Part shown: positions 1 to 64,000 of the stretch, in pieces | Layout of the letters: each line of letters starts with the position of its first letter | How positions within the stretch are numbered: position 1 is the first letter of the stretch | Source of the DNA: Pseudomonadota bacterium | GTDB lineage: Bacteria; Pseudomonadota; Gammaproteobacteria; Burkholderiales; Thiobacillaceae | Assembly (NCBI GenBank): GCA_021802555.1 | Contig: JAJZRU010000010.1 | Coordinates: 1 to 64,000, forward strand | Reading direction: 5' to 3' | DNA length: 64,000 nucleotides | The notes under the pieces: model-generated | The model's database searches: none | Seen by the model: only the letters and a program-made list of their open reading frames with translations | Told to the model about the DNA's origin: nothing | Position numbers and translations under genes: made by a program

Positions 1-125
1 ACGGCAGCGGGCTGGAAATCGGTGCATGCCTTGGCGTGAAGAACATCGGAAAGCCGTGTGCGGGAAAACCGCATGCACGGTTTGATGAGGGAGGGCAGGA
101 ACGGTGTTCCTGTTCTCTACTCTAC
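1..125 (+). mobile_element. 3' end of a group II intron (domains V and VI)
   Basis: Positions about 50-84 fold into a 34-nt hairpin with the AGCCGTGTGC / GCATGCACGGTT arms and GAAA-like loop typical of group II intron domain V. It is followed at about 88-125 by a second stem (GGCAGGAA / TTCCTG) and a CTCTACTCTAC tail, as expected for domain VI with its bulged branch-point adenosine. The intron body and any maturase lie left of the window, so only the 3' end is seen. The 3' splice site should fall near 120-125. The family assignment rests on the domain V pattern and has not been tested by a covariance search. Confidence 0.72.
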
Positions 126-373
126 CCGTAACCGGTTGCCATATCCTGGAGCCCATAGGGAGTAGAATCGCGTTTCTGGGGTGGTCACGGGCCTATTGAG
201 CGGGCTTGAGATCCTAGGCGCCACATGAAAAGGCAAAAAAATGAATAGGGATGCTGCCGTAAGCATGAAACCAAAGAGCAGTGCGCTGCACAAGCTCGTC
301 GTGGCTACACCGCTTGTCGTCTGCCTTGTGCCGCCCGCGGCCATCCTTGTTAGCTGGCCGTAGAAAAGAGCTT

Positions 374-850
374 ATGCAGCATGTAGCCACCCAGCTAATT
401 TGGCGATCCATGTCTTGGCTTCCTGGTTTCTTCTTGCGTCGCTTCTTCTCAATCCAATGGCTCGCCTCGCATACTTATGTCGACGTACGAGCACGGCACG
501 ACCCAGTATCAATACGCGGGGGCGAACTCCCTGAAATACAACTGTGGGTTGTCGTCTCTAATAATGGGCATTTCGATATAGAGTTGGACCGACTGTCAGC
601 AGAGTTTATTTTTGGCAGGGTTATTACGCAGCTCTTCTACCTACGTCGCACCAAGCTAAAGCCAACCGAGAAGCGGGAACTATTTCTGCGTGGTAAGTTG
701 GCTGACAGCGAAATAAACCATATCTCAAAACACAAAGAACATCCATCCATATCGCTTGAACTACGAGCTGACTTTAATTCAAAAATTCATAATTTCCCAG
801 TTAGCACTGGCCAGTTAGCCGGCATCAGGCCTGAATATATCAACTGCTAA
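374..850 (+). CDS. hypothetical protein, about 158 aa
   Basis: I do not recognise the family. The open frame extends upstream to 281, but the ATG at 374 follows an AAAAGAG purine stretch and gives a protein starting MQHVATQLIW; a second ATG at 410 is also possible. The N-terminal 30 residues are hydrophobic and aromatic, then a predicted beta-rich segment follows (LWVVVSNNGHFDIELDRLSA), suggestive of a small beta-sandwich. Base composition is visibly lower in GC than the core genes to the right. It lies 10 bp upstream of the M48 protease gene, so the two may be co-transcribed. Function unknown. Confidence 0.5.
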   Translation: MQHVATQLIWRSMSWLPGFFLRRFFSIQWLASHTYVDVRARHDPVSIRGGELPEIQLWVVVSNNGHFDIELDRLSAEFIFGRVITQLFYLRRTKLKPTEKRELFLRGKLADSEINHISKHKEHPSISLELRADFNSKIHNFPVSTGQLAGIRPEYINC

Positions 851-860
851 AGGGAAAGGC

Positions 861-2099
861 ATGAGTGGGCGTCGCGGGCTTTTTTTGAGTTTGCTGGTCA
901 CCGTAGTTTTCATGCTCAGCGGTTGCCAAACCATGAGTTCAATCGACAAAGGTCTCGCGAGCACGACTCGTAATTCCCCTAATGGCCCCAGGTTTGATTT
1001 TCAAACCCGCCAGCAAGAAATTCAGAATGGCAATAAGGAGCTTGATGCTTTTCTGACCAAAGAGCGATCAAAGGGCATTCCTTTAAATGCCGATGCGGTA
1101 GGGGGCGCCGAGTACCAGGAAGCCCTGGCAATATTTGATCGGATTCATTCGGTGCTACCAGTGCCTTACTCAAATGAGAAATGGACGCTGTGGATTGTCG
1201 GCCAGCCAATCTGGAATGCGTTCACCACAGGCGGGACCGGAATTGTCATTTATAGTGGCCTCCTGAAGGATCTCACTCCATGTCAGCTTGCCGTTGTCCT
1301 GGGCCATGAAAGTGCACACGTAGTGCTTGGCCATATTTCGAAGGATGCTACCTATAGCGAAATCGCCTTGGTTGGTGGGAAATTTCGCCAGTACAACTCC
1401 CTAAAGACGTACTTCACGATTGGCAACGAAATTCAGGCGGATCAGTATGGGTTGCTGTTTGCCACTCTGGCTGGGTTCAATCCGGAATGCGGGCCTGAAT
1501 TTTGGGCTCACGTGGCGCAAGAGCGTGGCAATGGCGCCGACTATATGTCGGATCACCCTTTTAACAGCCAGCGCGCCAGCTATTTGAATACGCTCGCGCA
1601 GCAGTACAAGCCATACTATGCTGGTGACGGGGTGGTGAATCCAGATCACGTGGCCATCCTTAACAAGGTGCTGTATCCAAACGTCGGCGGGCTCGCGCCG
1701 GGGCAGGGCGGTGGCTTATTTGATGTCTTGAACGCGGCAATGCAGGCCAAGGTAGACATACTCAAGGCTCAGGCGCAGCAAGCTAACCGTCAAGAGCTGG
1801 CGGCGGCGCAGCAGATGATCCAGGGATCCCTGAAGCTTGAGGCTTTTTCCGTAGTGGGTGACACGCTTTACGCCAAATTTTTAAATGCGGCATATATGCC
1901 CATTAATGACGTATTTCTGCTGGGGGTCAAGGTGGCAAATGGGGCGACAGCCACAACGGCTCTGGTAAAAGTTGCGACCATGATTCCGGCCCAGGGGCAG
2001 CTTTTGGTCGCGTTTCGGAATCCCGTGTTTGCGACGGGGGTAGTAAATAAGTATGACACCAGCTTCTACATCGATAGTGTAGAAAAAGTCGGTTTCTAA
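861..2099 (+). CDS. M48-family zinc metalloprotease, lipoprotein
   Basis: The 412-aa product begins with a lipoprotein signal: a hydrophobic core (residues 7-19) ending in the lipobox LSGC with lipidated Cys22, so the mature protein should be membrane-anchored in the periplasm. The catalytic zinc motif HESAH is at 149-153, and the third ligand region, NEIQADQYG, lies about 40 residues further on, the usual M48 arrangement. A helical Gln/Ala-rich segment near residue 300 precedes a C-terminal beta-rich domain. Family members act in envelope quality control (BepA/LoiP/YcaL relatives), but the exact substrate cannot be inferred. GC is lower than in neighbouring core genes, in line with the accessory setting. 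Confidence 0.85.
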   Translation: MSGRRGLFLSLLVTVVFMLSGCQTMSSIDKGLASTTRNSPNGPRFDFQTRQQEIQNGNKELDAFLTKERSKGIPLNADAVGGAEYQEALAIFDRIHSVLPVPYSNEKWTLWIVGQPIWNAFTTGGTGIVIYSGLLKDLTPCQLAVVLGHESAHVVLGHISKDATYSEIALVGGKFRQYNSLKTYFTIGNEIQADQYGLLFATLAGFNPECGPEFWAHVAQERGNGADYMSDHPFNSQRASYLNTLAQQYKPYYAGDGVVNPDHVAILNKVLYPNVGGLAPGQGGGLFDVLNAAMQAKVDILKAQAQQANRQELAAAQQMIQGSLKLEAFSVVGDTLYAKFLNAAYMPINDVFLLGVKVANGATATTALVKVATMIPAQGQLLVAFRNPVFATGVVNKYDTSFYIDSVEKVGF

Positions 2100-2463
2100 A
2101 CTATGGACCTTCTGCAGCAGATAAAGACGAAGCTTGGTTCAGAACTCGTCAGAACCCGGGGTCTTGTATTACAACATCATCCCCTTGCCACAAACTCATG
2201 TTCACGGTAACTCATCGCCCGGCTCACATCCGAAAACAGCGAGGGAGTATTCATGCAAGGCCTGGCTCCGCTGTAGGCGCTGCTTTTGAGCAGAGCGGCG
2301 AGGTCATGGGCGATCCGGGTGGGTAGCGTTAATGCAAGACCTCGGTGCCTTGTGGCGGGTAACAGCCAGCGGACCGCGCCGCCCGCACTGACGGTGCTGG
2401 ACGACGAGCCCAGTCGCGCAGTATCCTGCACATAATTCTGTCATCTCAATCAAGGAGTAGGCC
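2100..2463. other. 364-bp gap without a recognised gene
   Basis: No reading frame here has a convincing start, Shine-Dalgarno site and composition together. It separates the M48 gene from the toxin-antitoxin pair and should hold that pair's promoter. An AT-rich patch around 2426-2445, just before the AAGGAG ribosome site of the antitoxin, is the only promoter-like stretch I see. Confidence 0.4.
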
Positions 2464-2805
2464 ATGGGCTTTTCCACTGGTGATGTGGTTCCCTTTACCC
2501 AGGCGCGCGCCAATCTCTCCGAACTGGCCGATCAGGCCAAGGCCGGCGCCGAGAAGATCATCACCAAGAACGGCGAGAGTTACGTCGCCCTGATCGACGC
2601 CGACCGGCTGGACTACTATCACCGGCTGGAACGCGAGCGCATCCATCTGTTGCTCATCGACGACGCCCGCCGTGGTCTGGCCGACATCGCTGCCGGACGG
2701 ACCTTCGAGGCCGATGGCGCCCTCGATCGGTTGCAACAGCGCCGGGCCGCGCCCGGTTCCACCAAATCGTCCATTGCCGGAAAGGCCGCCAGGAAGCGTG
2801 GCTGA
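2464..2805 (+). CDS. type II antitoxin, Phd/YefM family
   Basis: A 113-aa protein whose N-terminal 55 residues match the Phd/YefM fold: VVPFTQARANLSELADQAKAG, then a segment ending in an IITKNGESYVALI-type strand. This domain dimerises and binds the operator, while the C-terminal tail neutralises the toxin. A good AAGGAG ribosome site lies 9 bp before the ATG. The gene overlaps the downstream toxin by 8 bp, the usual translational coupling of such pairs. The Arg/Lys-rich tail (residues 90-113) is long for the family and probably wraps the toxin. Confidence 0.85.
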   Translation: MGFSTGDVVPFTQARANLSELADQAKAGAEKIITKNGESYVALIDADRLDYYHRLERERIHLLLIDDARRGLADIAAGRTFEADGALDRLQQRRAAPGSTKSSIAGKAARKRG

Positions 2806-3181
2806 GCGCCTGTACCGGGTCGAACTGACCGCGAGCTTCCTGGAATGCCTCAACGCCATCGCAGCCTTCCTGCTTGAAGCTGACGCGGGCCTGGCCTTCG
2901 ATGCGCTGCTGGCCGAGTTGCGCGCCGCGGTCATCCCCAACCTGAGCCGTTATCCTCGCATCGGCCGGCGCTACCTGGACAATCCGCCCCAATCGGCCGA
3001 AGCGCTGGCCCAACTCGCCGTGCTGCCGGCCGGCACCGCCCAGGCCCTGCGCGAATACCTGCATGGCGACTACCTCATGCTGTACACCGCATCGGAAACC
3101 GATGCCACGGTTTACCTGCTGTCCATCCGGCATCACCGCCAGCTTTCGTTCGACTTCGCCGGGCTGTGGCCCGGGGCCTGA
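2798..3181 (+). CDS. type II toxin, RelE/ParE superfamily
   Basis: I place the start at the GTG at 2798, which overlaps the antitoxin stop (GTGGCTGA) and gives a 127-aa protein. The sequence YRVELTASFLECLNAIAAFL at the start and YLLSIRHHRQLSFDF at the end is the standard RelE/ParE helix-then-beta-sheet layout with the C-terminal basic strand (SIRHHRQ). A longer in-frame extension to 2672 lies wholly inside the antitoxin gene and is not credible. Members either cut mRNA on the ribosome (RelE) or poison gyrase (ParE); the sequence does not decide which. Confidence 0.82.
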   Translation: MAERLYRVELTASFLECLNAIAAFLLEADAGLAFDALLAELRAAVIPNLSRYPRIGRRYLDNPPQSAEALAQLAVLPAGTAQALREYLHGDYLMLYTASETDATVYLLSIRHHRQLSFDFAGLWPGA

Positions 3182-3262
3182 TGGCCACCGCACAAGCCAG
3201 AATCGGACCACTGGAACCAACAGCATGCCAACACTGCACGGGGGGAGGAAAAGACAGGATGG

Positions 3263-3472
3263 TTAGCCCTTCTTGAATTTCTTGCCGACCTCGGCATCGA
3301 GGTCGTCGTCGGCGTCCTTGATTTTCCAGCCGCCCAGCGGCGTGCGCAGCAGAAACTTGTGGGCAGGTCTTGCAATACCACGCCGCCCCTTGCCGTTAGA
3401 CTGCGAGTGGGCTGGCAGACTGGGCAATTCGGCGACTTTGGCCTTGGCTTCGAAGGCGCTTACGGTCTGCAT
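3263..3472 (-). CDS. small antitoxin-like protein, probably degenerate
   Basis: The 69-aa product starts MQTVSAFEAKAKVAEL, which closely resembles the first strand and helix of Phd-type antitoxins (typically MQTVSAFEAK then a leucine-rich helix). After residue 16 the similarity stops; the rest is a basic, unrecognised tail ending DAEVGKKFKKG. A GGAAG ribosome site sits upstream of the ATG. It converges on the intact toxin gene and lies just downstream of prfB on the same strand. It may be an orphan antitoxin with a replaced C-terminus, or a remnant of a second toxin-antitoxin locus. No partner toxin is seen. Confidence 0.5.
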   Translation of the reverse strand: MQTVSAFEAKAKVAELPSLPAHSQSNGKGRRGIARPAHKFLLRTPLGGWKIKDADDDLDAEVGKKFKKG

Positions 3473-3539
3473 GGCTGCTTCCGGTAACGGGTTAGCCAGG
3501 TTGTCGGCGGGGCATCTGCGGGCGGAAAGCCGACTTCGG

Positions 3540-4644
3540 TCAAACCCCCTGCTTGAGGCTGGCTTCGATGAAGGCATCCAGGTCGCCGTCCAGCACCTTC
3601 TGCGTATTGGAGATTTCCACATTGGTGCGCAGGTCCTTGATGCGCGACTGGTCGAGCACGTAGGAGCGGATCTGGTGGCCCCAGCCGACGTCGGATTTGC
3701 CGGCTTCGAGCTTGTCCTGCTCGGCCTGCCGCTTGCGCAGCTCGGCTTCGTAGAGGCGCGACTTGAGCATGGCCATCGCCTCGGCGCGGTTGCGGTGCTG
3801 CGAGCGGTCGTTCTGGCATTGCACGACGATGCCGCTGGGCAGGTGCGTGATGCGGATGGCCGAGTCGGTCTTGTTGATGTGCTGGCCGCCCGCGCCTGAA
3901 GCACGAAACGTGTCGACGCGCAGATCGGCGGGGTTGATGTCGATTTCGATGGATTCGTCCACCTCCGGATAGACGAACACGCTGGCAAATGAGGTGTGGC
4001 GCCCGCCCGAGGAGTCGAACGGCGACTTGCGCACCAGTCGGTGCACGCCGGTTTCGGTGCGCAGCAGGCCGTAGGCGTATTCGCCCTCGACCTTGACGGT
4101 GGCGGAACGGATGCCGGCCACGTCGCCCTCGGTTTCTTCCAGCAGTTCGGCCTTGAAGCCCTTGCGCTCGGCGTATTTCAGATACTGGCGCAGCAGCATG
4201 GAGGCCCAGTCGCAGGCTTCGGTGCCGCCGGCGCCGGCCTGGATGTCGATGAAGCAGTTGTTGGGGTCCAGCGGATTGCTGAACATGCGGCGGAATTCCA
4301 GCGCGCCGACCCGGGTTTCCAGCGCGTCGGCATCTGCGGCGACCGCCTCCAGCGTGCTGTCGTCGCCTTCGGCCTGCGCCAGATCGAACAACTCGCGCGC
4401 GTCGGCGATGCCCTGGCCCAGCTCGTCCAGGGTTAGCACCACGCCTTCCAGGCCTTTCTTCTCCTTGCCCAGCTCCTGCGCGCGTGCGGGTTCGTTCCAC
4501 AGCGCCGGGTCTTCCACCAGGCGGTTGACTTCCTCCAGGCGGGACTTCTTCAGGTCGTAGTCAAAGAAACCCCCGGAGTTCGTCGGCGCGGCGGCCGAGG
4601 TCTGCGAGGGCGGCGGAAATCTGGTTGAGGCGTTCGGCGTCCAT
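3540..4644 (-). CDS. prfB: peptide chain release factor 2 (with programmed +1 frameshift)
   Basis: RF2 releases the finished peptide at UGA and UAA codons. The frame from the ATG at 4644 ([16 protein letters not shown]) reaches an in-frame TGA at codon 28. A +1 shift at CTT-TGA-C then joins it to the main frame ([11 protein letters not shown]), giving about 367 aa, the family's normal length. The stop-recognition tripeptide is present in [11 protein letters not shown] and the catalytic GGQ in [13 protein letters not shown]. The residue four before the GGQ is Ala, the common state, unlike the Thr of E. coli K-12. It lies 55 bp downstream of the DUF4010 gene on the same strand. lysS, a frequent neighbour, does not follow. 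Confidence 0.96.
4560..4578 (-). promoter_or_regulatory. prfB: prfB autoregulatory +1 frameshift site
   Basis: Read on the minus strand the site is CTCCGGGGG-TTT-CTT-TGA-C. A G-rich Shine-Dalgarno-like stretch sits just before the slippery CTT codon and the UGA stop with a following C, a weak termination context. When RF2 is scarce the ribosome shifts +1 and makes the full protein. The known bacterial signal is AGGGGG-TAT-CTT-TGA-C, so this copy is nearly canonical. Confidence 0.93.
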
Positions 4645-4699
4645 GGTGTACGGGGCGATGACGAAAGGGCGGAATTTTAGCATCCGCGCGCGGTGCGCT

Positions 4700-5971
4700 T
4701 CAGCGCAGGAACAGGGCTGCGCCCGCGAGGATGCCCGCCCCCAGCATGCCCATACCGGCCGCGGCGTGGCGCCCGTTGCGCAAGCCGGCCACCGCCAGCG
4801 TCAGCCCGGACTTGAGCGCGAGATTGGCGATCATGGCCAGCGCCAGCGCCCAGGCCGCCTGGCGCGCATCCAGGCTCGCCAGGTTGTAGAGGCGCAGGCT
4901 GGACAGCGTGATGGCGTCGATGTCGGTGAGGCCGGAGGCAAATGCCACGGGGTAGAAGCCCTGCGGCCCGGCCAGATCGGTGATCCACGCCGAAGCCAGC
5001 AGCACCAGGGCATAGAGCGCGCCGAAGCCCAGCGCCGCGCGCAGCTCCATGGGGTTCTTGAGCGCGAGCGGCGCTTCGGGCCTGGCCGGTCTGAGCTTGA
5101 GGTAGCCATAAGCGGCTATGCCCAGGCCGGGCAGCAGGCCTGTCGCCAGCACCGGCAAGACCTTGGCCAGCGTCACCGGCGCCAGGATGGCGGCGAGCAC
5201 GATCAGGCGCACGGCCGACATGAGGCTGGCGGTGACGATGATGATGGCCGCGCCGGGCGCCAGGGCGGCGTCGCGGCGCGCATGGCGCGCGAAGATGAGG
5301 GTGGTGCCGGTGCTGGAAACCACACCGCCCAGCACGCCCAGGAGCCAGACGCCATGCTTCTGGCCGACGATGCGCAGGGCCGCATAGCCCGCCAGGCTGA
5401 TGCCCGCCACCAGCACCACCAGCCACCAGATCTGATAGGGGTTGAGGGCGCCATAGGGGCCGTAGTCCCGGTTCGGCAGGAGCGGCAGGACGACCAGGGA
5501 GAGCACGGCGAACTGCAGGATGGCGAGCAAATCCTGGCGCGTGAGCGTGTGCGAAAAGCCGCGCAGTTCGGTCTTGAAGTACAACAGCATGGTGGCGGAC
5601 ACGCCCAGCACCGCGGCCAGCTGAAACTGCTCCAGCCAGCACAGCACGCCCAGGCCATAGCACACCAGCAGAGCCGCGACCGTGGTGGTGCCGGGGTCCT
5701 CCGCAGGCGGCTCCTGGCGCTGGTAGGCGGCGATCATGTAGCCGCCGGTCAGGAGCAGGCCGGCGACGACGATCCAGGGGCTGCCCAGCGCCTGGGCCAG
5801 TTGTGCGCTCATGACGCTGAACAGCGCGGTCAGGGCAAAGGTGCGCACGCCGCCCAGCGCGCTGGGATTGCGCTCCCGCTCCAGGCCCATGAGCAGGCCG
5901 AGGCCCACGGCGGCGGCATAACGGAAAAGGATTTGCCACTCGGGCGCCAGCACAAAAGCCGGTGCGTTCAC
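4700..5971 (-). CDS. MgtC/SapB-like, DUF4010 integral membrane protein
   Basis: A 423-aa polytopic membrane protein. The first 140 residues follow the MgtC/SapB N-terminal pattern (GLGLLMGLERER, then GGVRTFALTALF). The rest matches DUF4010, with alternating hydrophobic segments and the conserved stretch FASGLTDIDAITLS near residue 350. I choose the GTG at 5971 because it overlaps the recJ stop as GTGA, pointing to translational coupling. Function is unknown; MgtC-type domains are linked to Mg2+ stress and membrane ATPase control, but that should not be transferred to this fusion. It separates recJ from prfB, which are often direct neighbours in Betaproteobacteria. Confidence 0.8.
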   Translation of the reverse strand: MNAPAFVLAPEWQILFRYAAAVGLGLLMGLERERNPSALGGVRTFALTALFSVMSAQLAQALGSPWIVVAGLLLTGGYMIAAYQRQEPPAEDPGTTTVAALLVCYGLGVLCWLEQFQLAAVLGVSATMLLYFKTELRGFSHTLTRQDLLAILQFAVLSLVVLPLLPNRDYGPYGALNPYQIWWLVVLVAGISLAGYAALRIVGQKHGVWLLGVLGGVVSSTGTTLIFARHARRDAALAPGAAIIIVTASLMSAVRLIVLAAILAPVTLAKVLPVLATGLLPGLGIAAYGYLKLRPARPEAPLALKNPMELRAALGFGALYALVLLASAWITDLAGPQGFYPVAFASGLTDIDAITLSSLRLYNLASLDARQAAWALALAMIANLALKSGLTLAVAGLRNGRHAAAGMGMLGAGILAGAALFLR

Positions 5972-7662
5972 GCCAGCGCCTCCCAGTGCTGCAGGCGCAG
6001 TTGCAGGGCGATGCTGCCGTTGTAATGGTTGGTCATGGGCGAGAACACGGCATGCACACGTGCCGGGAGGGGCTCGGCATGGAAGAAGGCGAGCGCGTCC
6101 ATGGCCTGCCCGCCATGGTTCACCTTGAGCTTCATGTGCTTTTCGCCCACCAGGCGCTGCTCCGTGACGGACAGCGTTGCCTCGAACAGAGGCGGGGGGA
6201 AGCCCTGACCCCACACGCCCATTTCCAGTTGCGTCACCTGCTGCAGGGTGATTTCGCCGGGCGGCAGCTCGCCGTCGGTTTCGATCACGCGGGCCAGGTC
6301 GGCCGGCGAGAGGAGTTCGCGTGCCACCGCCTCCCAGGCGTCGGCAAACGCCGGAAAGTCCTGGGCCTTGAGGCTCAGGCCAGCGGCCATGGCATGCCCG
6401 CCGAATTTGCCCAGCAGTCCGGGATGGCGGCGATCCAGCAGGTCGAGCGCGTCGCGCAGGTGCAAGCCGGGAATGGAGCGGCCGGAGCCTTTCAGCTCCC
6501 CGTCGGTTCCGGGGGCGAAGGCGATCACCGGACGGTGGTATTTTTCCTTGAGGCGCGAGGCCAACAGCCCCACCACGCCGGCATGCCAGCCGGGCTCGTA
6601 GAGCGCCAGGCCGACGCGCTCGGCCGGATCGTAGCGTTCCAGGCCGGCCAGGGCGGACTCCAGCATGCCGCTTTCCACATCTTTGCGCGTGCGATTGAGT
6701 TCGTCCAGCCTTTGCGCCAAGGGCAGGGCGCCGGCCAGGTCGGGGGCGAGCAGGCATTCCACGCCCAGCGACATATCGTCCAGGCGGCCGGCGGCATTGA
6801 GGCGCGGGCCGAGCAGAAAACCCAGGTCGCTCACGGCAGCGCGCGCGGGATCGCGGCCGGCCACGGCGAAGAGCGCCCGGATGCCGGGGCAGGCGCGCCT
6901 GGCGCGCATGCGCGCCAGGCCCTGGGCCACCAGGATGCGGTTGTTGGCGTCCAGCTTGACGACGTCGGCCACCGTGCCCAGCGCGACGATGTCCAGCAGC
7001 TCCCGCAAATCGGGCTCCGCCTTTCCGGCGTAAGCGCCGCGCCGGCGCAGTTCGGCGCGCAGGGCCAGGAGCAGATAGAACATCACGCCCACCCCGGCCA
7101 GATGCTTGCTGGGAAAGGCGCATCCGGGCTGGTTGGGATTGACGATGGCGGCCGCGGCCGGCAGGGTGGCGCCGGGCAGGTGGTGGTCGGTGACCAATAC
7201 CGGGATGCCCAGGGCGCGGGCGGCATCGATGCCCGCATGGGCGGCGATGCCGTTGTCCACGGTGAGGATGAGGTCGGGCTGGCGGGCGGCGGCGAGGGCG
7301 ACGATTTCCGGGCTCAGGCCATAGCCGTGTTCGAGACGGTGGGGAACCAGATAAGACACCGGCGCTCCCAGCAGACTGAGTCCGCGCACGCCGACGGCGC
7401 TGGCAGTGGCGCCGTCGGCATCGTAGTCGCCGACGATGAGCAGCTTCTTGCCGGCGGCAATGGCGTCCGCCAGCAGGCCCGCGGCGGCGCCGGCGCCGCG
7501 CAGGTCGTCCGGCGGCAGCAACCGCGCCAGGCGTGGGTCGGCTTCGCGCGCGCTCGCCACGCCGCGCGCGGCATACAGGCGCGCGAGCAGCGGCGGGAGG
7601 CCTTCATCTCGCAGGCGGCGGGCGAGTTGCGGATCGTGCGGGCGTTGCTGGATGCGAATCAA
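5968..7662 (-). CDS. recJ: single-stranded-DNA-specific exonuclease RecJ
   Basis: The 564-aa protein has the DHH phosphoesterase motifs in order: DYDADG (motif I, after KLLIVG), TVDNGI (II) and VTDHHLPG (III), followed by the DHHA1 domain with GGHAMAAGLS and the C-terminal OB-fold. RecJ degrades ssDNA 5' to 3' in mismatch, base-excision and RecF-pathway repair, with Mn2+/Mg2+ held by the DHH aspartates and histidines. Length and domain order are normal. It heads a minus-strand run recJ-DUF4010-prfB; the start lies 209 bp from the divergent DUF302 gene. Confidence 0.95.
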   Translation of the reverse strand: MIRIQQRPHDPQLARRLRDEGLPPLLARLYAARGVASAREADPRLARLLPPDDLRGAGAAAGLLADAIAAGKKLLIVGDYDADGATASAVGVRGLSLLGAPVSYLVPHRLEHGYGLSPEIVALAAARQPDLILTVDNGIAAHAGIDAARALGIPVLVTDHHLPGATLPAAAAIVNPNQPGCAFPSKHLAGVGVMFYLLLALRAELRRRGAYAGKAEPDLRELLDIVALGTVADVVKLDANNRILVAQGLARMRARRACPGIRALFAVAGRDPARAAVSDLGFLLGPRLNAAGRLDDMSLGVECLLAPDLAGALPLAQRLDELNRTRKDVESGMLESALAGLERYDPAERVGLALYEPGWHAGVVGLLASRLKEKYHRPVIAFAPGTDGELKGSGRSIPGLHLRDALDLLDRRHPGLLGKFGGHAMAAGLSLKAQDFPAFADAWEAVARELLSPADLARVIETDGELPPGEITLQQVTQLEMGVWGQGFPPPLFEATLSVTEQRLVGEKHMKLKVNHGGQAMDALAFFHAEPLPARVHAVFSPMTNHYNGSIALQLRLQHWEALA

Positions 7663-7871
7663 GGCAGGGCGGGTGTGCGGGGTCGGGCGCGCCTATGGTA
7701 AAGCCGATCGGGGCGCTTGCGTGTTCTTCCGCCGCCATGGGCGGGATGGACTATGGCTGGATGTATTAACGGGCACTAATATTGCCCGCTTTTCAGGCGC
7801 CCATGCGTTGGGCACGGGGCAGTGCCGCCTAAGGTCGCTGCCGATTTGCGATGACTATGGAGATGAATGCC

Positions 7872-8396
7872 ATGAAATGGATCGGTTCGTTGCGCTGGCT
7901 GCTGCCTGCGGTTCTGGCCTTGACCATGCTTCCCCAGGCCCAGGCGGCCGGCAAAGGGACGGAAGCGACGCTCAAAGGCGCGTCTTCCGTGTACAAAATC
8001 AAGATCGAGAAAGGCGTGAGCCTGTCCGAAGCGGTGCAGTCCATGCAGTTGCGCGCCAACGACCTCAACCTCAAGCAGGTGTCCGAACTACCGCTGTCCG
8101 AACAAGTCGCCGCCATGACCGGCAAACCGCAGCGGCGCATGACCATCTTCCAGTTCTGCAACGCCCTGATCGCGAAGCAGTTGGTCGATTACAACGTCGA
8201 CTTCGCCGTCTTCCTGCCCTGTCGCATCGCCTTGATCGAGGATGCCAAGGGTCAGGGCTGGCTGGTGATGATGGACATGGACGTGCCCGCACTGGCCAAG
8301 GATTACCACATCCCGCCCAAGCTCGCGCAGGAGATGCAAACCGTGCGCGAGCAGCTGAAGAGCATCATGCGGGCAGGCGCCACGGGCGCGTTGTGA
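7872..8396 (+). CDS. secreted DUF302-domain protein
   Basis: I place the start at the ATG at 7872 (MKWIGSLRWLLPAVLALTML), preceded by GGAG; three in-frame ATGs upstream (7851, 7857, 7863) would only lengthen the signal peptide. Cleavage is expected after AQA, giving a periplasmic protein of about 150 aa. The DUF302 core is in the second half (FQFCNALIAKQLVDYN, then FLPCRIALIED). DUF302 proteins are common in sulfur- and iron-oxidising bacteria and have no settled function. The gene is monocistronic by appearance, divergent from recJ. Confidence 0.78.
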   Translation: MKWIGSLRWLLPAVLALTMLPQAQAAGKGTEATLKGASSVYKIKIEKGVSLSEAVQSMQLRANDLNLKQVSELPLSEQVAAMTGKPQRRMTIFQFCNALIAKQLVDYNVDFAVFLPCRIALIEDAKGQGWLVMMDMDVPALAKDYHIPPKLAQEMQTVREQLKSIMRAGATGAL

Positions 8397-8454
8397 CGCC
8401 GGCCTGAACGCCGCCTTGCCGGCGGGGTGAACGCGCGCGGCGCAAGGGCGAGGA

Positions 8455-9330
8455 ATGCGGCACAATGCGCAGATGCCGCGCCAGCCCGTCATGCAAATCT
8501 TTTTGTGCTTTCTTTCCCTCCTGCTGGCGGCTGCGCTGCTGAGCGCTCCGGCGCGCGCCGTGATCGGCGGCAGCGGGCCGGTCGCGAATCTGCCCGGGCG
8601 GCCCTTCAGCGGCGTCGTCGCCGTGCTCTCCGGCAACGGCGCTTACAGCGGCGCCCTCGTGGCGCCAGAGTGGGTGCTCACGGCCGCGCATGTGGTGGCC
8701 GGCCGCTCGCCCGCGCAAGTGCGCATCCGCTTCAACCTTGCCGGCGGTCCCGTCATCGTGCCGGCTGCGGCCATAGAGGTGTATCCCGGATTCCACGGCG
8801 CCAGGCCCGGACCCGATGGCGTCTGGTATGGCGACCTTGCCCTCGTGCGCCTGGCCAGGCCGGCGCCGGCGGCGGCCCGGTACTACCGTTTCTACCGCGG
8901 GCCCGCCTTGCATGCCACCATCACCTTTGTCGGCTATGGCGCCTGGGGCGACGGCACCCAGGGCCAGGAAGGCGGCGGCAATGCCGCCATCGCGCGCATG
9001 GGGCGCAACCGCATCGACCTCGTGCTGCCCTCCGTTGCGGACGGCAAGGTGTACGTCTATGACTTCGACGGCCCCGACGGCCTGGGCAACCGCTTCGGCA
9101 ATCCGGCCGATCCGGCCAATCAGGCCATACTTGGCGAGGGAGTCTTTGGCGGCGGGGATTCCGGCGCGCCGGTCTTCGTCGCGCGCAAGGGAGGCTGGCG
9201 CATCCTGGGCATCGCCGTATTCGTGGCGCCGCCCCAGGCGGGCGCGCCGCTGCGCTTCGGCGCCATAGGCGGGGGCACCATCGTCGCGTCTTATCTGCCC
9301 TGGATCCAAAGGGTGATGGCGGGGCGCTGA
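8455..9330 (+). CDS. secreted trypsin-like serine protease (S1 family)
   Basis: A signal peptide (hydrophobic run ending ALLSAPARA) precedes a mature domain starting VIGGSGPV, which resembles the IVGG start of activated trypsins. With the start at 8455 the catalytic triad is His79 (LTAAHVV), Asp127 (DLALVRL) and Ser236 (GGGDSGAPVF). The protein is about 291 aa. In-frame ATGs at 8473 and 8491 are alternatives; an AAGG stretch about 8 bp upstream favours 8455. Such proteases are exported, but the substrate is unknown. The mature N-terminus lies directly at the predicted cleavage site, so activation may need only signal-peptide removal (inference). Confidence 0.85.
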   Translation: MRHNAQMPRQPVMQIFLCFLSLLLAAALLSAPARAVIGGSGPVANLPGRPFSGVVAVLSGNGAYSGALVAPEWVLTAAHVVAGRSPAQVRIRFNLAGGPVIVPAAAIEVYPGFHGARPGPDGVWYGDLALVRLARPAPAAARYYRFYRGPALHATITFVGYGAWGDGTQGQEGGGNAAIARMGRNRIDLVLPSVADGKVYVYDFDGPDGLGNRFGNPADPANQAILGEGVFGGGDSGAPVFVARKGGWRILGIAVFVAPPQAGAPLRFGAIGGGTIVASYLPWIQRVMAGR

Positions 9331-9415
9331 GCGGCGCGGGGGCGTCCGCCGGGTCGGTTAGAATGGGGTTCATGCAAGCGATGGCGGATAGACGTCCGCG
9401 CAATGGAGAAAGCCC

Positions 9416-10408
9416 ATGTATTTCGTGGTTACCGGCGCCGCAGGCTTCATCGGCGCCAATCTGGTGAAAGCCCTGAATGAACGCGGCGTGAGCGACATTC
9501 TCGCCGTGGACAATCTGGCGCGCGGCGACAAATTCCGCAATCTCGCCGATTGCGACATCGCCGATTACCTGGACAAGCATGAATTCCTCAAGGCGCTCGA
9601 CAGCGGAGCGCTGGAAGGCGCGGTGGAAGCGGTGTTCCACGAGGGCGCCTGCTCGGACACCATGGAAGCCGACGGCCGCTACATGATGGAGAACAACTAC
9701 CGCTACTCCACCCAGCTGCTGGAGTTCTGCCAGAACGAGGAAGTGCCGCTGCTGTACGCCTCCTCGGCCAGCATTTATGGCGGCGGCCGGGTGTTCAAGG
9801 AAGCCCGCGAGCATGAGGCGCCGCTCAATGTCTACGGCTATTCCAAGTTTCTCTTCGACCAGTACGTGCGCCGCATGTGGGGCCAGCGCACGGCGCAAAT
9901 CGTGGGCTTCCGCTATTTCAACGTCTACGGCCCGCGCGAGCAGCACAAGGGACGCATGGCTTCGGTGGCCTTCCATTTCTTCAACCAGTACCGCGCCGAG
10001 GGTCGGGTGCGCCTGTTCCAGGGCAGCGGCGGCTATGCCGACGGCGAACAGCGGCGCGATTTCGTCTCGGTGGAGGACGTGGCCAAGGTGAACTTGTGGT
10101 GCTACGACCACGGCGCCGTGTCCGGCATTTTCAATCTCGGCACCGGGCGCTGCCAGAGCTTCAACGACGTGGCGGTCGCCACCGTCAACGCCTGCCGTGC
10201 GGAGGCCGGCGACGCGCCCCTCACGCTGGAGCAGATGCGCAGCCAGAGCATCGTCACTTACATCGATTTTCCCGAGGCGCTCAAGGGCAAGTACCAGAGC
10301 TATACCGAGGCGGACATGAGCGCGTTCAGGCGGGCCGGCTACGATGAAGCTTTCCTCAGCGTGGAAGAGGGCGTTGCGCGCTATGTGCAACATCTGCTGA
10401 AGGGCTGA
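9416..10408 (+). CDS. hldD: ADP-L-glycero-D-manno-heptose 6-epimerase
   Basis: HldD converts ADP-D-glycero- to ADP-L-glycero-manno-heptose for the lipopolysaccharide inner core. The 330-aa protein is an extended SDR: the NADP-binding [10 protein letters not shown] is at residues 7-16, an ASSASIYG strand follows, and the catalytic Tyr/Lys pair is in [15 protein letters not shown] and the C-terminal [20 protein letters not shown] are hallmarks of this epimerase. Length is normal. It is followed after 3 bp by cysM, then radA, forming a tight plus-strand operon. Confidence 0.95.
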
Positions 10409-10411
10409 GCC

Positions 10412-11305
10412 ATGGTGCAGTGGAAGCACATCGAGGACACCGTCGGCAACACGCCGCTCGTGCGCCTCAAGCGCATGCCGGGGAGCACCGGCAATGTCGT
10501 GCTGGTCAAGCTGGAGGGCAACAATCCGGCCGGCTCGGTGAAGGACCGCCCGGCCCTGTCCATGATCCGACGCGCCGAGGTGCGCGGCGAAATCGAGCCC
10601 GGAGATACGCTCATCGAGGCGACCAGCGGCAACACCGGCATCGCCCTGGCCATGGCCGCGGCCATGATGGGCTATCGCATGGTGCTGGTCATGCCGGAAC
10701 ATCTCTCGGTGGAGCGGCGCCAGACCATGGGCGCGTTCGGCGCGCGCTTCGTACTCACGTCCCGAGAGGGCGGCATGGAGGCGGCCATAGACACGGCGCG
10801 GCGCATGGAGGCGGCGGGCGAGGGCAAGATCCTCGATCAATTCTCCAATCCGGACAATCCGCTGGCCCATTACGAAGGCACCGGGCCGGAAATCTGGCGC
10901 GACACCGAGGGCGGCATCACGCATTTCGTGTCCAGCATGGGCACGACCGGCACCATCATGGGCACCTCGCGCTATCTGAAGGAAAAGAACCCGGCCATCC
11001 AGATCGTCGGCGTGCAGCCCGAGGAGGGCGCGCAGATTCCCGGCATCCGCAAATGGCCGCCGCAATACCTGCCCAAGATCTGCGACTTCAGCCAGATCGA
11101 TCGCATGATCTACGTAGGCCAGGCCGACGCCGAGGAAACCACGCGCCGGCTGGCGCGCGAGGAGGGCATCTTCGCCGGCGTGTCTTCCGGCGGGGCGTTG
11201 TTCGCGGCCCTCAAGCTGAGCGCCGAGGTGGAAAACGCCGTCATCGTCTCCATCGTCTGCGACCGCGGCGACCGCTATCTTTCCACCGGCATCTTCCCGG
11301 CCTGA
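10412..11305 (+). CDS. cysM: cysteine synthase B (O-acetylserine sulfhydrylase)
   Basis: CysM makes cysteine from O-acetylserine and sulfide or thiosulfate, with PLP bound to Lys44 in NPAGSVKDRPA. The phosphate-binding loop MGTTGTIMG and the substrate loop EATSGNTGIALA are present. The 297-aa length and the Arg-rich active-site loop (VQPEEGAQIPGIRKW) place it with CysM rather than CysK. Its stop overlaps the radA start (TGATG). Use of thiosulfate would suit a sulfur-oxidising host, but that is inference. Confidence 0.93.
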   Translation: MVQWKHIEDTVGNTPLVRLKRMPGSTGNVVLVKLEGNNPAGSVKDRPALSMIRRAEVRGEIEPGDTLIEATSGNTGIALAMAAAMMGYRMVLVMPEHLSVERRQTMGAFGARFVLTSREGGMEAAIDTARRMEAAGEGKILDQFSNPDNPLAHYEGTGPEIWRDTEGGITHFVSSMGTTGTIMGTSRYLKEKNPAIQIVGVQPEEGAQIPGIRKWPPQYLPKICDFSQIDRMIYVGQADAEETTRRLAREEGIFAGVSSGGALFAALKLSAEVENAVIVSIVCDRGDRYLSTGIFPA

Positions 11306-12657
11306 TGGCAAAAGCCCGCACCGTCTATGCCTGCACCGAGTGCGGGGCGGTAACGCCCAAGTGGCAAGGCCAGTGCCCCGGCTGCGCGCAGTGGAACACC
11401 CTGGTGGAAACCGTCGCCGAGGCCGGCCAGCCGCCGCGCTATGCCGCGCTGGCCGCGACCAGCGAGGTGGAACGGCTGGGCGACGTCGATACCGCGGAAG
11501 AGGCGCGCGTCGCCACCGGCATCGCCGAGTTGGACCGCGTCCTGGGCGGCGGGCTGGTGCGCGGCGGCGTGATACTCATCGGCGGCGACCCCGGCATCGG
11601 CAAGTCCACCCTGCTGCTGCAGGCGCTGGCGCGGCTCTCGGACAAGCACGGCACGCTCTACGTGAGCGGCGAGGAGTCCACGCGCCAGATCGCCCTGCGC
11701 GCCAGACGTCTGCAGTTGGAGGCACCGGAGCTTCCCATGCTGGCGGAAATCCAACTGGAAAAAATCCTCGCTGCGCTGGCGCGGCAACAGCCTTTCGCGG
11801 CCGTGGTGGATTCCATCCAGACGCTTTATTCCGAGGCCTTGCAGTCGGCGCCCGGCTCGGTGGCCCAGGTGCGCGAATGCGCGGCCCAGCTCACGCGCCA
11901 CGCCAAGCAAAGCGGCACGGTGATCCTGCTGGTGGGGCACGTTACCAAGGAGGGCGCGCTCGCCGGCCCGCGCGTGCTGGAACACATCGTCGACACCGTG
12001 CTGTATTTCGAGGGCGACACGGGCTCCTCCTTCCGCCTCGTGCGCGCGTTCAAGAACCGCTTCGGCGCGGTGAACGAACTGGGCGTCTTCGCCATGACCG
12101 AGACGGGGTTGAAAGGCGTGAGCAATCCGTCCGCCATGTTCCTCTCGCGCCACGGCCAGCCCGTGCCGGGCAGCTGCGTGATGGTGACCCAGGAGGGCAC
12201 GCGCCCCCTGCTGGTGGAGATCCAGGCGCTGGTGGACACCACGCATGCGCCCAGCCCGCGGCGTTTGTCGGTGGGCCTGGAGCAGAACCGCCTGGCCATG
12301 CTGCTGGCGGTGCTGCACCGCCACGCCGGCATCGCCTGCTTCGACCAGGACGTTTTCGTCAACGCCGTGGGCGGGGTGAAGATCACCGAGCCGGCCGCCG
12401 ATCTGGCGGTGCTGGCGGCCATCGTCTCTTCGCTCAGGAACAAACCCCTGCGGGACAAGACGGCGGTGTTCGGCGAGGTCGGTCTGGCAGGTGAGATCCG
12501 CCCCGTGCAGCGCGGCCAGGAGCGCCTGCGTGAAGCCGCCAAGCTGGGCTTCACGCGAGCGGTGGTGCCGGAGGGCAACCAGCCCAAGCAGGCCATGGCC
12601 GGCCTGGAAGTGGTGCCGGTGAGCCGCCTGGATGCAGCGCTCGATCAGTTCTTCTGA
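11305..12657 (+). CDS. radA: DNA repair protein RadA
   Basis: RadA is a RecA-like ATPase that helps branch migration and recombination-intermediate processing. The 450-aa protein shows the N-terminal zinc finger (CTECG, then CPGC), Walker A GGDPGIGKST near residue 93, the RadA-specific KNRFG motif (FKNRFGAVNE) and a C-terminal Lon-like domain (GEVGLAGEIRPV). The ATG at 11305 overlaps the cysM stop. The gene ends 13 bp inside the convergent kinase gene, so the two transcripts are antisense at their 3' ends. Confidence 0.95.
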   Translation: MAKARTVYACTECGAVTPKWQGQCPGCAQWNTLVETVAEAGQPPRYAALAATSEVERLGDVDTAEEARVATGIAELDRVLGGGLVRGGVILIGGDPGIGKSTLLLQALARLSDKHGTLYVSGEESTRQIALRARRLQLEAPELPMLAEIQLEKILAALARQQPFAAVVDSIQTLYSEALQSAPGSVAQVRECAAQLTRHAKQSGTVILLVGHVTKEGALAGPRVLEHIVDTVLYFEGDTGSSFRLVRAFKNRFGAVNELGVFAMTETGLKGVSNPSAMFLSRHGQPVPGSCVMVTQEGTRPLLVEIQALVDTTHAPSPRRLSVGLEQNRLAMLLAVLHRHAGIACFDQDVFVNAVGGVKITEPAADLAVLAAIVSSLRNKPLRDKTAVFGEVGLAGEIRPVQRGQERLREAAKLGFTRAVVPEGNQPKQAMAGLEVVPVSRLDAALDQFF

Positions 12658-13979
12658 GCGCCGGAGGGATCGGCGGCGGCGCCGTGTTCGCGCAAGTATC
12701 TGGCACGGTCCGCGCGCAGCTTTTTCAACTGCTTTTCCGCCGTGATGACGTCGGGATAGAGCGGTGTGTATTTGGTCAACAGTTCGCTGCGCATGATTTC
12801 CAGTTCGGCGATTTTCTTGTCTATGCCGCGCACATAGGGGCTGTCGGCGGGCAGGCTGAGCACGCTGATGCTGGATTTGTGAGGGGCCGGGAAAGACAGC
12901 GCCGCGGACGGCGGCAGCAGCGTGCTTGCCGGGGAAAGGGCCGAGGCCACGGGAGGCGGCACGGGCGCTGCCGCAGGGGCGGGATCGCGCGCCAGGCCGG
13001 CCGTGCGGTCCGCCCGGTGGGACTCCCAGCCCATGCGGTAGAAGCCCCAGCCCGCCAGCAGCAGGAGCACGACCGCCAGGGCATGGCGTCCCCAGCGGGG
13101 GCGCGCCGGGATGGAGGGGGCCTGTTGCTGCAGCTTGCGCAGATCGGCCGCCAGGTCGCTCGCCTTCGCGTAGCGCTCCTGCGGATTCTTGGCCAGGCAC
13201 TTGAGGATGATGCGGTCCAGTTCCAGCGGGACGCCCGCGCGCAATTCCCCTGGGGCAGGCACCGGGCTGTTGACGATACGGAACAGCAAGGCCGGCAGCG
13301 CTTCGGCGTCGAAGACCGGCCGGCCCGTGAGCATCTCATGGCAGACGGCGCCCAGGGAAAAGATGTCCGAGCGCCCGTCCACCGCTTCGCCCTTGACCTG
13401 TTCGGGCGACATATAGCGCGGCGAGCCCAGCATCATGCCGGCGCGGGTGCGGTCCGAAGCGGCGGCCAGGTAAGCGATGCTGAAATCGGTGAGCTTGACC
13501 GTGCCGCGGTCGGCCGTGACGATCACGTTGGAGGGTTTGACGTCGCGGTGCACCACGCCGTGCTCGTGCGCGTAGGCCAGACTGTCGGCCATCTGCACGG
13601 CGGTTTCCAGCATGAGATCCAGCGGCAGGCCGCGGCTGGCGTCGAGGATTTCGCGCAGGCTCTTGCCTGGCAGGTACTCCATGGCGATGTAGACCAGATC
13701 GTCCGTCTCGCCGACGTCGTAGATGGTGACGATGTTGGGGTGCGAGAGCCGCCCGGCGCTTTGCGCCTCGCGCAGGAAGCGCGCTTCGAACTCGCGGCGC
13801 GCTTCCGTATCCAGGTGCATGGGAATGGTCTTGATGGCCACGTCGCGCTCGATGAGCGGATCGCGCGCGCGGAACACCTGACCCATGCCGCCCTGGCCGA
13901 TCTCCCCGATCAGCTCGTAGCGGCCGATCTGCGTGAGGGGCGGTGCTTCAGGTCGGCTGGCAGTGGACGATCTGGCCAT
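12645..13979 (-). CDS. membrane-anchored Hanks-type Ser/Thr protein kinase
   Basis: The 444-aa protein has a complete N-terminal kinase domain: glycine loop GEIGQGGMGQVF, ATP lysine Lys50 (VAIKTI), catalytic HRDVKPSN at 144-151, and MSPEQVKGE in the activation segment. The Mg2+ motif reads DFS (165-167) instead of DFG. One transmembrane helix spans about 299-316, followed by a Pro/Ala-rich linker and a C-terminal coiled coil. In that coil LLTKYTPLYPDV (400-411) resembles the GNVR-type segment of Wzz-like chain-length regulators. The start overlaps the SDR stop region by 32 bp, so the two genes are coupled. There is no PASTA sensor. Targets are unknown. Confidence 0.9.
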   Translation of the reverse strand: MARSSTASRPEAPPLTQIGRYELIGEIGQGGMGQVFRARDPLIERDVAIKTIPMHLDTEARREFEARFLREAQSAGRLSHPNIVTIYDVGETDDLVYIAMEYLPGKSLREILDASRGLPLDLMLETAVQMADSLAYAHEHGVVHRDVKPSNVIVTADRGTVKLTDFSIAYLAAASDRTRAGMMLGSPRYMSPEQVKGEAVDGRSDIFSLGAVCHEMLTGRPVFDAEALPALLFRIVNSPVPAPGELRAGVPLELDRIILKCLAKNPQERYAKASDLAADLRKLQQQAPSIPARPRWGRHALAVVLLLLAGWGFYRMGWESHRADRTAGLARDPAPAAAPVPPPVASALSPASTLLPPSAALSFPAPHKSSISVLSLPADSPYVRGIDKKIAELEIMRSELLTKYTPLYPDVITAEKQLKKLRADRARYLREHGAAADPSGAQKN

Positions 13980-14700
13980 GGATCGCGCTGCTTTGTGGGC
14001 TCATGAGCCACACATACCAGGGCAGGATGGCGTCGGCCGCGGCGATTTCCGCAGGCGCTTCGCCGGGGTGGGTGCGGGTGCGGAAGGGACTGTGCACCGG
14101 GCCGGGGATGAGCGTATTGACGCGCACCGAAGGGGTCAGCTCCAATTCCTGGTCCCAGATGCGGGTGAGTCCCTCCAGGCCGCCCTTGGAGAGGGCGAAG
14201 CCGCCCCAGTAGGCGCCCGGGCTATGGGCATGGGATTCGCCGGTAAAGATCACCGAGGCGTCCGGCTGCTGCTGCATCCAGGGCAGGCAGGCGCGCGTAA
14301 GGGCGAAAGGCGCGATGAGGTTGACGCGCATCAGCGTCTGCCACTGCGCCAGGGTTTGGTGCTCCAAGCGCGTGAGCTGGAAGAAAGCCTGCGCGCTGTG
14401 CAGCAGCCCGTGCAGACCCTTGAGGTGGTAGACCACCGTTTGCGCCAAGCGCTCGAAGCCCGCATCGTCAGCGGCTTCGAGGTCAAAGGGGAAGAGCGCG
14501 GGCTCCGTTCCGCCGGCCGCCCGAATGGCGTCGTAGGTCCGTTCCAGGCGCGGTTCGTGGCGGCCCAGCAGCGCCACCGTGGCGCCGTGGCGTGCGTAAG
14601 TCACGGCGGCGGCGGCGCCCAGGCCGGAGCCGGCGCCGGTGACCAAAATCACGCGGCCGGCCAGACAGTCTTGGGGGAGCGGGGGGATGGGGAAGTGCAT
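13948..14700 (-). CDS. SDR-family oxidoreductase, YciK-like
   Basis: A 250-aa short-chain dehydrogenase. The cofactor motif is VTGAGSGLG near residue 20, and the layout (YARHGATVALLGRHEPRLE, VNLIAPFALTRA, VNTLIPGPVHSP) follows E. coli YciK. The catalytic YxxxK motif reads FALSK (WGGFALSKGG), so the usual Tyr is Phe, and NAG is replaced by HSA. Related proteobacterial proteins may share this, but classical SDR chemistry looks doubtful. Substrate unknown. It lies between hpnD and the kinase on the minus strand and overlaps the kinase start. Confidence 0.8.
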   Translation of the reverse strand: MHFPIPPLPQDCLAGRVILVTGAGSGLGAAAAVTYARHGATVALLGRHEPRLERTYDAIRAAGGTEPALFPFDLEAADDAGFERLAQTVVYHLKGLHGLLHSAQAFFQLTRLEHQTLAQWQTLMRVNLIAPFALTRACLPWMQQQPDASVIFTGESHAHSPGAYWGGFALSKGGLEGLTRIWDQELELTPSVRVNTLIPGPVHSPFRTRTHPGEAPAEIAAADAILPWYVWLMSPQSSAIHGQIVHCQPT

Positions 14701-14775
14701 GGTGACGACCTTGGAATGCGCACAGTGTAAGGTTTAATTGTGTCGCAAATTGTAACTCGCGCATGCGGCCGCAGC

Positions 14776-15621
14776 TCATGCTATGCGCCCGCCCAGGCGT
14801 ATGCGCGCGGCGAGCCGAAGCTTGCGCAGCGGCGTAAGCGCATAGCGCCGCTCCAGCACCTGAAACCCGTCGCGCCGTATTTCGCGCAGCAGGGCGCGGT
14901 GGATGGCGCCCAGCGCCAGCCCGGCCTGCTGGGCCTTGCGGTCGCCGCGCGGCAGCGCAGCCAGGGCGCGCGTGTAATGGTCTTCGGCGCGCAGATACTG
15001 GTACTCCATGAGGGCGCGGAAGGCGGGCGAGGTGCGCGCGCGCAGGATGTCCGCCGCCGCGACGCCGAACTGCGCCAGCTCGTCGCCCGGCAAATAAATC
15101 CGGCCGCGCCGCGCGTCGGCGCCCACATCGCGGATCATGCGGGTGAGCCGCAGGGCCACGCCCAGCTCCTGCGCGTATGAGAGTGCGGCGTGCTCCTGCC
15201 CGCCGAGAAGCTGCGCCGTGATTTGGCTGGCCATGCCCGCCGTGCGGCGGCAATAAAGCTGCAAGGTGTCGAAGTCGGCATAGGCGATGATTTCGAGGTT
15301 CATGGCCGTGCCTTCGAGAATCTCCCGGAACTCTTCCCGTCCTATCGCGCCGGCCGCCGCCAGGGGCGCGAGCGCATGGCCCACAGGATGCCGTGCCGCG
15401 CCGGCGAACAGGCGATCGATCTCCTCGCCCCACCATGCCAGCTTGAGGCGCGCCACTTGCGCATCGCGGCAATCGTCCGCGACGTCGTCCAGTTCCCGGC
15501 ACAGGGTGTGGAAGGCCGTGAGTGCGCGGCGTTTTTCGGGGGCCAGGAAAAGCAGGCTGTAATAAAGGTCGGAGCCGCGCGGGGCTGCCTTGTCCCGGCA
15601 GTATTGATCGGCATCGGTCAT
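14776..15621 (-). CDS. hpnD: presqualene diphosphate synthase HpnD (hopanoid pathway)
   Basis: HpnD joins two farnesyl diphosphates to presqualene diphosphate, the first step of the HpnCDE route to squalene and hopanoids. The 281-aa protein has both Asp-rich motifs of the squalene/phytoene synthase family: DDVADD at 45-50 and RDVGADARRGR at 164-174, plus LPGDEL. HpnC is a paralogue, but the start (YCRDKAAPRGSDLYYSLLFL) is typical of HpnD. HpnC, HpnE and the cyclase are not in the window. First gene of a minus-strand run hpnD-SDR-kinase. Confidence 0.88.
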   Translation of the reverse strand: MTDADQYCRDKAAPRGSDLYYSLLFLAPEKRRALTAFHTLCRELDDVADDCRDAQVARLKLAWWGEEIDRLFAGAARHPVGHALAPLAAAGAIGREEFREILEGTAMNLEIIAYADFDTLQLYCRRTAGMASQITAQLLGGQEHAALSYAQELGVALRLTRMIRDVGADARRGRIYLPGDELAQFGVAAADILRARTSPAFRALMEYQYLRAEDHYTRALAALPRGDRKAQQAGLALGAIHRALLREIRRDGFQVLERRYALTPLRKLRLAARIRLGGRIA

Positions 15622-15822
15622 GGCAAGGAGCCTCTCAGCGGCGCGGCAGGAGCAGGGGGCCGGGGGGTGTGCCGAAGATCGTCGACGCGAAACAAGGAAA
15701 GCGGGAGACGCCTCGCCGGAGAGTCCGCCGAATTATAAGGGGTTTGCTCCATGTGCGGGGCGGATGTTGGCCCATAATGGCCGATGTCGCCGCGGCGCGG
15801 CATCACGATAGGAGATCAGCCC

Positions 15823-16620
15823 ATGGCCAAAAAACCTGCCCCGGCACCTTATCCGGCGCCGCCCGAGACCAAGGATTACGAGCACGAATTGCATTTGCTG
15901 CAGATCGAGCTGGTCAAGCTGCAGAAGCAGCTCATCGCCCGCGGCGACCGCATTCTGGTGATCTTCGAGGGGCGCGACGCGGGCGGCAAGGACGGCACCA
16001 TCAAGCGCATCGTCGAGCACCTCTCGCCGCGCGAGACGCGCGTGGTGGCGCTCGGCAAGCCCTCCGACCACGACCGCACGGCGTGGTATTTCCAGCGCTA
16101 CGCCCCGCACCTGCCGGCGGCTGAGGAGATGGTGCTGTTCAACCGCAGCTGGTACAACCGCGCCGGCGTCGAACGCGTGATGGGGTTTTGCACGGCGGCG
16201 GAATACGACGAGTTTTTCGAGACCGTGCCGGCTTTCGAGCAGATGCTGGTGCGCTCGGGCATCAAGCTCATCAAATACTACCTTGACATCAGCAAGGCGG
16301 AGCAGAAGGCGCGTCTGAGCGCGCGCCGCAAGGATCCGCTAAAGCAATGGAAGCTGAGCCCCATCGATGGCGCGGCGCAAAAGCACTGGCGCGACTACAG
16401 CGCCAGCCGCAACGAGATGTTCGCGCGCACGCACAGCGCCATGGCGCCTTGGACGGTGGTGCGCGCGGACGACAAGAAGCTGGCGCGCCTCAATGTCATA
16501 CGGGATTTGCTCTCTCGCATCGACTATCCCGGCAAGGACAGGAATCTGGCGCGTGCCGACCCGGGCATCGTTTTCGCCTATGCCGATGCCTATATTGAAA
16601 ACGGCATGATCGCGCCCTGA
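15823..16620 (+). CDS. ppk2: polyphosphate kinase 2 family protein
   Basis: PPK2 enzymes use polyphosphate to phosphorylate nucleoside mono- or diphosphates. The ATG at 15823 follows AGGAGA by 7 bp and gives 265 aa, the length of a one-domain PPK2. Signatures in order: Walker A FEGRDAGGKDGT, then DRTAWYFQRYAPHLP, and the Walker B / lid region LFNRSWYNRAGVERVMGFC. An Arg/Lys-rich lid (SARRKDPLKQWKLSP) follows. Class (NMP versus NDP acceptor) cannot be fixed by eye. It is followed by ppsA on the same strand, both phosphate-energy genes. Confidence 0.92.
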   Translation: MAKKPAPAPYPAPPETKDYEHELHLLQIELVKLQKQLIARGDRILVIFEGRDAGGKDGTIKRIVEHLSPRETRVVALGKPSDHDRTAWYFQRYAPHLPAAEEMVLFNRSWYNRAGVERVMGFCTAAEYDEFFETVPAFEQMLVRSGIKLIKYYLDISKAEQKARLSARRKDPLKQWKLSPIDGAAQKHWRDYSASRNEMFARTHSAMAPWTVVRADDKKLARLNVIRDLLSRIDYPGKDRNLARADPGIVFAYADAYIENGMIAP

Positions 16621-16717
16621 CGGCAGCTCCCTGACTCCATGCCGCAAAGGTGCTGGTGCGTTGGAGGTTGGGAACCCCTTGCCTTGGCAATACCGCATCA
16701 ACAGGAGAGACGAAATA

Positions 16718-19135
16718 ATGGCCGCGTACCGCTATGTGCGCTTTTTCGCCGAGCTGGGCATCGGCGATGTGTCCGTCGTCGGCGGCAAGAACGCCTCGCT
16801 CGGAGAAATGGTACGCCGCCTGGCGGGGCAAGGAGTGCGCGTGCCCGACGGTTTTGCCGTCACGGCGCAGGCTTATCGCTACATGCTCGATCAGGCGGGC
16901 GCCTGGGGGGCGCTGCATGGGGCGCTGGACGGCCTTGATCCCGCCAATGTCGCCGACCTGGCGCGGCGCGGCAAGCGCGCGCGGGAGATCGTTTACGGCG
17001 CCGGGCTGCCCCCCGATTTGGCAGCCGAGATCCTGGCGGGCTACCACGCCTTGCAGGAGGAATACGGCGAAGGCGTGAGCCTGGCGGTGCGCAGTTCCGC
17101 CACCGCGGAGGATCTGCCCACGGCCAGCTTCGCCGGGCAGCAGGACACCTATCTCAACGTGCGCGGCGAGCAGAGCCTTTTGGACGCCTGTCGGCGCTGT
17201 TTCGCCAGCCTGTTCACCGATCGCGCCATTCATTACCGCATCGACCAGGGTTTCGACCATTTCAAGGTGGCGCTTTCCGTCGGCGTGATGAAGATGGTGC
17301 GCTCGGATCTGGCCGCTTCGGGAGTGATGTTCACCCTGGACACGGAATCCGGATTCCGCGACGCGGTGTTCATCACCGGCGCCTACGGCCTGGGCGAGAA
17401 CGTGGTGCAGGGTGCGGTCGATCCGGATGAGTTTTACGTCCACAAGCCCACGTTCCTGGCCGGACATCGCGCCGTGCTGCGCCGCAGCCTGGGCGACAAG
17501 GCGGTGAAGATGGTGTATGTCGAGGGCGAGACGCGCCGCACCACGCGCAATATCCCCACCCCCCGAGCCGACCGCGAGCGCTACTGCCTCGGCGACGCCG
17601 AAGTGCTGGAATTGGCCGACTATGCCCTCAAGATCGAAGTCCATTACAGCCGCCCCATGGACATCGAATGGGCCAAGGACGGCACGGACGGCAAGCTCTA
17701 CATCGTGCAGGCGCGCCCCGAAACGGTGGCCTCGCAGCGCCGGCCCAACACCCTGGAGAGCTACGCCATGGACGGCAGCGGCGAGGTGCTCGTGAGCGGC
17801 CGCTCGGTGGGCGAGAAGGTCGCCGCGGGGCGCGTGCGCATCATCACCGACGTCGCGCATCTGGGCGAATTCAAGCCCGGCGAGGTGCTGGTGGCCGACA
17901 CCACGACGCCGGATTGGGAGCCCGTGATGAAGACCGCAGCGGCCATCGTCACCAACCGCGGCGGGCGCACCTGCCATGCCGCCATCATTGCGCGTGAACT
18001 GGGCATCCCCGCGGTGGTGGGCGCCGGCAACGCCACCAGCGAAGTGCCGGACGGCAGCGTCGTCACCGTGTCCTGTGCCGAGGGCGACAGCGGGCGCGTC
18101 TATCGCGGGGAAGTGCCTTTCCACGTGACGAGCACCGAGGTGGGCGACATCGCCCGCCCCGCCACCGAGATCATGATCAACCTGGGCAATCCCGAGCTGG
18201 CTTTCAAAACGTCTTTCCTGCCCAATGACGGCGTGGGGCTGGCGCGCATGGAATTCATCATCGGCGAATACATCAAGGCGCATCCGCTGGCTTTGTTGCA
18301 GCCGGATAAGGTCGGGGACGCTCGGGCGCGCGCTGCCATTGCCCGCCTGACGCGCGGCTATGCCGACGGCGAGACATTTTTCGTGCAGCGCCTGGCGGAA
18401 GGCATAGGCACCATCGCGGCCGCGTTCTGGCCCAAGCCCGTGGTGGTGCGCATGTCGGACTTCAAGTCCAACGAGTACGCCAGCCTGCTGGGCGGCGCGG
18501 CATTCGAGCCCGACGAGGCCAATCCCATGATCGGCTTCCGCGGCGCTTCGCGCTACGCCCACCCGGCCTATGCCGAGGGCTTCCGCCTGGAATGCCTAGC
18601 CATGCGGCGCGTGCGCGAGGACATGGGGCTTGCCAACGTCGTCCTCATGCTGCCCTTCGTGCGCCGCGTGACGGAAGCCGACGCCGTGCTGGCGCGCATG
18701 GCCGAGTATGGCTTGGAGCGCGGCAAGAATGGCCTGCAGATCTATGCCATGTGCGAGATTCCCAACAACGTCATCCTCATCGACCAGTTCGCCAAGCGTT
18801 TCGACGGTTATTCCATCGGTTCCAACGATCTCACCCAGTTGACCCTGGGTGTCGACCGCGATTCCGAGATCGTGGCCTTCGACTACGACGAGCGCGACGA
18901 CGGCGTCAAGGAAATGATCCGCCTGGCGGTCGAAGGCTGCCGCCGCAACGGCATCCATTCCGGATTGTGCGGCCAGGCGCCGTCCGACTATCCGGAAATG
19001 GCCGAATACCTGGTGCGCCTGGGCATAGACTCCATGAGCCTCAATCCCGACACGGTGATCGCCACCACTCGCCACGTACTGGAGGTGGAACGCAGTCTGG
19101 GGCGCGCACCGCGTACCCTGGGCGGGGGGATGTGA
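16718..19135 (+). CDS. ppsA: phosphoenolpyruvate synthase
   Basis: PpsA makes PEP from pyruvate, ATP and water for gluconeogenesis. The 805-aa protein has the N-terminal ATP-grasp domain (VGGKNASLGEM, SSATAEDLPTASFAGQQDTYL), the swivelling phosphohistidine domain (TNRGGRTCHAAIIARELGIPA) and the C-terminal PEP/pyruvate TIM barrel (SIGSNDLTQLTLGVDRDS, then GLCGQAPSDYP). The ATG at 16718 has AGGAGA upstream; an in-frame TTG at 16661 is not needed. Length is normal for the family. The usual regulatory partner PpsR is not adjacent. Confidence 0.95.
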   Translation: MAAYRYVRFFAELGIGDVSVVGGKNASLGEMVRRLAGQGVRVPDGFAVTAQAYRYMLDQAGAWGALHGALDGLDPANVADLARRGKRAREIVYGAGLPPDLAAEILAGYHALQEEYGEGVSLAVRSSATAEDLPTASFAGQQDTYLNVRGEQSLLDACRRCFASLFTDRAIHYRIDQGFDHFKVALSVGVMKMVRSDLAASGVMFTLDTESGFRDAVFITGAYGLGENVVQGAVDPDEFYVHKPTFLAGHRAVLRRSLGDKAVKMVYVEGETRRTTRNIPTPRADRERYCLGDAEVLELADYALKIEVHYSRPMDIEWAKDGTDGKLYIVQARPETVASQRRPNTLESYAMDGSGEVLVSGRSVGEKVAAGRVRIITDVAHLGEFKPGEVLVADTTTPDWEPVMKTAAAIVTNRGGRTCHAAIIARELGIPAVVGAGNATSEVPDGSVVTVSCAEGDSGRVYRGEVPFHVTSTEVGDIARPATEIMINLGNPELAFKTSFLPNDGVGLARMEFIIGEYIKAHPLALLQPDKVGDARARAAIARLTRGYADGETFFVQRLAEGIGTIAAAFWPKPVVVRMSDFKSNEYASLLGGAAFEPDEANPMIGFRGASRYAHPAYAEGFRLECLAMRRVREDMGLANVVLMLPFVRRVTEADAVLARMAEYGLERGKNGLQIYAMCEIPNNVILIDQFAKRFDGYSIGSNDLTQLTLGVDRDSEIVAFDYDERDDGVKEMIRLAVEGCRRNGIHSGLCGQAPSDYPEMAEYLVRLGIDSMSLNPDTVIATTRHVLEVERSLGRAPRTLGGGM

Positions 19136-19442
19136 GGGCGCCGGCTGCGAATTGGCGACCGGTACGCTCCTCATCCATCGTTTCGACGAGGGCATGCGGC
19201 TCTCGGACAAACAGATCCTGGGGGCCTGAGCGGCGGCTGCGGGGGAGGGGCGCGCCGTGTTAAACTTTGCTGGTCGGCGGCATGGGCGCAGGCAGGGGGC
19301 CGCAGAGTTCTCCGCCGTTTCCTGAGCGTAGGGTGCGCGGCGCGCCGTGTTGCCAGAACCGCTTGCCAAATTCCACGTGATTTTCGCCAGAGCCTTTGTT
19401 TCGGCAGCGTTCTTGATCGACCAAATGATTTTTTTACGAAGT
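19136..19442. other. 307-bp gap between ppsA and tRNA-Leu
   Basis: No full gene. A short open stretch at about 19151-19228, ending DEGMRLSDKQILGA, has coding-like composition and may be the 3' relic of a lost gene, but it is too short to assign. The AT-rich part (about 19380-19440) should hold the tRNA-Leu promoter; I see no strong -35/-10 pair. Confidence 0.4.
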
Positions 19443-19527
19443 GCGAGAGTGGCGGAATTGGTAGACGCACTGGATTTAGGTTCCAGCGGAGCAATCCGTG
19501 GGGGTTCGAGTCCCCCCTTTCGCACCA
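19443..19527 (+). tRNA. tRNA-Leu (anticodon TAG)
   Basis: An 85-nt class II tRNA with encoded CCA. The acceptor arms GCGAGAG / CTTTCGC pair with one wobble, the anticodon stem CTGGA / TCCAG encloses loop TTTAGGT with anticodon TAG, the variable arm is short-to-long (CGGAGCAATCCG), and GGTTCGAGTCC forms the T arm. It precedes tig by 31 bp, an arrangement seen in several Betaproteobacteria. Confidence 0.96.
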
Positions 19528-19558
19528 GGAAACCTTCGCTTAACCCAGGATTATTGTC

Positions 19559-20857
19559 ATGACAGCCCAAGTCGAAGTATTGAGCACCCTGGAGCGCCGC
19601 ATGGAACTGGCGCTTCCTTCCGCGGCCGTGGCGTCGGAGGTGGACAGCCGCCTCAAGCGCCTCGCCAAGAACGTGCGCGTGGATGGCTTCCGCCCCGGCA
19701 AAGCACCTTTGTCCGTGGTGGCCCGTCTGCACGGGGCGGAAGTGCACCGGGAGGTGATCGGCGGTGTGCTGCAGCAGAAATTCGGCGAGGCGGTGGCGGA
19801 AAATCAGCTCAAGGTGGCGGGCTACCCGCATTTCGAAGGCAAGCCCTCGGAGGGGGCGGAACTGCGCTTTTCCGCGACCTTCGAAATCTATCCCGAGGTC
19901 AAGCTGGGCGATCCGGCGGCGTTTTCCATTCAACGTCCGGTGATTGCCATCGGCGAAGCGGAGTTGGACAAGACCATCGAAATATTACGCCGGCAGCGCC
20001 GCGAGTTCGTAGAGGTGGAGCGCGCCGCCCGCGATGGCGACATGGTGAAGCTGGATTTTTCCGGCAGCATCGACGGCCAGCCCTTCAAGGGCGGGGAAGG
20101 CAAGGATTATGTCGTGCTGGTGGGCGAAGGCCGCCTGCTGAAGGAGTTCGAGGACAACCTGCTGGGCTTGTCGGCCGGCGGGGAAAAAACCTTTGCGGTG
20201 ACTTTTCCCGAGAACTATCAGGCCAAGGAACTGGCGGGCAAGACGGCGAGCTTCGCGGTCAAGGTCCAGCAGGTGTCCGAGCCCAAGCTGCCTGCCGTCG
20301 ACACCGATTTTGCCCGCGCCCTGGGGGTCGAGGACGGCGATGTGGCCAAGCTGCGGGAAGAAATCAAGGCCAATCTGGAACGCGAGGTCAAGCGTCGGGT
20401 CATGAATCGCCTGAAAGAACAGGTGATGGCCCGATTGGCCGAGACGAGCGAGCTGGAACTTCCCAATTCCCTGGTGGGTCTGGAAATAGAGCGCCTGGCC
20501 GAACTGGCGCACAACGACCTGGCCGCCCAGGGGGTGGATGTCAAGCAAATGAACTTTACTGCCGATATGTTTGAGGAGCAGGCCAAGCGCCGCGTGCGGC
20601 TGGGGCTGATCCTCGCTGAGCTGATCAAGGCCCATGGCCTGACGGTGAGACCCGAGCAGGTGCGCGCCCTGGTCGAAGAAGCGGCGCAGAGCTACGAGAA
20701 CCCCGCCGAGGTGGTGGATTGGTACTACGCGCAGCCCTCGCGTCTCCAGGAAATGGAGTCCCTGGCGCTGGAAGAGAATGTGGTAGCATGGGTCATGGAA
20801 AAGGCCGGGGTCGAAGACGTGGAAATGGCCTTTGACGAGTTGATGGGACGTACGTGA
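19559..20857 (+). CDS. tig: trigger factor (ribosome-bound chaperone, prolyl isomerase)
   Basis: The 432-aa protein shows the ribosome-docking signature GFRPGKAP at residues 43-50, a central FKBP-like isomerase domain (about 150-245, [17 protein letters not shown] to FPENYQA), and a helical C-terminal chaperone domain. It binds nascent chains at the ribosomal exit tunnel. The stop overlaps the clpP start region (GTGATGAG), indicating coupling. Length matches the E. coli protein. Confidence 0.96.
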
Positions 20858-21489
20858 TGAGATGGGTGGGTGAGATGGAACCGCAAGGCCTGGGTCTGGT
20901 GCCGATGGTGGTGGAGCAAAGCGGCCGAGGGGAGCGGGCGTACGACATCTATTCGCGGCTGTTGAAGGAGCGGGTGGTGTTTCTGGTGGGTCCGGTGAAC
21001 GACGCGGTGGCCAACCTGGTGGTGGCGCAGCTGCTGTTTTTGGAGTCCGAAAACCCGGACAAGGACATCTTCTTCTATATCAACTCCCCGGGCGGTTCGG
21101 TGTCGGCAGGGCTGGCCATCTACGACACCATGCAATTCGTCAAGCCGGACGTATCCACCCTGTGCATTGGCCAGGCGGCCAGCATGGGCGCCTTCCTGCT
21201 GGCGGCCGGCGAGCGCGGCAAGCGCTTTTGCCTGCCCAACTCGCGGGTCATGATCCACCAGCCGTTGGGGGGCTTCCAGGGCCAGGCCTCGGACATCGAG
21301 ATTCACGCCAAGGAGATTCTGTATCTGAAGGGCAGGCTGAACGAAATGCTGGCCAAGCACTCCGGGCGCAGCATGGAGGAGATCGAACGCGACACCGACC
21401 GCGACAACTTCATGGGCGGCGAAGAAGCCGTGGCCTACGGTCTGGTGGACAAAGTGCTGACGAACCGGGCCGAGGCGGCGGCCAAGTAG
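20857..21489 (+). CDS. clpP: ATP-dependent Clp protease proteolytic subunit
   Basis: ClpP forms the tetradecameric serine protease chamber fed by ClpX or ClpA. The catalytic triad is visible: Ser in [13 protein letters not shown], His in [10 protein letters not shown], Asp in [10 protein letters not shown]. Start choice is uncertain: GTG at 20854, ATG at 20857 and ATG at 20875 ([15 protein letters not shown]) are all possible; the last best fits the usual N-terminus, while the first two overlap the tig stop. The protein is 204-211 aa depending on that choice. It lies 9 bp upstream of clpX. Confidence 0.95.
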
Positions 21490-21498
21490 GAGGGCGAG

Positions 21499-22755
21499 AT
21501 GGCTGACAAGGGAAGCGGAGAAAAACTCCTGTACTGCTCGTTCTGCGGCAAAAGCCAGCATGAAGTGCGCAAACTCATAGCCGGCCCCTCCGTATTCATC
21601 TGCGACGAATGCGTCGAACTGTGCAACGACATCATCCGCGACGAATTGCAGCAGAACCAGGACAAGGCCGCGGGCTCGGATCTGCCCACCCCCCAGGAAA
21701 TCGCCCAGATCCTGGATCAGTACGTCATCGGCCAGCGCCTGGCCAAGAAGGCCCTGTCGGTCGCGGTGTACAACCACTACAAGCGCATCCGCGCGCCGCA
21801 GAAGAGCGACGACGTCGAACTGGCCAAGAGCAACATCCTGTTCATCGGCCCGACGGGCTCGGGCAAGACCCTGCTGGCGCAGACCCTGGCGCGGCTCTTG
21901 AACGTTCCCTTCGTCATTGCCGACGCCACCACGCTGACCGAAGCGGGCTATGTGGGGGAGGACGTCGAGAACATCATCCAGAAGCTTTTGCAGAAATGCG
22001 ACTACGACGTGGACAAGGCCAAGAACGGTATCGTCTACATCGACGAGATCGACAAGATCTCGCGCAAATCGGACAACCCCTCGATCACCCGGGACGTGTC
22101 CGGCGAAGGGGTGCAGCAGGCCCTGCTCAAGCTCATCGAAGGCACCACGGCGTCGGTGCCGCCGCAGGGCGGGCGCAAGCACCCGAACCAGGAATTCGTG
22201 CAGGTAGACACCACCAACATCCTGTTCATCTGCGGGGGGGCGTTTGCCGGGCTGGAGAAGGTCATCCGCCGCCGCTCCGAGAAGGGCGGCATCGGCTTTG
22301 GCGCCCAGGTCAAGAGCGTGGACGACAAGAAGCGCGACTCCGAGCTGTTGCACCAGGTGGAGCCGGAAGACCTCATCAAATACGGCCTGATCCCGGAATT
22401 TGTCGGGCGCCTGCCGGTGGTGGCGGTGCTGGACGAGCTGGACGAAGCGGCGCTCATGCAGATTCTGACCGAGCCGAAGAATGCGCTCACCAAGCAGTTT
22501 GCCAAGCTCTTCAAGATGGAGGGGGTGGAGCTGGAATTCCGGGACAGTGCGCTCAAGGCCATTGCCAAGCGTGCGTTGGAGCGGCGCACGGGGGCGCGGG
22601 GCCTGCGCTCGATCATCGAGCATTCCCTGCTGGACACCATGTTCGAACTGCCTTCCCTCAAGAACGTCACCAAGGTCGTCGTCGATGAGGGGGTGATCAA
22701 CGAGGGCGGTCAGCCCCTTGTCATTTATTCCGACCAGGCCAGCGCGGCGAGCTGA
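21499..22755 (+). CDS. clpX: ATP-dependent Clp protease ATP-binding subunit ClpX
   Basis: The 418-aa AAA+ unfoldase has the N-terminal C4 zinc finger ([12 protein letters not shown], then CDECVELC), Walker [16 protein letters not shown], Walker [11 protein letters not shown] and sensor 2 [12 protein letters not shown]. The ClpP-docking loop region is present after [13 protein letters not shown]. It hexamerises and feeds substrates such as SsrA-tagged proteins to ClpP. GGAGGGCGAG-like ribosome site precedes the ATG. Confidence 0.97.
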
Positions 22756-22774
22756 CGGCTGCGCGCGCGCCCCT

Positions 22775-22803
22775 CTTGCAATCCGCCCGGCCGGCCCAAT
22801 TTA
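22775..22803 (+). promoter_or_regulatory. candidate heat-shock (sigma-32) promoter of lon
   Basis: CTTGCAA at 22775-22781 is followed after 13 bp by CCCAATTTA, close to the sigma-32 consensus CTTGAAA-N13-17-CCCCATNT. It lies in the 94-bp clpX-lon gap, about 45 bp before the lon ATG. lon is heat-shock controlled in many Proteobacteria. The match is imperfect and found by eye. Confidence 0.42.
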
Positions 22804-22849
22804 GCTTGGGTGCCCCCAGTCTCGGGCCCCCTAACTTTAGGAAAGCGCC

Positions 22850-25261
22850 ATGACCTCCTCCCAGCCCGGCGAAACCGTTCAGCTTCCCCTGCTGCCTCTG
22901 CGCGATGTGGTGGTTTTCCCCCACATGGTGATCCCCCTATTCGTGGGGCGGCCCAAATCCATCAAGGCGCTGGAGGCGGCAATGGAGGCTTCCAAGCACA
23001 TCCTGCTGGTCGCGCAGAAATCCGCGGCCCAGGATGACCCAAGCCCCGCGGATTTGTACGCCACCGGGTGCATGGCGACGGTGCTGCAGATGCTCAAGCT
23101 GCCGGATGGCACGGTCAAGGTACTGGTGGAGGGCAATCAACGCGCTCACATTATCGATGTGACGGACGACGGGAACTACTTCTCCGGGCGCGCGGCGCTG
23201 ATTCCCCAGGAAGACAAGGACAGCACGGAAGTCGAGGCCTTGCGCCGCGCGCTCATGGCGCAGTTCGATCAGTACGTCAAACTCAACAAGAAAATTCCGC
23301 CGGAAATCCTCACGTCGCTGTCCGGCATCGACGAAGGCGGCCGTCTGGCCGACACCGTCGTCGCCCACCTGCCGCTGAAGCTGGAGCAGAAGCAGGAAAT
23401 TCTCGACATGATCGATGTGGCCAAGCGGCTGGAGCATTTGCTCAGCCAGATCGAGGGCGAGATCGACATCCTCCAGGTGGAAAAGCGCATCCGCGGCCGC
23501 GTCAAGCGGCAGATGGAGAAGAGCCAGCGCGAGTACTACCTCAACGAGCAGGTCAAGGCCATCCAGAAAGAACTGGGCGACATGGAGGAAGGCGCCGAGC
23601 TGGAAGAGCTGGAAAAGCGCATCCGCGGCGCCCACATGTCCAAGGAGGCGGAAACCAAGGCGCTGGGCGAACTCAAGAAGCTGCGCATGATGTCTCCCAT
23701 GTCGGCCGAGGCCACGGTGGTGCGCAGCTACATCGAGGCCATGGTGGGCCTGCCCTGGAAGAAGAAAACCAAGATCAGCAAGGATCTCGTCAAGGCCGAG
23801 AAAGTCCTGGACGAAGACCACTACGGTCTGGAGAAGGTCAAGGAGCGCATTCTCGAATACCTGGCCGTGCAGCAGCGCGTCGAGAAGGTCAAGGCGCCCA
23901 TCCTTTGCCTGGTGGGTCCGCCCGGCGTGGGCAAGACCTCGCTCGGCCAGTCCATCGCCCGCGCCACCAACCGCAAATTCGTGCGCATGGCCCTGGGCGG
24001 CGTGCGCGACGAGGCGGAGATCCGCGGCCACCGCCGCACCTATATCGGCTCCATGCCCGGCAAGATCCTGCAAAGCCTCACCAAGATCGGGGTGCGCAAT
24101 CCGCTGTTCCTACTCGACGAAGTCGACAAGATGGGCATGGATTTTCGCGGCGACCCGTCTTCGGCCCTGCTGGAAGTGCTCGATCCCGAGCAGAACCACA
24201 CTTTCCAGGATCATTACATCGAGGTCGAATACGATCTCTCCGACGTCATGTTCGTGGCCACCGCCAACACCATGAACCTGCCGGCGCCGCTGCTCGACCG
24301 CATGGAGGTGATCCGCCTGTCCGGCTATACGGAAGACGAAAAGATCAGCATCGCCGAGCGCTACCTGGTGCCCAAGCAGATGAAGGCGAACGGCCTCAAG
24401 GCGGAGGAATTCCACATCGCCGAAGCGGCGCTGCGCGACATCGTCCGCTATTACACGCGCGAGGCGGGCGTGCGCGCCCTGGAGCGCGAAGTTTCCAAGA
24501 CGTGCCGCAAGGCGGTGAAGGCGCTGCTGCTGAAAAAGCACAAGGGCAAGCTCACCGTCATCAGCAAGAACCTGGACAAATACCTGGGCGTGCGCCGCTA
24601 CACCTACGGCATTGCGGAAAAGCACAACCAGGTCGGTCAGGTCACCGGGCTGGCGTGGACCGAAGTGGGCGGCGAACTGCTCACCATCGAGGCCACGGTC
24701 ATGCCGGGCAAGGGCCACATCACGCGCACCGGGCAGTTGGGTGACGTCATGAAGGAGTCCATCGAGGCGGCGCGCACGGTGATGCGCAGCCGAGCGCAAA
24801 AACTCGGCATCAAGAACGAAGCGTTCGAGAAGAACGACATGCACGTGCACATGCCGGAAGGCGCCACACCCAAGGATGGCCCGTCCGCCGGCATCGCCAT
24901 CACGACGGCGATGGTTTCCGTATTCACCGGCATTCCCGTGCGCTGCGACGTCGCCATGACGGGGGAGATCACGCTGCGCGGCGAGGTGCTGCCCATCGGC
25001 GGCCTGAAGGAAAAGCTCCTGGCGGCGCATCGCGGCGGCATCAAGATCGTGCTCATCCCCGAGGAAAACGTGAAGGACCTTGCGGAGATTCCGGACAACA
25101 TCAAGAACCGCCTGGACATTCATCCGGTGAAGTGGATAGACGAGGTGCTGGCGCTTGCCCTCGAACGCGCGCCGGAGCCGCTGCCCGAGCGTGAGGAAGC
25201 GGTTCCCGCCCAGGGCGGCGGCGTCGAAGCCGCGACAGATACGCCTTCGGCCATGCATTGA
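22850..25261 (+). CDS. lon: ATP-dependent protease La (Lon)
   Basis: LonA, 803 aa. The N-terminal substrate-binding domain starts [22 protein letters not shown], a coiled coil runs through about 190-300, the AAA+ module has Walker [12 protein letters not shown] and [11 protein letters not shown], and the C-terminal serine-lysine protease domain has the catalytic serine in [11 protein letters not shown] and the lysine in [10 protein letters not shown]. It degrades damaged and regulatory proteins in the cytoplasm. HU (hupB) commonly follows lon, but here the next gene is tRNA-Val with an integrated element. Confidence 0.97.
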
Positions 25262-25272
25262 GGGGCCTGCCG

Positions 25273-25291
25273 GGGGGCGCGCTGCGCCCCC
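25273..25291 (+). terminator. GC hairpin after lon
   Basis: GGGGGCGC (73-80) pairs with GCGCCCCC (84-91) around a 3-nt loop, 12 bp after the lon stop. No T-run follows, so it may stabilise the 3' end or act with Rho rather than as an intrinsic terminator. Confidence 0.4.
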
Positions 25292-25316
25292 GTGCGGGGG
25301 TACGCCGCGTCGGCGC

Positions 25317-25346
25317 TTGACACGCTGTTTTGCGGGTTGCTATAAA
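25317..25346 (+). promoter_or_regulatory. sigma-70 promoter of tRNA-Val
   Basis: TTGACA at 25317-25322 and TATAAA at 25341-25346 are separated by 18 bp: both hexamers are at or one base from consensus. It lies about 77 bp before the tRNA-Val gene and has no other gene to serve. The tRNA 5' half and this promoter are outside the integrated element, so tRNA expression should survive insertion. Confidence 0.75.
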
Positions 25347-25422
25347 ACCGGGCGCGTTTTTTCCTGTGTCTTGCGCCAGACGTCGGCGGAAGCCGCAACG
25401 GCCTGTTTTGCCCACGCAGCGC

Positions 25423-25498
25423 GGGTGCTTAGCTCAGTTGGTAGAGCGTCGCCCTTACAAGGCGAATGTCGGCGGTTCGAACCCGTCAGCACCCACCA
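25423..25498 (+). tRNA. tRNA-Val (anticodon TAC), integration site
   Basis: A 76-nt tRNA with encoded CCA. Acceptor arms GGGTGCT / AGCACCC pair fully, the D arm is TAGCTCAGTTGGTAGAGC, and the anticodon stem TCGCC / GGCGA encloses loop CTTACAA with anticodon TAC. Its part from the anticodon loop to the 3' end is repeated exactly at 41050-41098, marking it as the attachment site of the element to the right. The insertion regenerates an intact gene. Confidence 0.96.
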
Positions 25499-25500
25499 AA
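25452..25500 (+). repeat. attL: 49-bp direct repeat (3' half of tRNA-Val)
   Basis: The 49 bases from CCCTTACAAGG to CACCCACCAAA are identical to 41050-41098. The base before the repeat differs (G versus T) and the sequence after it diverges (TAATGC versus CCTTAT). Such a tRNA-3'-end duplication is the standard footprint of tyrosine-recombinase integration. Confidence 0.95.
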
Positions 25501-25530
25501 TAATGCAATAAATTCAGTATGTTGCAGATA

Positions 25531-25562
25531 ATAGCCGACTAAAGCAGTCGGCTATTTTTTTG
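25531..25562 (+). terminator. intrinsic terminator just inside the element
   Basis: ATAGCCGACT (31-40) and AGTCGGCTAT (46-55) form a 10-bp perfect stem with loop AAAGC, followed by eight Ts. It lies 33 bp after the tRNA-Val CCA and would stop tRNA transcription from running into the element. Confidence 0.85.
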
Positions 25563-25575
25563 TCCTCATGGACTC

Positions 25576-25653
25576 AATTTGTCCCCAATTTGTCCCCGAT
25601 CCCGCATTTTTTAGGCATTTTTTAGTTCTGCCTCTTGTCCTCGTTTTGTCCCC
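25576..25653 (+). repeat. TTTGTCCCC repeats, candidate integrase arm sites (left)
   Basis: AATTTGTCCCC occurs twice in direct tandem at 25576-25586 and 25587-25597, and TTTGTCCCC again at 25645-25653; near-copies TTGTCCTC are at about 25560 and 25635. The same word occurs near the other end of the element (40982-40990). Short repeats near both att cores are expected for arm-type binding sites of a tyrosine integrase; the assignment is inference. Confidence 0.5.
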
Positions 25654-25743
25654 GCTGGCAAAGAGCAAAATAAAAATATGCATTTCGCTTGACTTTTGGA
25701 TTTTTGTTATAAATTTATTTGCAAGCTCAACCGTTATAGTCAC

Positions 25744-26118
25744 ATGCCTACTTTTTCTCGCTCTATCTCGCCGGAAGAACTTGAAGCCAACGGGCTGCCC
25801 GTGGGTAGCGCCAACTGGGCGCGACTGCGCGGGGTATTTCGGTGGGCGGTTATGTCCGGCCGCCGCACGACGTTTTTTAAGCCTGACTATGTGGACTGGG
25901 CACTCCGCTTTCTCGCGCCGGCCTTGCGGCACGCTGCGCGGGTGGTGGCGGCCGTGGTTGACCTATTGCTTTTGCCGCTGATGGTCGCCCTTGCGGCGGC
26001 GGCGACGCTTTCTCGTTTTTTCAGAAGCTCCGACTTGCCCATAGTGGAATCTAGGCAAGTTATCCAGTTGCGTCCGGTTCATCCCGGCGCCCCTTCTCCC
26101 GCCCTGCGCTTGATTTAG
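25744..26118 (+). CDS. hypothetical protein with a membrane segment
   Basis: A 124-aa product starting MPTFSRSISPEELEANGLPV. Residues about 60-90 form a long hydrophobic stretch (VVAAVVDLLLLPLMVALAAA), probably one or two membrane helices. I do not recognise the family. The ribosome site is weak, so expression is uncertain; an upstream in-frame ATG at 25696 is less likely. It lies in the same direction as, and just before, the regulator and replication genes. Confidence 0.42.
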   Translation: MPTFSRSISPEELEANGLPVGSANWARLRGVFRWAVMSGRRTTFFKPDYVDWALRFLAPALRHAARVVAAVVDLLLLPLMVALAAAATLSRFFRSSDLPIVESRQVIQLRPVHPGAPSPALRLI

Positions 26119-26123
26119 TAAGC

Positions 26124-26175
26124 CCGGCCCTCTTAGGCCGGAACACTGAAGAATCAAGCGCGGGGTGCCGCGCTT
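26124..26175 (+). other. two adjacent hairpins before the replication genes
   Basis: CCGGCC / GGCCGG (26124-26141, 6-nt loop) and AAGCGCGG / CCGCGCTT (26156-26175, 4-nt loop, 8-bp stem) stand side by side in the 108-bp gap before the AlpA-like gene. Neither has a T-run. They could be a leader structure or an operator for the regulator; no evidence decides. Confidence 0.4.
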
Positions 26176-26226
26176 CACATCAAAGTCAAAGCGGGTTCCT
26201 CGCGCGCAGCAAGAAGGAGAACTCGC

Positions 26227-26559
26227 ATGAACGCGACCCTTTTGTGGACGACCGAAGACCTGGCGGCGCGGTTGGGTTTTCACACCGCCACGGTGTATGG
26301 CTGGATCAGTGACGGCACCAAACGCTTGCCGCCGCCCGTCATGGTCAACCCGCTTCGTTGGTTTCCTCCGGCGGTCGAGAAATGGATGCTTGATGAGGCC
26401 GAGCGCAATGAAGAAGCTGGCTGGGGGGCACGCAAGAAGAAGCAGCCCCAGGCGCCTCAACCGATCCCCATCCCCCCCGCCCAGCAGGGCGTTAGGCGGC
26501 GGGGCCGGCCGCGCAAAACTGTCGTACAAGCCAGCATGACGGAAGGGGGTGTCCAATGA
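26227..26559 (+). CDS. AlpA/MerR-like DNA-binding regulator
   Basis: A 110-aa protein with an N-terminal winged-helix pattern (LWTTEDLAARLGFHTATVYGWI, then PVMVNPLRWFPPAVEKWM), as in AlpA and excisionase-like proteins. The C-terminal half is basic and Pro-rich, with an AT-hook-like RRRGRPRK. AAGGAG precedes the ATG by 8 bp. The stop overlaps the next start as ATGA, so it heads a translationally coupled run with the primase, helicase and initiator. It may control replication or excision; which one is not shown. Confidence 0.72.
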   Translation: MNATLLWTTEDLAARLGFHTATVYGWISDGTKRLPPPVMVNPLRWFPPAVEKWMLDEAERNEEAGWGARKKKQPQAPQPIPIPPAQQGVRRRGRPRKTVVQASMTEGGVQ

Positions 26560-27575
26560 ACCCCCAGGCCAACATCATCAAGCGCCACCTAGCAGCCCTG
26601 GGCGCGCCCTTGTACCTGGTGACGCTCCGCCGCTCGGGCACGGGACGCGCCTGCACGCTCGACGAGCACACGTCCGGCGAGTTCATCGTCGGCCCGTTCC
26701 TGGCCCGCCTGCGAGCCCGCAACGCGGGCGGGGAGTGCATCTACATCACCCCGCACTGCGAGCACCACCACTACATCCTCATCGACGACCTCGACCGGGC
26801 CGGACTTGATCGACTGATGGACGGGTTCCGCCCAGCCAGCGTCTGCGAGTCATCGCCAGGGAATTTTCAAGCCGTGCTGGTGGCCGAGCGCGAGCCGGCA
26901 TCGACCAACAAGGCCGACGAAGCGCGGGAGCAATCAGCGGCGAACTCGGTCATGATTTTCCTGAACCGTCATTACGACGGCGATCCGAAAATCAGCGCCG
27001 CTCGGCACCCGTTCCGCTTGGCCGGACTCACGAATCGGAAGGCCAAATACCAACAGCCGAATGGCCTTTTCCCCTTCGTCCGCTTGATCGAAGCCCCCGG
27101 CGGCCAATGCGACCGCCTGGCCGACTTGCTTGCCCAGGAGCGCGCCCGCCGCGCGGCCCTGGCGCCGGAGGCGCGGCCGTATGCGCATCAGCAGATCGAC
27201 GACGACGATGCAGGGCTGGCGCGGCCGACATGCAGCAGCGCGATGACGCGCCGGTATGCCGACGAATACGCCCGCCAGCACGCGCTGGCGCTCCGGCTGG
27301 GGTGGGCGGTCAATGAATCAATTATCGATTGGCGGGCCACCCTGGCGCTTCTTAATGAAGGGCACGACCCCGACGACATCGAGGCCGCGCTGCTCGCCGC
27401 GTCCCCGAATCTTGCACGCCGTCACCGCTACCAGGGCGGTGCCGATTACGCCCACAGGACGGTCGCCAAGGCATCCCGCAACAGGGCCGCGAAGGCGGCC
27501 CTTTCCAGCCGCAGCGCCAGCGGCGCGGCGGCGCGGGCTGTGTCTTCCTTCGTGGACGGAGGGGGGCGGTCATGA
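26556..27575 (+). CDS. RepB-type DNA primase (RSF1010 RepB' relative)
   Basis: A 339-aa protein. The central stretch RHPFRLAGLTNRKAKYQQPNG matches the conserved segment of the RepB-family primases of IncQ plasmids and MobA-primase fusions. An upstream ITPHCEHHHYILIDDL strand fits the metal-binding active-site region. These primases start synthesis at ssiA/ssiB sites of IncQ origins. Here the primase is free-standing, not fused to a MobA relaxase as in RSF1010. Start and stop both overlap neighbours as ATGA, so it is co-translated with the regulator and the helicase gene. Confidence 0.78.
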   Translation: MNPQANIIKRHLAALGAPLYLVTLRRSGTGRACTLDEHTSGEFIVGPFLARLRARNAGGECIYITPHCEHHHYILIDDLDRAGLDRLMDGFRPASVCESSPGNFQAVLVAEREPASTNKADEAREQSAANSVMIFLNRHYDGDPKISAARHPFRLAGLTNRKAKYQQPNGLFPFVRLIEAPGGQCDRLADLLAQERARRAALAPEARPYAHQQIDDDDAGLARPTCSSAMTRRYADEYARQHALALRLGWAVNESIIDWRATLALLNEGHDPDDIEAALLAASPNLARRHRYQGGADYAHRTVAKASRNRAAKAALSSRSASGAAARAVSSFVDGGGRS

Positions 27576-28462
27576 GCACCAAGAAGAAATTCCAATTCCC
27601 CCAACCGCTGCCAATCCTGCAATTCTTGCGAGATGAGCCGCCGCCGCTGGACTTCCTTTGGCCAGGCGGCCCCTTGGCCGAAACTGTTTCGACTCTCGTG
27701 AGTCCTGGGGGAGCCGGCAAGTCGTATTTCGCACTCGCGGCCTCTATGGCAGTGGCGACCGGCGGCGCTGCTGACCCCTTGCGCCTGACGCCACAAGTTG
27801 GCGGGAGGGTCGTGTATTTGAGCCTGGAGGATATCGCGCATGTTTTGCATCACCGGGTGTCGGCAATTCGGAAAAATTCAAATCTTCCATGGCGCATCCA
27901 TGAACGAATAGCAGAACAATTAGACCTTGTGGATGCGCTTGGCGCGGGCTTCGATCTAGCTGATCCGGATTGCGCAGATGCGTTAATGGAAAGGGCTGAT
28001 GGGGTGCGACTGCTCATCATCGACACCATGAGACGCGCACACTCGCTCGACGAGAACAGCAACGGTGATATGGCGCGGGTGTTGGGTGTTTTAGAACGTG
28101 TTGCAGCACGGACTGGCGCGGCCATTATGTACTTGCACCACGTTTCAAAAAACATGTATGCAGCCGCCGAACAGCAAGCCGCTGCGCGCGGCGCGTCGGT
28201 GCTGGTCGATAACGCAAGGTGGGCCGGATGGGTGCGAAAGATGGAGGCTACCGAAGCCGAGCGCCACAGCTTGCAAGATCGTGGGCCGCCAGTCGATCCG
28301 CGCTTTTACGTCGAATGGGGGGTGTCCAAGTCTAACTATACCGCGATTCCTAAATCGCAATGGTTGGAACGCGGTAAAGGCGGCGCGCTCAATCATGTCG
28401 AGCTTTTCCCCATTGTTCCGAAGAAGAAGGGGGGCGGCGATGGCGACATCCTCGGATCGTAA
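27572..28462 (+). CDS. RepA-like hexameric replicative helicase (AAA ATPase)
   Basis: A 296-aa RecA-fold ATPase with Walker A SPGGAGKS (residues 44-51), Walker B VRLLIIDTMRRAH and the later IMYLHHVSK stretch with the conserved His pair. Length and layout agree with the IncQ RepA helicase (279 aa in RSF1010), which unwinds the origin 5' to 3' as a hexamer. The position between a RepB-type primase and a RepC-like initiator supports this over a RadA/KaiC-like role. It overlaps the next gene by 23 bp. Confidence 0.8.
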   Translation: MSTKKKFQFPQPLPILQFLRDEPPPLDFLWPGGPLAETVSTLVSPGGAGKSYFALAASMAVATGGAADPLRLTPQVGGRVVYLSLEDIAHVLHHRVSAIRKNSNLPWRIHERIAEQLDLVDALGAGFDLADPDCADALMERADGVRLLIIDTMRRAHSLDENSNGDMARVLGVLERVAARTGAAIMYLHHVSKNMYAAAEQQAAARGASVLVDNARWAGWVRKMEATEAERHSLQDRGPPVDPRFYVEWGVSKSNYTAIPKSQWLERGKGGALNHVELFPIVPKKKGGGDGDILGS

Positions 28463-29444
28463 GAAAAGCCGGAAGCGCCTGCCGGCCGATGCACGCTTGC
28501 GAATCGAGCAGGCGCGGCAGGTGGCGCGACAAGATATGGCCCTTGGTCTGATGTCTCTCTTTCGGCCAATTGCTCTCGCTCATCGTGGTCTGGACAGCAG
28601 CGGAAAACGGAAACGTGAATACCTCGAACTAGAGCAAACTTGGAAGGGCGTGAAGGTCATCGTTGCAGGCCCTGAAATGAGTCAAGCCGAACAAGGGGTT
28701 CTGTTGGCTCTCCTGTCGTTGTCCTTGCAGCAGCAGGATGGCGGCATAGCGACATTAGAAGGGCCTCCCATAGGCATGATTCCGGCCGACAAGCGCGAGA
28801 GCGGCAACGAGGGGAGCAGATACCCCGTCGTGGCTGTAAGAACGACCGTGGGACGTTTATGCTCGGTGCTTGGTGTTCCGGCCGACGGGAACAGCCGGCG
28901 CAGCGTGTTGACGGCCATACGGCGCCTCGCGGGTGTGACGCTCACGGTCATGGGTGGTGGGCGCTGGGCGACCACGCACTTGATCCACAACGCGGCAGGG
29001 GATGACGGAAGCGATTCGCTGGCAATAGTCCTTAACTGGCGCCTGACAACCGCCCTCGCCGGGCAGGGGTATGCGTCGATTCCAATGAAAGACTACCGTG
29101 AGGTGCCTCCTGGGGTTCCGCGCCTGATTTACGCCTGGCTGTGTTCTTGGCTGGCGGCACGCGGAGGGGAGAGACGGATCAGCCTAGCAGCACTGGAGCC
29201 TCACATCTATGGGGACATCGCCGTTGATCGACGTGCCGCGAGCCGCCGTCGTCAGGCCCTTAGACGAGGTCTGGTGGCCTTGCGGGAGATCGGGTGGCAT
29301 ATCGAGATCGACGACTCCGGCATGGCGACCATAGACCGTAGATCCACTGACGCGCTCGCGACATGTACAAGCTCGCGACAAACCCCTGACAAGCTCGCGA
29401 CAGCCGTTCGTCGGAACCAAGCACTGGCGCGGGTTTCCGACTGA
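28440..29444 (+). CDS. RepC-like replication initiator (IncQ type)
   Basis: A 334-aa protein starting at the ATG at 28440 behind AAGGGGGG, overlapping the helicase gene. The second half resembles RSF1010 RepC: SIPMKDYREVPPGVPRLIYA, then SWLAARGGERRISLAALEPHIYG and SRRRQALRRGLVALREIGW correspond to RepC's winged-helix segments (RISMDEVRAL, LCGYVWPS, RKRRQRVREALPELVALGW). RepC binds origin iterons and loads RepA. A longer frame back to 28098 runs inside the helicase gene and is rejected. The following 1.1-kb non-coding region would be the natural oriV. Confidence 0.75.
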   Translation: MATSSDRKKSRKRLPADARLRIEQARQVARQDMALGLMSLFRPIALAHRGLDSSGKRKREYLELEQTWKGVKVIVAGPEMSQAEQGVLLALLSLSLQQQDGGIATLEGPPIGMIPADKRESGNEGSRYPVVAVRTTVGRLCSVLGVPADGNSRRSVLTAIRRLAGVTLTVMGGGRWATTHLIHNAAGDDGSDSLAIVLNWRLTTALAGQGYASIPMKDYREVPPGVPRLIYAWLCSWLAARGGERRISLAALEPHIYGDIAVDRRAASRRRQALRRGLVALREIGWHIEIDDSGMATIDRRSTDALATCTSSRQTPDKLATAVRRNQALARVSD

Positions 29445-29766
29445 TCCAAAATACGTAAGACAACACTACAAGTGGTGGAGGCTGACGCCACCACCGAAGG
29501 TGGGTGGCTGGCAGCCCGCCTTCCGGCGGGCATGCACACAGCCCGCCCGCCCGCTCCGCCGGCGGGGGAAAGAGAAGAAGAACCAGGCCGGGCCGCGCAG
29601 CGCACCGGCCGGAGAATCACCACCAGCATGGGGGGAGGAAGGGCTGTTTCCGGCCCCAGCAAGGGCCTTGGAGGCCCGCAGGGCTGCGCCGAAGGCGCCC
29701 ACAAGGGGACTCGGCTCAGCCGATCCCTGGCGGGCTTGCCCCGCCTTCGTCAACATCAATTCAAAT

Positions 29767-29859
29767 TACACTTTCTAGGTGTAATCACCCTCTTGGAATC
29801 AACGGGTTGCGTAATTTTTACGCAGGTAGAATTTTGGCTATTTACACGTTCTGGGTGTA
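29767..29859 (+). repeat. paired TACAC-n7-GTGTA sites with a third palindrome
   Basis: TACAC-TTTCTAG-GTGTA (29767-29783) and TACAC-GTTCTGG-GTGTA (29843-29859) agree at 14 of 17 positions and start 76 bp apart. Between them TGCGTAA-TTT-TTACGCA (29808-29824) is a perfect 7-bp inverted repeat. Spacing and repetition suggest sites for a dimeric protein, either initiator iterons or operators. Confidence 0.6.
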
Positions 29860-29910
29860 GGTTGCCCGCGAATTTAAACCTTGAACGTTTAAGGCCGCGC
29901 GGCGCCGCAG

Positions 29911-29996
29911 GCGCCAGCGCCAGCCCCAGCGCCAGCCCCAGCGCCAGCCCCAGCGCCAGCCCCAGCGCCAGCCCAAGACCCAGCCCAAGACCCAGC
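29911..29996 (+). repeat. 12-bp tandem repeat, GC-rich
   Basis: The unit GCCAGCCCCAGC is repeated about five times in register, then two copies of the variant CAAGACCCAGCC follow. There is no unique spacer, so it is not a CRISPR. Being a multiple of three it creates an artificial Ala-Ser-Pro frame. It may be a replication or transfer element, or simple slippage expansion. Confidence 0.75.
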
Positions 29997-30357
29997 CGCC
30001 ACGGGCACGGCCCTGGGCGGGCCGCGCAGCGCCCCGCCAGACCCACCAGATCACGCCAGGCGCCGCGCAGAGCGCGCCGCCGGGCTTCCCCAACAATGGG
30101 AGCCGTATATGGAAGGGTCAGCAGGGGGAAGCAGATGGGGCTTATTCTTCTAAGGCGGTGGCGGTCTCCCCAATTCAAAAAGCGCATCGTTTTCTCTGGT
30201 TGTCTGAAAAAACTACTAGAACGGAACACACCCGTCGCACCTATCGGTGCGCCGGCTGTGTTGCTTCCGCAACAAGCCAGCAACAGAAAACCCGCGCCAG
30301 CCCTCGCGCTTCGCGTGATTGCATCAGCTTCGCTTTTTGCTTGCAGTGGCTTGCATG

Positions 30358-30465
30358 GTATCGGAACGATACTATCGGTAACAACTTGTTACATATTGCT
30401 TCTCATGATTGAATGTGATTGCGTCGTTATATGTATCGTGACGATACTAACTTGCAAATTTGCAA
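30358..30465 (+). repeat. palindromes upstream of the transfer operon
   Basis: GTATCG-GAA-CGATAC (30358-30372) and GTATCG-TGA-CGATAC (30433-30447) are two copies of one 15-bp dyad, 75 bp apart. Between and after them lie the perfect palindromes GTAACAACTTGTTAC (30378-30392) and TTGCAAATTTGCAA (30452-30465). They end 81 bp before the ribbon-helix-helix gene, whose product is the likely ligand. In R388, TrwA binds oriT and its own promoter in the matching place. Confidence 0.65.
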
Positions 30466-30545
30466 CTTAGTGAAATCGACAAAATCGGCTGTAAGCTGAT
30501 CTTGTTGGTTGCGATAGGCAACTTTTTTGCAAGCAGGAGAAGCAG

Positions 30546-30770
30546 ATGAAAGCGTTAACGATTCGAATCCAGGAAAACGAGTTCGATTGGCTGCAACAGG
30601 CTGCGGAGGCGGCGGCAACCACGCCTACCGGCATGTTGCGTAGCCTTATTCTGCAAGCGCGCGAATCGGCTGCAACCGACCATCGCCTGCAGGCCCTGGA
30701 GGCGCGTCTGCTGGCCGCCATCAAGCAGGTCGGTGAGTCCGTGGCCGCCCTGGAACCGGCCGAGGACTAA
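30546..30770 (+). CDS. ribbon-helix-helix protein, TrwA-like transfer accessory factor
   Basis: A 74-aa protein. Its first 45 residues fit a ribbon-helix-helix: strand MKALTIRIQ, helix EFDWLQQAAEAA, turn TTPTGM, helix LRSLILQA. A short coiled coil follows. It has a good AGGAGAAG ribosome site. The order small RHH protein, coupling protein, MOB-F relaxase equals trwA-trwB-trwC of R388, where TrwA binds oriT, represses the operon and stimulates relaxation and TrwB. That role is inferred from context and fold; the sequence is too short for a firm family call. Confidence 0.7.
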   Translation: MKALTIRIQENEFDWLQQAAEAAATTPTGMLRSLILQARESAATDHRLQALEARLLAAIKQVGESVAALEPAED

Positions 30771-30773
30771 GCC

Positions 30774-32990
30774 ATGGCCTGGCCGCGCCGCGACCCCCCG
30801 CCCCACCTCCGGGGCGATCCCCAGCCCTCACGGCTGGGTGAGGGTTTTGCCGTCGCCGCCCTGGGCAGTGCCGCATCTGTAGGACTGGCCACTTGGGGAG
30901 TCAGGAACTGGATCATCGGCAAAAACCCTTCTTGGTCCACCGTGCCCCTGATCCATTTCCCTAGTCTCGCCGCCAAGGCCATCCAGGCCGCTCCCTTGGA
31001 CGTGGCCTGGCCCGCTTGGCTCATGGTGGCCGGTGCGGGCGTCGGGATCGCCGCCAGCGCCGTGGCCGGCTACTTGGCCGGCCGGCCCAGGGGTGGATGG
31101 GCAGGCGTCGAGTGGAAAGCCGGGCCGGTTTTGCAAACCGAGCCGCCGCCGCCCGACCCCAAGGCCGGCGGCATCGAGATCGAGATCGCCCCAGGTTGGC
31201 GAATCAGCCAGCGCGACGAGACCCGCATGTTCGAAATCATCGGCTCGACTGGTTCGGGCAAAACGACCGTCATTCGTCCACTCATGGATCAAGCGGTCGA
31301 GCGAGGCGACCGGTGCCTGATCTGGGACACGAAATCTGATTTTTCAAAGGCACTCAAGAAATGCATCATTTTCGTTCCTTGGGACAAGCGGGGGGCCAGG
31401 TGGCGGATTGGCCGAGACCTGAATAGCAAAACGAAAATCCAGGGCTTTGCATCAAGACTGTGCCCAGTGCCAAAGTCCGGCGATCCCATGTGGGCGGCGG
31501 CGTCGGCGGCGGTGGTGATCGCGGCGTGCCTAAAACTTGCAGAGGAAAAAAAAGGAAACTGGTTTTTGGTAGACCTGCGCGGGCAACTGTTGGAAATGAT
31601 CCACTCCCTGGAGCATTTGCAGACAGTCGTCCAAAAGCATTACCCGGAAGCCTCCGGCATTGTGGTCGATTTGAAATCGAAAACCCTCAACTCAATCGTA
31701 GTTCAGCTAGTGGCAACGCTGCAAAACGTCCTTATGTTGGGCGAATTGGACGGGGAACTGGACAAGGAACTTTCGAAAACAAATCGGCCAGCTTTTTCTT
31801 TTTCCATAAATCAATACCTTGCCCTTGATGACGCGCGGCGCTGGCTGCCGCTGGTCATGCCCGGCAACCCAGGGGCGCCAGGGCTGGTGGCTGCCTATGT
31901 CGGGGCTGTGGTTGATGTGGCCGCCGACGTCCTCGTGTCGAGGCCCGAGCAACCGCCCCAGGCGGGCAGGTGTTGGCTGTTTCTGGATGAATTTCCGCAG
32001 CTTGGGCGAATCGACAGCGTCATCCGGTTGCTGCTTGTCGGCCGGTCAGTGGGCGCCAGGGTTGTCCTTGGTTACCAAACTCCGGCGTCGGTTGTGCGAA
32101 CGTCGGATGAAGAGACGCTTCGAGAAATACAGGCGAACACTTCAATCAAAATCTTTTGCCAGATTCAGGATCACGAGGGCCGGAAGGCGGCCAGTCAAAC
32201 ATTGGGGAAAAGCCATTGGCGAGTATGCCGAAGAACCATAAGCAACAACAGCGTCGGTGGTGTCGGGGCGCCCGGCAGCACAACAAGTACGCAATGGCAG
32301 GATGTTGAGATCGACTGCGTGACCCCAGAACGTCTGGGCGAAATCAGCCCCGATGATTATGGCGTCGAGGCGATTTTCCGAGTGGGCAAGCTCGATCCCG
32401 TTTTTCTCAAGTTGGAACACCTTGAGAAACGCGAATTCCGGGCGGGCCGCGACCCCTTGGACGTGGCGGCGCCGAAGCTGTCGTTGCACAACGAACAACC
32501 GGCATCGCCACCTGCTGCCGCCACCACGGTGGTGCCGCCCCAGGACGACACCACGGCGCACCACGCTGCCGCGCAGCCACAACAGGAGGAGCATGCCCAA
32601 GCTGCCGACGATGACATCACCGCGATGATGGCCGGCCGCCCGGCCGGGGGGCAGGTGCAGGATTACCTGCCCAGCCCGCAAATGCTCTCAAAGCTGGAAG
32701 GCGAGATCGATGGGCCTGTCGAAATGGCGGCTGATCACTTGGCCACTATGGCGGTGGACGCCGTCGCGCCAGGGCTGGGGAGCGCATTGGAAATGCTCGA
32801 CACTGTTGCGAAGGTCGTTCAATCCGGCCAGCAGGTCGGTGCCCCGGATGCTTCTCAGCCATTGCCGATCCATTCTTCCGGCGCGGCTGAAGAGCCCGCA
32901 GAGCCCGCTGCGCCGGCCAAGAAAAAACGCAAGTTCCGCCGCCGCCGTGACGCCGAGGCCGAGCCTGAAACTGAGCAGGAGATCGACTAA
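30774..32990 (+). CDS. type IV coupling protein (TraD/TrwB family)
   Basis: A 738-aa inner-membrane ATPase that would link the relaxosome to a secretion channel. Two N-terminal membrane helices lie at about 25-45 and 79-100. The ATPase has Walker A GSTGSGKTT from residue 157 and Walker B WLFLDEFPQLGRID near 401. Conserved DTKSDFS and GYQTPASV segments match TrwB. The last 180 residues are Ala/Gln-rich and end in a basic RRRRDAE tail, probably for relaxase contact. The stop overlaps the relaxase start (TAATG). It begins 3 bp after the RHH gene. Confidence 0.88.
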   Translation: MAWPRRDPPPHLRGDPQPSRLGEGFAVAALGSAASVGLATWGVRNWIIGKNPSWSTVPLIHFPSLAAKAIQAAPLDVAWPAWLMVAGAGVGIAASAVAGYLAGRPRGGWAGVEWKAGPVLQTEPPPPDPKAGGIEIEIAPGWRISQRDETRMFEIIGSTGSGKTTVIRPLMDQAVERGDRCLIWDTKSDFSKALKKCIIFVPWDKRGARWRIGRDLNSKTKIQGFASRLCPVPKSGDPMWAAASAAVVIAACLKLAEEKKGNWFLVDLRGQLLEMIHSLEHLQTVVQKHYPEASGIVVDLKSKTLNSIVVQLVATLQNVLMLGELDGELDKELSKTNRPAFSFSINQYLALDDARRWLPLVMPGNPGAPGLVAAYVGAVVDVAADVLVSRPEQPPQAGRCWLFLDEFPQLGRIDSVIRLLLVGRSVGARVVLGYQTPASVVRTSDEETLREIQANTSIKIFCQIQDHEGRKAASQTLGKSHWRVCRRTISNNSVGGVGAPGSTTSTQWQDVEIDCVTPERLGEISPDDYGVEAIFRVGKLDPVFLKLEHLEKREFRAGRDPLDVAAPKLSLHNEQPASPPAAATTVVPPQDDTTAHHAAAQPQQEEHAQAADDDITAMMAGRPAGGQVQDYLPSPQMLSKLEGEIDGPVEMAADHLATMAVDAVAPGLGSALEMLDTVAKVVQSGQQVGAPDASQPLPIHSSGAAEEPAEPAAPAKKKRKFRRRRDAEAEPETEQEID

Positions 32991-35854
32991 TGCTGAGCCT
33001 CCACGGACTTTCTGGCACCGCCGCCGCCGACGCCGCCCGCATCGCCGACTACCCCCGCGAAGACCGAGAGCGCCAGCAGGAGCAGGCCAACCAGGCCGAA
33101 GACTACTACAGTGCGGGTGGCGCCCCCAGCGCCTGGATGGGCAGCGGCGCCGCCGCCATGGGCCTGGCCGGCTCTTCTGTAGAGCGCCAGGCCGTTTTAA
33201 ATACCATGCAGGGCCTCGATCCACACACCGGTGAGCCCGTGGTGCAGGGCGCCGGACCGGCGAGAAGGTACGGCACCGATTTGACTTTTTCTGCTCCGAA
33301 ATCCGTCAGCCTGGCCTGGGCCATCGGCGACGAGAAAACACGCGCGTCTATCGAGGCCGCGCAGCGCCTGGCAGTCGCCAAAACGCTGGAGTACATTGAA
33401 TCCGAACTCTCGCTTGCCCGCCGTGGTCGTGGTGGTCACGAACGAGAATCGGCCAAGCTTGTAGCCGCGACTTACCAGCATGGCTCATCCCGCGAGCGCG
33501 ATCCTCAATTACATACGCATGCCGTATTGATGAATTTGGGCCAGCGTGTTGATGGTAGTTGGGGCGCCATCGAGTTCGGGCAAGTCTACGACAACAAAAT
33601 GTATTTGGGGGCCGTCTTTAGAGCGGCTTTGGCTCAAGAGCTGGTTAACCTGGGTTACGCCATCGAGCCGGACAAAACAGGCACCTTCCGAATTTCTGAT
33701 AGTCCACGCGATGTTGAGTGGGACAACTCCCGGCGCCGTCAGCAAGTCGAGGCCGCCCTGGCAGAGTCCGGCTTCAAGGGTGGGAAGGCGGCAGAGGTAG
33801 CTGCGAAAGCCACCAGGCGGGGCAAGGAAATCACTGACGCCGACACACTCAGGCGGGAATGGTCGGAACGCGCCGCCGCGTTTGGATTCACTCCCGAAGC
33901 GGTCGATGCGTTGCGAACCTACCAGCAGGCCGCCGAACCCGATCCCCCCGCCATCCTGGCCGGCCTCACGCAAAACCAATCGACGTTCAACCAGGACGAA
34001 TTGCGCATGGCCGCGATGGTGGCGGCCGGGCAGTCTGGGCGAGGCATCGAAGCCGCGCGTGACCTGGAGGCCGCCTGCCAGGCGCAGGCCGTTCAGCTCC
34101 GGGCGCCAGACGGTGGCCTGCATTTCACGACCAGGGAAATCCTCGAAATTGAAAAGAGCGTCGTTGCTGCCGGCAAGCGCCTGTCCACCAGCCAGGCCGG
34201 GGCCATCCCAGCCGCGACGGTGGCCGCTGCCATCGAAAAATTTGAGGCTCGGGTTGGCTTCAAGCTTTACGACGAACAGCGGGCTGCACTGGAATACATG
34301 ATGGGCGGCGGCAGTCTCAAGCTGATTCAAGGGGATGCCGGCGCTGGGAAAACGACCATTGCGGATGCTGCCCGAATGGCCTGGGAAAACGCGGGTTTCA
34401 GGGTGTTGGGTTGCAGCCTGGGAGGCAAGGCGGCGAGCGGTCTCCAAAAGGAGGCCGGCATTGAATCCAGTACCTTGGATTCTCTCTTGATGCGTCTCGA
34501 CAAAGGAGCTGAGGCGCTTGATGCCAAGACCGTCGTCGTCATGGACGAGTCCGGCACGGCGGGCGCCCGCCACATGTCTCGTTTGCTGGCCCATGTGGAG
34601 CGGGCCGGTGCGCGCCTGGTGTTGGTCGGCGACACGAAACAGTTGGCCGCCGTCGCGGCAGGCACGCCCTTCCGCGACTTGCAAAAGTCCGGTCAAGAAG
34701 TTTTTCACCTGAAACAGAACAATCGACAGATCGTTGAAAAACTTGAACGAATTCAGGCCCTCATCGGCGAAGGGAAGATGGCCGAGGCCCGCAAACAGCT
34801 TGCCCGGCATGGCCTCAAGATCAAGGACGTTCCCCAGGCCCTTGCGGAAGCGCGTGGCACCCGTGCGGCAGTGAATGACGCCGCCGTAGGTGACATCCGC
34901 AAGGCACTGGAAAGACTCGTCGAGAACAAGGCTGTCCATATCGCTCCCGTTGCCGATGGTCTGCCCCAGACCATTGAACAATGGGCGCGGCGGGGAGGCG
35001 AGCTGCGCCCACAGGAAACCTTGATGTTGGCCAGTACGCGGGCCAGCGTCGCACGCCTCAACGACGCCGCGCTGGAGCGTTTGCGTGAGAAAAATTTTCT
35101 TGGCCCTTCCGCTACCACCATGGTGCGCGACCGTGAAGGAAACAGCCTTGGACAGCGCGAATTCAGCGAAGGCGGCAGGATCATTTTCAAAAAAACGGAC
35201 CTTCGTGGCCTGGGTGTCAGCAACGGTGAGCTTGGCACGATCCAGCGCATCGATCACGGGAAGAATGGCCCGATTCTGACGATCCAGGTTGACGGTGGTC
35301 GCGTCGTGAAAATCGAACCAGACGCCCCCAAGCCCGAAGATTGGAAGTCCGCAAAAGCCGCGCCTGGACTTGGCTACAGCCACATCGAGCACGGCTACGC
35401 CATGACTGTCCACAGCGCCCAAGGCGTCACGGTAGACCGGGCCGTGGCCTATGTCGATGCTGGCCCCTTGATGTCCAAGGAACTCGCATACGTCGAACTC
35501 AGTCGTGTCCGAATTTCCACCGACGTTGTTTTCTCATTCGAGACCATCGCCCGCGAAGAGGCCGCGCACGACATCGATCCGGCCGAGGCCGAACCAGACC
35601 TCGACCGCGTGAAAAAGATCATTGCACGCATGGAACGGTCTGCTGAAAAAACGAGCAGCCTTGATTTTGAGGTTGTAAACGAACCTCTCGAAAAATCCGT
35701 TACTGCACTTGAGGCCGAGGCCGCCGCGCCCACCGCGCCGCAGCCGCAACCCGAACCCGCGCCGGCCACGCCCGCGCCAGAACCCCAGCAACAGCAACCC
35801 GCACTTCAGCAGGAGATCGAAAATGTCCTCGACGAACTCGAACTTGAGCCGTAA
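32990..35854 (+). CDS. MOB-F relaxase-helicase (TrwC/TraI family)
   Basis: A 954-aa two-domain protein. The relaxase domain has candidate nicking tyrosines Tyr21 and Tyr39/Tyr40 and the metal-binding histidine triad His164, His175, His177 (QH...DPQLHTHAV), with the same 11-residue spacing as TrwC. The family stretch RYGTDLTFSAPKSVSLAW is intact. A RecD-like helicase follows, with Walker A GDAGAGKT at 448-455, MDESGTAGARHMSRL, LVGDTKQLAAV and motif VI MTVHSAQGVTVDRA. The C-terminus is a Pro/Ala/Gln-rich tail. It nicks oriT and unwinds the transferred strand. Confidence 0.93.
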   Translation: MLSLHGLSGTAAADAARIADYPREDRERQQEQANQAEDYYSAGGAPSAWMGSGAAAMGLAGSSVERQAVLNTMQGLDPHTGEPVVQGAGPARRYGTDLTFSAPKSVSLAWAIGDEKTRASIEAAQRLAVAKTLEYIESELSLARRGRGGHERESAKLVAATYQHGSSRERDPQLHTHAVLMNLGQRVDGSWGAIEFGQVYDNKMYLGAVFRAALAQELVNLGYAIEPDKTGTFRISDSPRDVEWDNSRRRQQVEAALAESGFKGGKAAEVAAKATRRGKEITDADTLRREWSERAAAFGFTPEAVDALRTYQQAAEPDPPAILAGLTQNQSTFNQDELRMAAMVAAGQSGRGIEAARDLEAACQAQAVQLRAPDGGLHFTTREILEIEKSVVAAGKRLSTSQAGAIPAATVAAAIEKFEARVGFKLYDEQRAALEYMMGGGSLKLIQGDAGAGKTTIADAARMAWENAGFRVLGCSLGGKAASGLQKEAGIESSTLDSLLMRLDKGAEALDAKTVVVMDESGTAGARHMSRLLAHVERAGARLVLVGDTKQLAAVAAGTPFRDLQKSGQEVFHLKQNNRQIVEKLERIQALIGEGKMAEARKQLARHGLKIKDVPQALAEARGTRAAVNDAAVGDIRKALERLVENKAVHIAPVADGLPQTIEQWARRGGELRPQETLMLASTRASVARLNDAALERLREKNFLGPSATTMVRDREGNSLGQREFSEGGRIIFKKTDLRGLGVSNGELGTIQRIDHGKNGPILTIQVDGGRVVKIEPDAPKPEDWKSAKAAPGLGYSHIEHGYAMTVHSAQGVTVDRAVAYVDAGPLMSKELAYVELSRVRISTDVVFSFETIAREEAAHDIDPAEAEPDLDRVKKIIARMERSAEKTSSLDFEVVNEPLEKSVTALEAEAAAPTAPQPQPEPAPATPAPEPQQQQPALQQEIENVLDELELEP

Positions 35855-36059
35855 ACCATTCGAATTTCCCGACTTGGACGGGATGGCCGACGCCCTGTCC
35901 ATAAAAATCGTGTGGTGGCTCGCTGGTCGGCGCCGCCAGCGCCACGGGCTGCCGTTGCCGGCCAATTGGTACGAGGTGCCGCGTGTGACGCCTGGGCTCT
36001 TGCGGTGGTGCCGCCAGCAGTCTGCGCGGTTGGTCATCCGGCGTTGTGTATTTTTTTGA
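35823..36059 (+). CDS. small hypothetical protein, 78 aa
   Basis: Starts at the ATG at 35823 with AGGAG 7 bp upstream and overlaps the relaxase C-terminal codons by 32 bp in another frame. The product is basic and Trp/Arg-rich (WWLAGRRRQRHGLPLPANWY). I do not recognise it. The overlap suggests it is co-translated with the relaxase. Confidence 0.6.
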   Translation: MSSTNSNLSRKPFEFPDLDGMADALSIKIVWWLAGRRRQRHGLPLPANWYEVPRVTPGLLRWCRQQSARLVIRRCVFF

Positions 36060-36074
36060 TTTGAGGGGGTGACC

Positions 36075-36302
36075 ATGAATCCAGTTCGCCGAGCTTTGAA
36101 ATCCCGCCACGAATTTCTTGTCGGCGCGGCCGAGGATGCCGCCGATGAAGATTGGCAAGATCGGGTGGGTGCCGCCGGTAAGCGCCTGGCCCAGGCGGGC
36201 GGCGAGGGCGAGGCGGAAGTCCGGGCTTTCTTTATTTTTTTCTTGCTCCTGGCCGCCGTTGCCGTCTTCGCCTTTTTTATTTTAGGTGTCAGTAATTCGT
36301 GA
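36075..36302 (+). CDS. small tail-anchored membrane protein, 75 aa
   Basis: The ATG at 36075 follows GAGGGGG; an in-frame GTG lies 6 bp earlier. The first 50 residues are charged and helical, and residues about 52-73 form one hydrophobic helix (FFIFFLLLAAVAVFAFFILG) near the C-terminus, so the protein should sit in the inner membrane facing the cytoplasm. Family unknown. It lies 15 bp after the previous gene. Confidence 0.6.
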   Translation: MNPVRRALKSRHEFLVGAAEDAADEDWQDRVGAAGKRLAQAGGEGEAEVRAFFIFFLLLAAVAVFAFFILGVSNS

Positions 36303-36314
36303 GGGAGGGCGATC

Positions 36315-36563
36315 ATGCAAAAAATGGTTTATAGACGCTGCCCAAAAAACGAGCAATGGGAAGATCAAATTTTTTTGCGCGCGCGTAATGCTCGCAAAAA
36401 AAAGCTTGGCGACCCCGCTGACGAAGCGCAAGACCGCGCGGCGCGGGCCGACGAGCGCAGCGATATGCGGCTGCTTTTTTGGGTTGGGGGGTGCTATCTC
36501 GCGCTGCGGCTTGGCGAGGCCGGCATGACTTGGTTTGGCAAAATTTTTCTTGGGTGGAGCTAA
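36315..36563 (+). CDS. small hypothetical protein, 82 aa
   Basis: A GAGGGAGGG ribosome site precedes the ATG. The product is very basic in the first half (FLRARNARKKKLG) and has a hydrophobic helix near residues 53-68 (LLFWVGGCYLALRLG). The stop overlaps the next start (TAATG). Family unknown. Confidence 0.58.
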   Translation: MQKMVYRRCPKNEQWEDQIFLRARNARKKKLGDPADEAQDRAARADERSDMRLLFWVGGCYLALRLGEAGMTWFGKIFLGWS

Positions 36564-36853
36564 TGGAATTCGAAAAGTCTTTGCTTCCATTGCGGGAATT
36601 CGCCGGTTTGTATTACTCGTGTTTGGCTAATTTTTCGGCAGTGGGAATACCCACCGATGACACCGCCGATCCGATTTGCGACGACGCTGATTTGATTGTT
36701 TGCGTTCAACTATTGCGGCGCGGCGTGCCGGCCGATGAGCTGGCCGGAGCCGTGTGCCATTCCCCAAATTGGCGAGTGCGGTGGGGCGGCCATGCCTACG
36801 CGAGGCGGACGGTCAAGCAGGCGCGGGGAATTTTGGAGACGATGAAAAAATGA
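36563..36853 (+). CDS. small hypothetical protein, 96 aa
   Basis: Starts MEFEKSLLPLREFAGLYYSC at the TAATG overlap and ends at an ATGA overlap with the next gene. It contains several cysteines (YYSCLANF, DPICDDAD, IVCVQLL, AVCHSPNW), which are not arranged as a clear zinc motif. The C-terminus is basic. Family unknown. Confidence 0.58.
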   Translation: MEFEKSLLPLREFAGLYYSCLANFSAVGIPTDDTADPICDDADLIVCVQLLRRGVPADELAGAVCHSPNWRVRWGGHAYARRTVKQARGILETMKK

Positions 36854-37059
36854 GCACTGCTGAAAAAACAGGCACCCCAAAAGAGATCGGAACGATGGGA
36901 AAGCACGAAGCTTCGACTCGGTTCCCGCCTTCCGTGGTACGTGAATCGTTGCAAACAAACAACGCGAAAAGTAAAACTGTTTCGCATGATAATATCTTGC
37001 AAAACCCTTGCGAAACCCGCGCCAATACTGGCATTGCGCCCGGTCGGCAATCGCGTTAA
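36850..37059 (+). CDS. small hypothetical protein, 69 aa
   Basis: The ATG overlaps the previous stop as ATGA, the main argument that it is translated. The product is hydrophilic, Lys/Thr/Asn-rich and probably disordered, with no motif. Family unknown. Confidence 0.42.
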   Translation: MSTAEKTGTPKEIGTMGKHEASTRFPPSVVRESLQTNNAKSKTVSHDNILQNPCETRANTGIAPGRQSR

Positions 37060-37108
37060 TGTCCCTTCACCCGCACCCTGCGGGCCTCAAAACTTGAAAG
37101 GACACGCG

Positions 37109-37330
37109 ATGAACAACCCGACCCCCACCATCCCCATCCCCACCCGCATCCCCTTGCCGAGCCCCGCCGCCCTGGCGGCCGTGCCGGACATCCTGCCGCC
37201 GGAGGTGGAGCGGCTGCTTGATTGTCTAGAGCGAGTTGCCGAAGCGTGGCAACCTGCCACGCCCGGCGATGCCGAGTTGCTGGACAGGCTGGATGCTGCC
37301 AGGGCGTCCGCTTTTGGCGTTACGCGGTAA
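37109..37330 (+). CDS. small hypothetical protein, 73 aa
   Basis: AAAGGA precedes the ATG at 37109. The N-terminus is Pro-rich (NNPTPTIPIPTRIPLPSP), followed by an acidic helix (PEVERLLDCLERVAEAW). Its stop codon lies inside the first of five GTTAC-type palindromes (37319-37331). Family unknown. Confidence 0.55.
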   Translation: MNNPTPTIPIPTRIPLPSPAALAAVPDILPPEVERLLDCLERVAEAWQPATPGDAELLDRLDAARASAFGVTR

Positions 37331-37656
37331 CATTCGGAGAGTTACGCTGTAACGTAAAATAGTTATAGTGTAACTTTATTCAGCCTCGTATTCGGCGCCC
37401 ATTTTTTCGGCCCAAGCCAGGATTGCTTTCTCGACAATCTCCCTTTTTTTAATTCCGTCCGCCTGGTCGCAAAGCCGCGCCAGGGCTGCGGCGGCGCTCG
37501 ATGACAGCATCACTTGGAGCCTGGTCAGCAGCAGGCCGTCGGGGTCGTGGAGCGCCCGCTTCCTGTATTCTTTTTGCCGCTCCGCATTGCTCTTTCTCAT
37601 GCTTTTTCCCTTCCAGAAATAGTTACATTGTAACTATTCTAATGTTACGCTGTAAT
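37319..37656 (+). repeat. five copies of a 13-bp palindrome GTTAC-n3-GTAAC
   Basis: Copies: GTTACGCGGTAAC (37319-37331), GTTACGCTGTAAC (37341-37353), GTTATAGTGTAAC (37362-37374), GTTACATTGTAAC (37622-37634) and GTTACGCTGTAAT (37644-37656). Starts within each group are 21-22 bp apart, two helical turns. Three copies lie just 3' of the minus-strand repressor-like gene and two in its promoter region, so they look like operators bound cooperatively by its product. Confidence 0.82.
37376..37600 (-). CDS. small repressor-like protein (ribbon-helix-helix type), 74 aa
   Basis: The product begins MRKSNAERQKEYRKRAL, a start shared by small plasmid and phage regulators, then TRLQVMLSSSAAAALARLCDQ and IKKREIVEKAILAWAEKM give a strand-helix-helix pattern. 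The gene is flanked on both sides by the 13-bp palindromes, which points to autoregulation. It is the only gene in this part of the element on the minus strand, opposed to the transfer-side genes. Base composition is slightly lower in GC than its neighbours. Fold assignment is by eye. Confidence 0.65.
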   Translation of the reverse strand: MRKSNAERQKEYRKRALHDPDGLLLTRLQVMLSSSAAAALARLCDQADGIKKREIVEKAILAWAEKMGAEYEAE

Positions 37657-38059
37657 AAGTCAAGGGGGGGCTGGCGCCGAAGGTTTTTTGCTTGCGCGTG
37701 GGTCGCGCCGAAGCTGACATTCCGCCTACACTGCACCCACGGTATCGCCAGGTCGCTGCGAGCCGCGCAGGGCGGCAAGCAACCCCTCGCGCCAGCCCTG
37801 ACGGGCCGGGGGCTCTGCTACGCGCCGCCCCCTCTGTCACTCCGGCTTGCAACCGCCCTAGTCGCGCGCGGCTCTCCGCTCAAGGGATGGGCGATACCGA
37901 GGGTGCAGATTCAACAGGCGGAAGACAACCGCCTTTTTTCGTCGTTCTGTTTTTTCTCCCCCCCCCTCCGCCCCCCTTCGGGGGGAACGGGCTCTCCAAG
38001 GGTGCAGGTTTTTAAACGGCGCATTCCGTGCCGAACCACTCCCCCAGGAGCAAAACGCC
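37601..38059. other. 459-bp gap with hairpins
   Basis: No credible gene. Left part: promoter and two operator copies of the minus-strand regulator. Right part: very C-rich, with two structures. The first is GGCGG-AAGACAA-CCGCC followed by six Ts (37917-37939), the second CCCCC-TTCG-GGGGG (37972-37985). The stretch GAGGGTGCAG recurs as AAGGGTGCAG at about 37900 and 37997. The right end should hold the promoter of the DUF6573 gene. Confidence 0.5.
37917..37939 (+). terminator. intrinsic terminator
   Basis: Stem GGCGG / CCGCC with a 7-nt loop, followed directly by TTTTTT. The stem is only 5 bp but all GC. It reads in the plus direction, though no plus-strand gene ends nearby, so it may end a non-coding transcript. 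Confidence 0.5.
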
Positions 38060-38497
38060 ATGACCTATTCCCACCCCTCCGCGATGTCCGACATGATCGA
38101 GATTTTCGGCTCCCCGATCCATACTTACAGCCGTGCCCAAGCCCTGGCCGATGGGGTCTTGGTGGACGTGTCAGAAGCCGCCGCCGAGCGCGGCTTCAAG
38201 GTGCCCGTAGCCATGACCAGGACGGTCTGGGAGGACTGCGTAGCTTGGGCCGAAGCCGACAGCGACCGCCAGACTTACCAAGACCAGGAAGGCCGCCTGC
38301 ACGACGTTCTATGGCTGGCCTGGACGTATGCCCGCATCGCCCGGCGCCGCGATACCGACACCATCACCTACGAGCTGCGGCGCGTGCCCAGGGGGGGCCG
38401 TGCCACCCGTCCCCGGCGGGTGGTGCTGACTCTCAAGATCCACGGCGGCGACCACGGCGAGCCGGTCTGCACGATCATGATGCCCGGCGAGGGCTGA
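38060..38497 (+). CDS. DUF6573-family protein
   Basis: A 145-aa protein whose N-terminal half carries the DUF6573 signature: TYSRAQALADGVLVDVSEAAAERGF, then VPVAMTRTVWEDCV and GRLHDVLWLAW. The C-terminus ends VLTLKIHGGDHGEPVCTIMMP. The family is common on plasmids and integrative elements and has no known function. AGGAG precedes the ATG. A copy of its last 15 codons is found again at 38878-38930. Confidence 0.8.
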   Translation: MTYSHPSAMSDMIEIFGSPIHTYSRAQALADGVLVDVSEAAAERGFKVPVAMTRTVWEDCVAWAEADSDRQTYQDQEGRLHDVLWLAWTYARIARRRDTDTITYELRRVPRGGRATRPRRVVLTLKIHGGDHGEPVCTIMMPGEG

Positions 38498-38569
38498 AAA
38501 TTTTTTTCAATACCCCTAAATATTATTGTCACTGTGACGTTAATAAGATATCACCTTCAGGAGTCCGCC

Positions 38570-38881
38570 ATGAACATGAACATGAACATGAAAAACGACA
38601 CCGCCACAAAACCAGGCCGCCCCAAAACCGCCAACCCGAAATCAGGGGCGGAACGCACCAGGTCATATCGGGCGCGAGTTGTTTTCACTAATCCTGAATT
38701 GGGCGCAATTAAGTTCATATGGGGGTATGGATCGAACCTCGACACGCGCGAGGCGTGGGATGAAACGGCTTGGATGCTCGAAGGCATACGGATTTGGACA
38801 ATGAGCGAAGCGAAAATCGAAGAACTGCGATTTTTGATAGGACTGGCCGACGTGCGCGCAGAAATGTCGGAGGGGTGTTGA
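38570..38881 (+). CDS. hypothetical protein, 103 aa
   Basis: The ATG at 38570 follows AGGAG. The gene opens with a run of the hexamer ATGAAC (three copies), giving MNMNMNMKND. Residues 20-40 read NPKSGAERTRSYRARV, sharing the pattern KSxAERxxxYRxR with the start of the 37376-37600 product, so the two may be distant relatives in DNA binding. The C-terminal half is helical. Family unknown. Confidence 0.6.
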   Translation: MNMNMNMKNDTATKPGRPKTANPKSGAERTRSYRARVVFTNPELGAIKFIWGYGSNLDTREAWDETAWMLEGIRIWTMSEAKIEELRFLIGLADVRAEMSEGC

Positions 38882-38930
38882 CCCTCAAAATCAAAATCCA
38901 TTCCGGCGACCACGGCGAGCCACATCACTA
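38878..38930 (+). pseudogene. duplicated 3' fragment of the DUF6573 gene
   Basis: GTTGACCCTCAAAATC... to CGGCGACCACGGCGAGCC repeats, with changes, the stretch at about 38422-38462 of the DUF6573 gene; it encodes LTLKIKIHSGDHGEP against LTLKIHGGDHGEP. The rest of the gene is missing, so it is a relic of a second copy, overlapping the previous gene's stop. Confidence 0.6.
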
Positions 38931-39015
38931 CTTGCTCGCTTGCTCGATGGCGGTGACGCTGCAGAAGGCAAATAGACGACCCACTCGATCTGATGATAGA
39001 GTTTGCTAAGGAAGC

Positions 39016-39402
39016 GTGGGAGAAAACGTGACTGAGAAGCTAGAGCCCTTGACCATCAAGGAAGTCGATGATTTCCTAGCTGGGTTAGATAAGAAACGTT
39101 GTCCTTGGTGCGATGGCAACCAATGGGGCGTTCATATTGACAAAACGAATGACTCTCCAAATCTGCGCGGGCTCCCTCAAATGCAAATCAGTCTTGGAGA
39201 TGATGGATTGCTAAAGGCCCAGCTACATGTAGGGGCAAACGCACTTCCGATAATCGTCGCGCAGTGCAATGATTGTGGGTATATGTATACTTTCAATTAC
39301 CTGTCTATCATGGCTAAGATTCGTCGGCTGGAATCTGCGCTAAAGGGTGACGATGTCAACTCAGGTGGTGAGCAGGGTGACCAAACCGAAAGTCCCGCAT
39401 GA
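39016..39402 (+). CDS. zinc-ribbon-like protein, 128 aa
   Basis: Start GTG at 39016 after AAGGA, or GTG at 39028 after GGGAGA. The product has two paired cysteines, KKRCPWCDGNQW (about residue 30) and VAQCNDCGYMYTF (about 92), a likely zinc ribbon enclosing a beta-rich segment. The C-terminus is acidic. The gene is AT-richer than the replication and transfer genes and overlaps the next start as ATGA. Family not recognised; with the next gene it forms a two-gene cargo beside the integrase. Confidence 0.62.
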   Translation: MGENVTEKLEPLTIKEVDDFLAGLDKKRCPWCDGNQWGVHIDKTNDSPNLRGLPQMQISLGDDGLLKAQLHVGANALPIIVAQCNDCGYMYTFNYLSIMAKIRRLESALKGDDVNSGGEQGDQTESPA

Positions 39403-39902
39403 CTGCATCAGTTCATTCCATAGATCCTAATGCTGATATAAATCGTTTCCTGTCAGATTCAGCCGACGATGTTACGGTTGCAAGAGCTACGACACCCATC
39501 ATGAACGCACCAACGCGTGAGGAATTTGAGGCCAGGATAGAGGCCGTTGAAGCCAGGATGGACACCCGCGTCGTTCAGATGACCGGGGAGCTTCATGGAT
39601 TCGTGACAGAACAGCGCGCTCGCGATATTGAGCGCGATAAGCGTTTTGAAGAACGCGATAAGAGGATTGAACTTCTAGTAACGAATGCAGAACAGTCCGC
39701 CGACGTAGCTCGTTCGCTAAAATCAAGCATGTGGGCAGCATCGGCCGCCATTATTCTTGCCGTGATCGGTACGGTTGTGGCTTCATACTTCGCAAACCAA
39801 CAATCCAATTTGGCTATTGTTCAGTCGGTCATCGCTGCATTTCAGCAAGGTGCGCAGTCTCCCAGTTCCGCCACTAACAAACGTGGCGCACTCAAACCAT
39901 AG
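39399..39902 (+). CDS. coiled-coil membrane protein, 167 aa
   Basis: Translationally coupled to the zinc-ribbon gene (ATGA). Residues about 35-100 are a long charged coiled coil (REEFEARIEAVEARMDTRV, RFEERDKRIELL), followed by one membrane helix at about 110-130 (MWAASAAIILAVIGTVVASYF) and a short tail. The topology is a cytoplasmic coiled coil anchored in the inner membrane. Proteins of this shape are common in mobile elements, but I know no function. Its 3' end overlaps the integrase gene by 11 bp, tail to tail. Confidence 0.65.
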   Translation: MTASVHSIDPNADINRFLSDSADDVTVARATTPIMNAPTREEFEARIEAVEARMDTRVVQMTGELHGFVTEQRARDIERDKRFEERDKRIELLVTNAEQSADVARSLKSSMWAASAAIILAVIGTVVASYFANQQSNLAIVQSVIAAFQQGAQSPSSATNKRGALKP

Positions 39903-40932
39903 TGCGTTTCTTGATGGGTTTTTTGGTGACTGCTTTAGCATCTTCCGCCTGCGCAAGTTCCTTGGCGATTTCCTTGACGGACGGGTGGTAGTACCGGTTG
40001 GTCATTTTTGGGTCACTGTGTCCAATTATTTTTGACAGCTTCTTTCCGTCTAGCACTTTACCAAGCCTACTCGTTGCCTCATGCCTGCTGTCGTGCAGCC
40101 GAATATCAGTAAGGCCGGCACGGTTTCTTGCTCGTATAAATGCCTGGGTGATGGAGTTCGCTTTCACCTTGAAAACGCGTTGGTCTTCGTCATCGGCGGG
40201 AGGGCGGGATAAAGATTTGAGCAATCGGACAGCGGCCGGAGATAAAGGCACTTCGCGGGGGCTTCCGTTTTTTGTTTTTTCAAGAAGAATCACTCGATCT
40301 TGAAGGTCTATTAGATTCCAGGTCAATGACGCGATCTCCCCCCGTCGCATTCCGCTCTCTATTGCCAGGCGCAGGAAAGCGGCAAGAACCGACGAGCCCG
40401 TGTTCTTGCAGATTTCCGCAATTTCTTTGTCGCTAATCCTACGGGCTCGCGCATCATTCACCCTCGGCAGTTCCGCATCCGCTACCGGGTTCACCAAGCC
40501 TTTCATTTTCCAGTTTCGCCGGGCCACGGTGAACAAGTTGCGCAGCACATTCAAGCGTCGGCGAATAGTTCCTGGTTTGAGCCCTTCTTGTTCCCACTTT
40601 TTAATGATCGATTCAACGTCCCCAGACTCGATCTTTGACAAGGGAAGCTTTGCGAGCGAAGTCTCGCTGAGGATGCCTATAACCGACTTTTCTTGCAGGG
40701 CGCCACGCTTCGATTCTGTACGCTCTTCCTTATAACGTTCCAGTGCAGCAGCGAGGGTGGTGGCCTTGGCCTCTTGCATGTCATCCCACCGGCCACGCTC
40801 GACACGGCTTTCCTCGCGCCGAGCCCATGCCTCGGCATCACTCTTGAGGCGGAACGTCTTCGAGGTCGAGACGCCATCGCGCCGGATGCGGGCTCGAATT
40901 CTGCCGTTCGGTTGTGTTATAAAAGTGGCCAT
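39892..40932 (-). CDS. int: tyrosine recombinase / integrase of the element
   Basis: A 346-aa phage-type integrase starting MATFITQPNGRIRARIRRDG (arm-binding domain); a longer frame to 41031 crosses the att region and is rejected. Catalytic residues in order: Arg in ESGMRRGEIASLTW, Lys in LEKTKNGSPREVPL, HxxR in RLHDSRHEATSRL, His in IIGHSDPKMTNRYYHP and the nucleophilic Tyr in the same stretch. It reads leftwards from the right end, with its start only 118 bp from attR. It should catalyse integration into tRNA-Val. No ribosome site is evident. Confidence 0.93.
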   Translation of the reverse strand: MATFITQPNGRIRARIRRDGVSTSKTFRLKSDAEAWARREESRVERGRWDDMQEAKATTLAAALERYKEERTESKRGALQEKSVIGILSETSLAKLPLSKIESGDVESIIKKWEQEGLKPGTIRRRLNVLRNLFTVARRNWKMKGLVNPVADAELPRVNDARARRISDKEIAEICKNTGSSVLAAFLRLAIESGMRRGEIASLTWNLIDLQDRVILLEKTKNGSPREVPLSPAAVRLLKSLSRPPADDEDQRVFKVKANSITQAFIRARNRAGLTDIRLHDSRHEATSRLGKVLDGKKLSKIIGHSDPKMTNRYYHPSVKEIAKELAQAEDAKAVTKKPIKKRTMV

Positions 40933-40933
40933 G

Positions 40934-40990
40934 GGTGGTGTAGGTGGTGTAGGTTGATGGTGGGTAAAACGGTGTCCCCATTTTGTCCCC
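40934..40990 (+). repeat. repeats upstream of the integrase, candidate arm sites (right)
   Basis: GGTGGTGTA is repeated in tandem at 40934-40942 and 40943-40951. GTGTCCCC (40972-40979) and TTTGTCCCC (40982-40990) follow; the latter word also occurs three times near attL. Both sets lie within about 120 bp of attR and partly in the integrase promoter, so binding could also autoregulate the integrase. Confidence 0.5.
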
Positions 40991-41049
40991 GAATTTTGAA
41001 ATAATCCGGAAACCCGCACCAATCCTAGCACATGGTGGGTTGATTTTCT

Positions 41050-41098
41050 CCCTTACAAGGCGAATGTCGGCGGTTCGAACCCGTCAGCACCCACCAAA
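41050..41098 (+). repeat. attR: 49-bp direct repeat
   Basis: Exact copy of 25452-25500, covering the anticodon loop to CCA plus three bases of tRNA-Val. The 5' half of the tRNA is absent here, so it is not a gene. Chromosomal sequence leading to ppiD resumes at 41099. Confidence 0.95.
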
Positions 41099-41262
41099 CC
41101 TTATACCCTGCTGTCGCGCGCCTGCTTTGTCGCAATGCGCTGCACGCCGCGCCCCATCCTGCGCGGCTGAATGCGCCATTTCGAGACGGCGTGAGGCGCA
41201 TGGTATTTCACCCGGCCACGCTTTGGGCGACAATGCGCCCTTTGACATCGAGGGAAAGTGGC

Positions 41263-43176
41263 GTGCTTGAAGCCATTCGTGAGCGGGCGCAGGGTTGGAT
41301 CGCGAAAGTCATCCTCGTCTTGATCGTGGTGCCTTTCGCCCTGTGGGGCATAGAGTCCTATTTTTCGGGCAGCAGCGGCGACGACTGGGTGGCCAAGGTG
41401 GGCGACGTCAAGATCAGCCGCCAGCAGTTCAGCAATGTGCTGCAAGATCAGATCGAACGTCTGCGTCAGGCGCAGGGCCCCGCTTTCGACGCCGCGCAAA
41501 CCCGCACCCCGCAGTTCCGCAAACAAGTGCTGGATGGTTTGGTGGAGCGCGATGCGCTCATCCAGGCGGCGCAACAAGCCGGCCTGGTGGCGACCGACGC
41601 CCAGGTGGCCAGCATCATCGGTCAGGTGCCAGCCTTCCAGGAGAATGGCAAATTCTCCCGCAAGCTTTACGGGCAGCTGCTCGCGGCACGCGGAATGACG
41701 CCCGCGCAGTTCGAGAACCAGTTGCGCCAGGACATCCTGGTGGAAACCTGGCAAAGCCCCATCGTGGTGGGCGAGTGGGTGCCGCCGTCTTTGACGGCAC
41801 GCATGGCGGCGCTGCTCGCGCAGCAGCGGGAAGTGTCCTGGGTGGACGTCAAGGCTTCCGATTACGCCAAGCAATCGGCGCCGACCACCGCCGAAGTGGC
41901 CGCCTATTACCGGGCGCATCCGCAGGATTACACCCGGCCCGCGGCGGTGAAGCTGCACTACGTGGTGTTCTCTCCGGCGGTGCTGGCGCAGGGCGTCCAA
42001 CCCAGCGACGCGCAAATCCAGCAGTACTACCAGGACCATCAGGCCCAATATGCGCAGCCTGAGGAAAGGGAGGCGAGCCATATCCTGATCGCGGTGAACG
42101 GCACCGATCCGGCGCTGTGGGCGGCGGCCAAGGCCAGGGCCGAGCAGATTCTTGCCCAGGTGCGCAAGAACCCAGCGGATTTTGCCGCCCTCGCCAAGCG
42201 CTACTCGCAGGATCCGGGCTCGGCGGCGAATGGCGGCAATCTGGGCTTTTTTACGCGCGACGCCATGGTCAAGCCGTTTGCCGATGCCGTTTTTGCCATG
42301 CAGAAGCCGGGAGAGATCGTCGGCCCGGTGAAGTCCCAATTCGGCTACCACATCATTCGGCTCGATGCCATCAAGCCGGCGCAAACCCTGCCCATGGTCC
42401 AGGTCAAGGGCAGCATCGCCGCCATCCTGCGCCAGCGCGAGGCGCAGTCGCGCTACGACCGCGATGCGGACGATTTCAGCGACAAGGTGTATGAGGAGGG
42501 CAAGGCTCTCGCGCCGGTGGCCAAGCGCTATGGCCTGAGCGTGCAGTCCACGGACTGGATCACGCGTGCCGGTGCGCCGGCGCCGCTGAACAATGCCAAG
42601 CTGCTGGACGCCGTTTTCGCCGCAGACAGCATCCAGAAGCGGCAGAACACCGAGGCCGTGGATGTCGGCAACCACACCCTGGTGGCCGCCCGCGTGGTGG
42701 ATTATCGTGCGCCGCAGTTGCAGCCGCTGAGCGCCGTGCAGGTTGCCATCACGCAGAAGCTCACGGCGCAGAAAGAAGCGCAACTGACGCAGCAGGCCGG
42801 CACCAGGCTGCTCGGACAGTTGCGTCAGGGCCTGGAGCCGCCCAATACTCGCTGGACGGCCTTCAAGCAGCTCGACCGTCAGCAGATGCTGCAGCAGCTC
42901 GGCGACGCCGAGGCCGCGCAACAGGTGTTCCGCCTGCCGGCAGACAAGCTGCCAGTTTATACATCCTATGTACTGCCGGACGGCAGTTGGCGCATCGTGC
43001 GCCTGACGCGCGTCGTTACGCCGGCCGATACCTCGCCGGATCTGCGTTCGGCCGTGGCGGCGGGCCTCAAGCAGAGCTACGTGCGCGCGGACATGGACGC
43101 TGCTGCGGCGCTCGTGAAGGCGGAAGAAAAGGTGCAGATCCGCAAGAACGCCCTGGAGCCGACCGGCTCCGAGTGA
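41263..43176 (+). CDS. ppiD: periplasmic folding chaperone / peptidyl-prolyl isomerase PpiD
   Basis: I choose the GTG at 41263, giving [20 protein letters not shown], the usual PpiD start; the open frame to 41191 is longer than needed. One N-terminal membrane helix (residues 13-30) anchors a periplasmic SurA-N-like chaperone region and a parvulin domain near 260-365 ([39 protein letters not shown]). The protein has 637 aa. It acts at the SecYEG exit. lon-(hupB)-ppiD is a common order; here tRNA-Val and the element lie between. Confidence 0.92.
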
Positions 43177-43204
43177 GCGCCGCCGGGGTGCGCCGAGGCT
43201 GGCC

Positions 43205-44149
43205 GTGAGCGACGCGCGCCTGCCCCCTGCCATCCTGCTCATGGGACCGACCGCGTCGGGCAAGACGGCGGCGGCCGTTCACCTGGCCTCGGTTCTGCCG
43301 GTGGACATCATCAGCGTGGACTCCGCGCAGATTTACCGCGGCATGGATATCGGCACCGCCAAGCCGGACGCGGCCACGCTCGCACAGGCTCCGCATGCGC
43401 TCATCGACATCCTGGACCCGACCGAGCGCTACTCGGCCGCCCGCTTCCGCGCCGATGCGTTGGCGCTCATGGCCGCGAGCGGCGCACGCGGGCGCATCCC
43501 CCTGCTGGTGGGCGGCACCATGCTTTATTTCCGCGCGCTGCTGGAGGGCTTGAGCGATCTGCCCGGCGCCGATGCGCAGCTGCGTGCGCAACTGGAGCGC
43601 GAAGCCTCGACGCTGGGCTGGCCGGCGCTGCACGCGCGGCTGGCTCGCATCGATCCGGAACTGGCCTCGCGCCTGGCGCCCACCGATGCGCAGCGCATCC
43701 AGCGCGCGCTGGAGATACATGCCCTGACCGGCGTGCCGCCGTCGCAGCGCCGGGTGGGAGGCGAGCGGCCGCCCTATGATTTTCTGTTGCTGGGCCTCGT
43801 TCCTGCGCGCCGCGAAATGTTGCACGAGCGCATCGCCCGGCGCTTCGAAGCCATGCTTGACGCCGGGCTGGTGGATGAGCTGGTGCGGCTGCGGGCACGC
43901 TACGAACTGCACGCTGAACTGCCGGCCATGCGCTGCGTGGGCTACCGGCAGGCCTGGCAGCATCTGGCGGGAGATTACGGCCGCGCCGAACTGCGCGATC
44001 GCGGCATCTACGCCACGCGCCAGCTGGCCAAGCGCCAGCTCACCTGGCTCAGGAGCATGGCCGGGGTGACCGTGCTGGACTGCCTGGCGCAAGATCTTGT
44101 GTCAGCCGTCGAGCTTGCCGTGCGGCGTGGGCTGGACGGACGCTGCTGA
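43205..44149 (+). CDS. miaA: tRNA dimethylallyltransferase
   Basis: MiaA adds an isopentenyl group to A37 of tRNAs that read UNN codons. The 314-aa protein starts at a GTG and has the P-loop [45 protein letters not shown] and the C-terminal [13 protein letters not shown] and [13 protein letters not shown]. All are standard. It overlaps the convergent xseA gene by 48 bp at its 3' end. Confidence 0.95.
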
Positions 44150-45490
44150 ATCCACTCGGGTGATGCGCGCTTGCGCCTGGCCCCGCGCCAGGGTCAGCGA
44201 GACTTCGGCGCCGAGCGCGAGGCGCTCGGCCGCGCGCACGACCTGGCCGTTCGCGTCGCGCACGATGGCATAGCCGCGCGCCAGAACCTGGTGCGGATGC
44301 AGCTGGCGCAGGCTGCGCTCCAGGGCGGCGAGATGCTGGTTCTGAAAAGTGTTTTGCTTGCGCCAGGCCAGCGTCAGGCGTTGCGCCAGCAAGACCAGGC
44401 GTTGGCGCGATGCCGCGGCATCGGGGGCTCGCCGCCGCAGGCGGCCGCGCAGTTCGGCCAGGCGCCGCGCCTCGTGCGCCAGCGCCGCGTCTCCCGCGCG
44501 CAGCAGGCGCCGGGCGAGCGCGCGCAGCTCTTGCCGGCGCAAGCGCAGACGCACGCTGGGCAGCAGCAGACGATGCGCGAGCTGATCGAAGCGCTGCCCG
44601 CACAGCGCCTGCGCGTGGCTCATATTGCGCGCGAGGCGCCGCGCCAGCAGGGTGAGGCGGTGCGCGAGCTGCGCGCGGTCCGGGCTTGCCAGTTCCGCCG
44701 CCGCGGTGGGTGTGGGCGCGCGCAGGTCGGCGGCGAAATCCGCCAGGGTGAAATCGGTTTCGTGGCCGACGCCGCTTACCACCGGCAGGGGGCTGGCGGC
44801 GATGGCGCGCACCAGGGCTTCGTCGTTGAAGGCCCACAAATCCTCCAGACTGCCGCCGCCGCGCACCAGCAGCAGGACATCGCATTCCCCGCGTCGGCCG
44901 GCTTCGCGCACGGCGGCGGTCAGTGCGGCGGCGGCGCTTGGGCCTTGCACCGGGGCCGGGTAGAGGATGACCTGCGTGGAGGGCATGCGCCGCTTGAGTG
45001 CGCTCAGCACGTCGCGCAAGGCGGCCGCCGCGGGCGAGGTGATCACCCCCACCGTGCGCGGATGGGTCGGCAGGGGGCGCTTGCGCGCGGCATCGAACAA
45101 CCCTTCCGCCTGCAGCTTGGCGCGCAATTTCTCATAGGCCTCGTACAGCACGCCCAGGCCGGCCGGGCGCAGCAGTTCGACCTGCAACTGGAACTCGCCG
45201 CGCGGCTCATACAGCGTCGCTTGCGCGCGCACCTCGACCTGTTGGCCATTGGTCGGCGCCGTCTCAACGAACTGGTTGCGGCCGCGGAACATGGCGCAGC
45301 GCACTTGTGCGGCATCGTCCTTGAGCGAAAAGTACCAGTGCCCCGAGGGGGCGCGGGTGAAGTTGGAAATCTCCCCGGCCACCCACAGCATGGGCAGGCC
45401 CTCCAGGGTGCGCCGCGCCAGCCGGTTGAGGTCGGCGACACGGAGTACGGTTTCCGGCGGAGGGGTGAGCATGGTCAGGAACGATGACAT
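44102..45490 (-). CDS. xseA: exodeoxyribonuclease VII large subunit
   Basis: The 462-aa protein has an N-terminal OB-fold ([30 protein letters not shown] region) and the catalytic domain with [33 protein letters not shown] and [28 protein letters not shown]. It digests single-stranded DNA together with XseB, which is not in the window. The start chosen is the ATG at 45490; MLTPPPETV seven codons later is an alternative. The long coiled-coil region of XseA is present and Arg/Ala-rich. Confidence 0.94.
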
Positions 45491-45561
45491 TTTTTTGATG
45501 CGGGAATGAGCAATGTCGGGCTTGCCGCCAGGGTGCCCGCGTCCCGGGGTTGGGCACAGGA

Positions 45562-45570
45562 TTATCCACA
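45562..45570 (+). promoter_or_regulatory. perfect DnaA-box sequence TTATCCACA
   Basis: TTATCCACA matches the high-affinity DnaA box exactly and lies about 72 bp upstream of xseA, in non-coding DNA. It is single, so not an origin. It could let DnaA affect xseA, or be chance. Confidence 0.35.
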
Positions 45571-45824
45571 GTTTTTGTGGAAAAGTGCCAGGAAGGTTGC
45601 GGTGTTTATGTGTTACCTTGGCACGAGCGGCATTCGACGCGGCGGCCGGGGGCACCCACAGCAGCGATACCCGCATCGTTCGCCAGCGCCGGGGTCGACG
45701 GCCGCCGGCGGCATCCTGCGCGAGGAATTTCACTCGGAAGCTTTCACGCGCAGCGGCGGCACGCCGCTGATGGCGCATCTGGGCCAACCTGTCGGCGCGG
45801 ACATTGGGCCTCTAGGTTGAATGC

Positions 45825-45953
45825 ATGTTTGCGGGCGAGCCCATCGACGAACCCGTCGCCGGCTGGGGTTCCTTCGTCATGAACGGCGAGGACGAGATCC
45901 GGCAGGCGATCGCGGATTTCGACAGCGGACGCTTCGGGCAGATCGCTCCCTGA
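45825..45953 (+). pseudogene. 3' remnant of a pirin-family gene
   Basis: The 42 codons MFAGEPIDEPVAGWGSFVMN to SGRFGQIAP match the end of pirin proteins (typically AGEPIGEPV, then GPFVMNT and an FxxGRFG end). An in-frame TAG lies four codons upstream and the cupin domain is missing, so only the tail of the gene is left. It could be translated as a tiny peptide, but this is unlikely. Confidence 0.65.
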
Positions 45954-46073
45954 GACGTTCCTGACCAGGCCGGGCTGCGGCGCCGTGACGTGATGCGACG
46001 TGCGCACCGCTTCCCTTGCCGAAGCGCCGCGGCCAAGCTAAAGTCTCGCTCATTTCCGCAGCACGGAGCACAC

Positions 46074-46679
46074 ATGCTAGCGCTCATCGAGGCCGCCGGC
46101 TGGCCCATCTGGCCGCTTATACTCGCGTCTATCCTATCGGTGGCCATCATCCTCGAACGGCTGTATTCGCTGCGCGGCGCGCTGGTCACTCCGGCCGGCC
46201 TGCTGGAGCAGATCATGACCGAATACCGCGGCCGCGGCGTTTCCGCCGAACTGCTCACCAAACTCACCGCCGGTTCGCCGCTCGGGCGCATCCTCGCCGC
46301 GGGCCTGCGCAACCTGGGCAGCAGCCGCGAGATCATGAAGGAGTCGATCGAGGAATCCGGCCGTGCCGTGACCCACGAACTGGAACGCTTCCTGCCCTCG
46401 CTGGGCACCATCGCCACGGTCGCGCCGCTCCTGGGGCTGCTGGGCACGGTCATCGGCATGGTGGAGATCTTCGGCTCGCAGACGCCCACGGGCAACAACC
46501 CCGCGGTGCTCGCCCACGGTATTTCGGTGGCCTTGTACAACACCGCCTTCGGATTGATCGTCGCCATACCTTCGATGATCTTTTATCGCTTCTTTCGCGC
46601 CCGCGTGGATGATCTGGTGGTGGAGATGGAGCAGCAGGCCGTGAAGCTGGTGGAAATCGTGCATGGGGAGCGCGGATGA
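46074..46679 (+). CDS. exbB: ExbB/TolQ-family proton-channel protein
   Basis: A 201-aa inner-membrane protein with three membrane helices: residues about 8-28 (WPIWPLILASILSVAIILE), about 105-127 (LGTIATVAPLLGLLGTVIGMV) and about 148-170. The GTVIGM and LYNTAFGLIVAIP stretches are the MotA/TolQ/ExbB signature. With ExbD it uses the proton gradient to energise TonB-dependent import. CGGAG precedes the ATG. The stop overlaps exbD as ATGA. Confidence 0.9.
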   Translation: MLALIEAAGWPIWPLILASILSVAIILERLYSLRGALVTPAGLLEQIMTEYRGRGVSAELLTKLTAGSPLGRILAAGLRNLGSSREIMKESIEESGRAVTHELERFLPSLGTIATVAPLLGLLGTVIGMVEIFGSQTPTGNNPAVLAHGISVALYNTAFGLIVAIPSMIFYRFFRARVDDLVVEMEQQAVKLVEIVHGERG

Positions 46680-47092
46680 ATTTCCAGCGCGGCCGCGGGC
46701 GCGAAACGCCGGAAATCAACCTGATCCCGCTCATCGACGTACTGCTGGTGATCCTGATCTTTCTCATGGTCACCACCACCTACGCGCGCTACTCGGAACT
46801 CAAGATCAATCTCCCCACGGCGGCGACCCAGCCCAGCCAGCAGAAACCCGACCAGATCCGCGTCGGCGTGACCCAGAGCGGTCGGTACGAGATCGACGGC
46901 ACACCCTTGGGCGGCGCCACGGTGGCGGCCCTGAACTCCGGCCTTGCGCAAGCGGCCAAGGGCAAGAATGACCCCATCGTGGTGATCGATGCCGATGCGC
47001 TCGCCACTCAGCAGTCGGTGGTCAATGTCATGGTGGCGGCGCAGCAGGTGGGTCTGGATCGCATCAGCTTTGCCACCCAGAACGCCCAGTGA
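46676..47092 (+). CDS. exbD: ExbD/TolR-family protein
   Basis: A 138-aa protein with one N-terminal membrane helix after EINLIPLIDVLLVILIFLMV; the Asp in LIDVLL is the proton-carrying residue of the family. A periplasmic TolR-like domain follows (IVVIDADALATQQSVVNVM). Coupled to exbB. In Betaproteobacteria exbB-exbD commonly precede lpxK in the lipid A/Kdo cluster, as here. No tonB is present. Confidence 0.92.
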   Translation: MNFQRGRGRETPEINLIPLIDVLLVILIFLMVTTTYARYSELKINLPTAATQPSQQKPDQIRVGVTQSGRYEIDGTPLGGATVAALNSGLAQAAKGKNDPIVVIDADALATQQSVVNVMVAAQQVGLDRISFATQNAQ

Positions 47093-47108
47093 GGGGAGCG
47101 CCGGCGCG

Positions 47109-48212
47109 GTGGCGCGCCTATATCCCCCCGGGGACTCTTTCGGCGCCCATCTTCCCGCGCTTTGGTGGCACGGCCTGACGGACCGCCTGACTGGCCGCGC
47201 CAGCCGCCGCGTGGCGCGCTGGGGCCATTTGCGGCCCGTGGGCGAACGCGGCAAGGTCATCTGGCTGCGCTGCGGCGACGACCCCTGGCAGTTGCGCCTG
47301 GCGGTCGACCTTACCCGGGCGCTGCGCGCCAAGCGTCATGACATACGCCTGGTGCTGAGCTATGAGGCCGAATATCCCGAGTTGCTGAAACCGCTCGACG
47401 ATTGCCGCAACACCGGCTGGGGCTATTCGCCCTGCGATCATCCGCGCGCCCTGCGCCGGGCCTGGGCGCGCCTGCGTCCCTATGGCATCCTGCAAGTCGG
47501 TGCCGGCGCGCGCGGGCACTGGCAGGCACGCCTGGCGGCCGAGCCCAGGGTGCTGTGGATCGATTGCCCGGAAGCCATCCCCGGCCAACGCCGTTATCCC
47601 GCAAACGAGGCGCAGACGGCGGGCTGCGCCGATTGCGCGCCGGTGGCCGATCTGCTCACGCGCCTGATCGATGCCCAGGTCGATCCCCGGTTCCGCAGCG
47701 CAGTGCTGGGCGCGCGCACGGCGGAGTTGTGGTGGATGCACGCGCCGCCGCCCGAGCTTTTGACCGGCTGGCGCGAACTGTTTCCCGACGATGTGCTGTT
47801 CGTGAGCGGAGCCGCGCCCGCTGCCTACGCCCTGCGCCTCTCGGCCTGGGATCGCACTGCCTTGCCCGCCGGTGCCGTGGTGTGGGCGGACGAAACCCGT
47901 TGGTGGCCTGCCCTGGCGGCCTCGGCGCGCGCCATCTATCTCGGCGCCGCGGAGCGGCCTCTGCTGTGGCAGGCCATGGCGGGCGGGGCCCCTGTGGCGG
48001 TCGCTCCCGGCAGTCGGCTGCCGCGCGCCGATTTGGCGGACTTGGTGCCCGCTCCGGCGGCCGCGCCGCTGTTGCAGGCCTGGCGCGCCTACGCCGCCGA
48101 CGCCGCGCCATGCCGCGCCGCGGGCGACCGCCTGCGGCGGCGCTTCTGGCAAGAGCGCAGGGATGCCGAAGCCGTGGGAGAGGAATTGCTCGAACGGGTG
48201 TTCAATTGGTAG
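47109..48212 (+). CDS. Kdo-transferase-like glycosyltransferase (divergent WaaA relative)
   Basis: A 367-aa protein from a GTG at 47109 behind GAGGGGAG. The N-terminal half resembles the Glycos_transf_N domain of WaaA (LRLAVDLTRALRAKRHDIRLVLSYE, followed by RPYGILQVGAG). The C-terminal half has a GT-B-like layout (IYLGAAERPLLWQAMAGGAPV, then PGSRLPRADLADLV). It is shorter than WaaA (about 425 aa), and the WaaA SVGE motif is replaced by LRCGDDPWQ. Its place between exbD and lpxK ties it to lipid A/LPS synthesis. The exact donor and acceptor are unknown. Confidence 0.6.
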   Translation: MARLYPPGDSFGAHLPALWWHGLTDRLTGRASRRVARWGHLRPVGERGKVIWLRCGDDPWQLRLAVDLTRALRAKRHDIRLVLSYEAEYPELLKPLDDCRNTGWGYSPCDHPRALRRAWARLRPYGILQVGAGARGHWQARLAAEPRVLWIDCPEAIPGQRRYPANEAQTAGCADCAPVADLLTRLIDAQVDPRFRSAVLGARTAELWWMHAPPPELLTGWRELFPDDVLFVSGAAPAAYALRLSAWDRTALPAGAVVWADETRWWPALAASARAIYLGAAERPLLWQAMAGGAPVAVAPGSRLPRADLADLVPAPAAAPLLQAWRAYAADAAPCRAAGDRLRRRFWQERRDAEAVGEELLERVFNW

Positions 48213-49243
48213 GCGCACCGGCGTTCTGGCAGCGGCGTGCTTGGCGTGCGCGCCTGCTGCTGCCGCTGGGTGGTCTGTTCTGGCTCGTCGCCGGATTGCG
48301 CCGGATGGCTTATCGAAGGGGTTGGCTGCGTTCCCGGCGCGTGGGTGTGCCGGTGGTGGTGGTGGGCAACCTCGGCGCCGGCGGCGCGGGCAAGACGCCC
48401 GTGGTGCTGCGCCTCATCGACGACCTGCGGCGGGAGGGGCGCCATCCCGGTGTGATCAGTCGCGGCTATGGGGGGCGTCTGCACGGCGTCACACAGCTGG
48501 TGGCTGCAGACAGCGACCCGGCGGTGGTCGGCGACGAGCCGCTGCTGATCGCCCAGGCGGCCGCCTGCCCGGTCGCCGTGGGCCGGGACCGCGTGGCCGC
48601 GGCGCGTCTGCTGCGCGAGCGCCATCCCGAAGTCGACGTCATCGTCAGCGATGATGGGCTGCAACACTACCGCCTGGCGCGCGATATCGAAATCGTCGTG
48701 GTCAACGGCGAGATGGGCTTCGGCAATGGCTGGCCGCTGCCGGCCGGGCCGTTGCGCGAGCCCGTGGCGCGGCTGAAACAGGCAGACGCCGTGGCCGTCG
48801 TGCGCCGTGCCGGCGTGCCGGCGCTGCGCGTGGATCATGCGCGCGTGTTCGAAGTTACGCCCCGGCCCGGGCAGCTCTATGCGTTGACCAGTCCGCACAC
48901 TCCGGTGGCGGCGGCCGCGCTGCCGCGCGAAATCCTGGCCGTGGCCGGCATCGCCCGGCCGCAACAATTTTTCCGCACTCTGGCGGAACTGGGCTTTGCA
49001 GTACGGGAGCGCGCCTTCCCGGACCACCACGTCTACCGACCGGAGGACCTGGAAAGCGGTCTCCCAGTCGTGATGACGGAAAAGGACGCGGTAAAATGCT
49101 TGGCCTATGCCCGGCCCGAGTGGTATGCCTTGGAATGGCGGGTGGAGGAAAACGCGGCGCTGCGTGCCTGGCTGGTAGAGGCACTCGATGCGCTGGTGGC
49201 GCGCAAGGAGAAGAATCATGGTATTGGCTGCACCGCTGCCTGA
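48206..49243 (+). CDS. lpxK: tetraacyldisaccharide 4'-kinase
   Basis: LpxK phosphorylates the 4' position of lipid A disaccharide at the inner membrane. The product (345 aa) has a membrane-associating N-terminus (LLLPLGGLFWLVAGLRRM), the P-loop VVGNLGAGGAGKTPVV, GVISRGYGG and VIVSDDGLQHYRLARDIEIVV. The best start is TTG at 48206, overlapping the previous stop; no ATG or GTG lies in a suitable place. The gene overlaps the downstream cyclase start by 26 bp. Confidence 0.92.
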   Translation: MVGAPAFWQRRAWRARLLLPLGGLFWLVAGLRRMAYRRGWLRSRRVGVPVVVVGNLGAGGAGKTPVVLRLIDDLRREGRHPGVISRGYGGRLHGVTQLVAADSDPAVVGDEPLLIAQAAACPVAVGRDRVAAARLLRERHPEVDVIVSDDGLQHYRLARDIEIVVVNGEMGFGNGWPLPAGPLREPVARLKQADAVAVVRRAGVPALRVDHARVFEVTPRPGQLYALTSPHTPVAAAALPREILAVAGIARPQQFFRTLAELGFAVRERAFPDHHVYRPEDLESGLPVVMTEKDAVKCLAYARPEWYALEWRVEENAALRAWLVEALDALVARKEKNHGIGCTAA

Positions 49244-50288
49244 GCGGCGTCGGGAGGACCGGCACGCACTGGATGGCCTCGCAGACGGATTCTGGATGCC
49301 GGAGGCGGCAGAAATCGTCGTGCAGTTTCTCACGCGTTATCTGTTTTTTGTCCTCGCCGTGCTGTTTTTCGTCACGGCGCAGGGCTTTCGTCCCGTGCTG
49401 CTGCCCTTGGACGGCATGCTTTCCGTGCTGGCGGTCTATGCGCTGCTGAACACCGTCCTGTTTTATTTCGCCCTGCGGCGCGTCACACCGACGTTGCTGC
49501 GCCTGGCCATGTTCATGGACATGGCGCTCGTCACCCTCTGCCTGATCCATGATCCTTACCCGAACCCGCCTTCCGCCTTGGCCTACCTCATGGTGATCTT
49601 CGGCAACGGCATGCGTTATGGCATGCGCCTGTTCGCCGAGTCCATCGCCGTGGCCCTGGTGCTGGGCGGTGCCGCGCTGGCCGTGCGTTACCGCACGGGT
49701 GGCTTCGGGCTGGGTCCGGGTGACGTCTTCTTCGGCATCTTCTGGTTCACCCTGGTGGTCTACGCCTACCGCCTCATGGGCCGCGTCGACGCGCAAAGGA
49801 CGCTGCTCGATCGGCGCAGTTGCCAAGACAGCCTGACCGGTGTGCTCAACCGCCATGGCTTGATGCGGGCGGCTCGGGAGATGTTCCGGCGCGACGAGCC
49901 TCTGGACGTGATTTTTGCTGATCTCAATGAATTCAAACGCGTCAATGACCGGCACGGCCATGGCACAGGCGACCGTGTGCTGACCGAATTTGCCGCCCTC
50001 CTGAAAGCGGAAACCGGCAGTGCTTGCGTGGGACGCTGGGGGGGCGACGAGTTTGTCGCCATCGTGCCGGCGCAGGGCGAGGCGGCCGGCAAGCAGTTGC
50101 GTCAGCGCATTGCCAACGCGCTCGCGCGCTGGGCACAGGCCCAGGACTTGCCGGTTTCCGTCTGCCTGGGCACCAGCCACTACCCCCATGATGGCCGCGA
50201 CCTGGATACCCTGTTGTCAGTGGCCGATCTGTGCATGTATCGTGAAAAGAGTCAGGCCAGGCCCGTTGGTCTGGCATCCGCCATTTAA
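49218..50288 (+). CDS. membrane diguanylate cyclase (GGDEF)
   Basis: A 356-aa protein from the ATG at 49218 (GGAGA upstream). Five to six hydrophobic segments fill residues about 35-185, a predicted membrane sensor without a named domain. The GGDEF domain follows: [31 protein letters not shown] and an intact active site [10 protein letters not shown]. The inhibitory RxxD site normally five residues before GGDEF is absent ([10 protein letters not shown]), so product inhibition at that site is not expected. It overlaps lpxK and lies inside the lpxK-trm112-kdsB run. Confidence 0.9.
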
Positions 50289-50301
50289 CCGTTGCCCTGA
50301 C

Positions 50302-50484
50302 ATGGACGCCAAACTGCTCGATATCCTCGTCTGCCCCATCTGCAAGGGCCCGCTCGTCTACCGCCGCGAAGCCAAGGAGCTGATCTGCAAGCCCTGCCGC
50401 CTGGCTTACCCGATCCGCGACGACATTCCCGTCATGCTGCCGGAAGAGGCGCGCGCCCTGGACCCCTTGGAAGAAGTGGAATAA
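50302..50484 (+). CDS. Trm112-family zinc-ribbon protein
   Basis: A 60-aa protein with the typical pattern [42 protein letters not shown]. Four cysteines (CPIC and CKPC) bind zinc. In eukaryotes and archaea Trm112 activates methyltransferases; in Proteobacteria the gene (ycaR) sits between lpxK and kdsB and its role is unsettled. 4 bp separate it from kdsB. Confidence 0.9.
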
Positions 50485-50488
50485 GGCG

Positions 50489-51247
50489 GTGCGCTTCCAG
50501 GCCGTGATTCCAGCGCGCTATGCTTCCACGCGCCTGCCGGGCAAGCCGCTGGCCGATATCGCGGGCCGGCCCATGGTCTTGTGGGCGGCGCAGCGCGCGC
50601 GCGAGGCCGGCGCCGCGCGCGTCATCGTCGCCGCGGACGATGCGCGCATCGTCGACTGCGCCCAGGTGGCCGGATTCGAGGCCCTGCTCACCAGCCCGGC
50701 GCATGCTTCCGGCACCGAACGGCTCGCCGAAGTGGCTGAGCGCATGGACTGGGAGGAGGACGAGATCGTCGTCAACGTGCAGGGCGACGAACCGCTCATC
50801 CCGGCCGAACTGATACGCCAGGCCGCCCTGGGCCTGGTACTCAAATCCGACGCTGCCATTGCCACCCTGGCGCATGCCCTGCACGGCGAGGAGGAGTTCC
50901 GCAACCCCAATGTGGTGAAAGTGGTGACGGACGCCGAAGGTTACGCGCTGTATTTCTCGCGTGCCCCCATCCCCTGGCCGCGTGACGCCTTCGCCGCCGG
51001 GGAGTCCCTGCCGGAAGGGCTGCCGGTGCTGCGCCACATCGGCCTGTACGCTTATCGTGCGGGTTTTCTGCGTGCCTATGCGGCGCTGGCGGCTGCGCCC
51101 ATGGAGCGTTTCGAAATGCTGGAACAGCTGCGCGCCTTGTGGCACGGCTATCGCATCGCGGTGCAGGAGGCGGCGGCCTTGCCGGCCCCGGGCGTCGATA
51201 CGCCGGAGGATTTGGTGCGCGTGCGCGGCCTGTTGCAGACAGGCTAA
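50489..51247 (+). CDS. kdsB: 3-deoxy-manno-octulosonate cytidylyltransferase
   Basis: KdsB activates Kdo to CMP-Kdo for the LPS inner core. The 252-aa protein begins at a GTG ([20 protein letters not shown]) with the nucleotide-binding signature, followed by [38 protein letters not shown] and [14 protein letters not shown]. All family landmarks are intact. It converges on the Hyf-like cluster, whose last gene ends 5 bp away, leaving no room for a separate terminator. adk, the usual next gene, is 7.6 kb further. Confidence 0.95.
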
Positions 51248-51251
51248 GAGC

Positions 51252-51782
51252 TCACGGCTCCACCTGCCCGGTTTTCAGCCGCCCCACTGCCGCGAGGATG
51301 CCGCGCAGCAGGTCCAGCGGCTCGGGCGGACAGCCCGGCACCCAGGCATCCACCGGTAGCAAGCCGGCCAAGCCGCCGCGGCAGGCGTAACCGGCGCCAA
51401 AAATGCCGCCATCCTTGGCGCAGGCTCCCGCGGCCACGACCAGGCGGGGCCGCGGCATGGCTTCGTAGGTGCGCAGCAGAGCCTGTTCCATGTTGCGCGT
51501 CACCGGCCCCGTGACCAGCAGAAGATCGGCGTGGCGGGGGCTGGCGACGAATTTGATGCCCAGGGCTTCAACGTTGTAATACGGATTATCGAGGGCATGA
51601 ATCTCCAGCTCGCAGCCGTTGCACGAGCCGGCATCGAGCTCGCGTATGGCCACCGCGCGGCCCAATATGCCCAGCAGCTCCGCGCCGATGCGCCGGGCCT
51701 CGGCCTCGATGGCGCCGGTGTCTTGCGGCGCGGGTTCGCTCAGGTTGCCGCTGCGGGCGATCAGCTTGATGACGTTCCACAT
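51252..51782 (-). CDS. hyfI: HyfI/HycG-like small subunit (4Fe-4S protein, NuoB family)
   Basis: A 176-aa protein from the ATG at 51782, coupled to the large-subunit gene by ATGA. Four cysteines sit where the N2 [4Fe-4S] cluster of complex I and group 4 hydrogenases is bound: Cys54 and Cys57 (AGSCNGCELE), Cys121 (GACAKDGG) and Cys151 (VPGCPPEP). The electron-transfer cluster is thus preserved although the partner large subunit lacks the nickel site. It should form the peripheral arm with the HyfG-like protein. Last gene of the cluster. Confidence 0.9.
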   Translation of the reverse strand: MWNVIKLIARSGNLSEPAPQDTGAIEAEARRIGAELLGILGRAVAIRELDAGSCNGCELEIHALDNPYYNVEALGIKFVASPRHADLLLVTGPVTRNMEQALLRTYEAMPRPRLVVAAGACAKDGGIFGAGYACRGGLAGLLPVDAWVPGCPPEPLDLLRGILAAVGRLKTGQVEP

Positions 51783-53311
51783 CAGCGGTCGTGCCCCGAA
51801 TAGCTCAGGTTGAAGGATTTGTTGATGAGCGGGAAGTCGGGCACGATGTTGCCCATGACCGCGTGCTCGATCGTCGGCCAGTTGTGCCATGACGGGTCAT
51901 GGCAATGGCAGCGTTCGATGCGCTGTCCGTCCGGCGTCAGTTCCAGAGCCACGAAGACTTCGCCGCGCCAGCCTTCCACCCAGCCTGCGCCGCTGCCGCC
52001 CTGCGGTGGCGGCAGCGCCGACAGGCAGGCGCCCGCCGGCAGGCCTTCCAGCATGGCGCGCAGCAGGCGCAGCGATTCGAGCGTTTCCTCGAAGCGCACG
52101 GTGACGCGCGCCGCGACGTCGCCGCCGCGGTGGGTGGCCATGTTCACGCCCAAGGTGTCGTAGGGGGGCAGCGGATGATCGGCGCGCAGGTCGAAAGCCT
52201 GGCCGCTCGCGCGCCCGGCCAGCCCCGCCAGGCCCAGGCGGGCGGCCAGGGGCGGTGCGACGCGCCCCGTGGTGAGGAAGCGGTCCTGCAGGCCGGCGTG
52301 TTCTTCGTAAATGGCCCTGAGTTTGCGCACCTCCGTTTCCACCGCGTCGCATTGGGCGCGCAGCGCATCGCGCTCGCTTGCTTGCAGATCCACGGCTACA
52401 CCGCCGGGCGCGAGGCAATCCATCAGCAGGCGATGGCCGAAGGCCGTGCGGTTCAAGCGCAGCCAGTCTTCCCTCAGGCGGGAAAAGCGCGTGAGCCCGA
52501 AGGCGAAGCCGGCATCGTTGCCCAGGGCGCCGAGATCGCCCAGATGGTTGGCCACCCGTTCGCGTTCCAGCAGCAGCGCGCGCAGCCACTGCGCTCGCGC
52601 TGGCACGGCGATGCCCCGGATGCTTTCCAGGGCCATGCAGTAGGCCCAGGCATAAGCCACCGCGCTGTCGCCGGACACGCGCGCGGCCAGACGCTGGCCC
52701 GCCTCCGGGGGTGTTTGCGCAAACAGGGCGTCGATGCCCTTGTGCGTATAACCCAGGCGGGCTTCCAGGCGCAGGATTTTTTCGCCCACCACCGAAAAGC
52801 GGAAGTGCCCCGGTTCGATGATGCCGGCATGCACCGGCCCTACGGCGATCTCGTGCACGCCGTCGCCGGTCACGGGCACGAAGGGGTAGTCCTGCAGCGC
52901 ACCCGGTGCGGCCGGCCGAGCTTCCGCGCGCAAGGGAAACCAGTCGCGCGGCCAGGCGCCGTGGTTCAGCCATGGGCGCGTATCCGCCGCGCCGTCCGGC
53001 GCGATGCCCAGCAGGTCATATTGTGCGCGCTGCATGCGGCCGGCGGCGGGAAAGATCGCGGCCAGGTCGGGATAGGTCGCGGCGCCCTCAGCCAGAGGCA
53101 GTTCCAGCCATACCAGTCCTTCCCGTACGGCATAGGCGGCCGCTACGCTGGCGCAAGCGCCCGTCTTGCCCCAGAGCGACACCAGGCGTCCGCCCGCCTC
53201 CTGCACCGCGTGGGCGGCGGCCGGCCAGGTGGCGGCGTCGGCTGTGCCCTGCCGCATGGGCAGCGGGCCGGCGAGCGGCCGCAGCGCGAGGGGCAAATCC
53301 GTCAGCGGCAT
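51782..53311 (-). CDS. hyfG: HyfG/HycE-like large subunit lacking the NiFe ligands (NuoCD-like)
   Basis: A 509-aa fusion of a NuoC-like part (about 1-140) and a NuoD/hydrogenase-large-subunit part. In true group 4 hydrogenases the metal site uses RxCGxC and DPCxxC. Here they read RVSGDS (211-216) and SFNLSYSGHDR (499-509), so the four cysteines are Ser213, Ser216, Ser503 and Gly506. The protein ends right after this motif, with no peptide for a maturation protease to remove. It cannot bind NiFe in the known way, and matches the energy-converting-hydrogenase-related (Ehr) class. The substrate is unknown. Confidence 0.9.
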   Translation of the reverse strand: MPLTDLPLALRPLAGPLPMRQGTADAATWPAAAHAVQEAGGRLVSLWGKTGACASVAAAYAVREGLVWLELPLAEGAATYPDLAAIFPAAGRMQRAQYDLLGIAPDGAADTRPWLNHGAWPRDWFPLRAEARPAAPGALQDYPFVPVTGDGVHEIAVGPVHAGIIEPGHFRFSVVGEKILRLEARLGYTHKGIDALFAQTPPEAGQRLAARVSGDSAVAYAWAYCMALESIRGIAVPARAQWLRALLLERERVANHLGDLGALGNDAGFAFGLTRFSRLREDWLRLNRTAFGHRLLMDCLAPGGVAVDLQASERDALRAQCDAVETEVRKLRAIYEEHAGLQDRFLTTGRVAPPLAARLGLAGLAGRASGQAFDLRADHPLPPYDTLGVNMATHRGGDVAARVTVRFEETLESLRLLRAMLEGLPAGACLSALPPPQGGSGAGWVEGWRGEVFVALELTPDGQRIERCHCHDPSWHNWPTIEHAVMGNIVPDFPLINKSFNLSYSGHDR

Positions 53312-53313
53312 GT

Positions 53314-54768
53314 TCAGCCCCCGATCATCTGCGCCGCCTGGCGATACCACTGTTCCAGATAGGGCGGAATGTACAGGCCTAGCATGAGCGCTATGCCCAG
53401 ATGGGCGAACACCGGCAGCAGCGCCGGCGCGTGCGGCAGGCGCCGCGCCGTGGTGGCGCCGAAGACCATGGCCAGCACGCGCCGGAAGATGGCGGCGAAG
53501 GCCACGCCCAGGCCTAGCAGCAGCAAGGGCGCGGCCCAGGGCAGTTCGCGCATGGCGCTGGTGAGGATGAGGAATTCGCTGGCGAACACGCCGAAGGGCG
53601 GCATGCCGAGGATGGCGAGCGTGCCCAGCGCCAAGCCCCAGCCTACGGTCGGGCTCACCGTCACCAGGCCGCGGATGTCATCCATGAGCTGGCTGCCGGT
53701 CTTCTGCGCGGCATGGCCCACGGTATAGAAAATGGCGGACTTGACCAGCGAGTGCGCGGTCATGTGCAGCAGACCGGCGAAGGTGGCCAGCGGTCCGCCC
53801 AGTCCGAAGGCGAAGGTCATCATGCCCATGTGCTCGACGGAGGAATAAGCGAACATGCGCTTGATGTCCTTCTGACGCGACAACAGGAAGGCCGCCACCA
53901 GCACGGAGATCAGGCCGAAGCCGATGAGCAGGCCGCCGGCGAAACCCTCGCCCAGTGCCCCGTCGGCCAGCACCTTGCAGCGCAGCACGGCGTACAGGGC
54001 CACGTTGAGCAGCAGGCCGGACAAGACGGCGGAAATCGGCGTGGGGCCCTCGGCGTGGGCGTCGGGCAGCCAGTTGTGCAGAGGCACGAGGCCCACCTTG
54101 GTGCCATAGCCCAAAAGCAGGAACACGAAGGCCAGCGAAATGATGGTGGGCTGCAACTGGCCCCGCACGGCGTCCAGGTTGGTCCACAGCAGGGCTTCGC
54201 CGCCGGCGCCCAGCACGCGGTCTGCGGCGAGATAGAGCAGGATGGTGCCGAACAGCGCCTGGGCGATGCCCACGCCGCAGAGGATGAAATACTTCCAGGC
54301 CGCCTCCAGGCTGGCCGGCGTGCGGTAGACGGACACCAGCAGCACCGTGGTGAGGGTGGCGGCCTCCATCGCCACCCACAGGATGCCCAGGTTGTTGGTG
54401 GTGAGCGCGAGCAGCATGGTGAAGGTGAAGAATTGGTACATGCTGTGATACAGCCGCATGCGCCGCGGAGTCATGCGCCCGTGATGCAGTTCCACGCGCA
54501 TGTAGACGCGCGAGAACAGGGCCGTGGTGAAGGCCACGAAGGCGGTCAGGGCGACCAGGAAGACGTTGAGCGGATCGATGAAGAACTGCTTTTGCAAGAC
54601 GGTGATCGGTCCGCTCTCGATGATTTGGACGGTCAACGCCGCGGCCGCCAGCAAGGTGGCCAGGCTGAAGAAGGCGTTGATTTCCGGCGCTCGCTCGCGC
54701 GCCCCCCAGAGGGCCAGGACGCAGCCCCCGGTCAGGGGTAGTGCCAGCAGCAGGGGCAAAAGTGGCAT
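53314..54768 (-). CDS. hyfF: HyfF-like antiporter-type membrane subunit
   Basis: A 484-aa protein of the NuoL/M/N (Mrp antiporter) family with about 13-14 membrane helices. Conserved charged residues expected for proton transfer are present: the Glu in LGILWVAMEAATL, the Lys in LLLGYGTKVGLVPLHNWLPDAHAEGP, and the Lys/His run in KDIKRMFAYSSVEHMG. It is the usual proton-pumping module of Hyf and Ehr complexes. The stop lies 2 bp before the large-subunit start; no frameshift or damage is visible. Confidence 0.9.
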   Translation of the reverse strand: MPLLPLLLALPLTGGCVLALWGARERAPEINAFFSLATLLAAAALTVQIIESGPITVLQKQFFIDPLNVFLVALTAFVAFTTALFSRVYMRVELHHGRMTPRRMRLYHSMYQFFTFTMLLALTTNNLGILWVAMEAATLTTVLLVSVYRTPASLEAAWKYFILCGVGIAQALFGTILLYLAADRVLGAGGEALLWTNLDAVRGQLQPTIISLAFVFLLLGYGTKVGLVPLHNWLPDAHAEGPTPISAVLSGLLLNVALYAVLRCKVLADGALGEGFAGGLLIGFGLISVLVAAFLLSRQKDIKRMFAYSSVEHMGMMTFAFGLGGPLATFAGLLHMTAHSLVKSAIFYTVGHAAQKTGSQLMDDIRGLVTVSPTVGWGLALGTLAILGMPPFGVFASEFLILTSAMRELPWAAPLLLLGLGVAFAAIFRRVLAMVFGATTARRLPHAPALLPVFAHLGIALMLGLYIPPYLEQWYRQAAQMIGG

Positions 54769-54769
54769 G

Positions 54770-55429
54770 TCAGTCTTCCTTGAGCTTTTCCAGATGGCGG
54801 ATGTCGAGGCTGTCGAACTGCTCGCGGATCTGGAACAGGAACACGCCCAGGATCAGCATGCCCACCAGCACGTCCAGGGCGATGCCCAGCTCCACCATCA
54901 TGGGCATGCCGTAGGTGGCCGAGGTGGCGGCGAAGAACAGGGCGTTTTCCATGGCCAGGAAGCCGATCACCTGCGGCACGGCCTTGGCGCGCGTGATCAT
55001 CATCAGGAAGGACAGCAGCACGCAGGCCAGCGCAATGCCGAGCGCACCGCGGGCGATGGAAATGGCGAGTTGGGCGATGGGCGCGGCCAGATTGAAGGCG
55101 ATGATCACCAGCACGATGCCCACCAGCATGAGAGCGGGAATGTTGATGAGGGTTTCCAGGTCCCACTGCACTTTGAGGCGCTGGATGAGGCGGTGCAGCA
55201 AATAGGGAATGAGAAAGACCTTGAGCACCAGGGTGAGCGCGGCGGAATAATACAGTTCCGGCTGCCGGGTGATGTAGGCCACCAGCGCGGTGGCGCACAC
55301 CACGGTCAGGCCCTGCAGGGTGAACAGATGGATGAGCGACAGGATGCGGCGCTGCGACAGCATGGCGAAAGCCAGGATCAGCATGAGCGCGGCGAGCAGG
55401 TTGAGGGCCTGGGAATACAGCGGTGTCAT
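54770..55429 (-). CDS. hyfE: HyfE-like membrane subunit
   Basis: A 219-aa protein with about six membrane helices, matching hydrogenase-4 component E, a NuoK-related subunit. ILSLIHLFTLQGLTVV near residue 30 and a helix with GFLAMENALFFAATSATYGMP near 150 carry the conserved Glu of NuoK-type channels (MENAL). One base separates it from hyfF. Needed to couple the antiporter module to the HyfC-type subunit (family knowledge). Confidence 0.88.
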   Translation of the reverse strand: MTPLYSQALNLLAALMLILAFAMLSQRRILSLIHLFTLQGLTVVCATALVAYITRQPELYYSAALTLVLKVFLIPYLLHRLIQRLKVQWDLETLINIPALMLVGIVLVIIAFNLAAPIAQLAISIARGALGIALACVLLSFLMMITRAKAVPQVIGFLAMENALFFAATSATYGMPMMVELGIALDVLVGMLILGVFLFQIREQFDSLDIRHLEKLKED

Positions 55430-55432
55430 GCG

Positions 55433-56380
55433 TCAGTTCCCGAGCAGGGCATGGACCAACAGCCCGATGACGGCCAGCAGAAAGGCGGTGGCGAGGAACT
55501 CGGGCACGCGGAACAAACGCATCTTAGCCGAGAAGGTTTCGATCAGCGCCAGCGCCATGCCGCCCAAGGCGAGCTTGAAAAGCAGCAAAGGAAGGGCGGG
55601 CAGCATGGCGGCGGGCGATTGCGCCTGGGCTACCCCCCAAGGCAGGAACAGCGCGATGCCTATGCAGGCATAAGCGAACATCTTCAGGCTGGCGGCCCAT
55701 TCCATGAGGGCCAGATGGCGCCCCGAATACTCCAGCAGCAGGGCCTCGTGGATCATCGTCAGTTCCAGGTGGGTGGCCGGGTTGTCCACCGGAATGCGGG
55801 CATTCTCCGCCAGCCACACCAGCGTGAAGGCGACGGCGGCCACGGCCAGGCTGGGGTGGATGGCGAACTGCTGGCGGCCCAGCGTCTCCACGATGGTGGC
55901 CAGCGATGTGGAGCCGGTGACGAGCGAGGCGTTGAACAGCACCATGAGCAGCGCCGGCTCGGCCAGGAATCCCAGCAGCATTTCCCGCCGCGCTCCCAGG
56001 CTGCCGAAAGCGGTGCCGATGTCCATGGCGGCCAGCGACATGAACACGCGGGCCAGCGCGAACAGCCCGGCCAGCGCGATGGCGTCCGCCACGGGCGCGA
56101 AGGGCAGATCCGTCGACAGGGTAGGCACGATGGCGCAGGCCAGAAACATGCAGCCGAACACTGCATAGGGCGCCAGGCGGAAGAACGGCGAGGCGCCGTC
56201 GGCCACCACCGATTCCTTCCAGAACAGCTTGTGCAGCACGCGATAGGGCTGCAGCAGGCCGGGGGCCGAACGGTTCTGCAGCCAGGCGCGCCAGAGATCC
56301 ACCCAGCCTTTGAGTAGCGGCGCCAACAGCAGCGCCAGCAGGACGGCGAAGGATTGCGCGAGCAGGCCGAAGTAATTCAT
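55433..56380 (-). CDS. hyfC: HyfC-like membrane subunit (NuoH family)
   Basis: A 315-aa protein with about eight membrane helices. The NuoH/HycD signature is seen in ENARIPVDNPATHLELTMIHEALLLEYSGR, with the conserved acidic residues facing the quinone or active-site cavity. The N-terminal PGLLQPYRVLHKLFWKE matches the HyfC start. It links the membrane arm to the peripheral HyfG/HyfI pair. The ATG overlaps the hyfB stop (ATGA). Confidence 0.9.
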   Translation of the reverse strand: MNYFGLLAQSFAVLLALLLAPLLKGWVDLWRAWLQNRSAPGLLQPYRVLHKLFWKESVVADGASPFFRLAPYAVFGCMFLACAIVPTLSTDLPFAPVADAIALAGLFALARVFMSLAAMDIGTAFGSLGARREMLLGFLAEPALLMVLFNASLVTGSTSLATIVETLGRQQFAIHPSLAVAAVAFTLVWLAENARIPVDNPATHLELTMIHEALLLEYSGRHLALMEWAASLKMFAYACIGIALFLPWGVAQAQSPAAMLPALPLLLFKLALGGMALALIETFSAKMRLFRVPEFLATAFLLAVIGLLVHALLGN

Positions 56381-58401
56381 CGCCGCACCAGGAGCAAAAG
56401 CACCAACAGGGTGGCGAAGCTGTACAGGAGATAAACGGCGATGCGCCCCTGCTGCAGGCGGCCCGCCTGGCGGGCAACGAATTCGACGGCGCGCGCCACG
56501 GGCAGATAAAGACCGGTCCAGAAGCGGTCTTCGATTTCGACGCGGTAATGCGGCTGCGCGTCGAAGGCATCGGGCAGCTCGCGGCGCATGCGGAAGAAGG
56601 GTTCGAAAATCTGGCGTATGGGCTGGCCCAGCCCTTCGGCGCTGTCCTGCATGCGCGCGCTCTGCCAGGGATGGCCGCAATCCCAAGGCGGCGCGCGGCG
56701 CAGGCGTCCGTGGTAGAGCCGGCGCACCAGCAGGGCGGCGAGCAGGCTCGCAGCCAGTATGCCGGCCAGGAACACCGCCGGGCCATAGCTGGCGCGCTCG
56801 ACCGAGATCGGCGCCAGCAGCCACCAGCCCTGCTGCGCCACGGCCGGCCCCAGGCCGGCGCCTACCAGCACTCGGGTGATCGGATCGACGGCCTGAATGA
56901 CGATATTGGGCGCCAGGCCCAGCGCCACCGAAACCGCCGCCAGCCACAGCAGCGCGGCGCGCTCCATGACGCCGGCGTCGTGCGCGTGGGCGAGGCTGGC
57001 CTCGCGTGGGCGGCCGAGAAAGATCACGCCGAAGAACTTGACCATGGCGTAGCCCGCCAGCGCGGCCACCAGCACGATGACGGCGGCGACCACGGGGATG
57101 AGCATGTTGAGAAAGCCGTTGGGCAGGCCGGGGGTAAACAGAAAGCTCTGCAGCAGCAGCCATTCGGAAACGAAGCCGGAGAGCGGCGGCAGCCCGGCGC
57201 TGGCGAGCACGCCGACGAAGCCCAGCCAGGCCACCCAGGGCATGGTGCGGATGAGTCCGCCAAGATGGCCCAGGGCGCGCTGCCCGGTCGCGTGCAGCAC
57301 CGATCCGGTGACGAGGAACAGCAGACTCTTGAAAAACGCGTGGCTGGCGGCCTGGTAAAGCGCAGCGGTCAGCGCCAGCGCCGCGAGGGCGTGCATGCCG
57401 TAGGCGCGGAACAGCAGGGCCAGACCGATGCCGGCGACGATCAGGCCGATATTCTCGATGGACGAATACGCCAGCAGGCGCTTCATGTCGGTCTGCACCG
57501 TGCTGAAGACTACGCCGTACAGCGCGGTCGCCAAGCCCAGGGCCAGCAGCAGCGCGCCCCACCACCATTGCGGTTGGTGCAGCAAATCCAAGCTCACGCG
57601 CAACAGGCCATAGATGGCGGTCTTGAGCATGAGGCTGCTCATGAGCGCGGACACCGGCGAAGGCGCCGCCGGATGCGCCTCCGGCAGCCAGACATGCAGC
57701 GGCAGCAGGCCCGCCTTGGCACCGAAGCCCAGGAGGGCGAGCAGGAATGCGGCGGAGGCCCAGAACGGCGTGAGCTGCCGGTGCGCCATGTCGGCGAAGC
57801 CGTAGTCTCCGGTTTTGCCCGCGAGCACGCCGAAGCACAGCAGGATGGCGATGGCGCCCAGGTGGGCGATGAGCAGATAAAGAAAGCCGGCGCTGCGGGT
57901 CTCTTCCGAGCGGTGATTGGCAATGACCAGGAAGAACGAAGACAGCGCCATCACTTCCCACATGACCATGAAGACATAGGCATCGGCGGCGAGCAGCACC
58001 ATCGCCATGCTGGCGAGAAAGAGCAGATAGCCGAAGGCGAACAAGCCGGGCGGCGTGGCGTCGTCGCCGCGCACATAGCCGCCGGTGTACAGAGACACGC
58101 CGGCGCCGGCGTAGCCCAGCAGAGCCAGGAAAAAGGCGGACAGCGCATCGAGGCGCAGATGGAAGGGCAGGCCGGGCAGGCCGATGGCAAGCACCGCGGT
58201 CTCGGCGCCCCCGCCCAGACCCCACAAGGCGGCGCTGCCCAGCAGGGCCCCCGCCGCGGCAGCGAGAGGGAAAATGGCCCGTGCGACTACGGTGCGGCGC
58301 CGCAGCAGGAAAAGGCTCAGCAGGGCCAGCGCCAGCCAAAGTGCAACGGCAAGCAAAGCGGCGTCGATCGCGAGCAGGCCGGCAAGGCGTCCGTCATGCA
58401 T
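56377..58401 (-). CDS. hyfB: HyfB-like antiporter-type membrane subunit
   Basis: A 674-aa protein, the first gene of the cluster. About 14-16 membrane helices in the NuoL/M/N pattern, with MWEVMALSSFFLVIAN (conserved Glu), LLALLGFGAKAGLLPLHVWLPEAHPAAPSPVS (conserved Lys) and MKRLLAYSSIENIG. The C-terminal extension (PWDCGHPWQ onward) with a last helix is typical of HyfB/HycC. With HyfF it gives the complex two pumping modules. Start: ATG at 58401; no strong ribosome site seen. Confidence 0.9.
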   Translation of the reverse strand: MHDGRLAGLLAIDAALLAVALWLALALLSLFLLRRRTVVARAIFPLAAAAGALLGSAALWGLGGGAETAVLAIGLPGLPFHLRLDALSAFFLALLGYAGAGVSLYTGGYVRGDDATPPGLFAFGYLLFLASMAMVLLAADAYVFMVMWEVMALSSFFLVIANHRSEETRSAGFLYLLIAHLGAIAILLCFGVLAGKTGDYGFADMAHRQLTPFWASAAFLLALLGFGAKAGLLPLHVWLPEAHPAAPSPVSALMSSLMLKTAIYGLLRVSLDLLHQPQWWWGALLLALGLATALYGVVFSTVQTDMKRLLAYSSIENIGLIVAGIGLALLFRAYGMHALAALALTAALYQAASHAFFKSLLFLVTGSVLHATGQRALGHLGGLIRTMPWVAWLGFVGVLASAGLPPLSGFVSEWLLLQSFLFTPGLPNGFLNMLIPVVAAVIVLVAALAGYAMVKFFGVIFLGRPREASLAHAHDAGVMERAALLWLAAVSVALGLAPNIVIQAVDPITRVLVGAGLGPAVAQQGWWLLAPISVERASYGPAVFLAGILAASLLAALLVRRLYHGRLRRAPPWDCGHPWQSARMQDSAEGLGQPIRQIFEPFFRMRRELPDAFDAQPHYRVEIEDRFWTGLYLPVARAVEFVARQAGRLQQGRIAVYLLYSFATLLVLLLLVRR

Positions 58402-58493
58402 GTGGGGTTGATCGCATAGATGCCTGCCTGGAGCTTGGGGACGGAACGACGATGAACTATTCGGTGAATTATATGAACAACAAATTACTCTGC

Positions 58494-58513
58494 AATGTTA
58501 ACATTATTAACAT
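58494..58513. promoter_or_regulatory. AT-rich palindrome between hyfB and the RHH gene
   Basis: AATGTTAACATT (58494-58505) is a perfect 12-bp palindrome, followed by ATTAACATG, a repeat of its right arm. It lies about 93 bp before hyfB and 57 bp before the divergent ribbon-helix-helix gene, in an AT-rich island. It is a natural operator candidate for that regulator. Confidence 0.5.
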
Positions 58514-58521
58514 GATTTTGA

Positions 58522-59538
<1,017 letters not shown>

Positions 59539-59552
59539 ACGGCACGGTTGGC

Positions 59553-59912
59553 ATGGGCGGCAGCAGGATCCCCGACTTCACCGACGCCGAACGCTGGGTG
59601 GCGGCCGGCGTGCTCAAGGAGCGCTACGGCCGCGACATCGAGACCCAGGACGTCGAGACCGAGATCCGCCTGCTGCCGGACGACCGTGAACTGACGGTCT
59701 GCCCGGGTCTGTATTGGGAAGACGACGACTGTCATTTCATCGTCTCCAAGACCGGCGAGGGGCGCTACCGCTGCATGTTCTTCTACCGCGTGCTGCGCCG
59801 CTACGGCACCGGCCGGGACGAGTACGACAACCTGGGCGACTGCGTGGTCAGCTTGTTGCGCGTGCAGGCGGACCATGCGTCCACCGGCGAAGGCAGGGAC
59901 GCGCCTTATTGA
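59553..59912 (+). CDS. conserved hypothetical protein, 119 aa
   Basis: A mixed alpha/beta protein starting MGGSRIPDFTDAERWVAAGVLKERYG, with ELTVCPGLYWEDDDCHFIVSK and RYRCMFFYRVLRRYGTGRDEYDNLGDCVVSLLRVQ. Family not recognised. It lies 14 bp after adk, in the same direction, and is followed by an intrinsic terminator, so adk and this gene look like one transcription unit. No ribosome site is obvious. Confidence 0.68.
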   Translation: MGGSRIPDFTDAERWVAAGVLKERYGRDIETQDVETEIRLLPDDRELTVCPGLYWEDDDCHFIVSKTGEGRYRCMFFYRVLRRYGTGRDEYDNLGDCVVSLLRVQADHASTGEGRDAPY

Positions 59913-59935
59913 TTAGGCGGGATGGATAACACGAG

Positions 59936-59961
59936 CGCCAGACCCGCCGTCTGGCGTTTTT
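59936..59961 (+). terminator. intrinsic terminator before pfp
   Basis: CGCCAGAC (59936-59943) and GTCTGGCG (59949-59956) form an 8-bp perfect stem with loop CCGCC, followed by TTTTT. It closes the adk unit 24 bp after the hypothetical gene's stop and lies just before the pfp ribosome site, so it could also attenuate readthrough into pfp. Confidence 0.82.
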
Positions 59962-59984
59962 CTGGAATTTCAGGAGAAATGCAC

Positions 59985-61247
59985 GTGGCGAAAAAAATGA
60001 ACGCCTTTTACGCCCAGTCCGGCGGAGTTACCGCCGTGATCAACGCCTCTGCCTGCGGCGTGATCGAGGCTGCGCGCAAGCACAAGGACAAGATCGGCAA
60101 AGTCTACGCCGGCCGCAACGGCATCATCGGCGCGCTGACCGAAGATCTCATCGACACCACCAAGGAATCCGCCAAGGCCGTCGCGGCCCTGCGCTACACG
60201 CCGTCCGGCGCCTTCGGCTCCTGCCGCTACAAGCTCAAGTCGCTGGAAGCCAACCGGCGCGAATACGAGCGCCTGATCGAGGTCTTCAAGGCGCACAACA
60301 TCGGCTATTTCTTCTACAACGGCGGCGGCGATTCGGCCGACACCTGCTACAAGGTGAGCCAGCTGTCCGAAGCCATGGGCTATCCCATCCAGGCCATCCA
60401 CGTACCCAAGACGGTGGACAACGATCTGCCCATCACCGACTGCTGCCCCGGCTTCGGCTCGGTGGCCAAGTACATCGCGGTTTCCACGCGCGAGGCCAGC
60501 TTCGACGTCGCTTCCATGGCCAAGACCTCGACCAAGGTGTTCATCGTCGAGGTCATGGGCCGTCATGCCGGCTGGATCGCTGCGGCCGGCGGCATGGCTT
60601 CCAGCCCGGACACGGAAATCCCCATCGTCATCCTGTTCCCGGAAGTGCCCTTCGACGAGAAGAAATTCCTCGCCAGCGTCAACGAGAAAGTGAAGAAATA
60701 CGGCTACTGCACGGTGGTGGTGTCGGAAGGCGTGAAGGGGCCGGACGGCAAATTCCTCGCCGACCAGGGGCTCAAGGATGCGTTCGGCCACGCCCAGCTG
60801 GGCGGCGTCGCTCCGGTGGTGGCCGGCATCATCAAGCGCGGCCTCGACCTCAAGTATCACTGGGCCGTGGCGGATTATCTGCAGCGCGCCGCGCGCCACG
60901 TCGCCTCCAAGACCGACGTCGACCAGGCCTACGCCATGGGACGCGCGGCGGTGGAGTTCGCCCTCAAGGGCCACAATTCGGTGATGCCTACGGTGGAGCG
61001 CGTCAGCGATGCGCCCTACAAGTGGAAGGTGGGCATGGCGCCGCTCTCCAAGGTCGCCAACGTCGAAAAGATGATGCCCAAGAACTTCATCACCCGCGAT
61101 GGTTTCGGCATCACGGAAAAATGCCGCGCCTATCTCGCGCCGCTCATGAAGGGCGAGGACTATCCGCCCTACAAGGACGGCTTGCCACAGTACGTGCGGC
61201 TGAAGAACGTCGCCGTGGCGAAGAAGCTGGCGGCTTTCGAGGCTTGA
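59985..61247 (+). CDS. pfp: pyrophosphate-dependent 6-phosphofructokinase
   Basis: It interconverts fructose 6-phosphate and fructose 1,6-bisphosphate reversibly with PPi. I choose the GTG at 59985, 7 bp after AGGAGA; the ATG at 59979 is too close to that site. The 420-aa product shows FYNGGGDSADTCYKVS, with Asp where ATP-dependent enzymes have Gly, and PKTVDNDLPITD, whose Lys marks PPi use. IVEVMGRHAGWIAAA is the substrate motif. It precedes the proton-pumping pyrophosphatase, a pairing known from methylotrophs. Confidence 0.92.
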   Translation: MAKKMNAFYAQSGGVTAVINASACGVIEAARKHKDKIGKVYAGRNGIIGALTEDLIDTTKESAKAVAALRYTPSGAFGSCRYKLKSLEANRREYERLIEVFKAHNIGYFFYNGGGDSADTCYKVSQLSEAMGYPIQAIHVPKTVDNDLPITDCCPGFGSVAKYIAVSTREASFDVASMAKTSTKVFIVEVMGRHAGWIAAAGGMASSPDTEIPIVILFPEVPFDEKKFLASVNEKVKKYGYCTVVVSEGVKGPDGKFLADQGLKDAFGHAQLGGVAPVVAGIIKRGLDLKYHWAVADYLQRAARHVASKTDVDQAYAMGRAAVEFALKGHNSVMPTVERVSDAPYKWKVGMAPLSKVANVEKMMPKNFITRDGFGITEKCRAYLAPLMKGEDYPPYKDGLPQYVRLKNVAVAKKLAAFEA

Positions 61248-61328
61248 CGGGGGATGGCCATAACGAGCAGCAAGGGACGGAAGATGGCTTCCCTGCCTAC
61301 TGCAAACTGATGGCAGTCGACTGAAATC

Positions 61329-61544
61329 GTGACTCTCGACCGCGCACGGCAATTGCTCAAAATCCAGGCCGGCTTCGGCAGTTTCTACAACGCCAACTCC
61401 GCCAAGCTCATCCTCTCGGAAGTACAGAAGGAGCATGGCCAGGCGGCGGTCGATCAATTGATTCGGGAGCTGGAGCTGGATCGCGTGTTCGGCTTCCAGC
61501 CGGGCACGCGCTTCGAGGGCGGTCTCGCCCTGGGTCGGGAATAA
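61329..61544 (+). CDS. small conserved hypothetical protein, 71 aa
   Basis: From a GTG at 61329. The product is mainly helical: RARQLLKIQAGFGSFYNANSAKLILSEV, QAAVDQLIRELELDRVFGF, ending in a Gly-rich tail. I do not recognise the family. Its position between pfp and hppA, before a strong terminator, suggests expression with pfp and a link to PPi metabolism, but this rests on place alone. Confidence 0.65.
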   Translation: MTLDRARQLLKIQAGFGSFYNANSAKLILSEVQKEHGQAAVDQLIRELELDRVFGFQPGTRFEGGLALGRE

Positions 61545-61554
61545 AGGAATGTAG

Positions 61555-61580
61555 CGGCGGTGCGAACCGCCGTTTTTTTT
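61555..61580 (+). terminator. intrinsic terminator between pfp unit and hppA
   Basis: CGGCGGT (61555-61561) and ACCGCCG (61566-61572) form a 7-bp stem with GCGA tetraloop, followed by eight Ts. It ends the pfp-side transcript 11 bp after the small gene. hppA begins 38 bp further, so it needs readthrough or a promoter overlapping this element. Confidence 0.85.
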
Positions 61581-61617
61581 GTTCTTAGCAAGCATCACAA
61601 CACAAGGAGGAAAAGCT

Positions 61618-63660
61618 GTGAACACCGGAGTGTTATTGGCATTGGCCTGCGGCATCCTGGCCATCATCTATGGATTGATCTCCACGCGTTGGGTGCTGGC
61701 GCGTCCCGCCGGCAGCGAGCGCATGCGCGAGATCGCACAGGCGATACAGGAGGGCGCTCAGGCTTACCTCAAGCGCCAGTACACGACCATTGGCCTGGTC
61801 GGCGTGGTTCTCTTCGTGGTCATCGGCGTGGTGCTGTCCTGGCAGACTGCGGTGGGCTTCGCCATCGGCGCGCTGCTTTCCGGCGCCACCGGCTTCATCG
61901 GCATGAACATCTCCGTGCGCGCGAACGTGCGCACCACCGAAGCGGCGCGCAACGGCATCAACGCCGCGCTGCACGTGGCCTTCCGCAGCGGCGCGGTCAC
62001 CGGCCTGCTGGTGGTGGGCCTCGGCCTGCTGGGGGTGGCAGGTTTCTACGCCTATCTGGTGGCGGTGTCGCCCAATGGCCAGCCGGAGCTGTCCCACATG
62101 GTGGGCCTGGCTTTCGGCGGCTCGCTGATTTCGATTTTCGCGCGTCTGGGCGGCGGCATCTTCACCAAGGGCGCCGACGTGGGCGCCGACCTGGTGGGCA
62201 AGGTGGAAGCCGGCATCCCCGAGGACGATCCGCGCAACCCCGCGGTGATCGCCGACAACGTGGGCGACAACGTGGGCGACTGCGCAGGCATGGCGGCCGA
62301 CCTGTTCGAAACCTACGCCGTCACCCTGGTCGCCACCATGATCCTCGGCAGCCTGGTGCTGGGCAACGCCGGCCCTCATGCCGTGATCTATCCGCTGGTG
62401 CTGGGCGCCGTGTCCATCGTCACCTCCATCATCGGCACCTTCTTCGTCAACGCGCGCGAGGGCGGCAAGATCATGAACGCCCTCTATCGCGGCCTCATCG
62501 TCGCCGGGGTGCTGGCGGCGGCGGCTTTCTATCCGGTCACGCAGTGGCTCATGGGCGACAACGGCATGTACAGCGTCAACGCGCTGTACGGCTGCTCGCT
62601 CATCGGCCTGGCGCTGACCGCGGCCATGGTGCTCATCACCGAGTACTACACCGCCACCGAGTACAGCCCGGTGCGCCATATCGCGCAGGCATCCACCACG
62701 GGTCACGGCACCAACGTCATCGCCGGCCTGGGCGTGTCCATGCGCGCCACCGCCCTGCCGGTGATTGCCGTGTGCCTGGCGATCTTCGGCGCGCATGAAC
62801 TCGCGGGCCTGTACGGCATCGCCGTCGCCGCCACCGCCATGCTGTCCATGGCCGGCATCATCGTCGCGCTGGACGCCTACGGCCCGGTGACCGACAACGC
62901 CGGCGGCATCGCCGAAATGGCCGATCTGCCGGACTCCGTGCGCAACGTGACCGACCCCCTGGACGCCGTGGGCAATACCACCAAGGCGGTCACCAAGGGC
63001 TACGCCATCGGCTCCGCCGGCCTGGCGGCCCTGGTGCTGTTCGCCGACTACACCCATGCGCTGAAGGGTGCCGGCAAGCTGGTGGACTTCAGCCTGTCCG
63101 ACCCGGCCGTCATCATCGGCCTGTTCATCGGCGGCATGGTGCCTTATCTGTTCGGCGCCATGGGCATGGAGGCGGTCGGCCGTGCGGCCGGCTCGGTGGT
63201 GATCGAGGTGCGCCGGCAGTTCAAGGAAATCCCAGGCATCATGGAAGGCAAGGCCAAGCCGGATTATTCCAAGGCGGTGGACATGCTGACCCGTGCCGCC
63301 ATCAAGGAAATGATCATCCCCTCCCTGCTGCCCGTGCTGGCGCCCATCGTGCTGGCCGTGGTGATGACCTGGCTCATGGGTCCGGGCGCCGGAACCCGCG
63401 CGCTGGGCGGCATGTTGCTGGGCGCCATCATCACCGGCATCTTCGTCGCCATCTCCATGACCACCGGAGGCGGCGCCTGGGACAACGCCAAGAAATACAT
63501 CGAGGAAGGAAACTACGGCGGCAAGGGTTCCGAAGCCCACAAGGCCGCGGTGACCGGCGACACCGTGGGTGATCCCTACAAGGATACCGCCGGCCCCGCG
63601 GTCAACCCGCTCATCAAGATCATCAACATCGTCGCTCTGCTGATCGTGCCTCTGCTCTGA
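61618..63660 (+). CDS. hppA: K+-independent proton-translocating pyrophosphatase
   Basis: A 680-aa membrane pyrophosphatase with about 16 helices, pumping H+ on PPi hydrolysis or making PPi in reverse. The PPi site is [38 protein letters not shown] region, with the second acidic motif [14 protein letters not shown] near the end. GNTTKA carries Lys, the mark of K+-independent enzymes (Ala in K+-dependent ones). The GTG at 61618 follows AAGGAGGAAAAG. Together with pfp it conserves energy from PPi. Confidence 0.96.
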
Positions 63661-63675
63661 GCATCGGCGAACTCC

Positions 63676-63704
63676 GGAGTCCCCGCGCTGCGGCGCGGGG
63701 CTCC
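63676..63704. terminator. bidirectional hairpin between hppA and the DsrE-like gene
   Basis: GGAG-T-CCCCGCGC and GCGCGGGG-CTCC form a 12-bp stem with one bulged base and loop TGCG, between two convergent stop codons. No T-run on either side, but position and stability fit a shared 3' end. Confidence 0.55.
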
Positions 63705-64000
63705 TCAGCGTATCTGTTCGATGGACAGCCGCCTCTCGTAGATGCGCGGCGTGATGAGGGCATAGCCGCGCTGCTGCCAGTATGCCAGTTCGGCGATGGC
63801 GTTGGGCACCACCTCGATGAAATTCTGGAAATCTCGCACCGAGTAGCCGTAGTCCTCGGCGGCCTGTCCGCACACCAGGAATTTCACGCCCAGGTCGGCG
63901 TAATAGCGCATGCGCCCCACGGCCTCCCGATATTTGGCTTCGTTCTTTTTCGCCACGGCGACGATCTCCGTGCCATGCAGGATGACCACGATATGCACAT
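63705..64000 (-). CDS. DsrE-family protein, cut by the window edge
   Basis: At least 97 codons up to the right edge: IVVILHGTEIVAVAKKNEAKY, then RMRYYADLGVKFLVCGQAAEDYGYSV and VVPNAIAELAYWQQRGYALITP. This is the DsrE/DsrF-like fold with the conserved Cys in FLVCGQAA. A GTG at 63998 could be the start, but family members carry about 30-60 more N-terminal residues, often with a signal peptide, so I treat it as truncated. Such proteins are linked to sulfur trafficking; this soluble type has no proven role. Confidence 0.75.
   Translation of the reverse strand, partial: VHIVVILHGTEIVAVAKKNEAKYREAVGRMRYYADLGVKFLVCGQAAEDYGYSVRDFQNFIEVVPNAIAELAYWQQRGYALITPRIYERRLSIEQIR

Follow-up and report, generated by a model that had tools for sequence, protein, structure and literature searches.

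The window analysed here, a 64,000-nucleotide stretch forming part of contig C25 of a 2.77-Mb genome, contains at positions 29445 to 30545 a palindrome-rich, non-coding region of 1.1 kb between a repC gene and a set of trw-like genes. What does this region do, and which of its sites serve replication and which serve transfer? A sequence-only reading had proposed this interval for both origins. Our comparisons make it quite probable that the region serves as a common control hub for a mobilizable element integrated in the chromosome, and that it holds oriT and part of oriV.

The host element is 15.6 kb long (25452-41098) and is inserted at tRNA-Val, with lon and a ppiD-like gene on either side. 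Its borders and principal genes are the following.

25452 to 25500, plus strand: attL, a 49-bp direct repeat over the 3' part of tRNA-Val(TAC) (tRNA 25423-25498); the identical 49-mer lies at 41050-41098
26556 to 27575, plus strand: repB', IncQ-type primase (Pfam RepB_primase 8.9e-34), 85% identical in protein and DNA to its counterpart in a second element, C24
27572 to 28462, plus strand: repA, replicative helicase (AAA_25)
28440 to 29444, plus strand: repC, IncQ-type initiator (Pfam RepC 1.2e-15), start codon uncertain
30546 to 30770, plus strand: small RHH-type auxiliary protein (TrwA/NikA-like), a weak assignment from a Pfam NikA-like match of 0.0048, below the cut-off
30774 to 32990, plus strand: TrwB-type coupling protein (TrwB_AAD_bind 4.9e-53)
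32990 to 35854, plus strand: TrwC/MobF relaxase-helicase (Pfam TrwC 2.5e-76 plus AAA_30)
39892 to 41031, minus strand: tyrosine integrase adjoining attR (Pfam Phage_integrase 8e-26)
41050 to 41098, plus strand: attR, the second copy of the 49-bp repeat

A small HTH gene also lies inside the element. The repBAC genes are intact and full length and together provide the primase, helicase and initiator that characterize an IncQ-type replicon. TrwC combines an N-terminal TrwC/TraI relaxase domain with an SF1 helicase, the arrangement of MOBF proteins; it scored 236.8 bits with NCBIfam MobF (cut-off 100), matched F TraI and R388 TrwC in the PDB, and shows a QLHTH motif and an N-terminal YY. No VirB4-family ATPase was found in the genome, and within the element no type IV secretion channel gene was recognised. 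Since direct att repeats, an integrase and a relaxase with its own predicted oriT are present and a VirB4-family gene is absent, the element is, on its gene content, an integrative mobilizable element (IME) that would require a helper for movement.

The same genome carries a second IME (L013 1294-17414, G000 contig C24), inserted at tRNA-His between its own 49-bp repeats and with the same gene order and hub motifs. The cargo regions of both IMEs share a conserved gene for a DUF6573 protein (window 38060-38497; L013 3796-4368). Elsewhere in the window, GTTACnnTGTAAC-like sites at 37325-37380 and 37616-37660 lie on either side of a minus-strand ORF of 74 aa (37376-37600), whose product looks like a small autoregulated DNA-binding protein, and an Rfam group II intron match covers the left edge (49-125).

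Proteins compared between the window and C24 elements are 35-45% identical (the RepC pair 39%), with the exception of RepB at 85%. DNA similarity is essentially limited to repB (85%) and to three hub blocks, 29525-29784 (75%), 29979-30091 (89%) and 30217-30312 (75%); just two other matches were detected, one of 53 bp near the start of repA (77%) and one with many gaps across 29842-29982 (69%). Because similarity is so nearly confined to repB and these blocks, the hub is by this measure among the element's most conserved parts, a comparison of two copies that both reside in one genome. Recombination between the co-resident copies could have homogenised parts of the hub, given that its sole close relative in the data sits in the same genome. 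More broadly, a primase and hub blocks held in common while the other proteins have diverged suggest that elements residing together exchange modules. Reading the hub blocks as coding sequence was rejected, as they have no convincingly shared frame and their indels are not multiples of three, and an Rfam search of the hub returned only sub-threshold chance matches.

A tblastn scan retrieved several more elements whose gene sets are identical or similar in composition (L059, L060, L062 and L068), which indicates a family rather than a single oddity. At the nucleotide level, blastn of the hub against the other retrieved elements gave no match, so the hub blocks are known from this genome only. 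No close plasmid relatives were found by DNA. A RepC search of the plasmid collection yielded one distant IncQ plasmid; the genome-contig and viral-contig collections gave no RepC match, and the viral-contig collection none for TrwC. Relatives of TrwC at about 41% identity are present on L047 and L048, two MAG contigs that start inside the operon and from which no hub is recoverable.

Which part of the hub would serve transfer? The features on this side are listed below.

30217 to 30231, minus strand: TAGAACGGAACACAC around nic, conserved and common to C24
30227 to 30251, minus strand: predicted oriT core, the hairpin CGCACC-GATA-GGTGCG followed by ACGGGTGT^G, with the predicted nick between 30228 and 30227
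30236 to 30251: the same hairpin in its plus-strand reading, CGCACC-TATC-GGTGCG, adjoining the nic motif ACACACCC
30358 to 30372: dyad GTATCG-n3-CGATAC, proposed RHH site, conserved in C24
30433 to 30447: second GTATCG-n3-CGATAC dyad, proposed RHH site, without a C24 counterpart

The GTATCG pair had been placed on the transfer side; our analysis predicts the nick at 30227/30228 and not at that pair. On the minus strand the nick context is GGTGCGACGGGTGT^GTTCC, 8 nt from the hairpin, and the C24 nic region reads GGTGCGTGGGGTGT^GTTCC. The genome has exactly two copies of the 14-base core GTGCGNSGGGTGTG, one per IME. In shuffles of the region, GGGTGT^G at 7-10 nt after a hairpin arose in 0.44%. 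Furthermore, 11 MOBF loci, both elements included, have the GGGTGT^G core ahead of their trw genes, on the strand pointing away from those genes and usually directly after a hairpin. The nic site of the F plasmid is GCAAAAACTTGTTTTTGCGTGGGGTGT/GGT (PMC5422253), and that of R388 is GCGCACCGAAAGGTGCGTATTGTCT/ATAG, with 8 nt from hairpin to nick (PMC4814116). Because the core recurs and matches F nic, the hairpin stem and spacing match R388, and the combination is rare in shuffles, we place the likely nick between 30228 and 30227 of the minus strand. This F/R388 layout places nic 3' of the hairpin, as in MOBF origins with an F- or R388-type core.

No exact GGGTGTG stands ahead of trwC in L059 or in several more distant MOBF loci, and the core thus defines a subgroup. 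A plus-strand nic was also considered, as the other hairpin arm of C24 likewise reads GCGTGGGGTGT; it was rejected because only the minus-strand GGGTGT^G is common to the core carriers, and the minus-strand choice also puts trw last, as in F. The nic-flank 16-mer had six matches in viral contigs, all chance occurrences in phage genes. In several elements, copies of a CCGCGCCARYACTGGC-like motif are found in the oriT region, downstream of trwC and near attR (window 30292, 37017 and about 41011; L013 12664 and 1378, both on the minus strand; L015 13179), possibly as a shared regulator or integrase-arm site.

With F/R1, whose MOBF relaxase is TraI, the window element shares the hairpin 5' of nic, the GGGTGT^G core and an RHH-type accessory gene close by, and C24 and several relatives agree with F at GCGTGGGGTGT^G. 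In contrast to F/R1, it is integrated, has no identified TraM-like gene and no mating-pair genes, and encodes a relaxase of 954 aa rather than about 1,760. The oriT-trwABC region of R388 (IncW) has the same operon order (RHH, coupling protein, relaxase), the same CGCACC/GGTGCG stem and the same 8-nt spacing to nic; it differs in its core, TATTGTCT^A rather than GGGTGT^G, in its trw type IV secretion genes, which the window element lacks, and in its replicon, which in the window element is IncQ-type.

The interval from nic to the RHH gene, which holds the GTATCG dyads, is where the sites of TrwA (R388) or TraY (F) are found. The single C24 dyad is about as far from the nic block (146 bp versus 139 bp, counted from where the GAACGGAACACACCC block starts), and the C24 RHH homologue is 39% identical to that of the window, with a NikA-like match of 2.6e-4. 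We propose that the RHH protein binds these dyads. Could they, and the TTACAC dyads nearer repC, instead be nothing more than operators for repressors that the element encodes, without any part in an origin? Operators typically show dyad symmetry, and the GTATCG pair sits 99-188 bp ahead of the RHH-trwBC operon, before whose RHH gene no sigma-70-type promoter was found. However, an operator role is compatible with origin function, as R388 TrwA both binds oriT and regulates, and the GTATCG dyads take the nic side of the RHH gene, as TraY/TrwA-type sites do. We regard operators alone as an unlikely explanation and retain the proposal that the GTATCG dyads belong to oriT.

On the replication side, the relevant features begin within repC itself.

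29350 to 29402, plus strand: candidate RepC iterons, three CTCGCGACA-type copies with spacings of 17 and 22, inside the repC 3' end and just outside the 29445-30545 span
29525 to 29765: GC-rich hairpin block A, within the 75% DNA match to C24
29766 to 29784: dyad TTACAC-n7-GTGTAA, in an A+T-rich stretch (29766-29895)
29842 to 29860: dyad TTACAC-n7-GTGTA, conserved in C24
29874 to 29892: third dyad, TTAAAC-n7-GTTTAA, degenerate yet symmetric, 32 bp from the second; C24 has TTACAC-n7-GTGTA there
about 29906 to 29978: 12-bp tandem repeat CGCCAGCCCCAG, mostly absent from C24 and so not conserved
29979 to 30091: GC-rich hairpin block C, the 89% match to C24

Of the three IncQ Rep proteins, RepC is the one that binds the iterons, RepA unwinds the DNA, and RepB provides priming at ssiA and ssiB (PMC6925257); the oriV of these plasmids has direct-repeat iterons with GC-rich and AT-rich stretches (PMC7557826, PMC6925257). 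The hub resembles this layout, with the candidate iterons followed by a GC-rich block, the A+T-rich stretch (42% GC) carrying the TTACAC dyads, and a second GC-rich block (80% GC). Like RSF1010 and IncQ-3 plasmids, the element has repB, repA, repC and candidate direct-repeat iterons; it differs from them in its free-standing primase gene, its MOBF mobilisation genes with their own coupling protein, its integration at a tRNA and candidate iterons that run into repC.

Repeats of 21-22 bp at the repC 3' end are present in all seven replicons compared (the window, L016, L059, L060, L062, L068 and C24). L016, an IncQ plasmid from the same bacterial family, has four 22-bp repeats across its repC end. 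The window iterons are the weakest of the seven, being few and irregular (17/22), and a 22-bp spacing was reached by 0.2% of control stretches. The repeat sequences differ completely between elements, as expected with a diverging initiator. We consider the repeats at 29350-29402 likely to be the RepC iterons. The proposed location of both origins between repC and the trw-like genes is well supported, except that the probable iterons lie upstream of that interval, in the repC 3' end.

Blocks A and C may hold the priming sites of RepB (ssi-like), a suggestion we base on the way the blocks track the conserved primase (85%) and not the diverged initiator. The ssi sites are sequences of about 40 nt with a hairpin (PMC4434180); a search of the conserved GC-rich hairpin blocks for the ssi consensus gave no match. 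In two of the related elements, L060 (2879-3545) and L059 (2999-3670, both in oriented sub-sequences), a primase-like gene comes after the iterons; the long inverted repeats on either side of it contain G-runs and are good candidates for ssiA and ssiB.

An oriT without an accompanying oriV would also account for part of these data, with the rep genes as relics or acting in trans and 29445-30091 as a remnant with a regulatory or structural past. In favor of this, the integrated element is replicated along with the chromosome, its iterons are few and irregular, and the 12-bp tandem repeat is not conserved. Against this, repBAC is intact and full length, repeats recur at the repC end in every replicon of the set, and the hub blocks are 75-89% conserved in DNA alongside repB, a sign that they were recently selected or exchanged together. 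We judge an oriT-only region improbable and favor the presence of part of oriV.

A separate issue is the ligand of the TTACAC-type dyads, which had been taken as the sites of the initiator; the repeats at the repC end would then be incidental. The dyads are element-specific and repeated, and they lie on the rep side in an A+T-rich stretch. Yet the dyads are the same in the two elements although the RepC pair is only 39% identical and the 22-bp repeats are unrelated; IncQ-family initiators bind direct repeats, four of which stand at the repC end of L016; and none of the other IncQ-type elements that were read showed such dyads. Because the dyads stay the same where RepC and the iterons differ, they are probably not the specific site of RepC, and we hold their assignment to RepC to be quite doubtful. 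The candidate iterons remain our preferred RepC sites.

The dyads themselves are well founded. Both reported pairs are present, the first as TTACAC-n7-GTGTA at 29766 and 29842 (76 bp apart) and the second at 30358 and 30433 (75 bp apart), as are the three perfect palindromes and the 12-bp tandem repeat at the places given for them. The sequence-only reading overlooked the dyad at 29874, the 17/22-bp direct repeats, the hairpin and the ACACACCC motif. Its suggested check, site conservation in related elements, was run, and both site types are kept in the C24 element. Exact GTATCG-n3-CGATAC has three sites in the genome, two in the window element and one in C24; exact TTACAC-n7-GTGTA has four, two in each. 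Both dyad types are element-specific and not due to chance. Arm-6 interrupted palindromes number 20, a count somewhat inflated by mosaic GC, where 2,000 dinucleotide shuffles averaged 3.7, and the repeated-palindrome families had shuffle frequencies of 0.0005 to 0.0015. That the sites are a chance or low-complexity artefact of a GC-rich spacer, as the simple tandem repeat and GC-rich palindromes might suggest, is refuted for the dyads and the nic core by genome-wide exclusivity, the shuffle tests and conservation in the second element, and has a negligible probability overall.

The near-equal spacing of the pairs, about seven helical turns, had been read as a sign of looping. The spacing is real here and is not conserved in C24, where only one GTATCG dyad is present and 32 bp separate the two TTACAC dyads, and looping over seven turns was dropped. 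Counting the degenerate copy, there are three TTACAC-type dyads in the window and two in C24, and their common spacing is 32 bp, about three helical turns.

Together these observations are consistent with the following cycle, if the element is active. The integrase would excise the element from tRNA-Val as a circle. The RHH protein would bind the GTATCG dyads, bend the DNA and help the TrwC relaxase to load, and it may also repress its own RHH-trwB-trwC operon. TrwC would bind the CGCACC/GGTGCG hairpin arm and nick the minus strand at GGGTGT^G (30228/30227), so that the rep side would enter the recipient first and trw last, and TrwB would hand the DNA to a type IV channel from a helper element. 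For replication, RepC would bind the 22-bp iterons that close its coding gene, the A+T-rich stretch carrying the TTACAC dyads would open, RepA would unwind and RepB' would prime at sites in the conserved GC-rich hairpin blocks. The excised circle would in this way replicate by IncQ-type strand displacement.

Each part of the hub is of a known kind. SGI1 and GISul2, IMEs with replication genes (PMC5704250), are likewise integrated, have no channel of their own and carry plasmid-like replication genes. A 2017 review knew of no canonical IME with a MobF relaxase and called the replication of excised IMEs unexplored (PMC5704250); MOBF IMEs have since been reported in Mesorhizobium, and most of these belong to the Ti-like TraA type (PMC8627217). 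In the open-access literature found, the combination of an IncQ-type replicon, MOBF genes with their own coupling protein and an F-like nic in one IME is not described. We tentatively suggest a little-described IME family that joins an IncQ-type strand-displacement replicon and an F-like MOBF oriT in one compact hub, in which iterons and initiator may diverge freely and primase and priming-site blocks may be exchanged as a cassette. The analysis provides exact coordinates for a predicted oriT nick and candidate RepC iterons in an unstudied IME, and the hairpin with GGGTGT^G is a signature usable to find other mobilizable elements. Two questions, that of MobF IMEs and that of how excised IMEs replicate, are thus joined in a region of 1.1 kb.

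Follow-up and report, generated by a model that had tools for sequence, protein, structure and literature searches.

A small leftwards-transcribed gene in the window (the whole 64,000-nucleotide stretch of DNA analysed) encodes a repressor-like protein of 74 residues and is flanked by five copies of the palindrome 5′-GTTAC-n3-GTAAC, a layout that recurs with variations at the genes of its homologues. We lean towards autorepression at two levels as the explanation: the protein would block initiation at its own promoter and would also act as an elongation roadblock at sites at the 3′ end of the gene or inside it, leaving RNA that lacks a stop codon and a product that takes the tmRNA route.

Exact palindromes are located at 37319–37331, 37341–37353 and 37622–37634, and copies with one mismatch at 37362–37374 (GTTATAGTGTAAC) and 37644–37656 (GTTACGCTGTAAT). 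The original prediction of five palindromes flanking a small gene was right about their reality and positions, but did not mention that two of the five are imperfect. Measured from start to start, the three 3′ copies are 22 and 21 bp apart and the two 5′ copies 22 bp. The predicted 21–22 bp phasing is found in both groups here but not across the homologues, where the upstream pair is spaced by 22–33 bp (p = 0.25); as judged from the sequences compared, it is particular to the window element and its sister. By chance one would expect 0 exact copies in the window, and three were reached in 0 of 100 dinucleotide shuffles; six copies are found if two mismatches are allowed, with 5.7 expected, and as this is the chance level the significance of the palindromes rests on the exact copies and their clustering. 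The genome-wide scan that had been proposed finds only eight exact copies in the entire 2.77-Mb genome (two for a reversed control pattern), seven of which are around the window gene (three) and a 95%-identical paralogue on contig C24 (four); the eighth lies alone on contig C37 and looks like a chance occurrence. At up to one mismatch there is no copy in the window, and hence none in the 15.6-kb element described below, beyond the five at the 74-residue gene. Of the 64 exact sites within 267 kb surrounding 19 family loci, 59 are at the gene for the protein itself. Both results argue against the suggestion that the sites form a switch between the transfer and accessory halves of the element.

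The gene is part of an integrated element of 15.6 kb delimited by 49-bp exact direct repeats, an attL-type copy (25452–25500) in the 3′ part of a tRNA-Val gene (25423–25498) and an attR-type copy (41050–41098). It encodes a tyrosine integrase (39892–41031, minus strand; Pfam PF00589, E 8e-26), a TrwC-type (MOBF) relaxase (32990–35854, plus strand; PF08751, E 2.5e-76) and a TraD-like coupling protein (30774–32990, plus strand; NCBIfam TraD_Ftype, E 3.5e-32, under the family cut-off), and has the character of an integrative mobilizable element, with the absence of a full transfer apparatus judged from the predicted genes. The transfer-side genes are transcribed rightwards and end with a 73-codon gene (37109–37330, plus strand) that meets the leftwards-transcribed 74-codon gene (37376–37600, minus strand) across a gap of ~45 bp. 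The sister element on contig C24 has the same layout from relaxase to repressor with a different integrase, and conserves the 73-codon gene. A DUF6573 gene (PF20213) is present at 38060–38497, and a similar open reading frame lies beside the repressor gene of the sister element.

Profile searches place the 74-residue protein in the ribbon-helix-helix (RHH) superfamily. The profile, built from 20 relatives, finds CopG in the PDB (E 0.005), with weaker matches to ParG (E 0.23) and MazE7; two family members match RHH_1 (best E 1.7e-6) and eight of the 20 relatives match PF10723 (RepB-RCR_reg; best E 6.8e-7). The window protein has no match to PF10723 at the curated Pfam cut-off, and single-sequence searches with it in Pfam, NCBIfam, PHROGs and the PDB gave nothing significant; no homologues were found in PLSDB plasmids or GenBank phages. 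The AF2 monomer model contains, at moderate confidence (pLDDT 80, pTM 0.52), the helices expected of an RHH protein (residues 5–18, 34–46 and 52–67), with the ribbon stretch 19–33 modelled as coil, and Foldseek searches with it return weak matches only, some of them RHH proteins. The CopG/RepB-RCR_reg (PF10723) and CopB-type RHH plasmid regulators resemble the protein in its probable fold, in size and in N-terminal arm, but differ in that the window protein has no Pfam match of its own. CopB was considered as a relative sharing the operator and was rejected; allowing up to two mismatches, no GTTAC palindrome is found at the IncFII CopB locus. RHH proteins commonly repress their own genes.

A predicted promoter for the gene (37636–37663, minus strand; 5′-TTGACT—16 bp—TAGAAT) matches the consensus at 10 of 12 positions, with two such promoters found and 0.2 expected in shuffles, and is identical in the sister element. 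One operator (37644–37656, one mismatch) is situated in the spacer between the −35 and −10 boxes and the other (37622–37634) just past the −10 box, where transcription is predicted to start, and because of these two positions repression of the promoter would be the plain reading. The layout is conserved in the sister and similar in relatives, and the co-occurrence of gene and palindrome suggests that the RHH protein binds GTTAC-n3-GTAAC. The reading of a small autoregulated repressor gene in the original prediction is supported by the RHH profile match and by these operators over its own promoter.

The same prediction held that there are more operators than simple promoter repression needs, and the sites at the other end of the gene agree with it. 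The nearest (37362–37374, one mismatch; exact in the sister) begins 1 bp past the repressor stop codon; the next (37341–37353) is conserved in the sister; the outermost (37319–37331) is absent from it and, as had been noted, overlaps the TAA stop codon (37328–37330) of the convergent 73-codon gene. The window therefore has three 3′ sites, 1–57 bp after the repressor stop codon, and the sister two, of which the first likewise begins 1 bp past the stop codon; neither has a site inside the gene. The third operator accompanies a change at the C-terminal end of the convergent protein, which reads GVTR in the window and AILL in the sister. No second promoter is predicted at the 3′ operators in the window, and only a few weak ones at other loci.

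Relatives were gathered from genomes and viral contigs; close copies inflate the family counts, and L044, L046 and L093 are near copies to be counted once. About 20 homologues, down to 25–37% identity and located on prophage-like, mobilizable and plasmid-like DNA, have one to three promoter or upstream operators, and most have a further operator that is at the stop codon or spans it; in the 18 members tabulated the 3′ operator starts between −46 and +8 nt relative to the gene end. Thirteen homologues, including most phage-type members, have an operator inside the coding sequence, and some (L147, L148) have promoter operators only. Loci whose downstream gene is co-directional (L121, L125, L037) and those where it is convergent (L128–L130, L132, L005) alike have the 3′ operator. 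Outgroup CopG-like proteins from the same searches are without such sites. When viral contigs were scanned for paired operators without regard to the protein, 34 contigs were returned, four with a homologue at the sites. Counts from such pure DNA searches are inflated because 7-codon repeats inside phage genes mimic 21-bp pairs, and many of the pairs found (L022, L023, L028, L035, L039, L045, L048) look like such repeats and were set aside. Wider scans, also set aside, gave mostly unrelated palindrome arrays in phage DNA; many of the viral contigs L052–L078 have four GTTAC-n3-GTAAC copies spaced ~130 bp in apparently non-coding DNA with no homologue, a separate system.

Several further features of the family loci were observed. 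The exact operators away from a repressor gene (L124:1079, 1184 and 2331; L125:5282; L037:789) are possible further targets in prophage-like elements. In several relatives (L128, L129, L130, L132, L005) the repressor gene comes last in its element, facing a tRNA gene that converges on it; that of L121 adjoins a terminase-small-subunit-like gene, and in Cognatazoarcus (L005:57-5935) it directly follows an apparent type III restriction-modification pair. Three genomes each hold two repressor copies with the same operator on different contigs (G000, C24/C25; G060, L010 and L012; G852, L112 and L113), and cross-repression between elements is therefore possible.

Selection on the operators within genes acts on the DNA. 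The inside operator encodes (R/H/S/C)-Y-x-V-T between the two helices, with TAC and GTA used in 8/8 different genes each while other conserved codons are scrambled; GTA is a minor valine codon (9–26%), and resampling of synonymous codons gives P values of 0.008–0.045 per gene. Four genes with Y-x-V-T that were found later and left out when the codon rule was set (L144, L145, L151, L153) all read CGT TAC nnn GTA ACG, and loss of V-T accompanies loss of the operator in L115, L117, L147 and L148. The 3′ operator falls in three different reading frames (V-T-A-stop, G-Y-A-V-T and S-L-R-R/S-N), so that it is the DNA rather than a peptide that is kept. These patterns indicate that the inside-gene and stop-codon operators are kept by selection on DNA across divergent prophage-like and mobilizable elements. 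Given the low resolution of the tree, the ancestor may already have had the inside operator, with some members losing it later.

In the mechanism that we favour, the RHH repressor would bind GTTAC-n3-GTAAC and act mainly on its own gene. Operators in the spacer and over the start would block initiation, and those after the stop codon (in relatives also across it or inside the gene) would halt RNA polymerase already on the gene; the halted RNA would end short of the stop codon, its product, not being released in the normal way, would be degraded via tmRNA, and the outcome would be a steep, two-level negative autoregulation. RNA polymerase, on the footprint assumed for it, would be halted ~16 nt before a bound site. 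For the 18 tabulated 3′ operators, a polymerase halted at this distance would not yet have copied the stop codon. The sites are in the transcribed part of their own genes (in the window, on the assumption that transcripts extend past the stop codon), and this genome has a tmRNA. For the 3′ and inside sites an elongation roadblock fits best: the position of the site relative to the stop codon is kept, whereas the distance to the promoter, the helical phase and the orientation of the neighbouring gene are not.

Two experimental precedents support a roadblock. The small DNA-binding protein C.Kpn2I stalls RNA polymerase on its own gene at a site within its open reading frame (PMC6237814); unlike the present proteins, which are of the RHH type and combine promoter, inside-gene and stop-codon sites, it binds only inside its gene, which is called unique there, and it controls a restriction-modification system. 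At O3, LacI acts as a roadblock to transcription of lacI, and the shortened protein receives an SsrA tag (PMC3711431), as in the proposed mechanism; LacI, however, is tetrameric and from another family, O3 takes part in looping and in repression of the lac operon, and that operator is not shown there as fixed on a stop codon. Against the roadblock, RHH dimers on one 13-bp site may be weak obstacles; members such as L147 and L148 do with promoter operators alone; the window copy is without an inside operator and has its 3′ operators past the stop codon, so that stop-codon loss there relies on the assumed polymerase footprint; and no other target is seen for the repressor.

The 3′ sites could instead act mainly as a terminator or insulator, with an RNA hairpin, protein-bound or not, that ends the transfer operon and shields the repressor gene from antisense transcription. 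The two 3′ sites nearest the gene have complementary centres and in transfer-operon RNA form a stem of 14–16 pairs in the window and sister; in the window this long hairpin (37338–37377, plus strand) has a 16-pair stem and is followed by 5′-AUUC. It is present in both elements (z of −3.9 in the window, or −4.8 in a longer stretch, and −5.5 in the sister) while the promoter pair folds more weakly (z −1.6 to −2.1), G-U pairing in the transfer-operon RNA tolerates the differences between the two operator copies, the convergent genes are ~45 bp apart, and several relatives abut a convergent tRNA gene. However, the stem is largely A-T without a long U run and is not called by a terminator scan, and relatives carry a single 3′ site without a significant fold, also when the next gene is co-directional. 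As the main role this is unlikely. A secondary role is another matter: because of its RNA hairpin and its position between convergent units, the cluster in the window and sister probably also stops transcription arriving from the transfer operon, and its location at the end of that rightwards operon makes a stop to read-through possible.

Other roles for sites at both ends of the gene are less plausible. The original prediction also raised a repression loop, in which protein on the promoter and 3′ operators would contact itself and fold the gene between them. Operators at both ends of a ~225 bp gene and the 21–22 bp phasing of each group here would suit this, but promoter and 3′ operators are separated by anything from 216 to 341 bp among loci, helical phasing is not significant (Rayleigh p = 0.087, n = 16), the operators of a pair are 22–33 bp apart, and an RHH protein of 74 residues has little space for a second self-association surface, making a loop very improbable. 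There is equally little likelihood that the protein is a relaxosome accessory protein (TrwA/TraY/MobC-like RHH) with sites for transfer control. The window element does encode TrwC and TraD, the relative L123 adjoins what by eye appears to be a MobL-type relaxase, and MobC of RA3, another mobile-element RHH protein, is autoregulated through repression of its own promoter (PMC4175270). Nonetheless, MobC is encoded with a relaxase and acts in conjugative transfer, whereas here the repressor gene is outside the relaxase operon, the sites are not upstream of TraD, and most relatives are on prophage-like or tRNA-linked elements in whose vicinity no relaxase was seen. A partition or centromere-like array (ParG/Omega/StbA type), as in known systems with RHH proteins and site arrays near their own genes, is hinted at by the ParG profile match at E 0.23; with an integrated element, no ParA partner noticed, and sites inside or over coding sequence rather than in one array, it is the most far-fetched of these roles.

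Within the two-level autorepression that we favour, a more specific proposal is that bound repressor makes its own mRNA non-stop and sends the unfinished protein to tmRNA-dependent degradation, with operators fixed at the stop codon and at the Y-x-V-T codons over wide divergence and in different frames; we advance it tentatively and regard it as rather doubtful. A search of the open-access literature found no paper on this operator or on an RHH protein with intragenic roadblock operators. The usual picture of an autoregulator has operators at the promoter only. If true, the non-stop reading would represent a feedback joining transcription and proteolysis. In the inside operator the same bases constrain both a protein-binding site and a loop conserved in the protein. 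With operators kept inside the gene and on its stop codon, the family offers a small system for general questions: whether self-roadblocking adds to promoter repression, and whether a site at the stop codon recruits ribosome rescue.

Follow-up and report, generated by a model that had tools for sequence, protein, structure and literature searches.

The window, the whole stretch of 64,000 nucleotides of Thiobacillaceae DNA analysed here, contains a mobilizable element of about 15.6 kb (25452-41098) that is bounded at both ends by an exact direct repeat of 49 bp. Next to the integrase gene, the element carries two small overlapping genes encoding a putative zinc-ribbon protein and a coiled-coil protein with one predicted membrane helix. 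The features are as follows.

25452..25500, + strand: att repeat of 49 bp, 3' end of tRNA-Val (exact repeat)
26227-26559: HTH-like ORF, weak
26556..29444, + strand: replication genes for RepB primase, AAA ATPase and RepC (Pfam)
30774..35854, + strand: coupling protein (TrwB/TraD-like) and TrwC-type relaxase (Pfam)
38060..38497, + strand: DUF6573 gene, upstream of the pair (Pfam PF20213, E 9.3e-26)
38534-38881: ORF between the DUF6573 gene and the pair
38891..38921, + strand: 31-bp copy (87%) of the 3' end of the DUF6573 gene (38433-38463), candidate mosaic junction
39016..39402, + strand: first gene of the pair, 128-aa four-cysteine putative zinc-ribbon protein, PHROG 4293 (CPWC...CNDCG)
39399..39402, + strand: ATGA overlap of start and stop codons, 4 nt
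39399..39902, + strand: second gene of the pair, 167-aa coiled-coil protein with one predicted C-terminal membrane helix (residues 113-131)
39892..41031, - strand: tyrosine integrase ORF (Pfam Phage_integrase, E 8.3e-26), likely ATG start at 40932
41050..41098, + strand: att repeat, identical 49 bp, at the opposite end of the element (exact repeat)

The replication genes are of the RSF1010 type. No mating-pore gene was seen among the scanned subset of the element's ORFs, and a search of 111 genomes, the window's own included, returned a single related integrase (G058, 43% identity), located at a contig end. A low-complexity repeat with translations of the SPSA and GLGLAL types lies at 29756-30283, between RepC and the coupling protein.

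The first-pass annotation had described a zinc-ribbon gene and a coiled-coil membrane gene joined by ATGA, placed at the integrase end and lower in GC than the element backbone, and this description holds. Both ORFs and their 4-nt overlap were confirmed, the second gene and the integrase ORF converge and share 11 nt at their 3' ends, and the GC content of the two genes (48.6% and 50.6%) lies 11-13 points below that of the coupling-protein/relaxase span (61.6%). The overlap likely couples translation of the two genes. The start codon of the first gene is GTG 39016; GTG 39028, which has GGGAG five nt ahead of it, is a possible alternative. GC3 is 0.48 for the first gene and 0.46 for the second, against 0.62-0.84 in six other genes of the element; the coupling-protein and relaxase genes have values of 0.69 and 0.68. 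The low-GC block extends beyond the pair, since the integrase (GC 0.54, GC3 0.57) and the ORF directly upstream of the pair (GC3 0.61) are low as well. The copy of the DUF6573 gene end sits 94 nt upstream of the pair, and its alignment score was reached by none of 500 block shuffles; it is compatible with a mosaic junction in front of the pair. Promoter and terminator scans gave yields no higher than in shuffles.

The first protein matches PHROG 4293, an uncharacterised phage family of the PHROG database, with an E value of 2.6e-6 (residues 6-108 against positions 8-119 of 124). It has exactly four cysteines, in two CxxC pairs (C29, C32, C84 and C87), and these are invariant across 12 aligned zinc-ribbon sequences. 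A profile built from 11 relatives (alignment A6 after removal of the protein's row) gives it a score of 38.6 bits, a value reached by none of 5000 shuffles in which the cysteines and the adjoining P and G were held fixed (best 22.7). Judged from its sequence, it probably binds zinc. The structural model, of modest confidence (pLDDT 67.8, pTM 0.50), has a helix at each terminus and, between them, a beta core that surrounds the cysteines. It found nothing in the PDB below E 0.001 (best 0.15), and a profile search of solved structures gave no match under E 0.03. Using VIA-align, zinc ribbons of an archaeal RNase P component, TFIIS, an RNA polymerase I subunit and NrdR appear at Z 2.1-2.6; these neighbours agree with a zinc-ribbon fold of the model without proving it, because unrelated chains are intermixed and the top row (Z 3.6) is itself an unrelated chain. 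A match below the cut-off to the Lar restriction alleviation family (PF14354, E 0.047) was set aside as four-cysteine noise.

To see where such genes recur, the family and profile of protein 1 were searched in sets of 300, 369, 398 and 148 genomes, the window's genome being part of the first three, and protein 1 or its family was also searched in 101 relatives and a phage collection. Eleven other zinc-ribbon loci were found, without the second gene in the query: nine in genomes (G307, G348, G222, G372, G522, G977, G1109, G1180 and G1093), one in PHB10 and one in Yersinia phage vB_YenM_30.14. The surroundings of these loci were viewed across a few kb. In five of them (G307, G222, G977, G1109 and G1180) the next gene, overlapping or abutting, encodes a coiled coil followed by one C-terminal transmembrane segment. 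In one more, G1093, the coiled-coil ORF has an in-frame stop before the transmembrane segment (the interrupted coiled-coil membrane ORF of locus L066 spans 1767-2300), and the called first ORF begins inside the zinc ribbon, with the frame open further upstream. Two loci (G372 and PHB10) have another membrane protein, lacking a coiled coil, in the next position, and in three (G348, G522 and the Yersinia phage) no membrane partner is evident. Homologues that occur singly had been named at the outset as an argument against a defence module; they exist in part, in these three of 11 loci, beside the five that are paired.

A repressor-type gene, recognised by eye, lies upstream on the same strand in seven of the 11 loci, directly so in five (G307, G977, G1180, PHB10 and the Yersinia phage) and about 1 kb away in two (G222 and G1109), and the other four lack one. 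The repressor-proximal position is a recognised site of exclusion genes (PMC8585504 and PMC7067206).

Behind the zinc ribbons of G977 and G1109, and more weakly in G1180, the coiled-coil protein is of a second, PHROG 3556-like type. A second partner type, with a Gly-rich stretch followed by a (M)LEARVARLE-like coil, was seen in loci L018 (1808-2480), L064, L065 and L066; in L018 another small ORF with a coiled coil and a transmembrane segment follows. The PHROG 4293 gene of G348 (L011, 5767-6102, reverse complement) is solitary and apparently chromosomal, near typA- and truB-like ORFs, and the PHROG 4293 profile also finds matches in the control genome of Methanocaldococcus jannaschii.

Direct homologues of the window pair were not confirmed in viral contigs, none of either gene was found in plasmids, and none of protein 2 in phages. 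Protein 1 has one match only in phages, to PHB10 (25.7% identity, E 0.8), whose protein matches PHROG 4293 at E 2.4e-5, covering only the half with the second CxxC. Two candidates among the 101 relatives were dropped as apparent chance matches: one to protein 1 of 48 residues inside a 572-aa frame (G019, E 0.0085) and one to protein 2 in a frame with a stop (G085, E 9e-4). No DNA resembling the PHB10 locus turned up in the E. coli genomes, nor did the zinc ribbon of G372 in plasmids or that of G307 in phages or viral contigs. PHROG 5820 was not seen in 148 genomes of the order of G1109, a set in which the controls were silent too.

The second protein has a single hydrophobic segment at about residues 113-131, preceded by a heptad-periodic, charge-rich stretch, as judged by a crude scan for heptads and hydropathy. 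Just before the membrane helix stand an Arg and a Lys, and the sequence suggests a topology with the coil in the cytoplasm and the short tail outside. When we applied our own crude rule for this architecture to 192 distinct ORFs from 15 sources, most of which were picked for holding such genes, nine ORFs passed, and all nine are of this gene type, the window's included; at least three members (L010/G307, L043 and L059) escaped the rule. A search of 300 genomes with the coiled-coil alignment A4, which itself contains the proteins of the window, G307 and G222, returned only these three and G165, a coiled-coil repeat without a transmembrane segment that was dropped. Matches to synaptobrevin (Pfam, E 0.0011, below the cut-off) and to other coiled-coil Pfam families were set aside as coiled-coil noise.

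A tblastn search of phages with the coiled-coil protein of G307 gave five records; HK244 and HK542 matched at E 7e-10, and a Klebsiella phage at E 1e-3. Both HK phages carry the coiled-coil membrane gene, together with an upstream partner that overlaps it, in the interval from cI to pL/N, where lambda has rexAB. The coiled-coil gene belongs to PHROG 5820 in both HK542 and the Klebsiella phage, while the upstream partner is PHROG 5893 in the former and PHROG 26809 in the latter. Among 5,426 complete E. coli genomes, 50 have a chromosomal match to the HK542-type pair, and in 48 of these the match covers 80% or more of the query; the one chromosomal copy inspected shows the order cII, cro, repressor, pair, N, ral. 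A scan of viral contigs gave 27 loci, of which 25 were usable once two short end matches had been dropped. In 21 of them (L022-L042) the first gene is PHROG-5893-like and overlaps the second by 4 nt, and a zinc ribbon takes its place in the other four (L043-L046), where the coiled-coil protein is 68% identical to that of HK542; the zinc ribbon of L043 matches PHROG 4293 at E 1.3e-31. In the 12 representative viral-contig loci that were read, the genes follow diverse repressors, in some with one extra small ORF between, and the repressor is directly upstream in L043, L044 and L046.

A genome scan added six further coiled-coil loci. Xenorhabdus griffiniae has a zinc ribbon in front of the PHROG 5820 gene, X. 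anantnagensis has PHROG 5893, Yersinia aleksiciae has PHROG 4231, and two Xenorhabdus and one Buttiauxella have other small proteins as the upstream partner. The N-terminal string MVKCxKCLTLG(E/D)VM is common to the first genes of X. griffiniae and X. anantnagensis, which differ in the remainder, a pattern resembling a recombination joint. Behind the same repressor type, as judged by eye, PHB10 carries a zinc ribbon with a two-TM protein and L042 carries genes of the PHROG 5893 and 5820 types. The variety of first genes before a PHROG 5820-type gene means that one family of second genes pairs with several first genes at one site. The PHROG 5893 protein (HK542, L019 2423-2857; the same type occurs in L022) was modelled as a beta-sandwich of the Ig-like kind (pLDDT 66.5), and its top PDB matches are the carbohydrate-binding domain of Wzt, RhoGDI and the AGS-C domain of the Pycsar protein EcPycC.

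How closely the second protein of the window is related to the phage coiled-coil proteins was assessed in several ways. It has the architecture of PHROG 5820, a coiled coil followed by one C-terminal transmembrane segment in the same crude scan, and a short motif is common to both, TREEFEA in the window and SREELDA in the phage proteins (consensus (S/T)REE(L/F)(D/E)A). It gave no match to PHROG 5820 up to E 5; PHROG 9415 appeared at E 0.034. Against the phage coiled-coil profile it scores 9.1 bits, which was reached in 3 of 1986 scored full shuffles and in 30 of 2000 segment/heptad shuffles, the latter preserving most of the TREEFEA motif, and hhalign gave a probability of 5%. Since neither the shuffles nor hhalign were significant, we limit the claim to the same architecture and the same partner, with homology unproven.

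The first-pass annotation had also proposed that the pair may be a defence system, in which a soluble metal-binding sensor acts with a membrane-anchored coiled-coil partner. The pair does recur as a unit elsewhere, often beside a repressor-type gene, and the sensor-and-partner architecture is a sensible reading; against this, neither protein matches anything in PADLOC-DB 2.0.0 up to E 5. No company of known defence genes was seen: among the pair and seven other ORFs of the element, the PADLOC scan gave a single weak match, in one of the seven, to REase_I (E 0.0039). Weak PADLOC matches of the relatives (ZorA E 0.0051, LmuB E 0.0056 and PDC-S64 E 0.012) were set aside as noise. Likeness to Rex was considered through family scans alone, and no Rex family was named for either protein in the Pfam, PADLOC, PHROG and NCBIfam scans. 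The PHROG numbers of these families gave no literature match, and no description of the pair was recognised among the literature listed, in partial texts, for zinc ribbon, coiled coil, prophage exclusion and HK542/HK244 immunity, so that a prior description is possible. A figure legend of the DefensePredictor paper (PMC13092281) lists zinc finger, TM and coiled-coil labels.

The nearest known arrangement is that of RexAB, which in lambda, as in the P. putida P1, Sbash and CarolAnn types, consists of two genes, soluble then membrane, like the window pair, and whose lambda site, after cI and before pL/N, is that of the pair's phage relatives. In PMC12894663, RexAB is presented as a soluble sensor with a membrane effector, RexA being a DNA-binding protein and RexB being described as an ion channel, whereas the window encodes a four-cysteine putative zinc ribbon and a single-TM coiled coil. 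The window copy also differs in site, since it lies on a mobilizable element with no repressor recognised alongside. PMC8585504 and PMC7067206 describe the cI-N interval as a mosaic hotspot of accessory genes, rexAB and bstA among them, and report that bstA is expressed from the promoter of cI. BstA of prophage BTP1 is, according to PMC8585504, a prophage-encoded defence gene after the repressor in the cI-n hotspot; it is one protein with a DNA-based self-immunity element, whereas the window holds a two-gene module with no repressor seen alongside. The PHROG 5893/5820 pair of HK542 and HK244, annotated as hypothetical proteins, shares with the window the architecture of the second gene, the short motif and an ATGA-type overlap; it differs in the first gene, modelled as an Ig-like beta-sandwich rather than a zinc ribbon, and the overall similarity of the second proteins is not significant.

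We give a probability of about one half to the reading that the window pair is a RexAB-like exclusion module of a sensor and a membrane effector, carried on a mobilizable element. The analogy with RexAB would be one of function, and membership of the pair in RexAB is not claimed. In such a module the soluble zinc-ribbon protein would sense, or be captured by, something that appears at infection, and the second protein would be held in the inner membrane by a tail anchor, its coiled coil lying in the cytoplasm and mediating oligomerisation. Contact between the two proteins would then trigger an action at the membrane, either a block of entry or a stop of growth, directed at superinfecting phages, and exchange of the sensor would change the cue. 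As cargo of the element, the module would protect the host cell and hence the element itself, and we infer that this copy would work like those of the phages without an adjoining repressor. A wider scheme is more tentative: the tethered coiled-coil effector may be kept and its soluble partner swapped according to the infection cue, at the lambdoid rexAB hotspot and on mobilizable elements. That the swapped partners would comprise the zinc ribbon, the Ig-like beta-sandwich and further classes of small proteins is likewise put forward as a conjecture.

It is unlikely, in our estimate, that the pair is instead a toxin-antitoxin system, with the zinc ribbon as antitoxin and the coiled-coil membrane protein as toxin, which would stabilise the element and block phages perhaps only incidentally. 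Antitoxins of the MqsA kind bind zinc, a small soluble gene precedes an overlapping membrane gene, the carrier is a mobile element that brings replication genes of its own, and in L066 the second ORF is broken before the transmembrane segment with the first frame open, as after toxin loss. However, replacement of the first gene across families before a conserved second gene at a repressor site is more like sensor-effector modules, and three of the 11 zinc-ribbon genes stand without a second gene.

The pair might instead keep other mobile elements from entering the cell, or serve the transfer or excision of the element that carries it. This would suit a pair that adjoins the integrase of a mobilizable element with relaxase and coupling protein, the more so as conjugative elements have membrane exclusion proteins. 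We nevertheless regard such a role as improbable when set against phage exclusion, because a repressor-type gene precedes the zinc ribbon in seven of the 11 other loci, within the few kb viewed, the lambdoid pairs sit in phage immunity regions, and neither window gene has a match in plasmids.

The position directly after cI in lambdoid phages might also indicate an accessory factor of the lysogeny switch, a module that tunes the phage repressor, as has been proposed for RexA, and that the element acquired by chance. RexA is reported to influence the lambda switch (PMC11077077). We hold this to be quite improbable, since the upstream repressors vary while the module is constant, no repressor was recognised next to the window pair, and a membrane anchor would be superfluous for a switch factor. 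Finally, sequence comparison does not prove the second gene homologous to its counterparts at the other loci, yet two unrelated adjacent ORFs with no joint function are a very improbable explanation, given that order, close coupling and architecture are alike in five loci found via the first gene only and that all nine architecture matches among the 192 background ORFs are of this gene type.

The pair in the window belongs to a kind of gene pair that has received little study. Its relatives in resident phages often occupy the rexAB site of lambda, and it may keep other phages out. If the exclusion reading is true, pairs of hypothetical genes scattered over the proteobacteria would constitute a sensor-exchange exclusion system at the rexAB/bstA hotspot, one type of these pairs being on the chromosome of 50 of the 5,426 complete E. 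coli genomes. The reading lends itself to direct testing in E. coli K-12, and the swapping of partners would offer a natural route to what each sensor detects.
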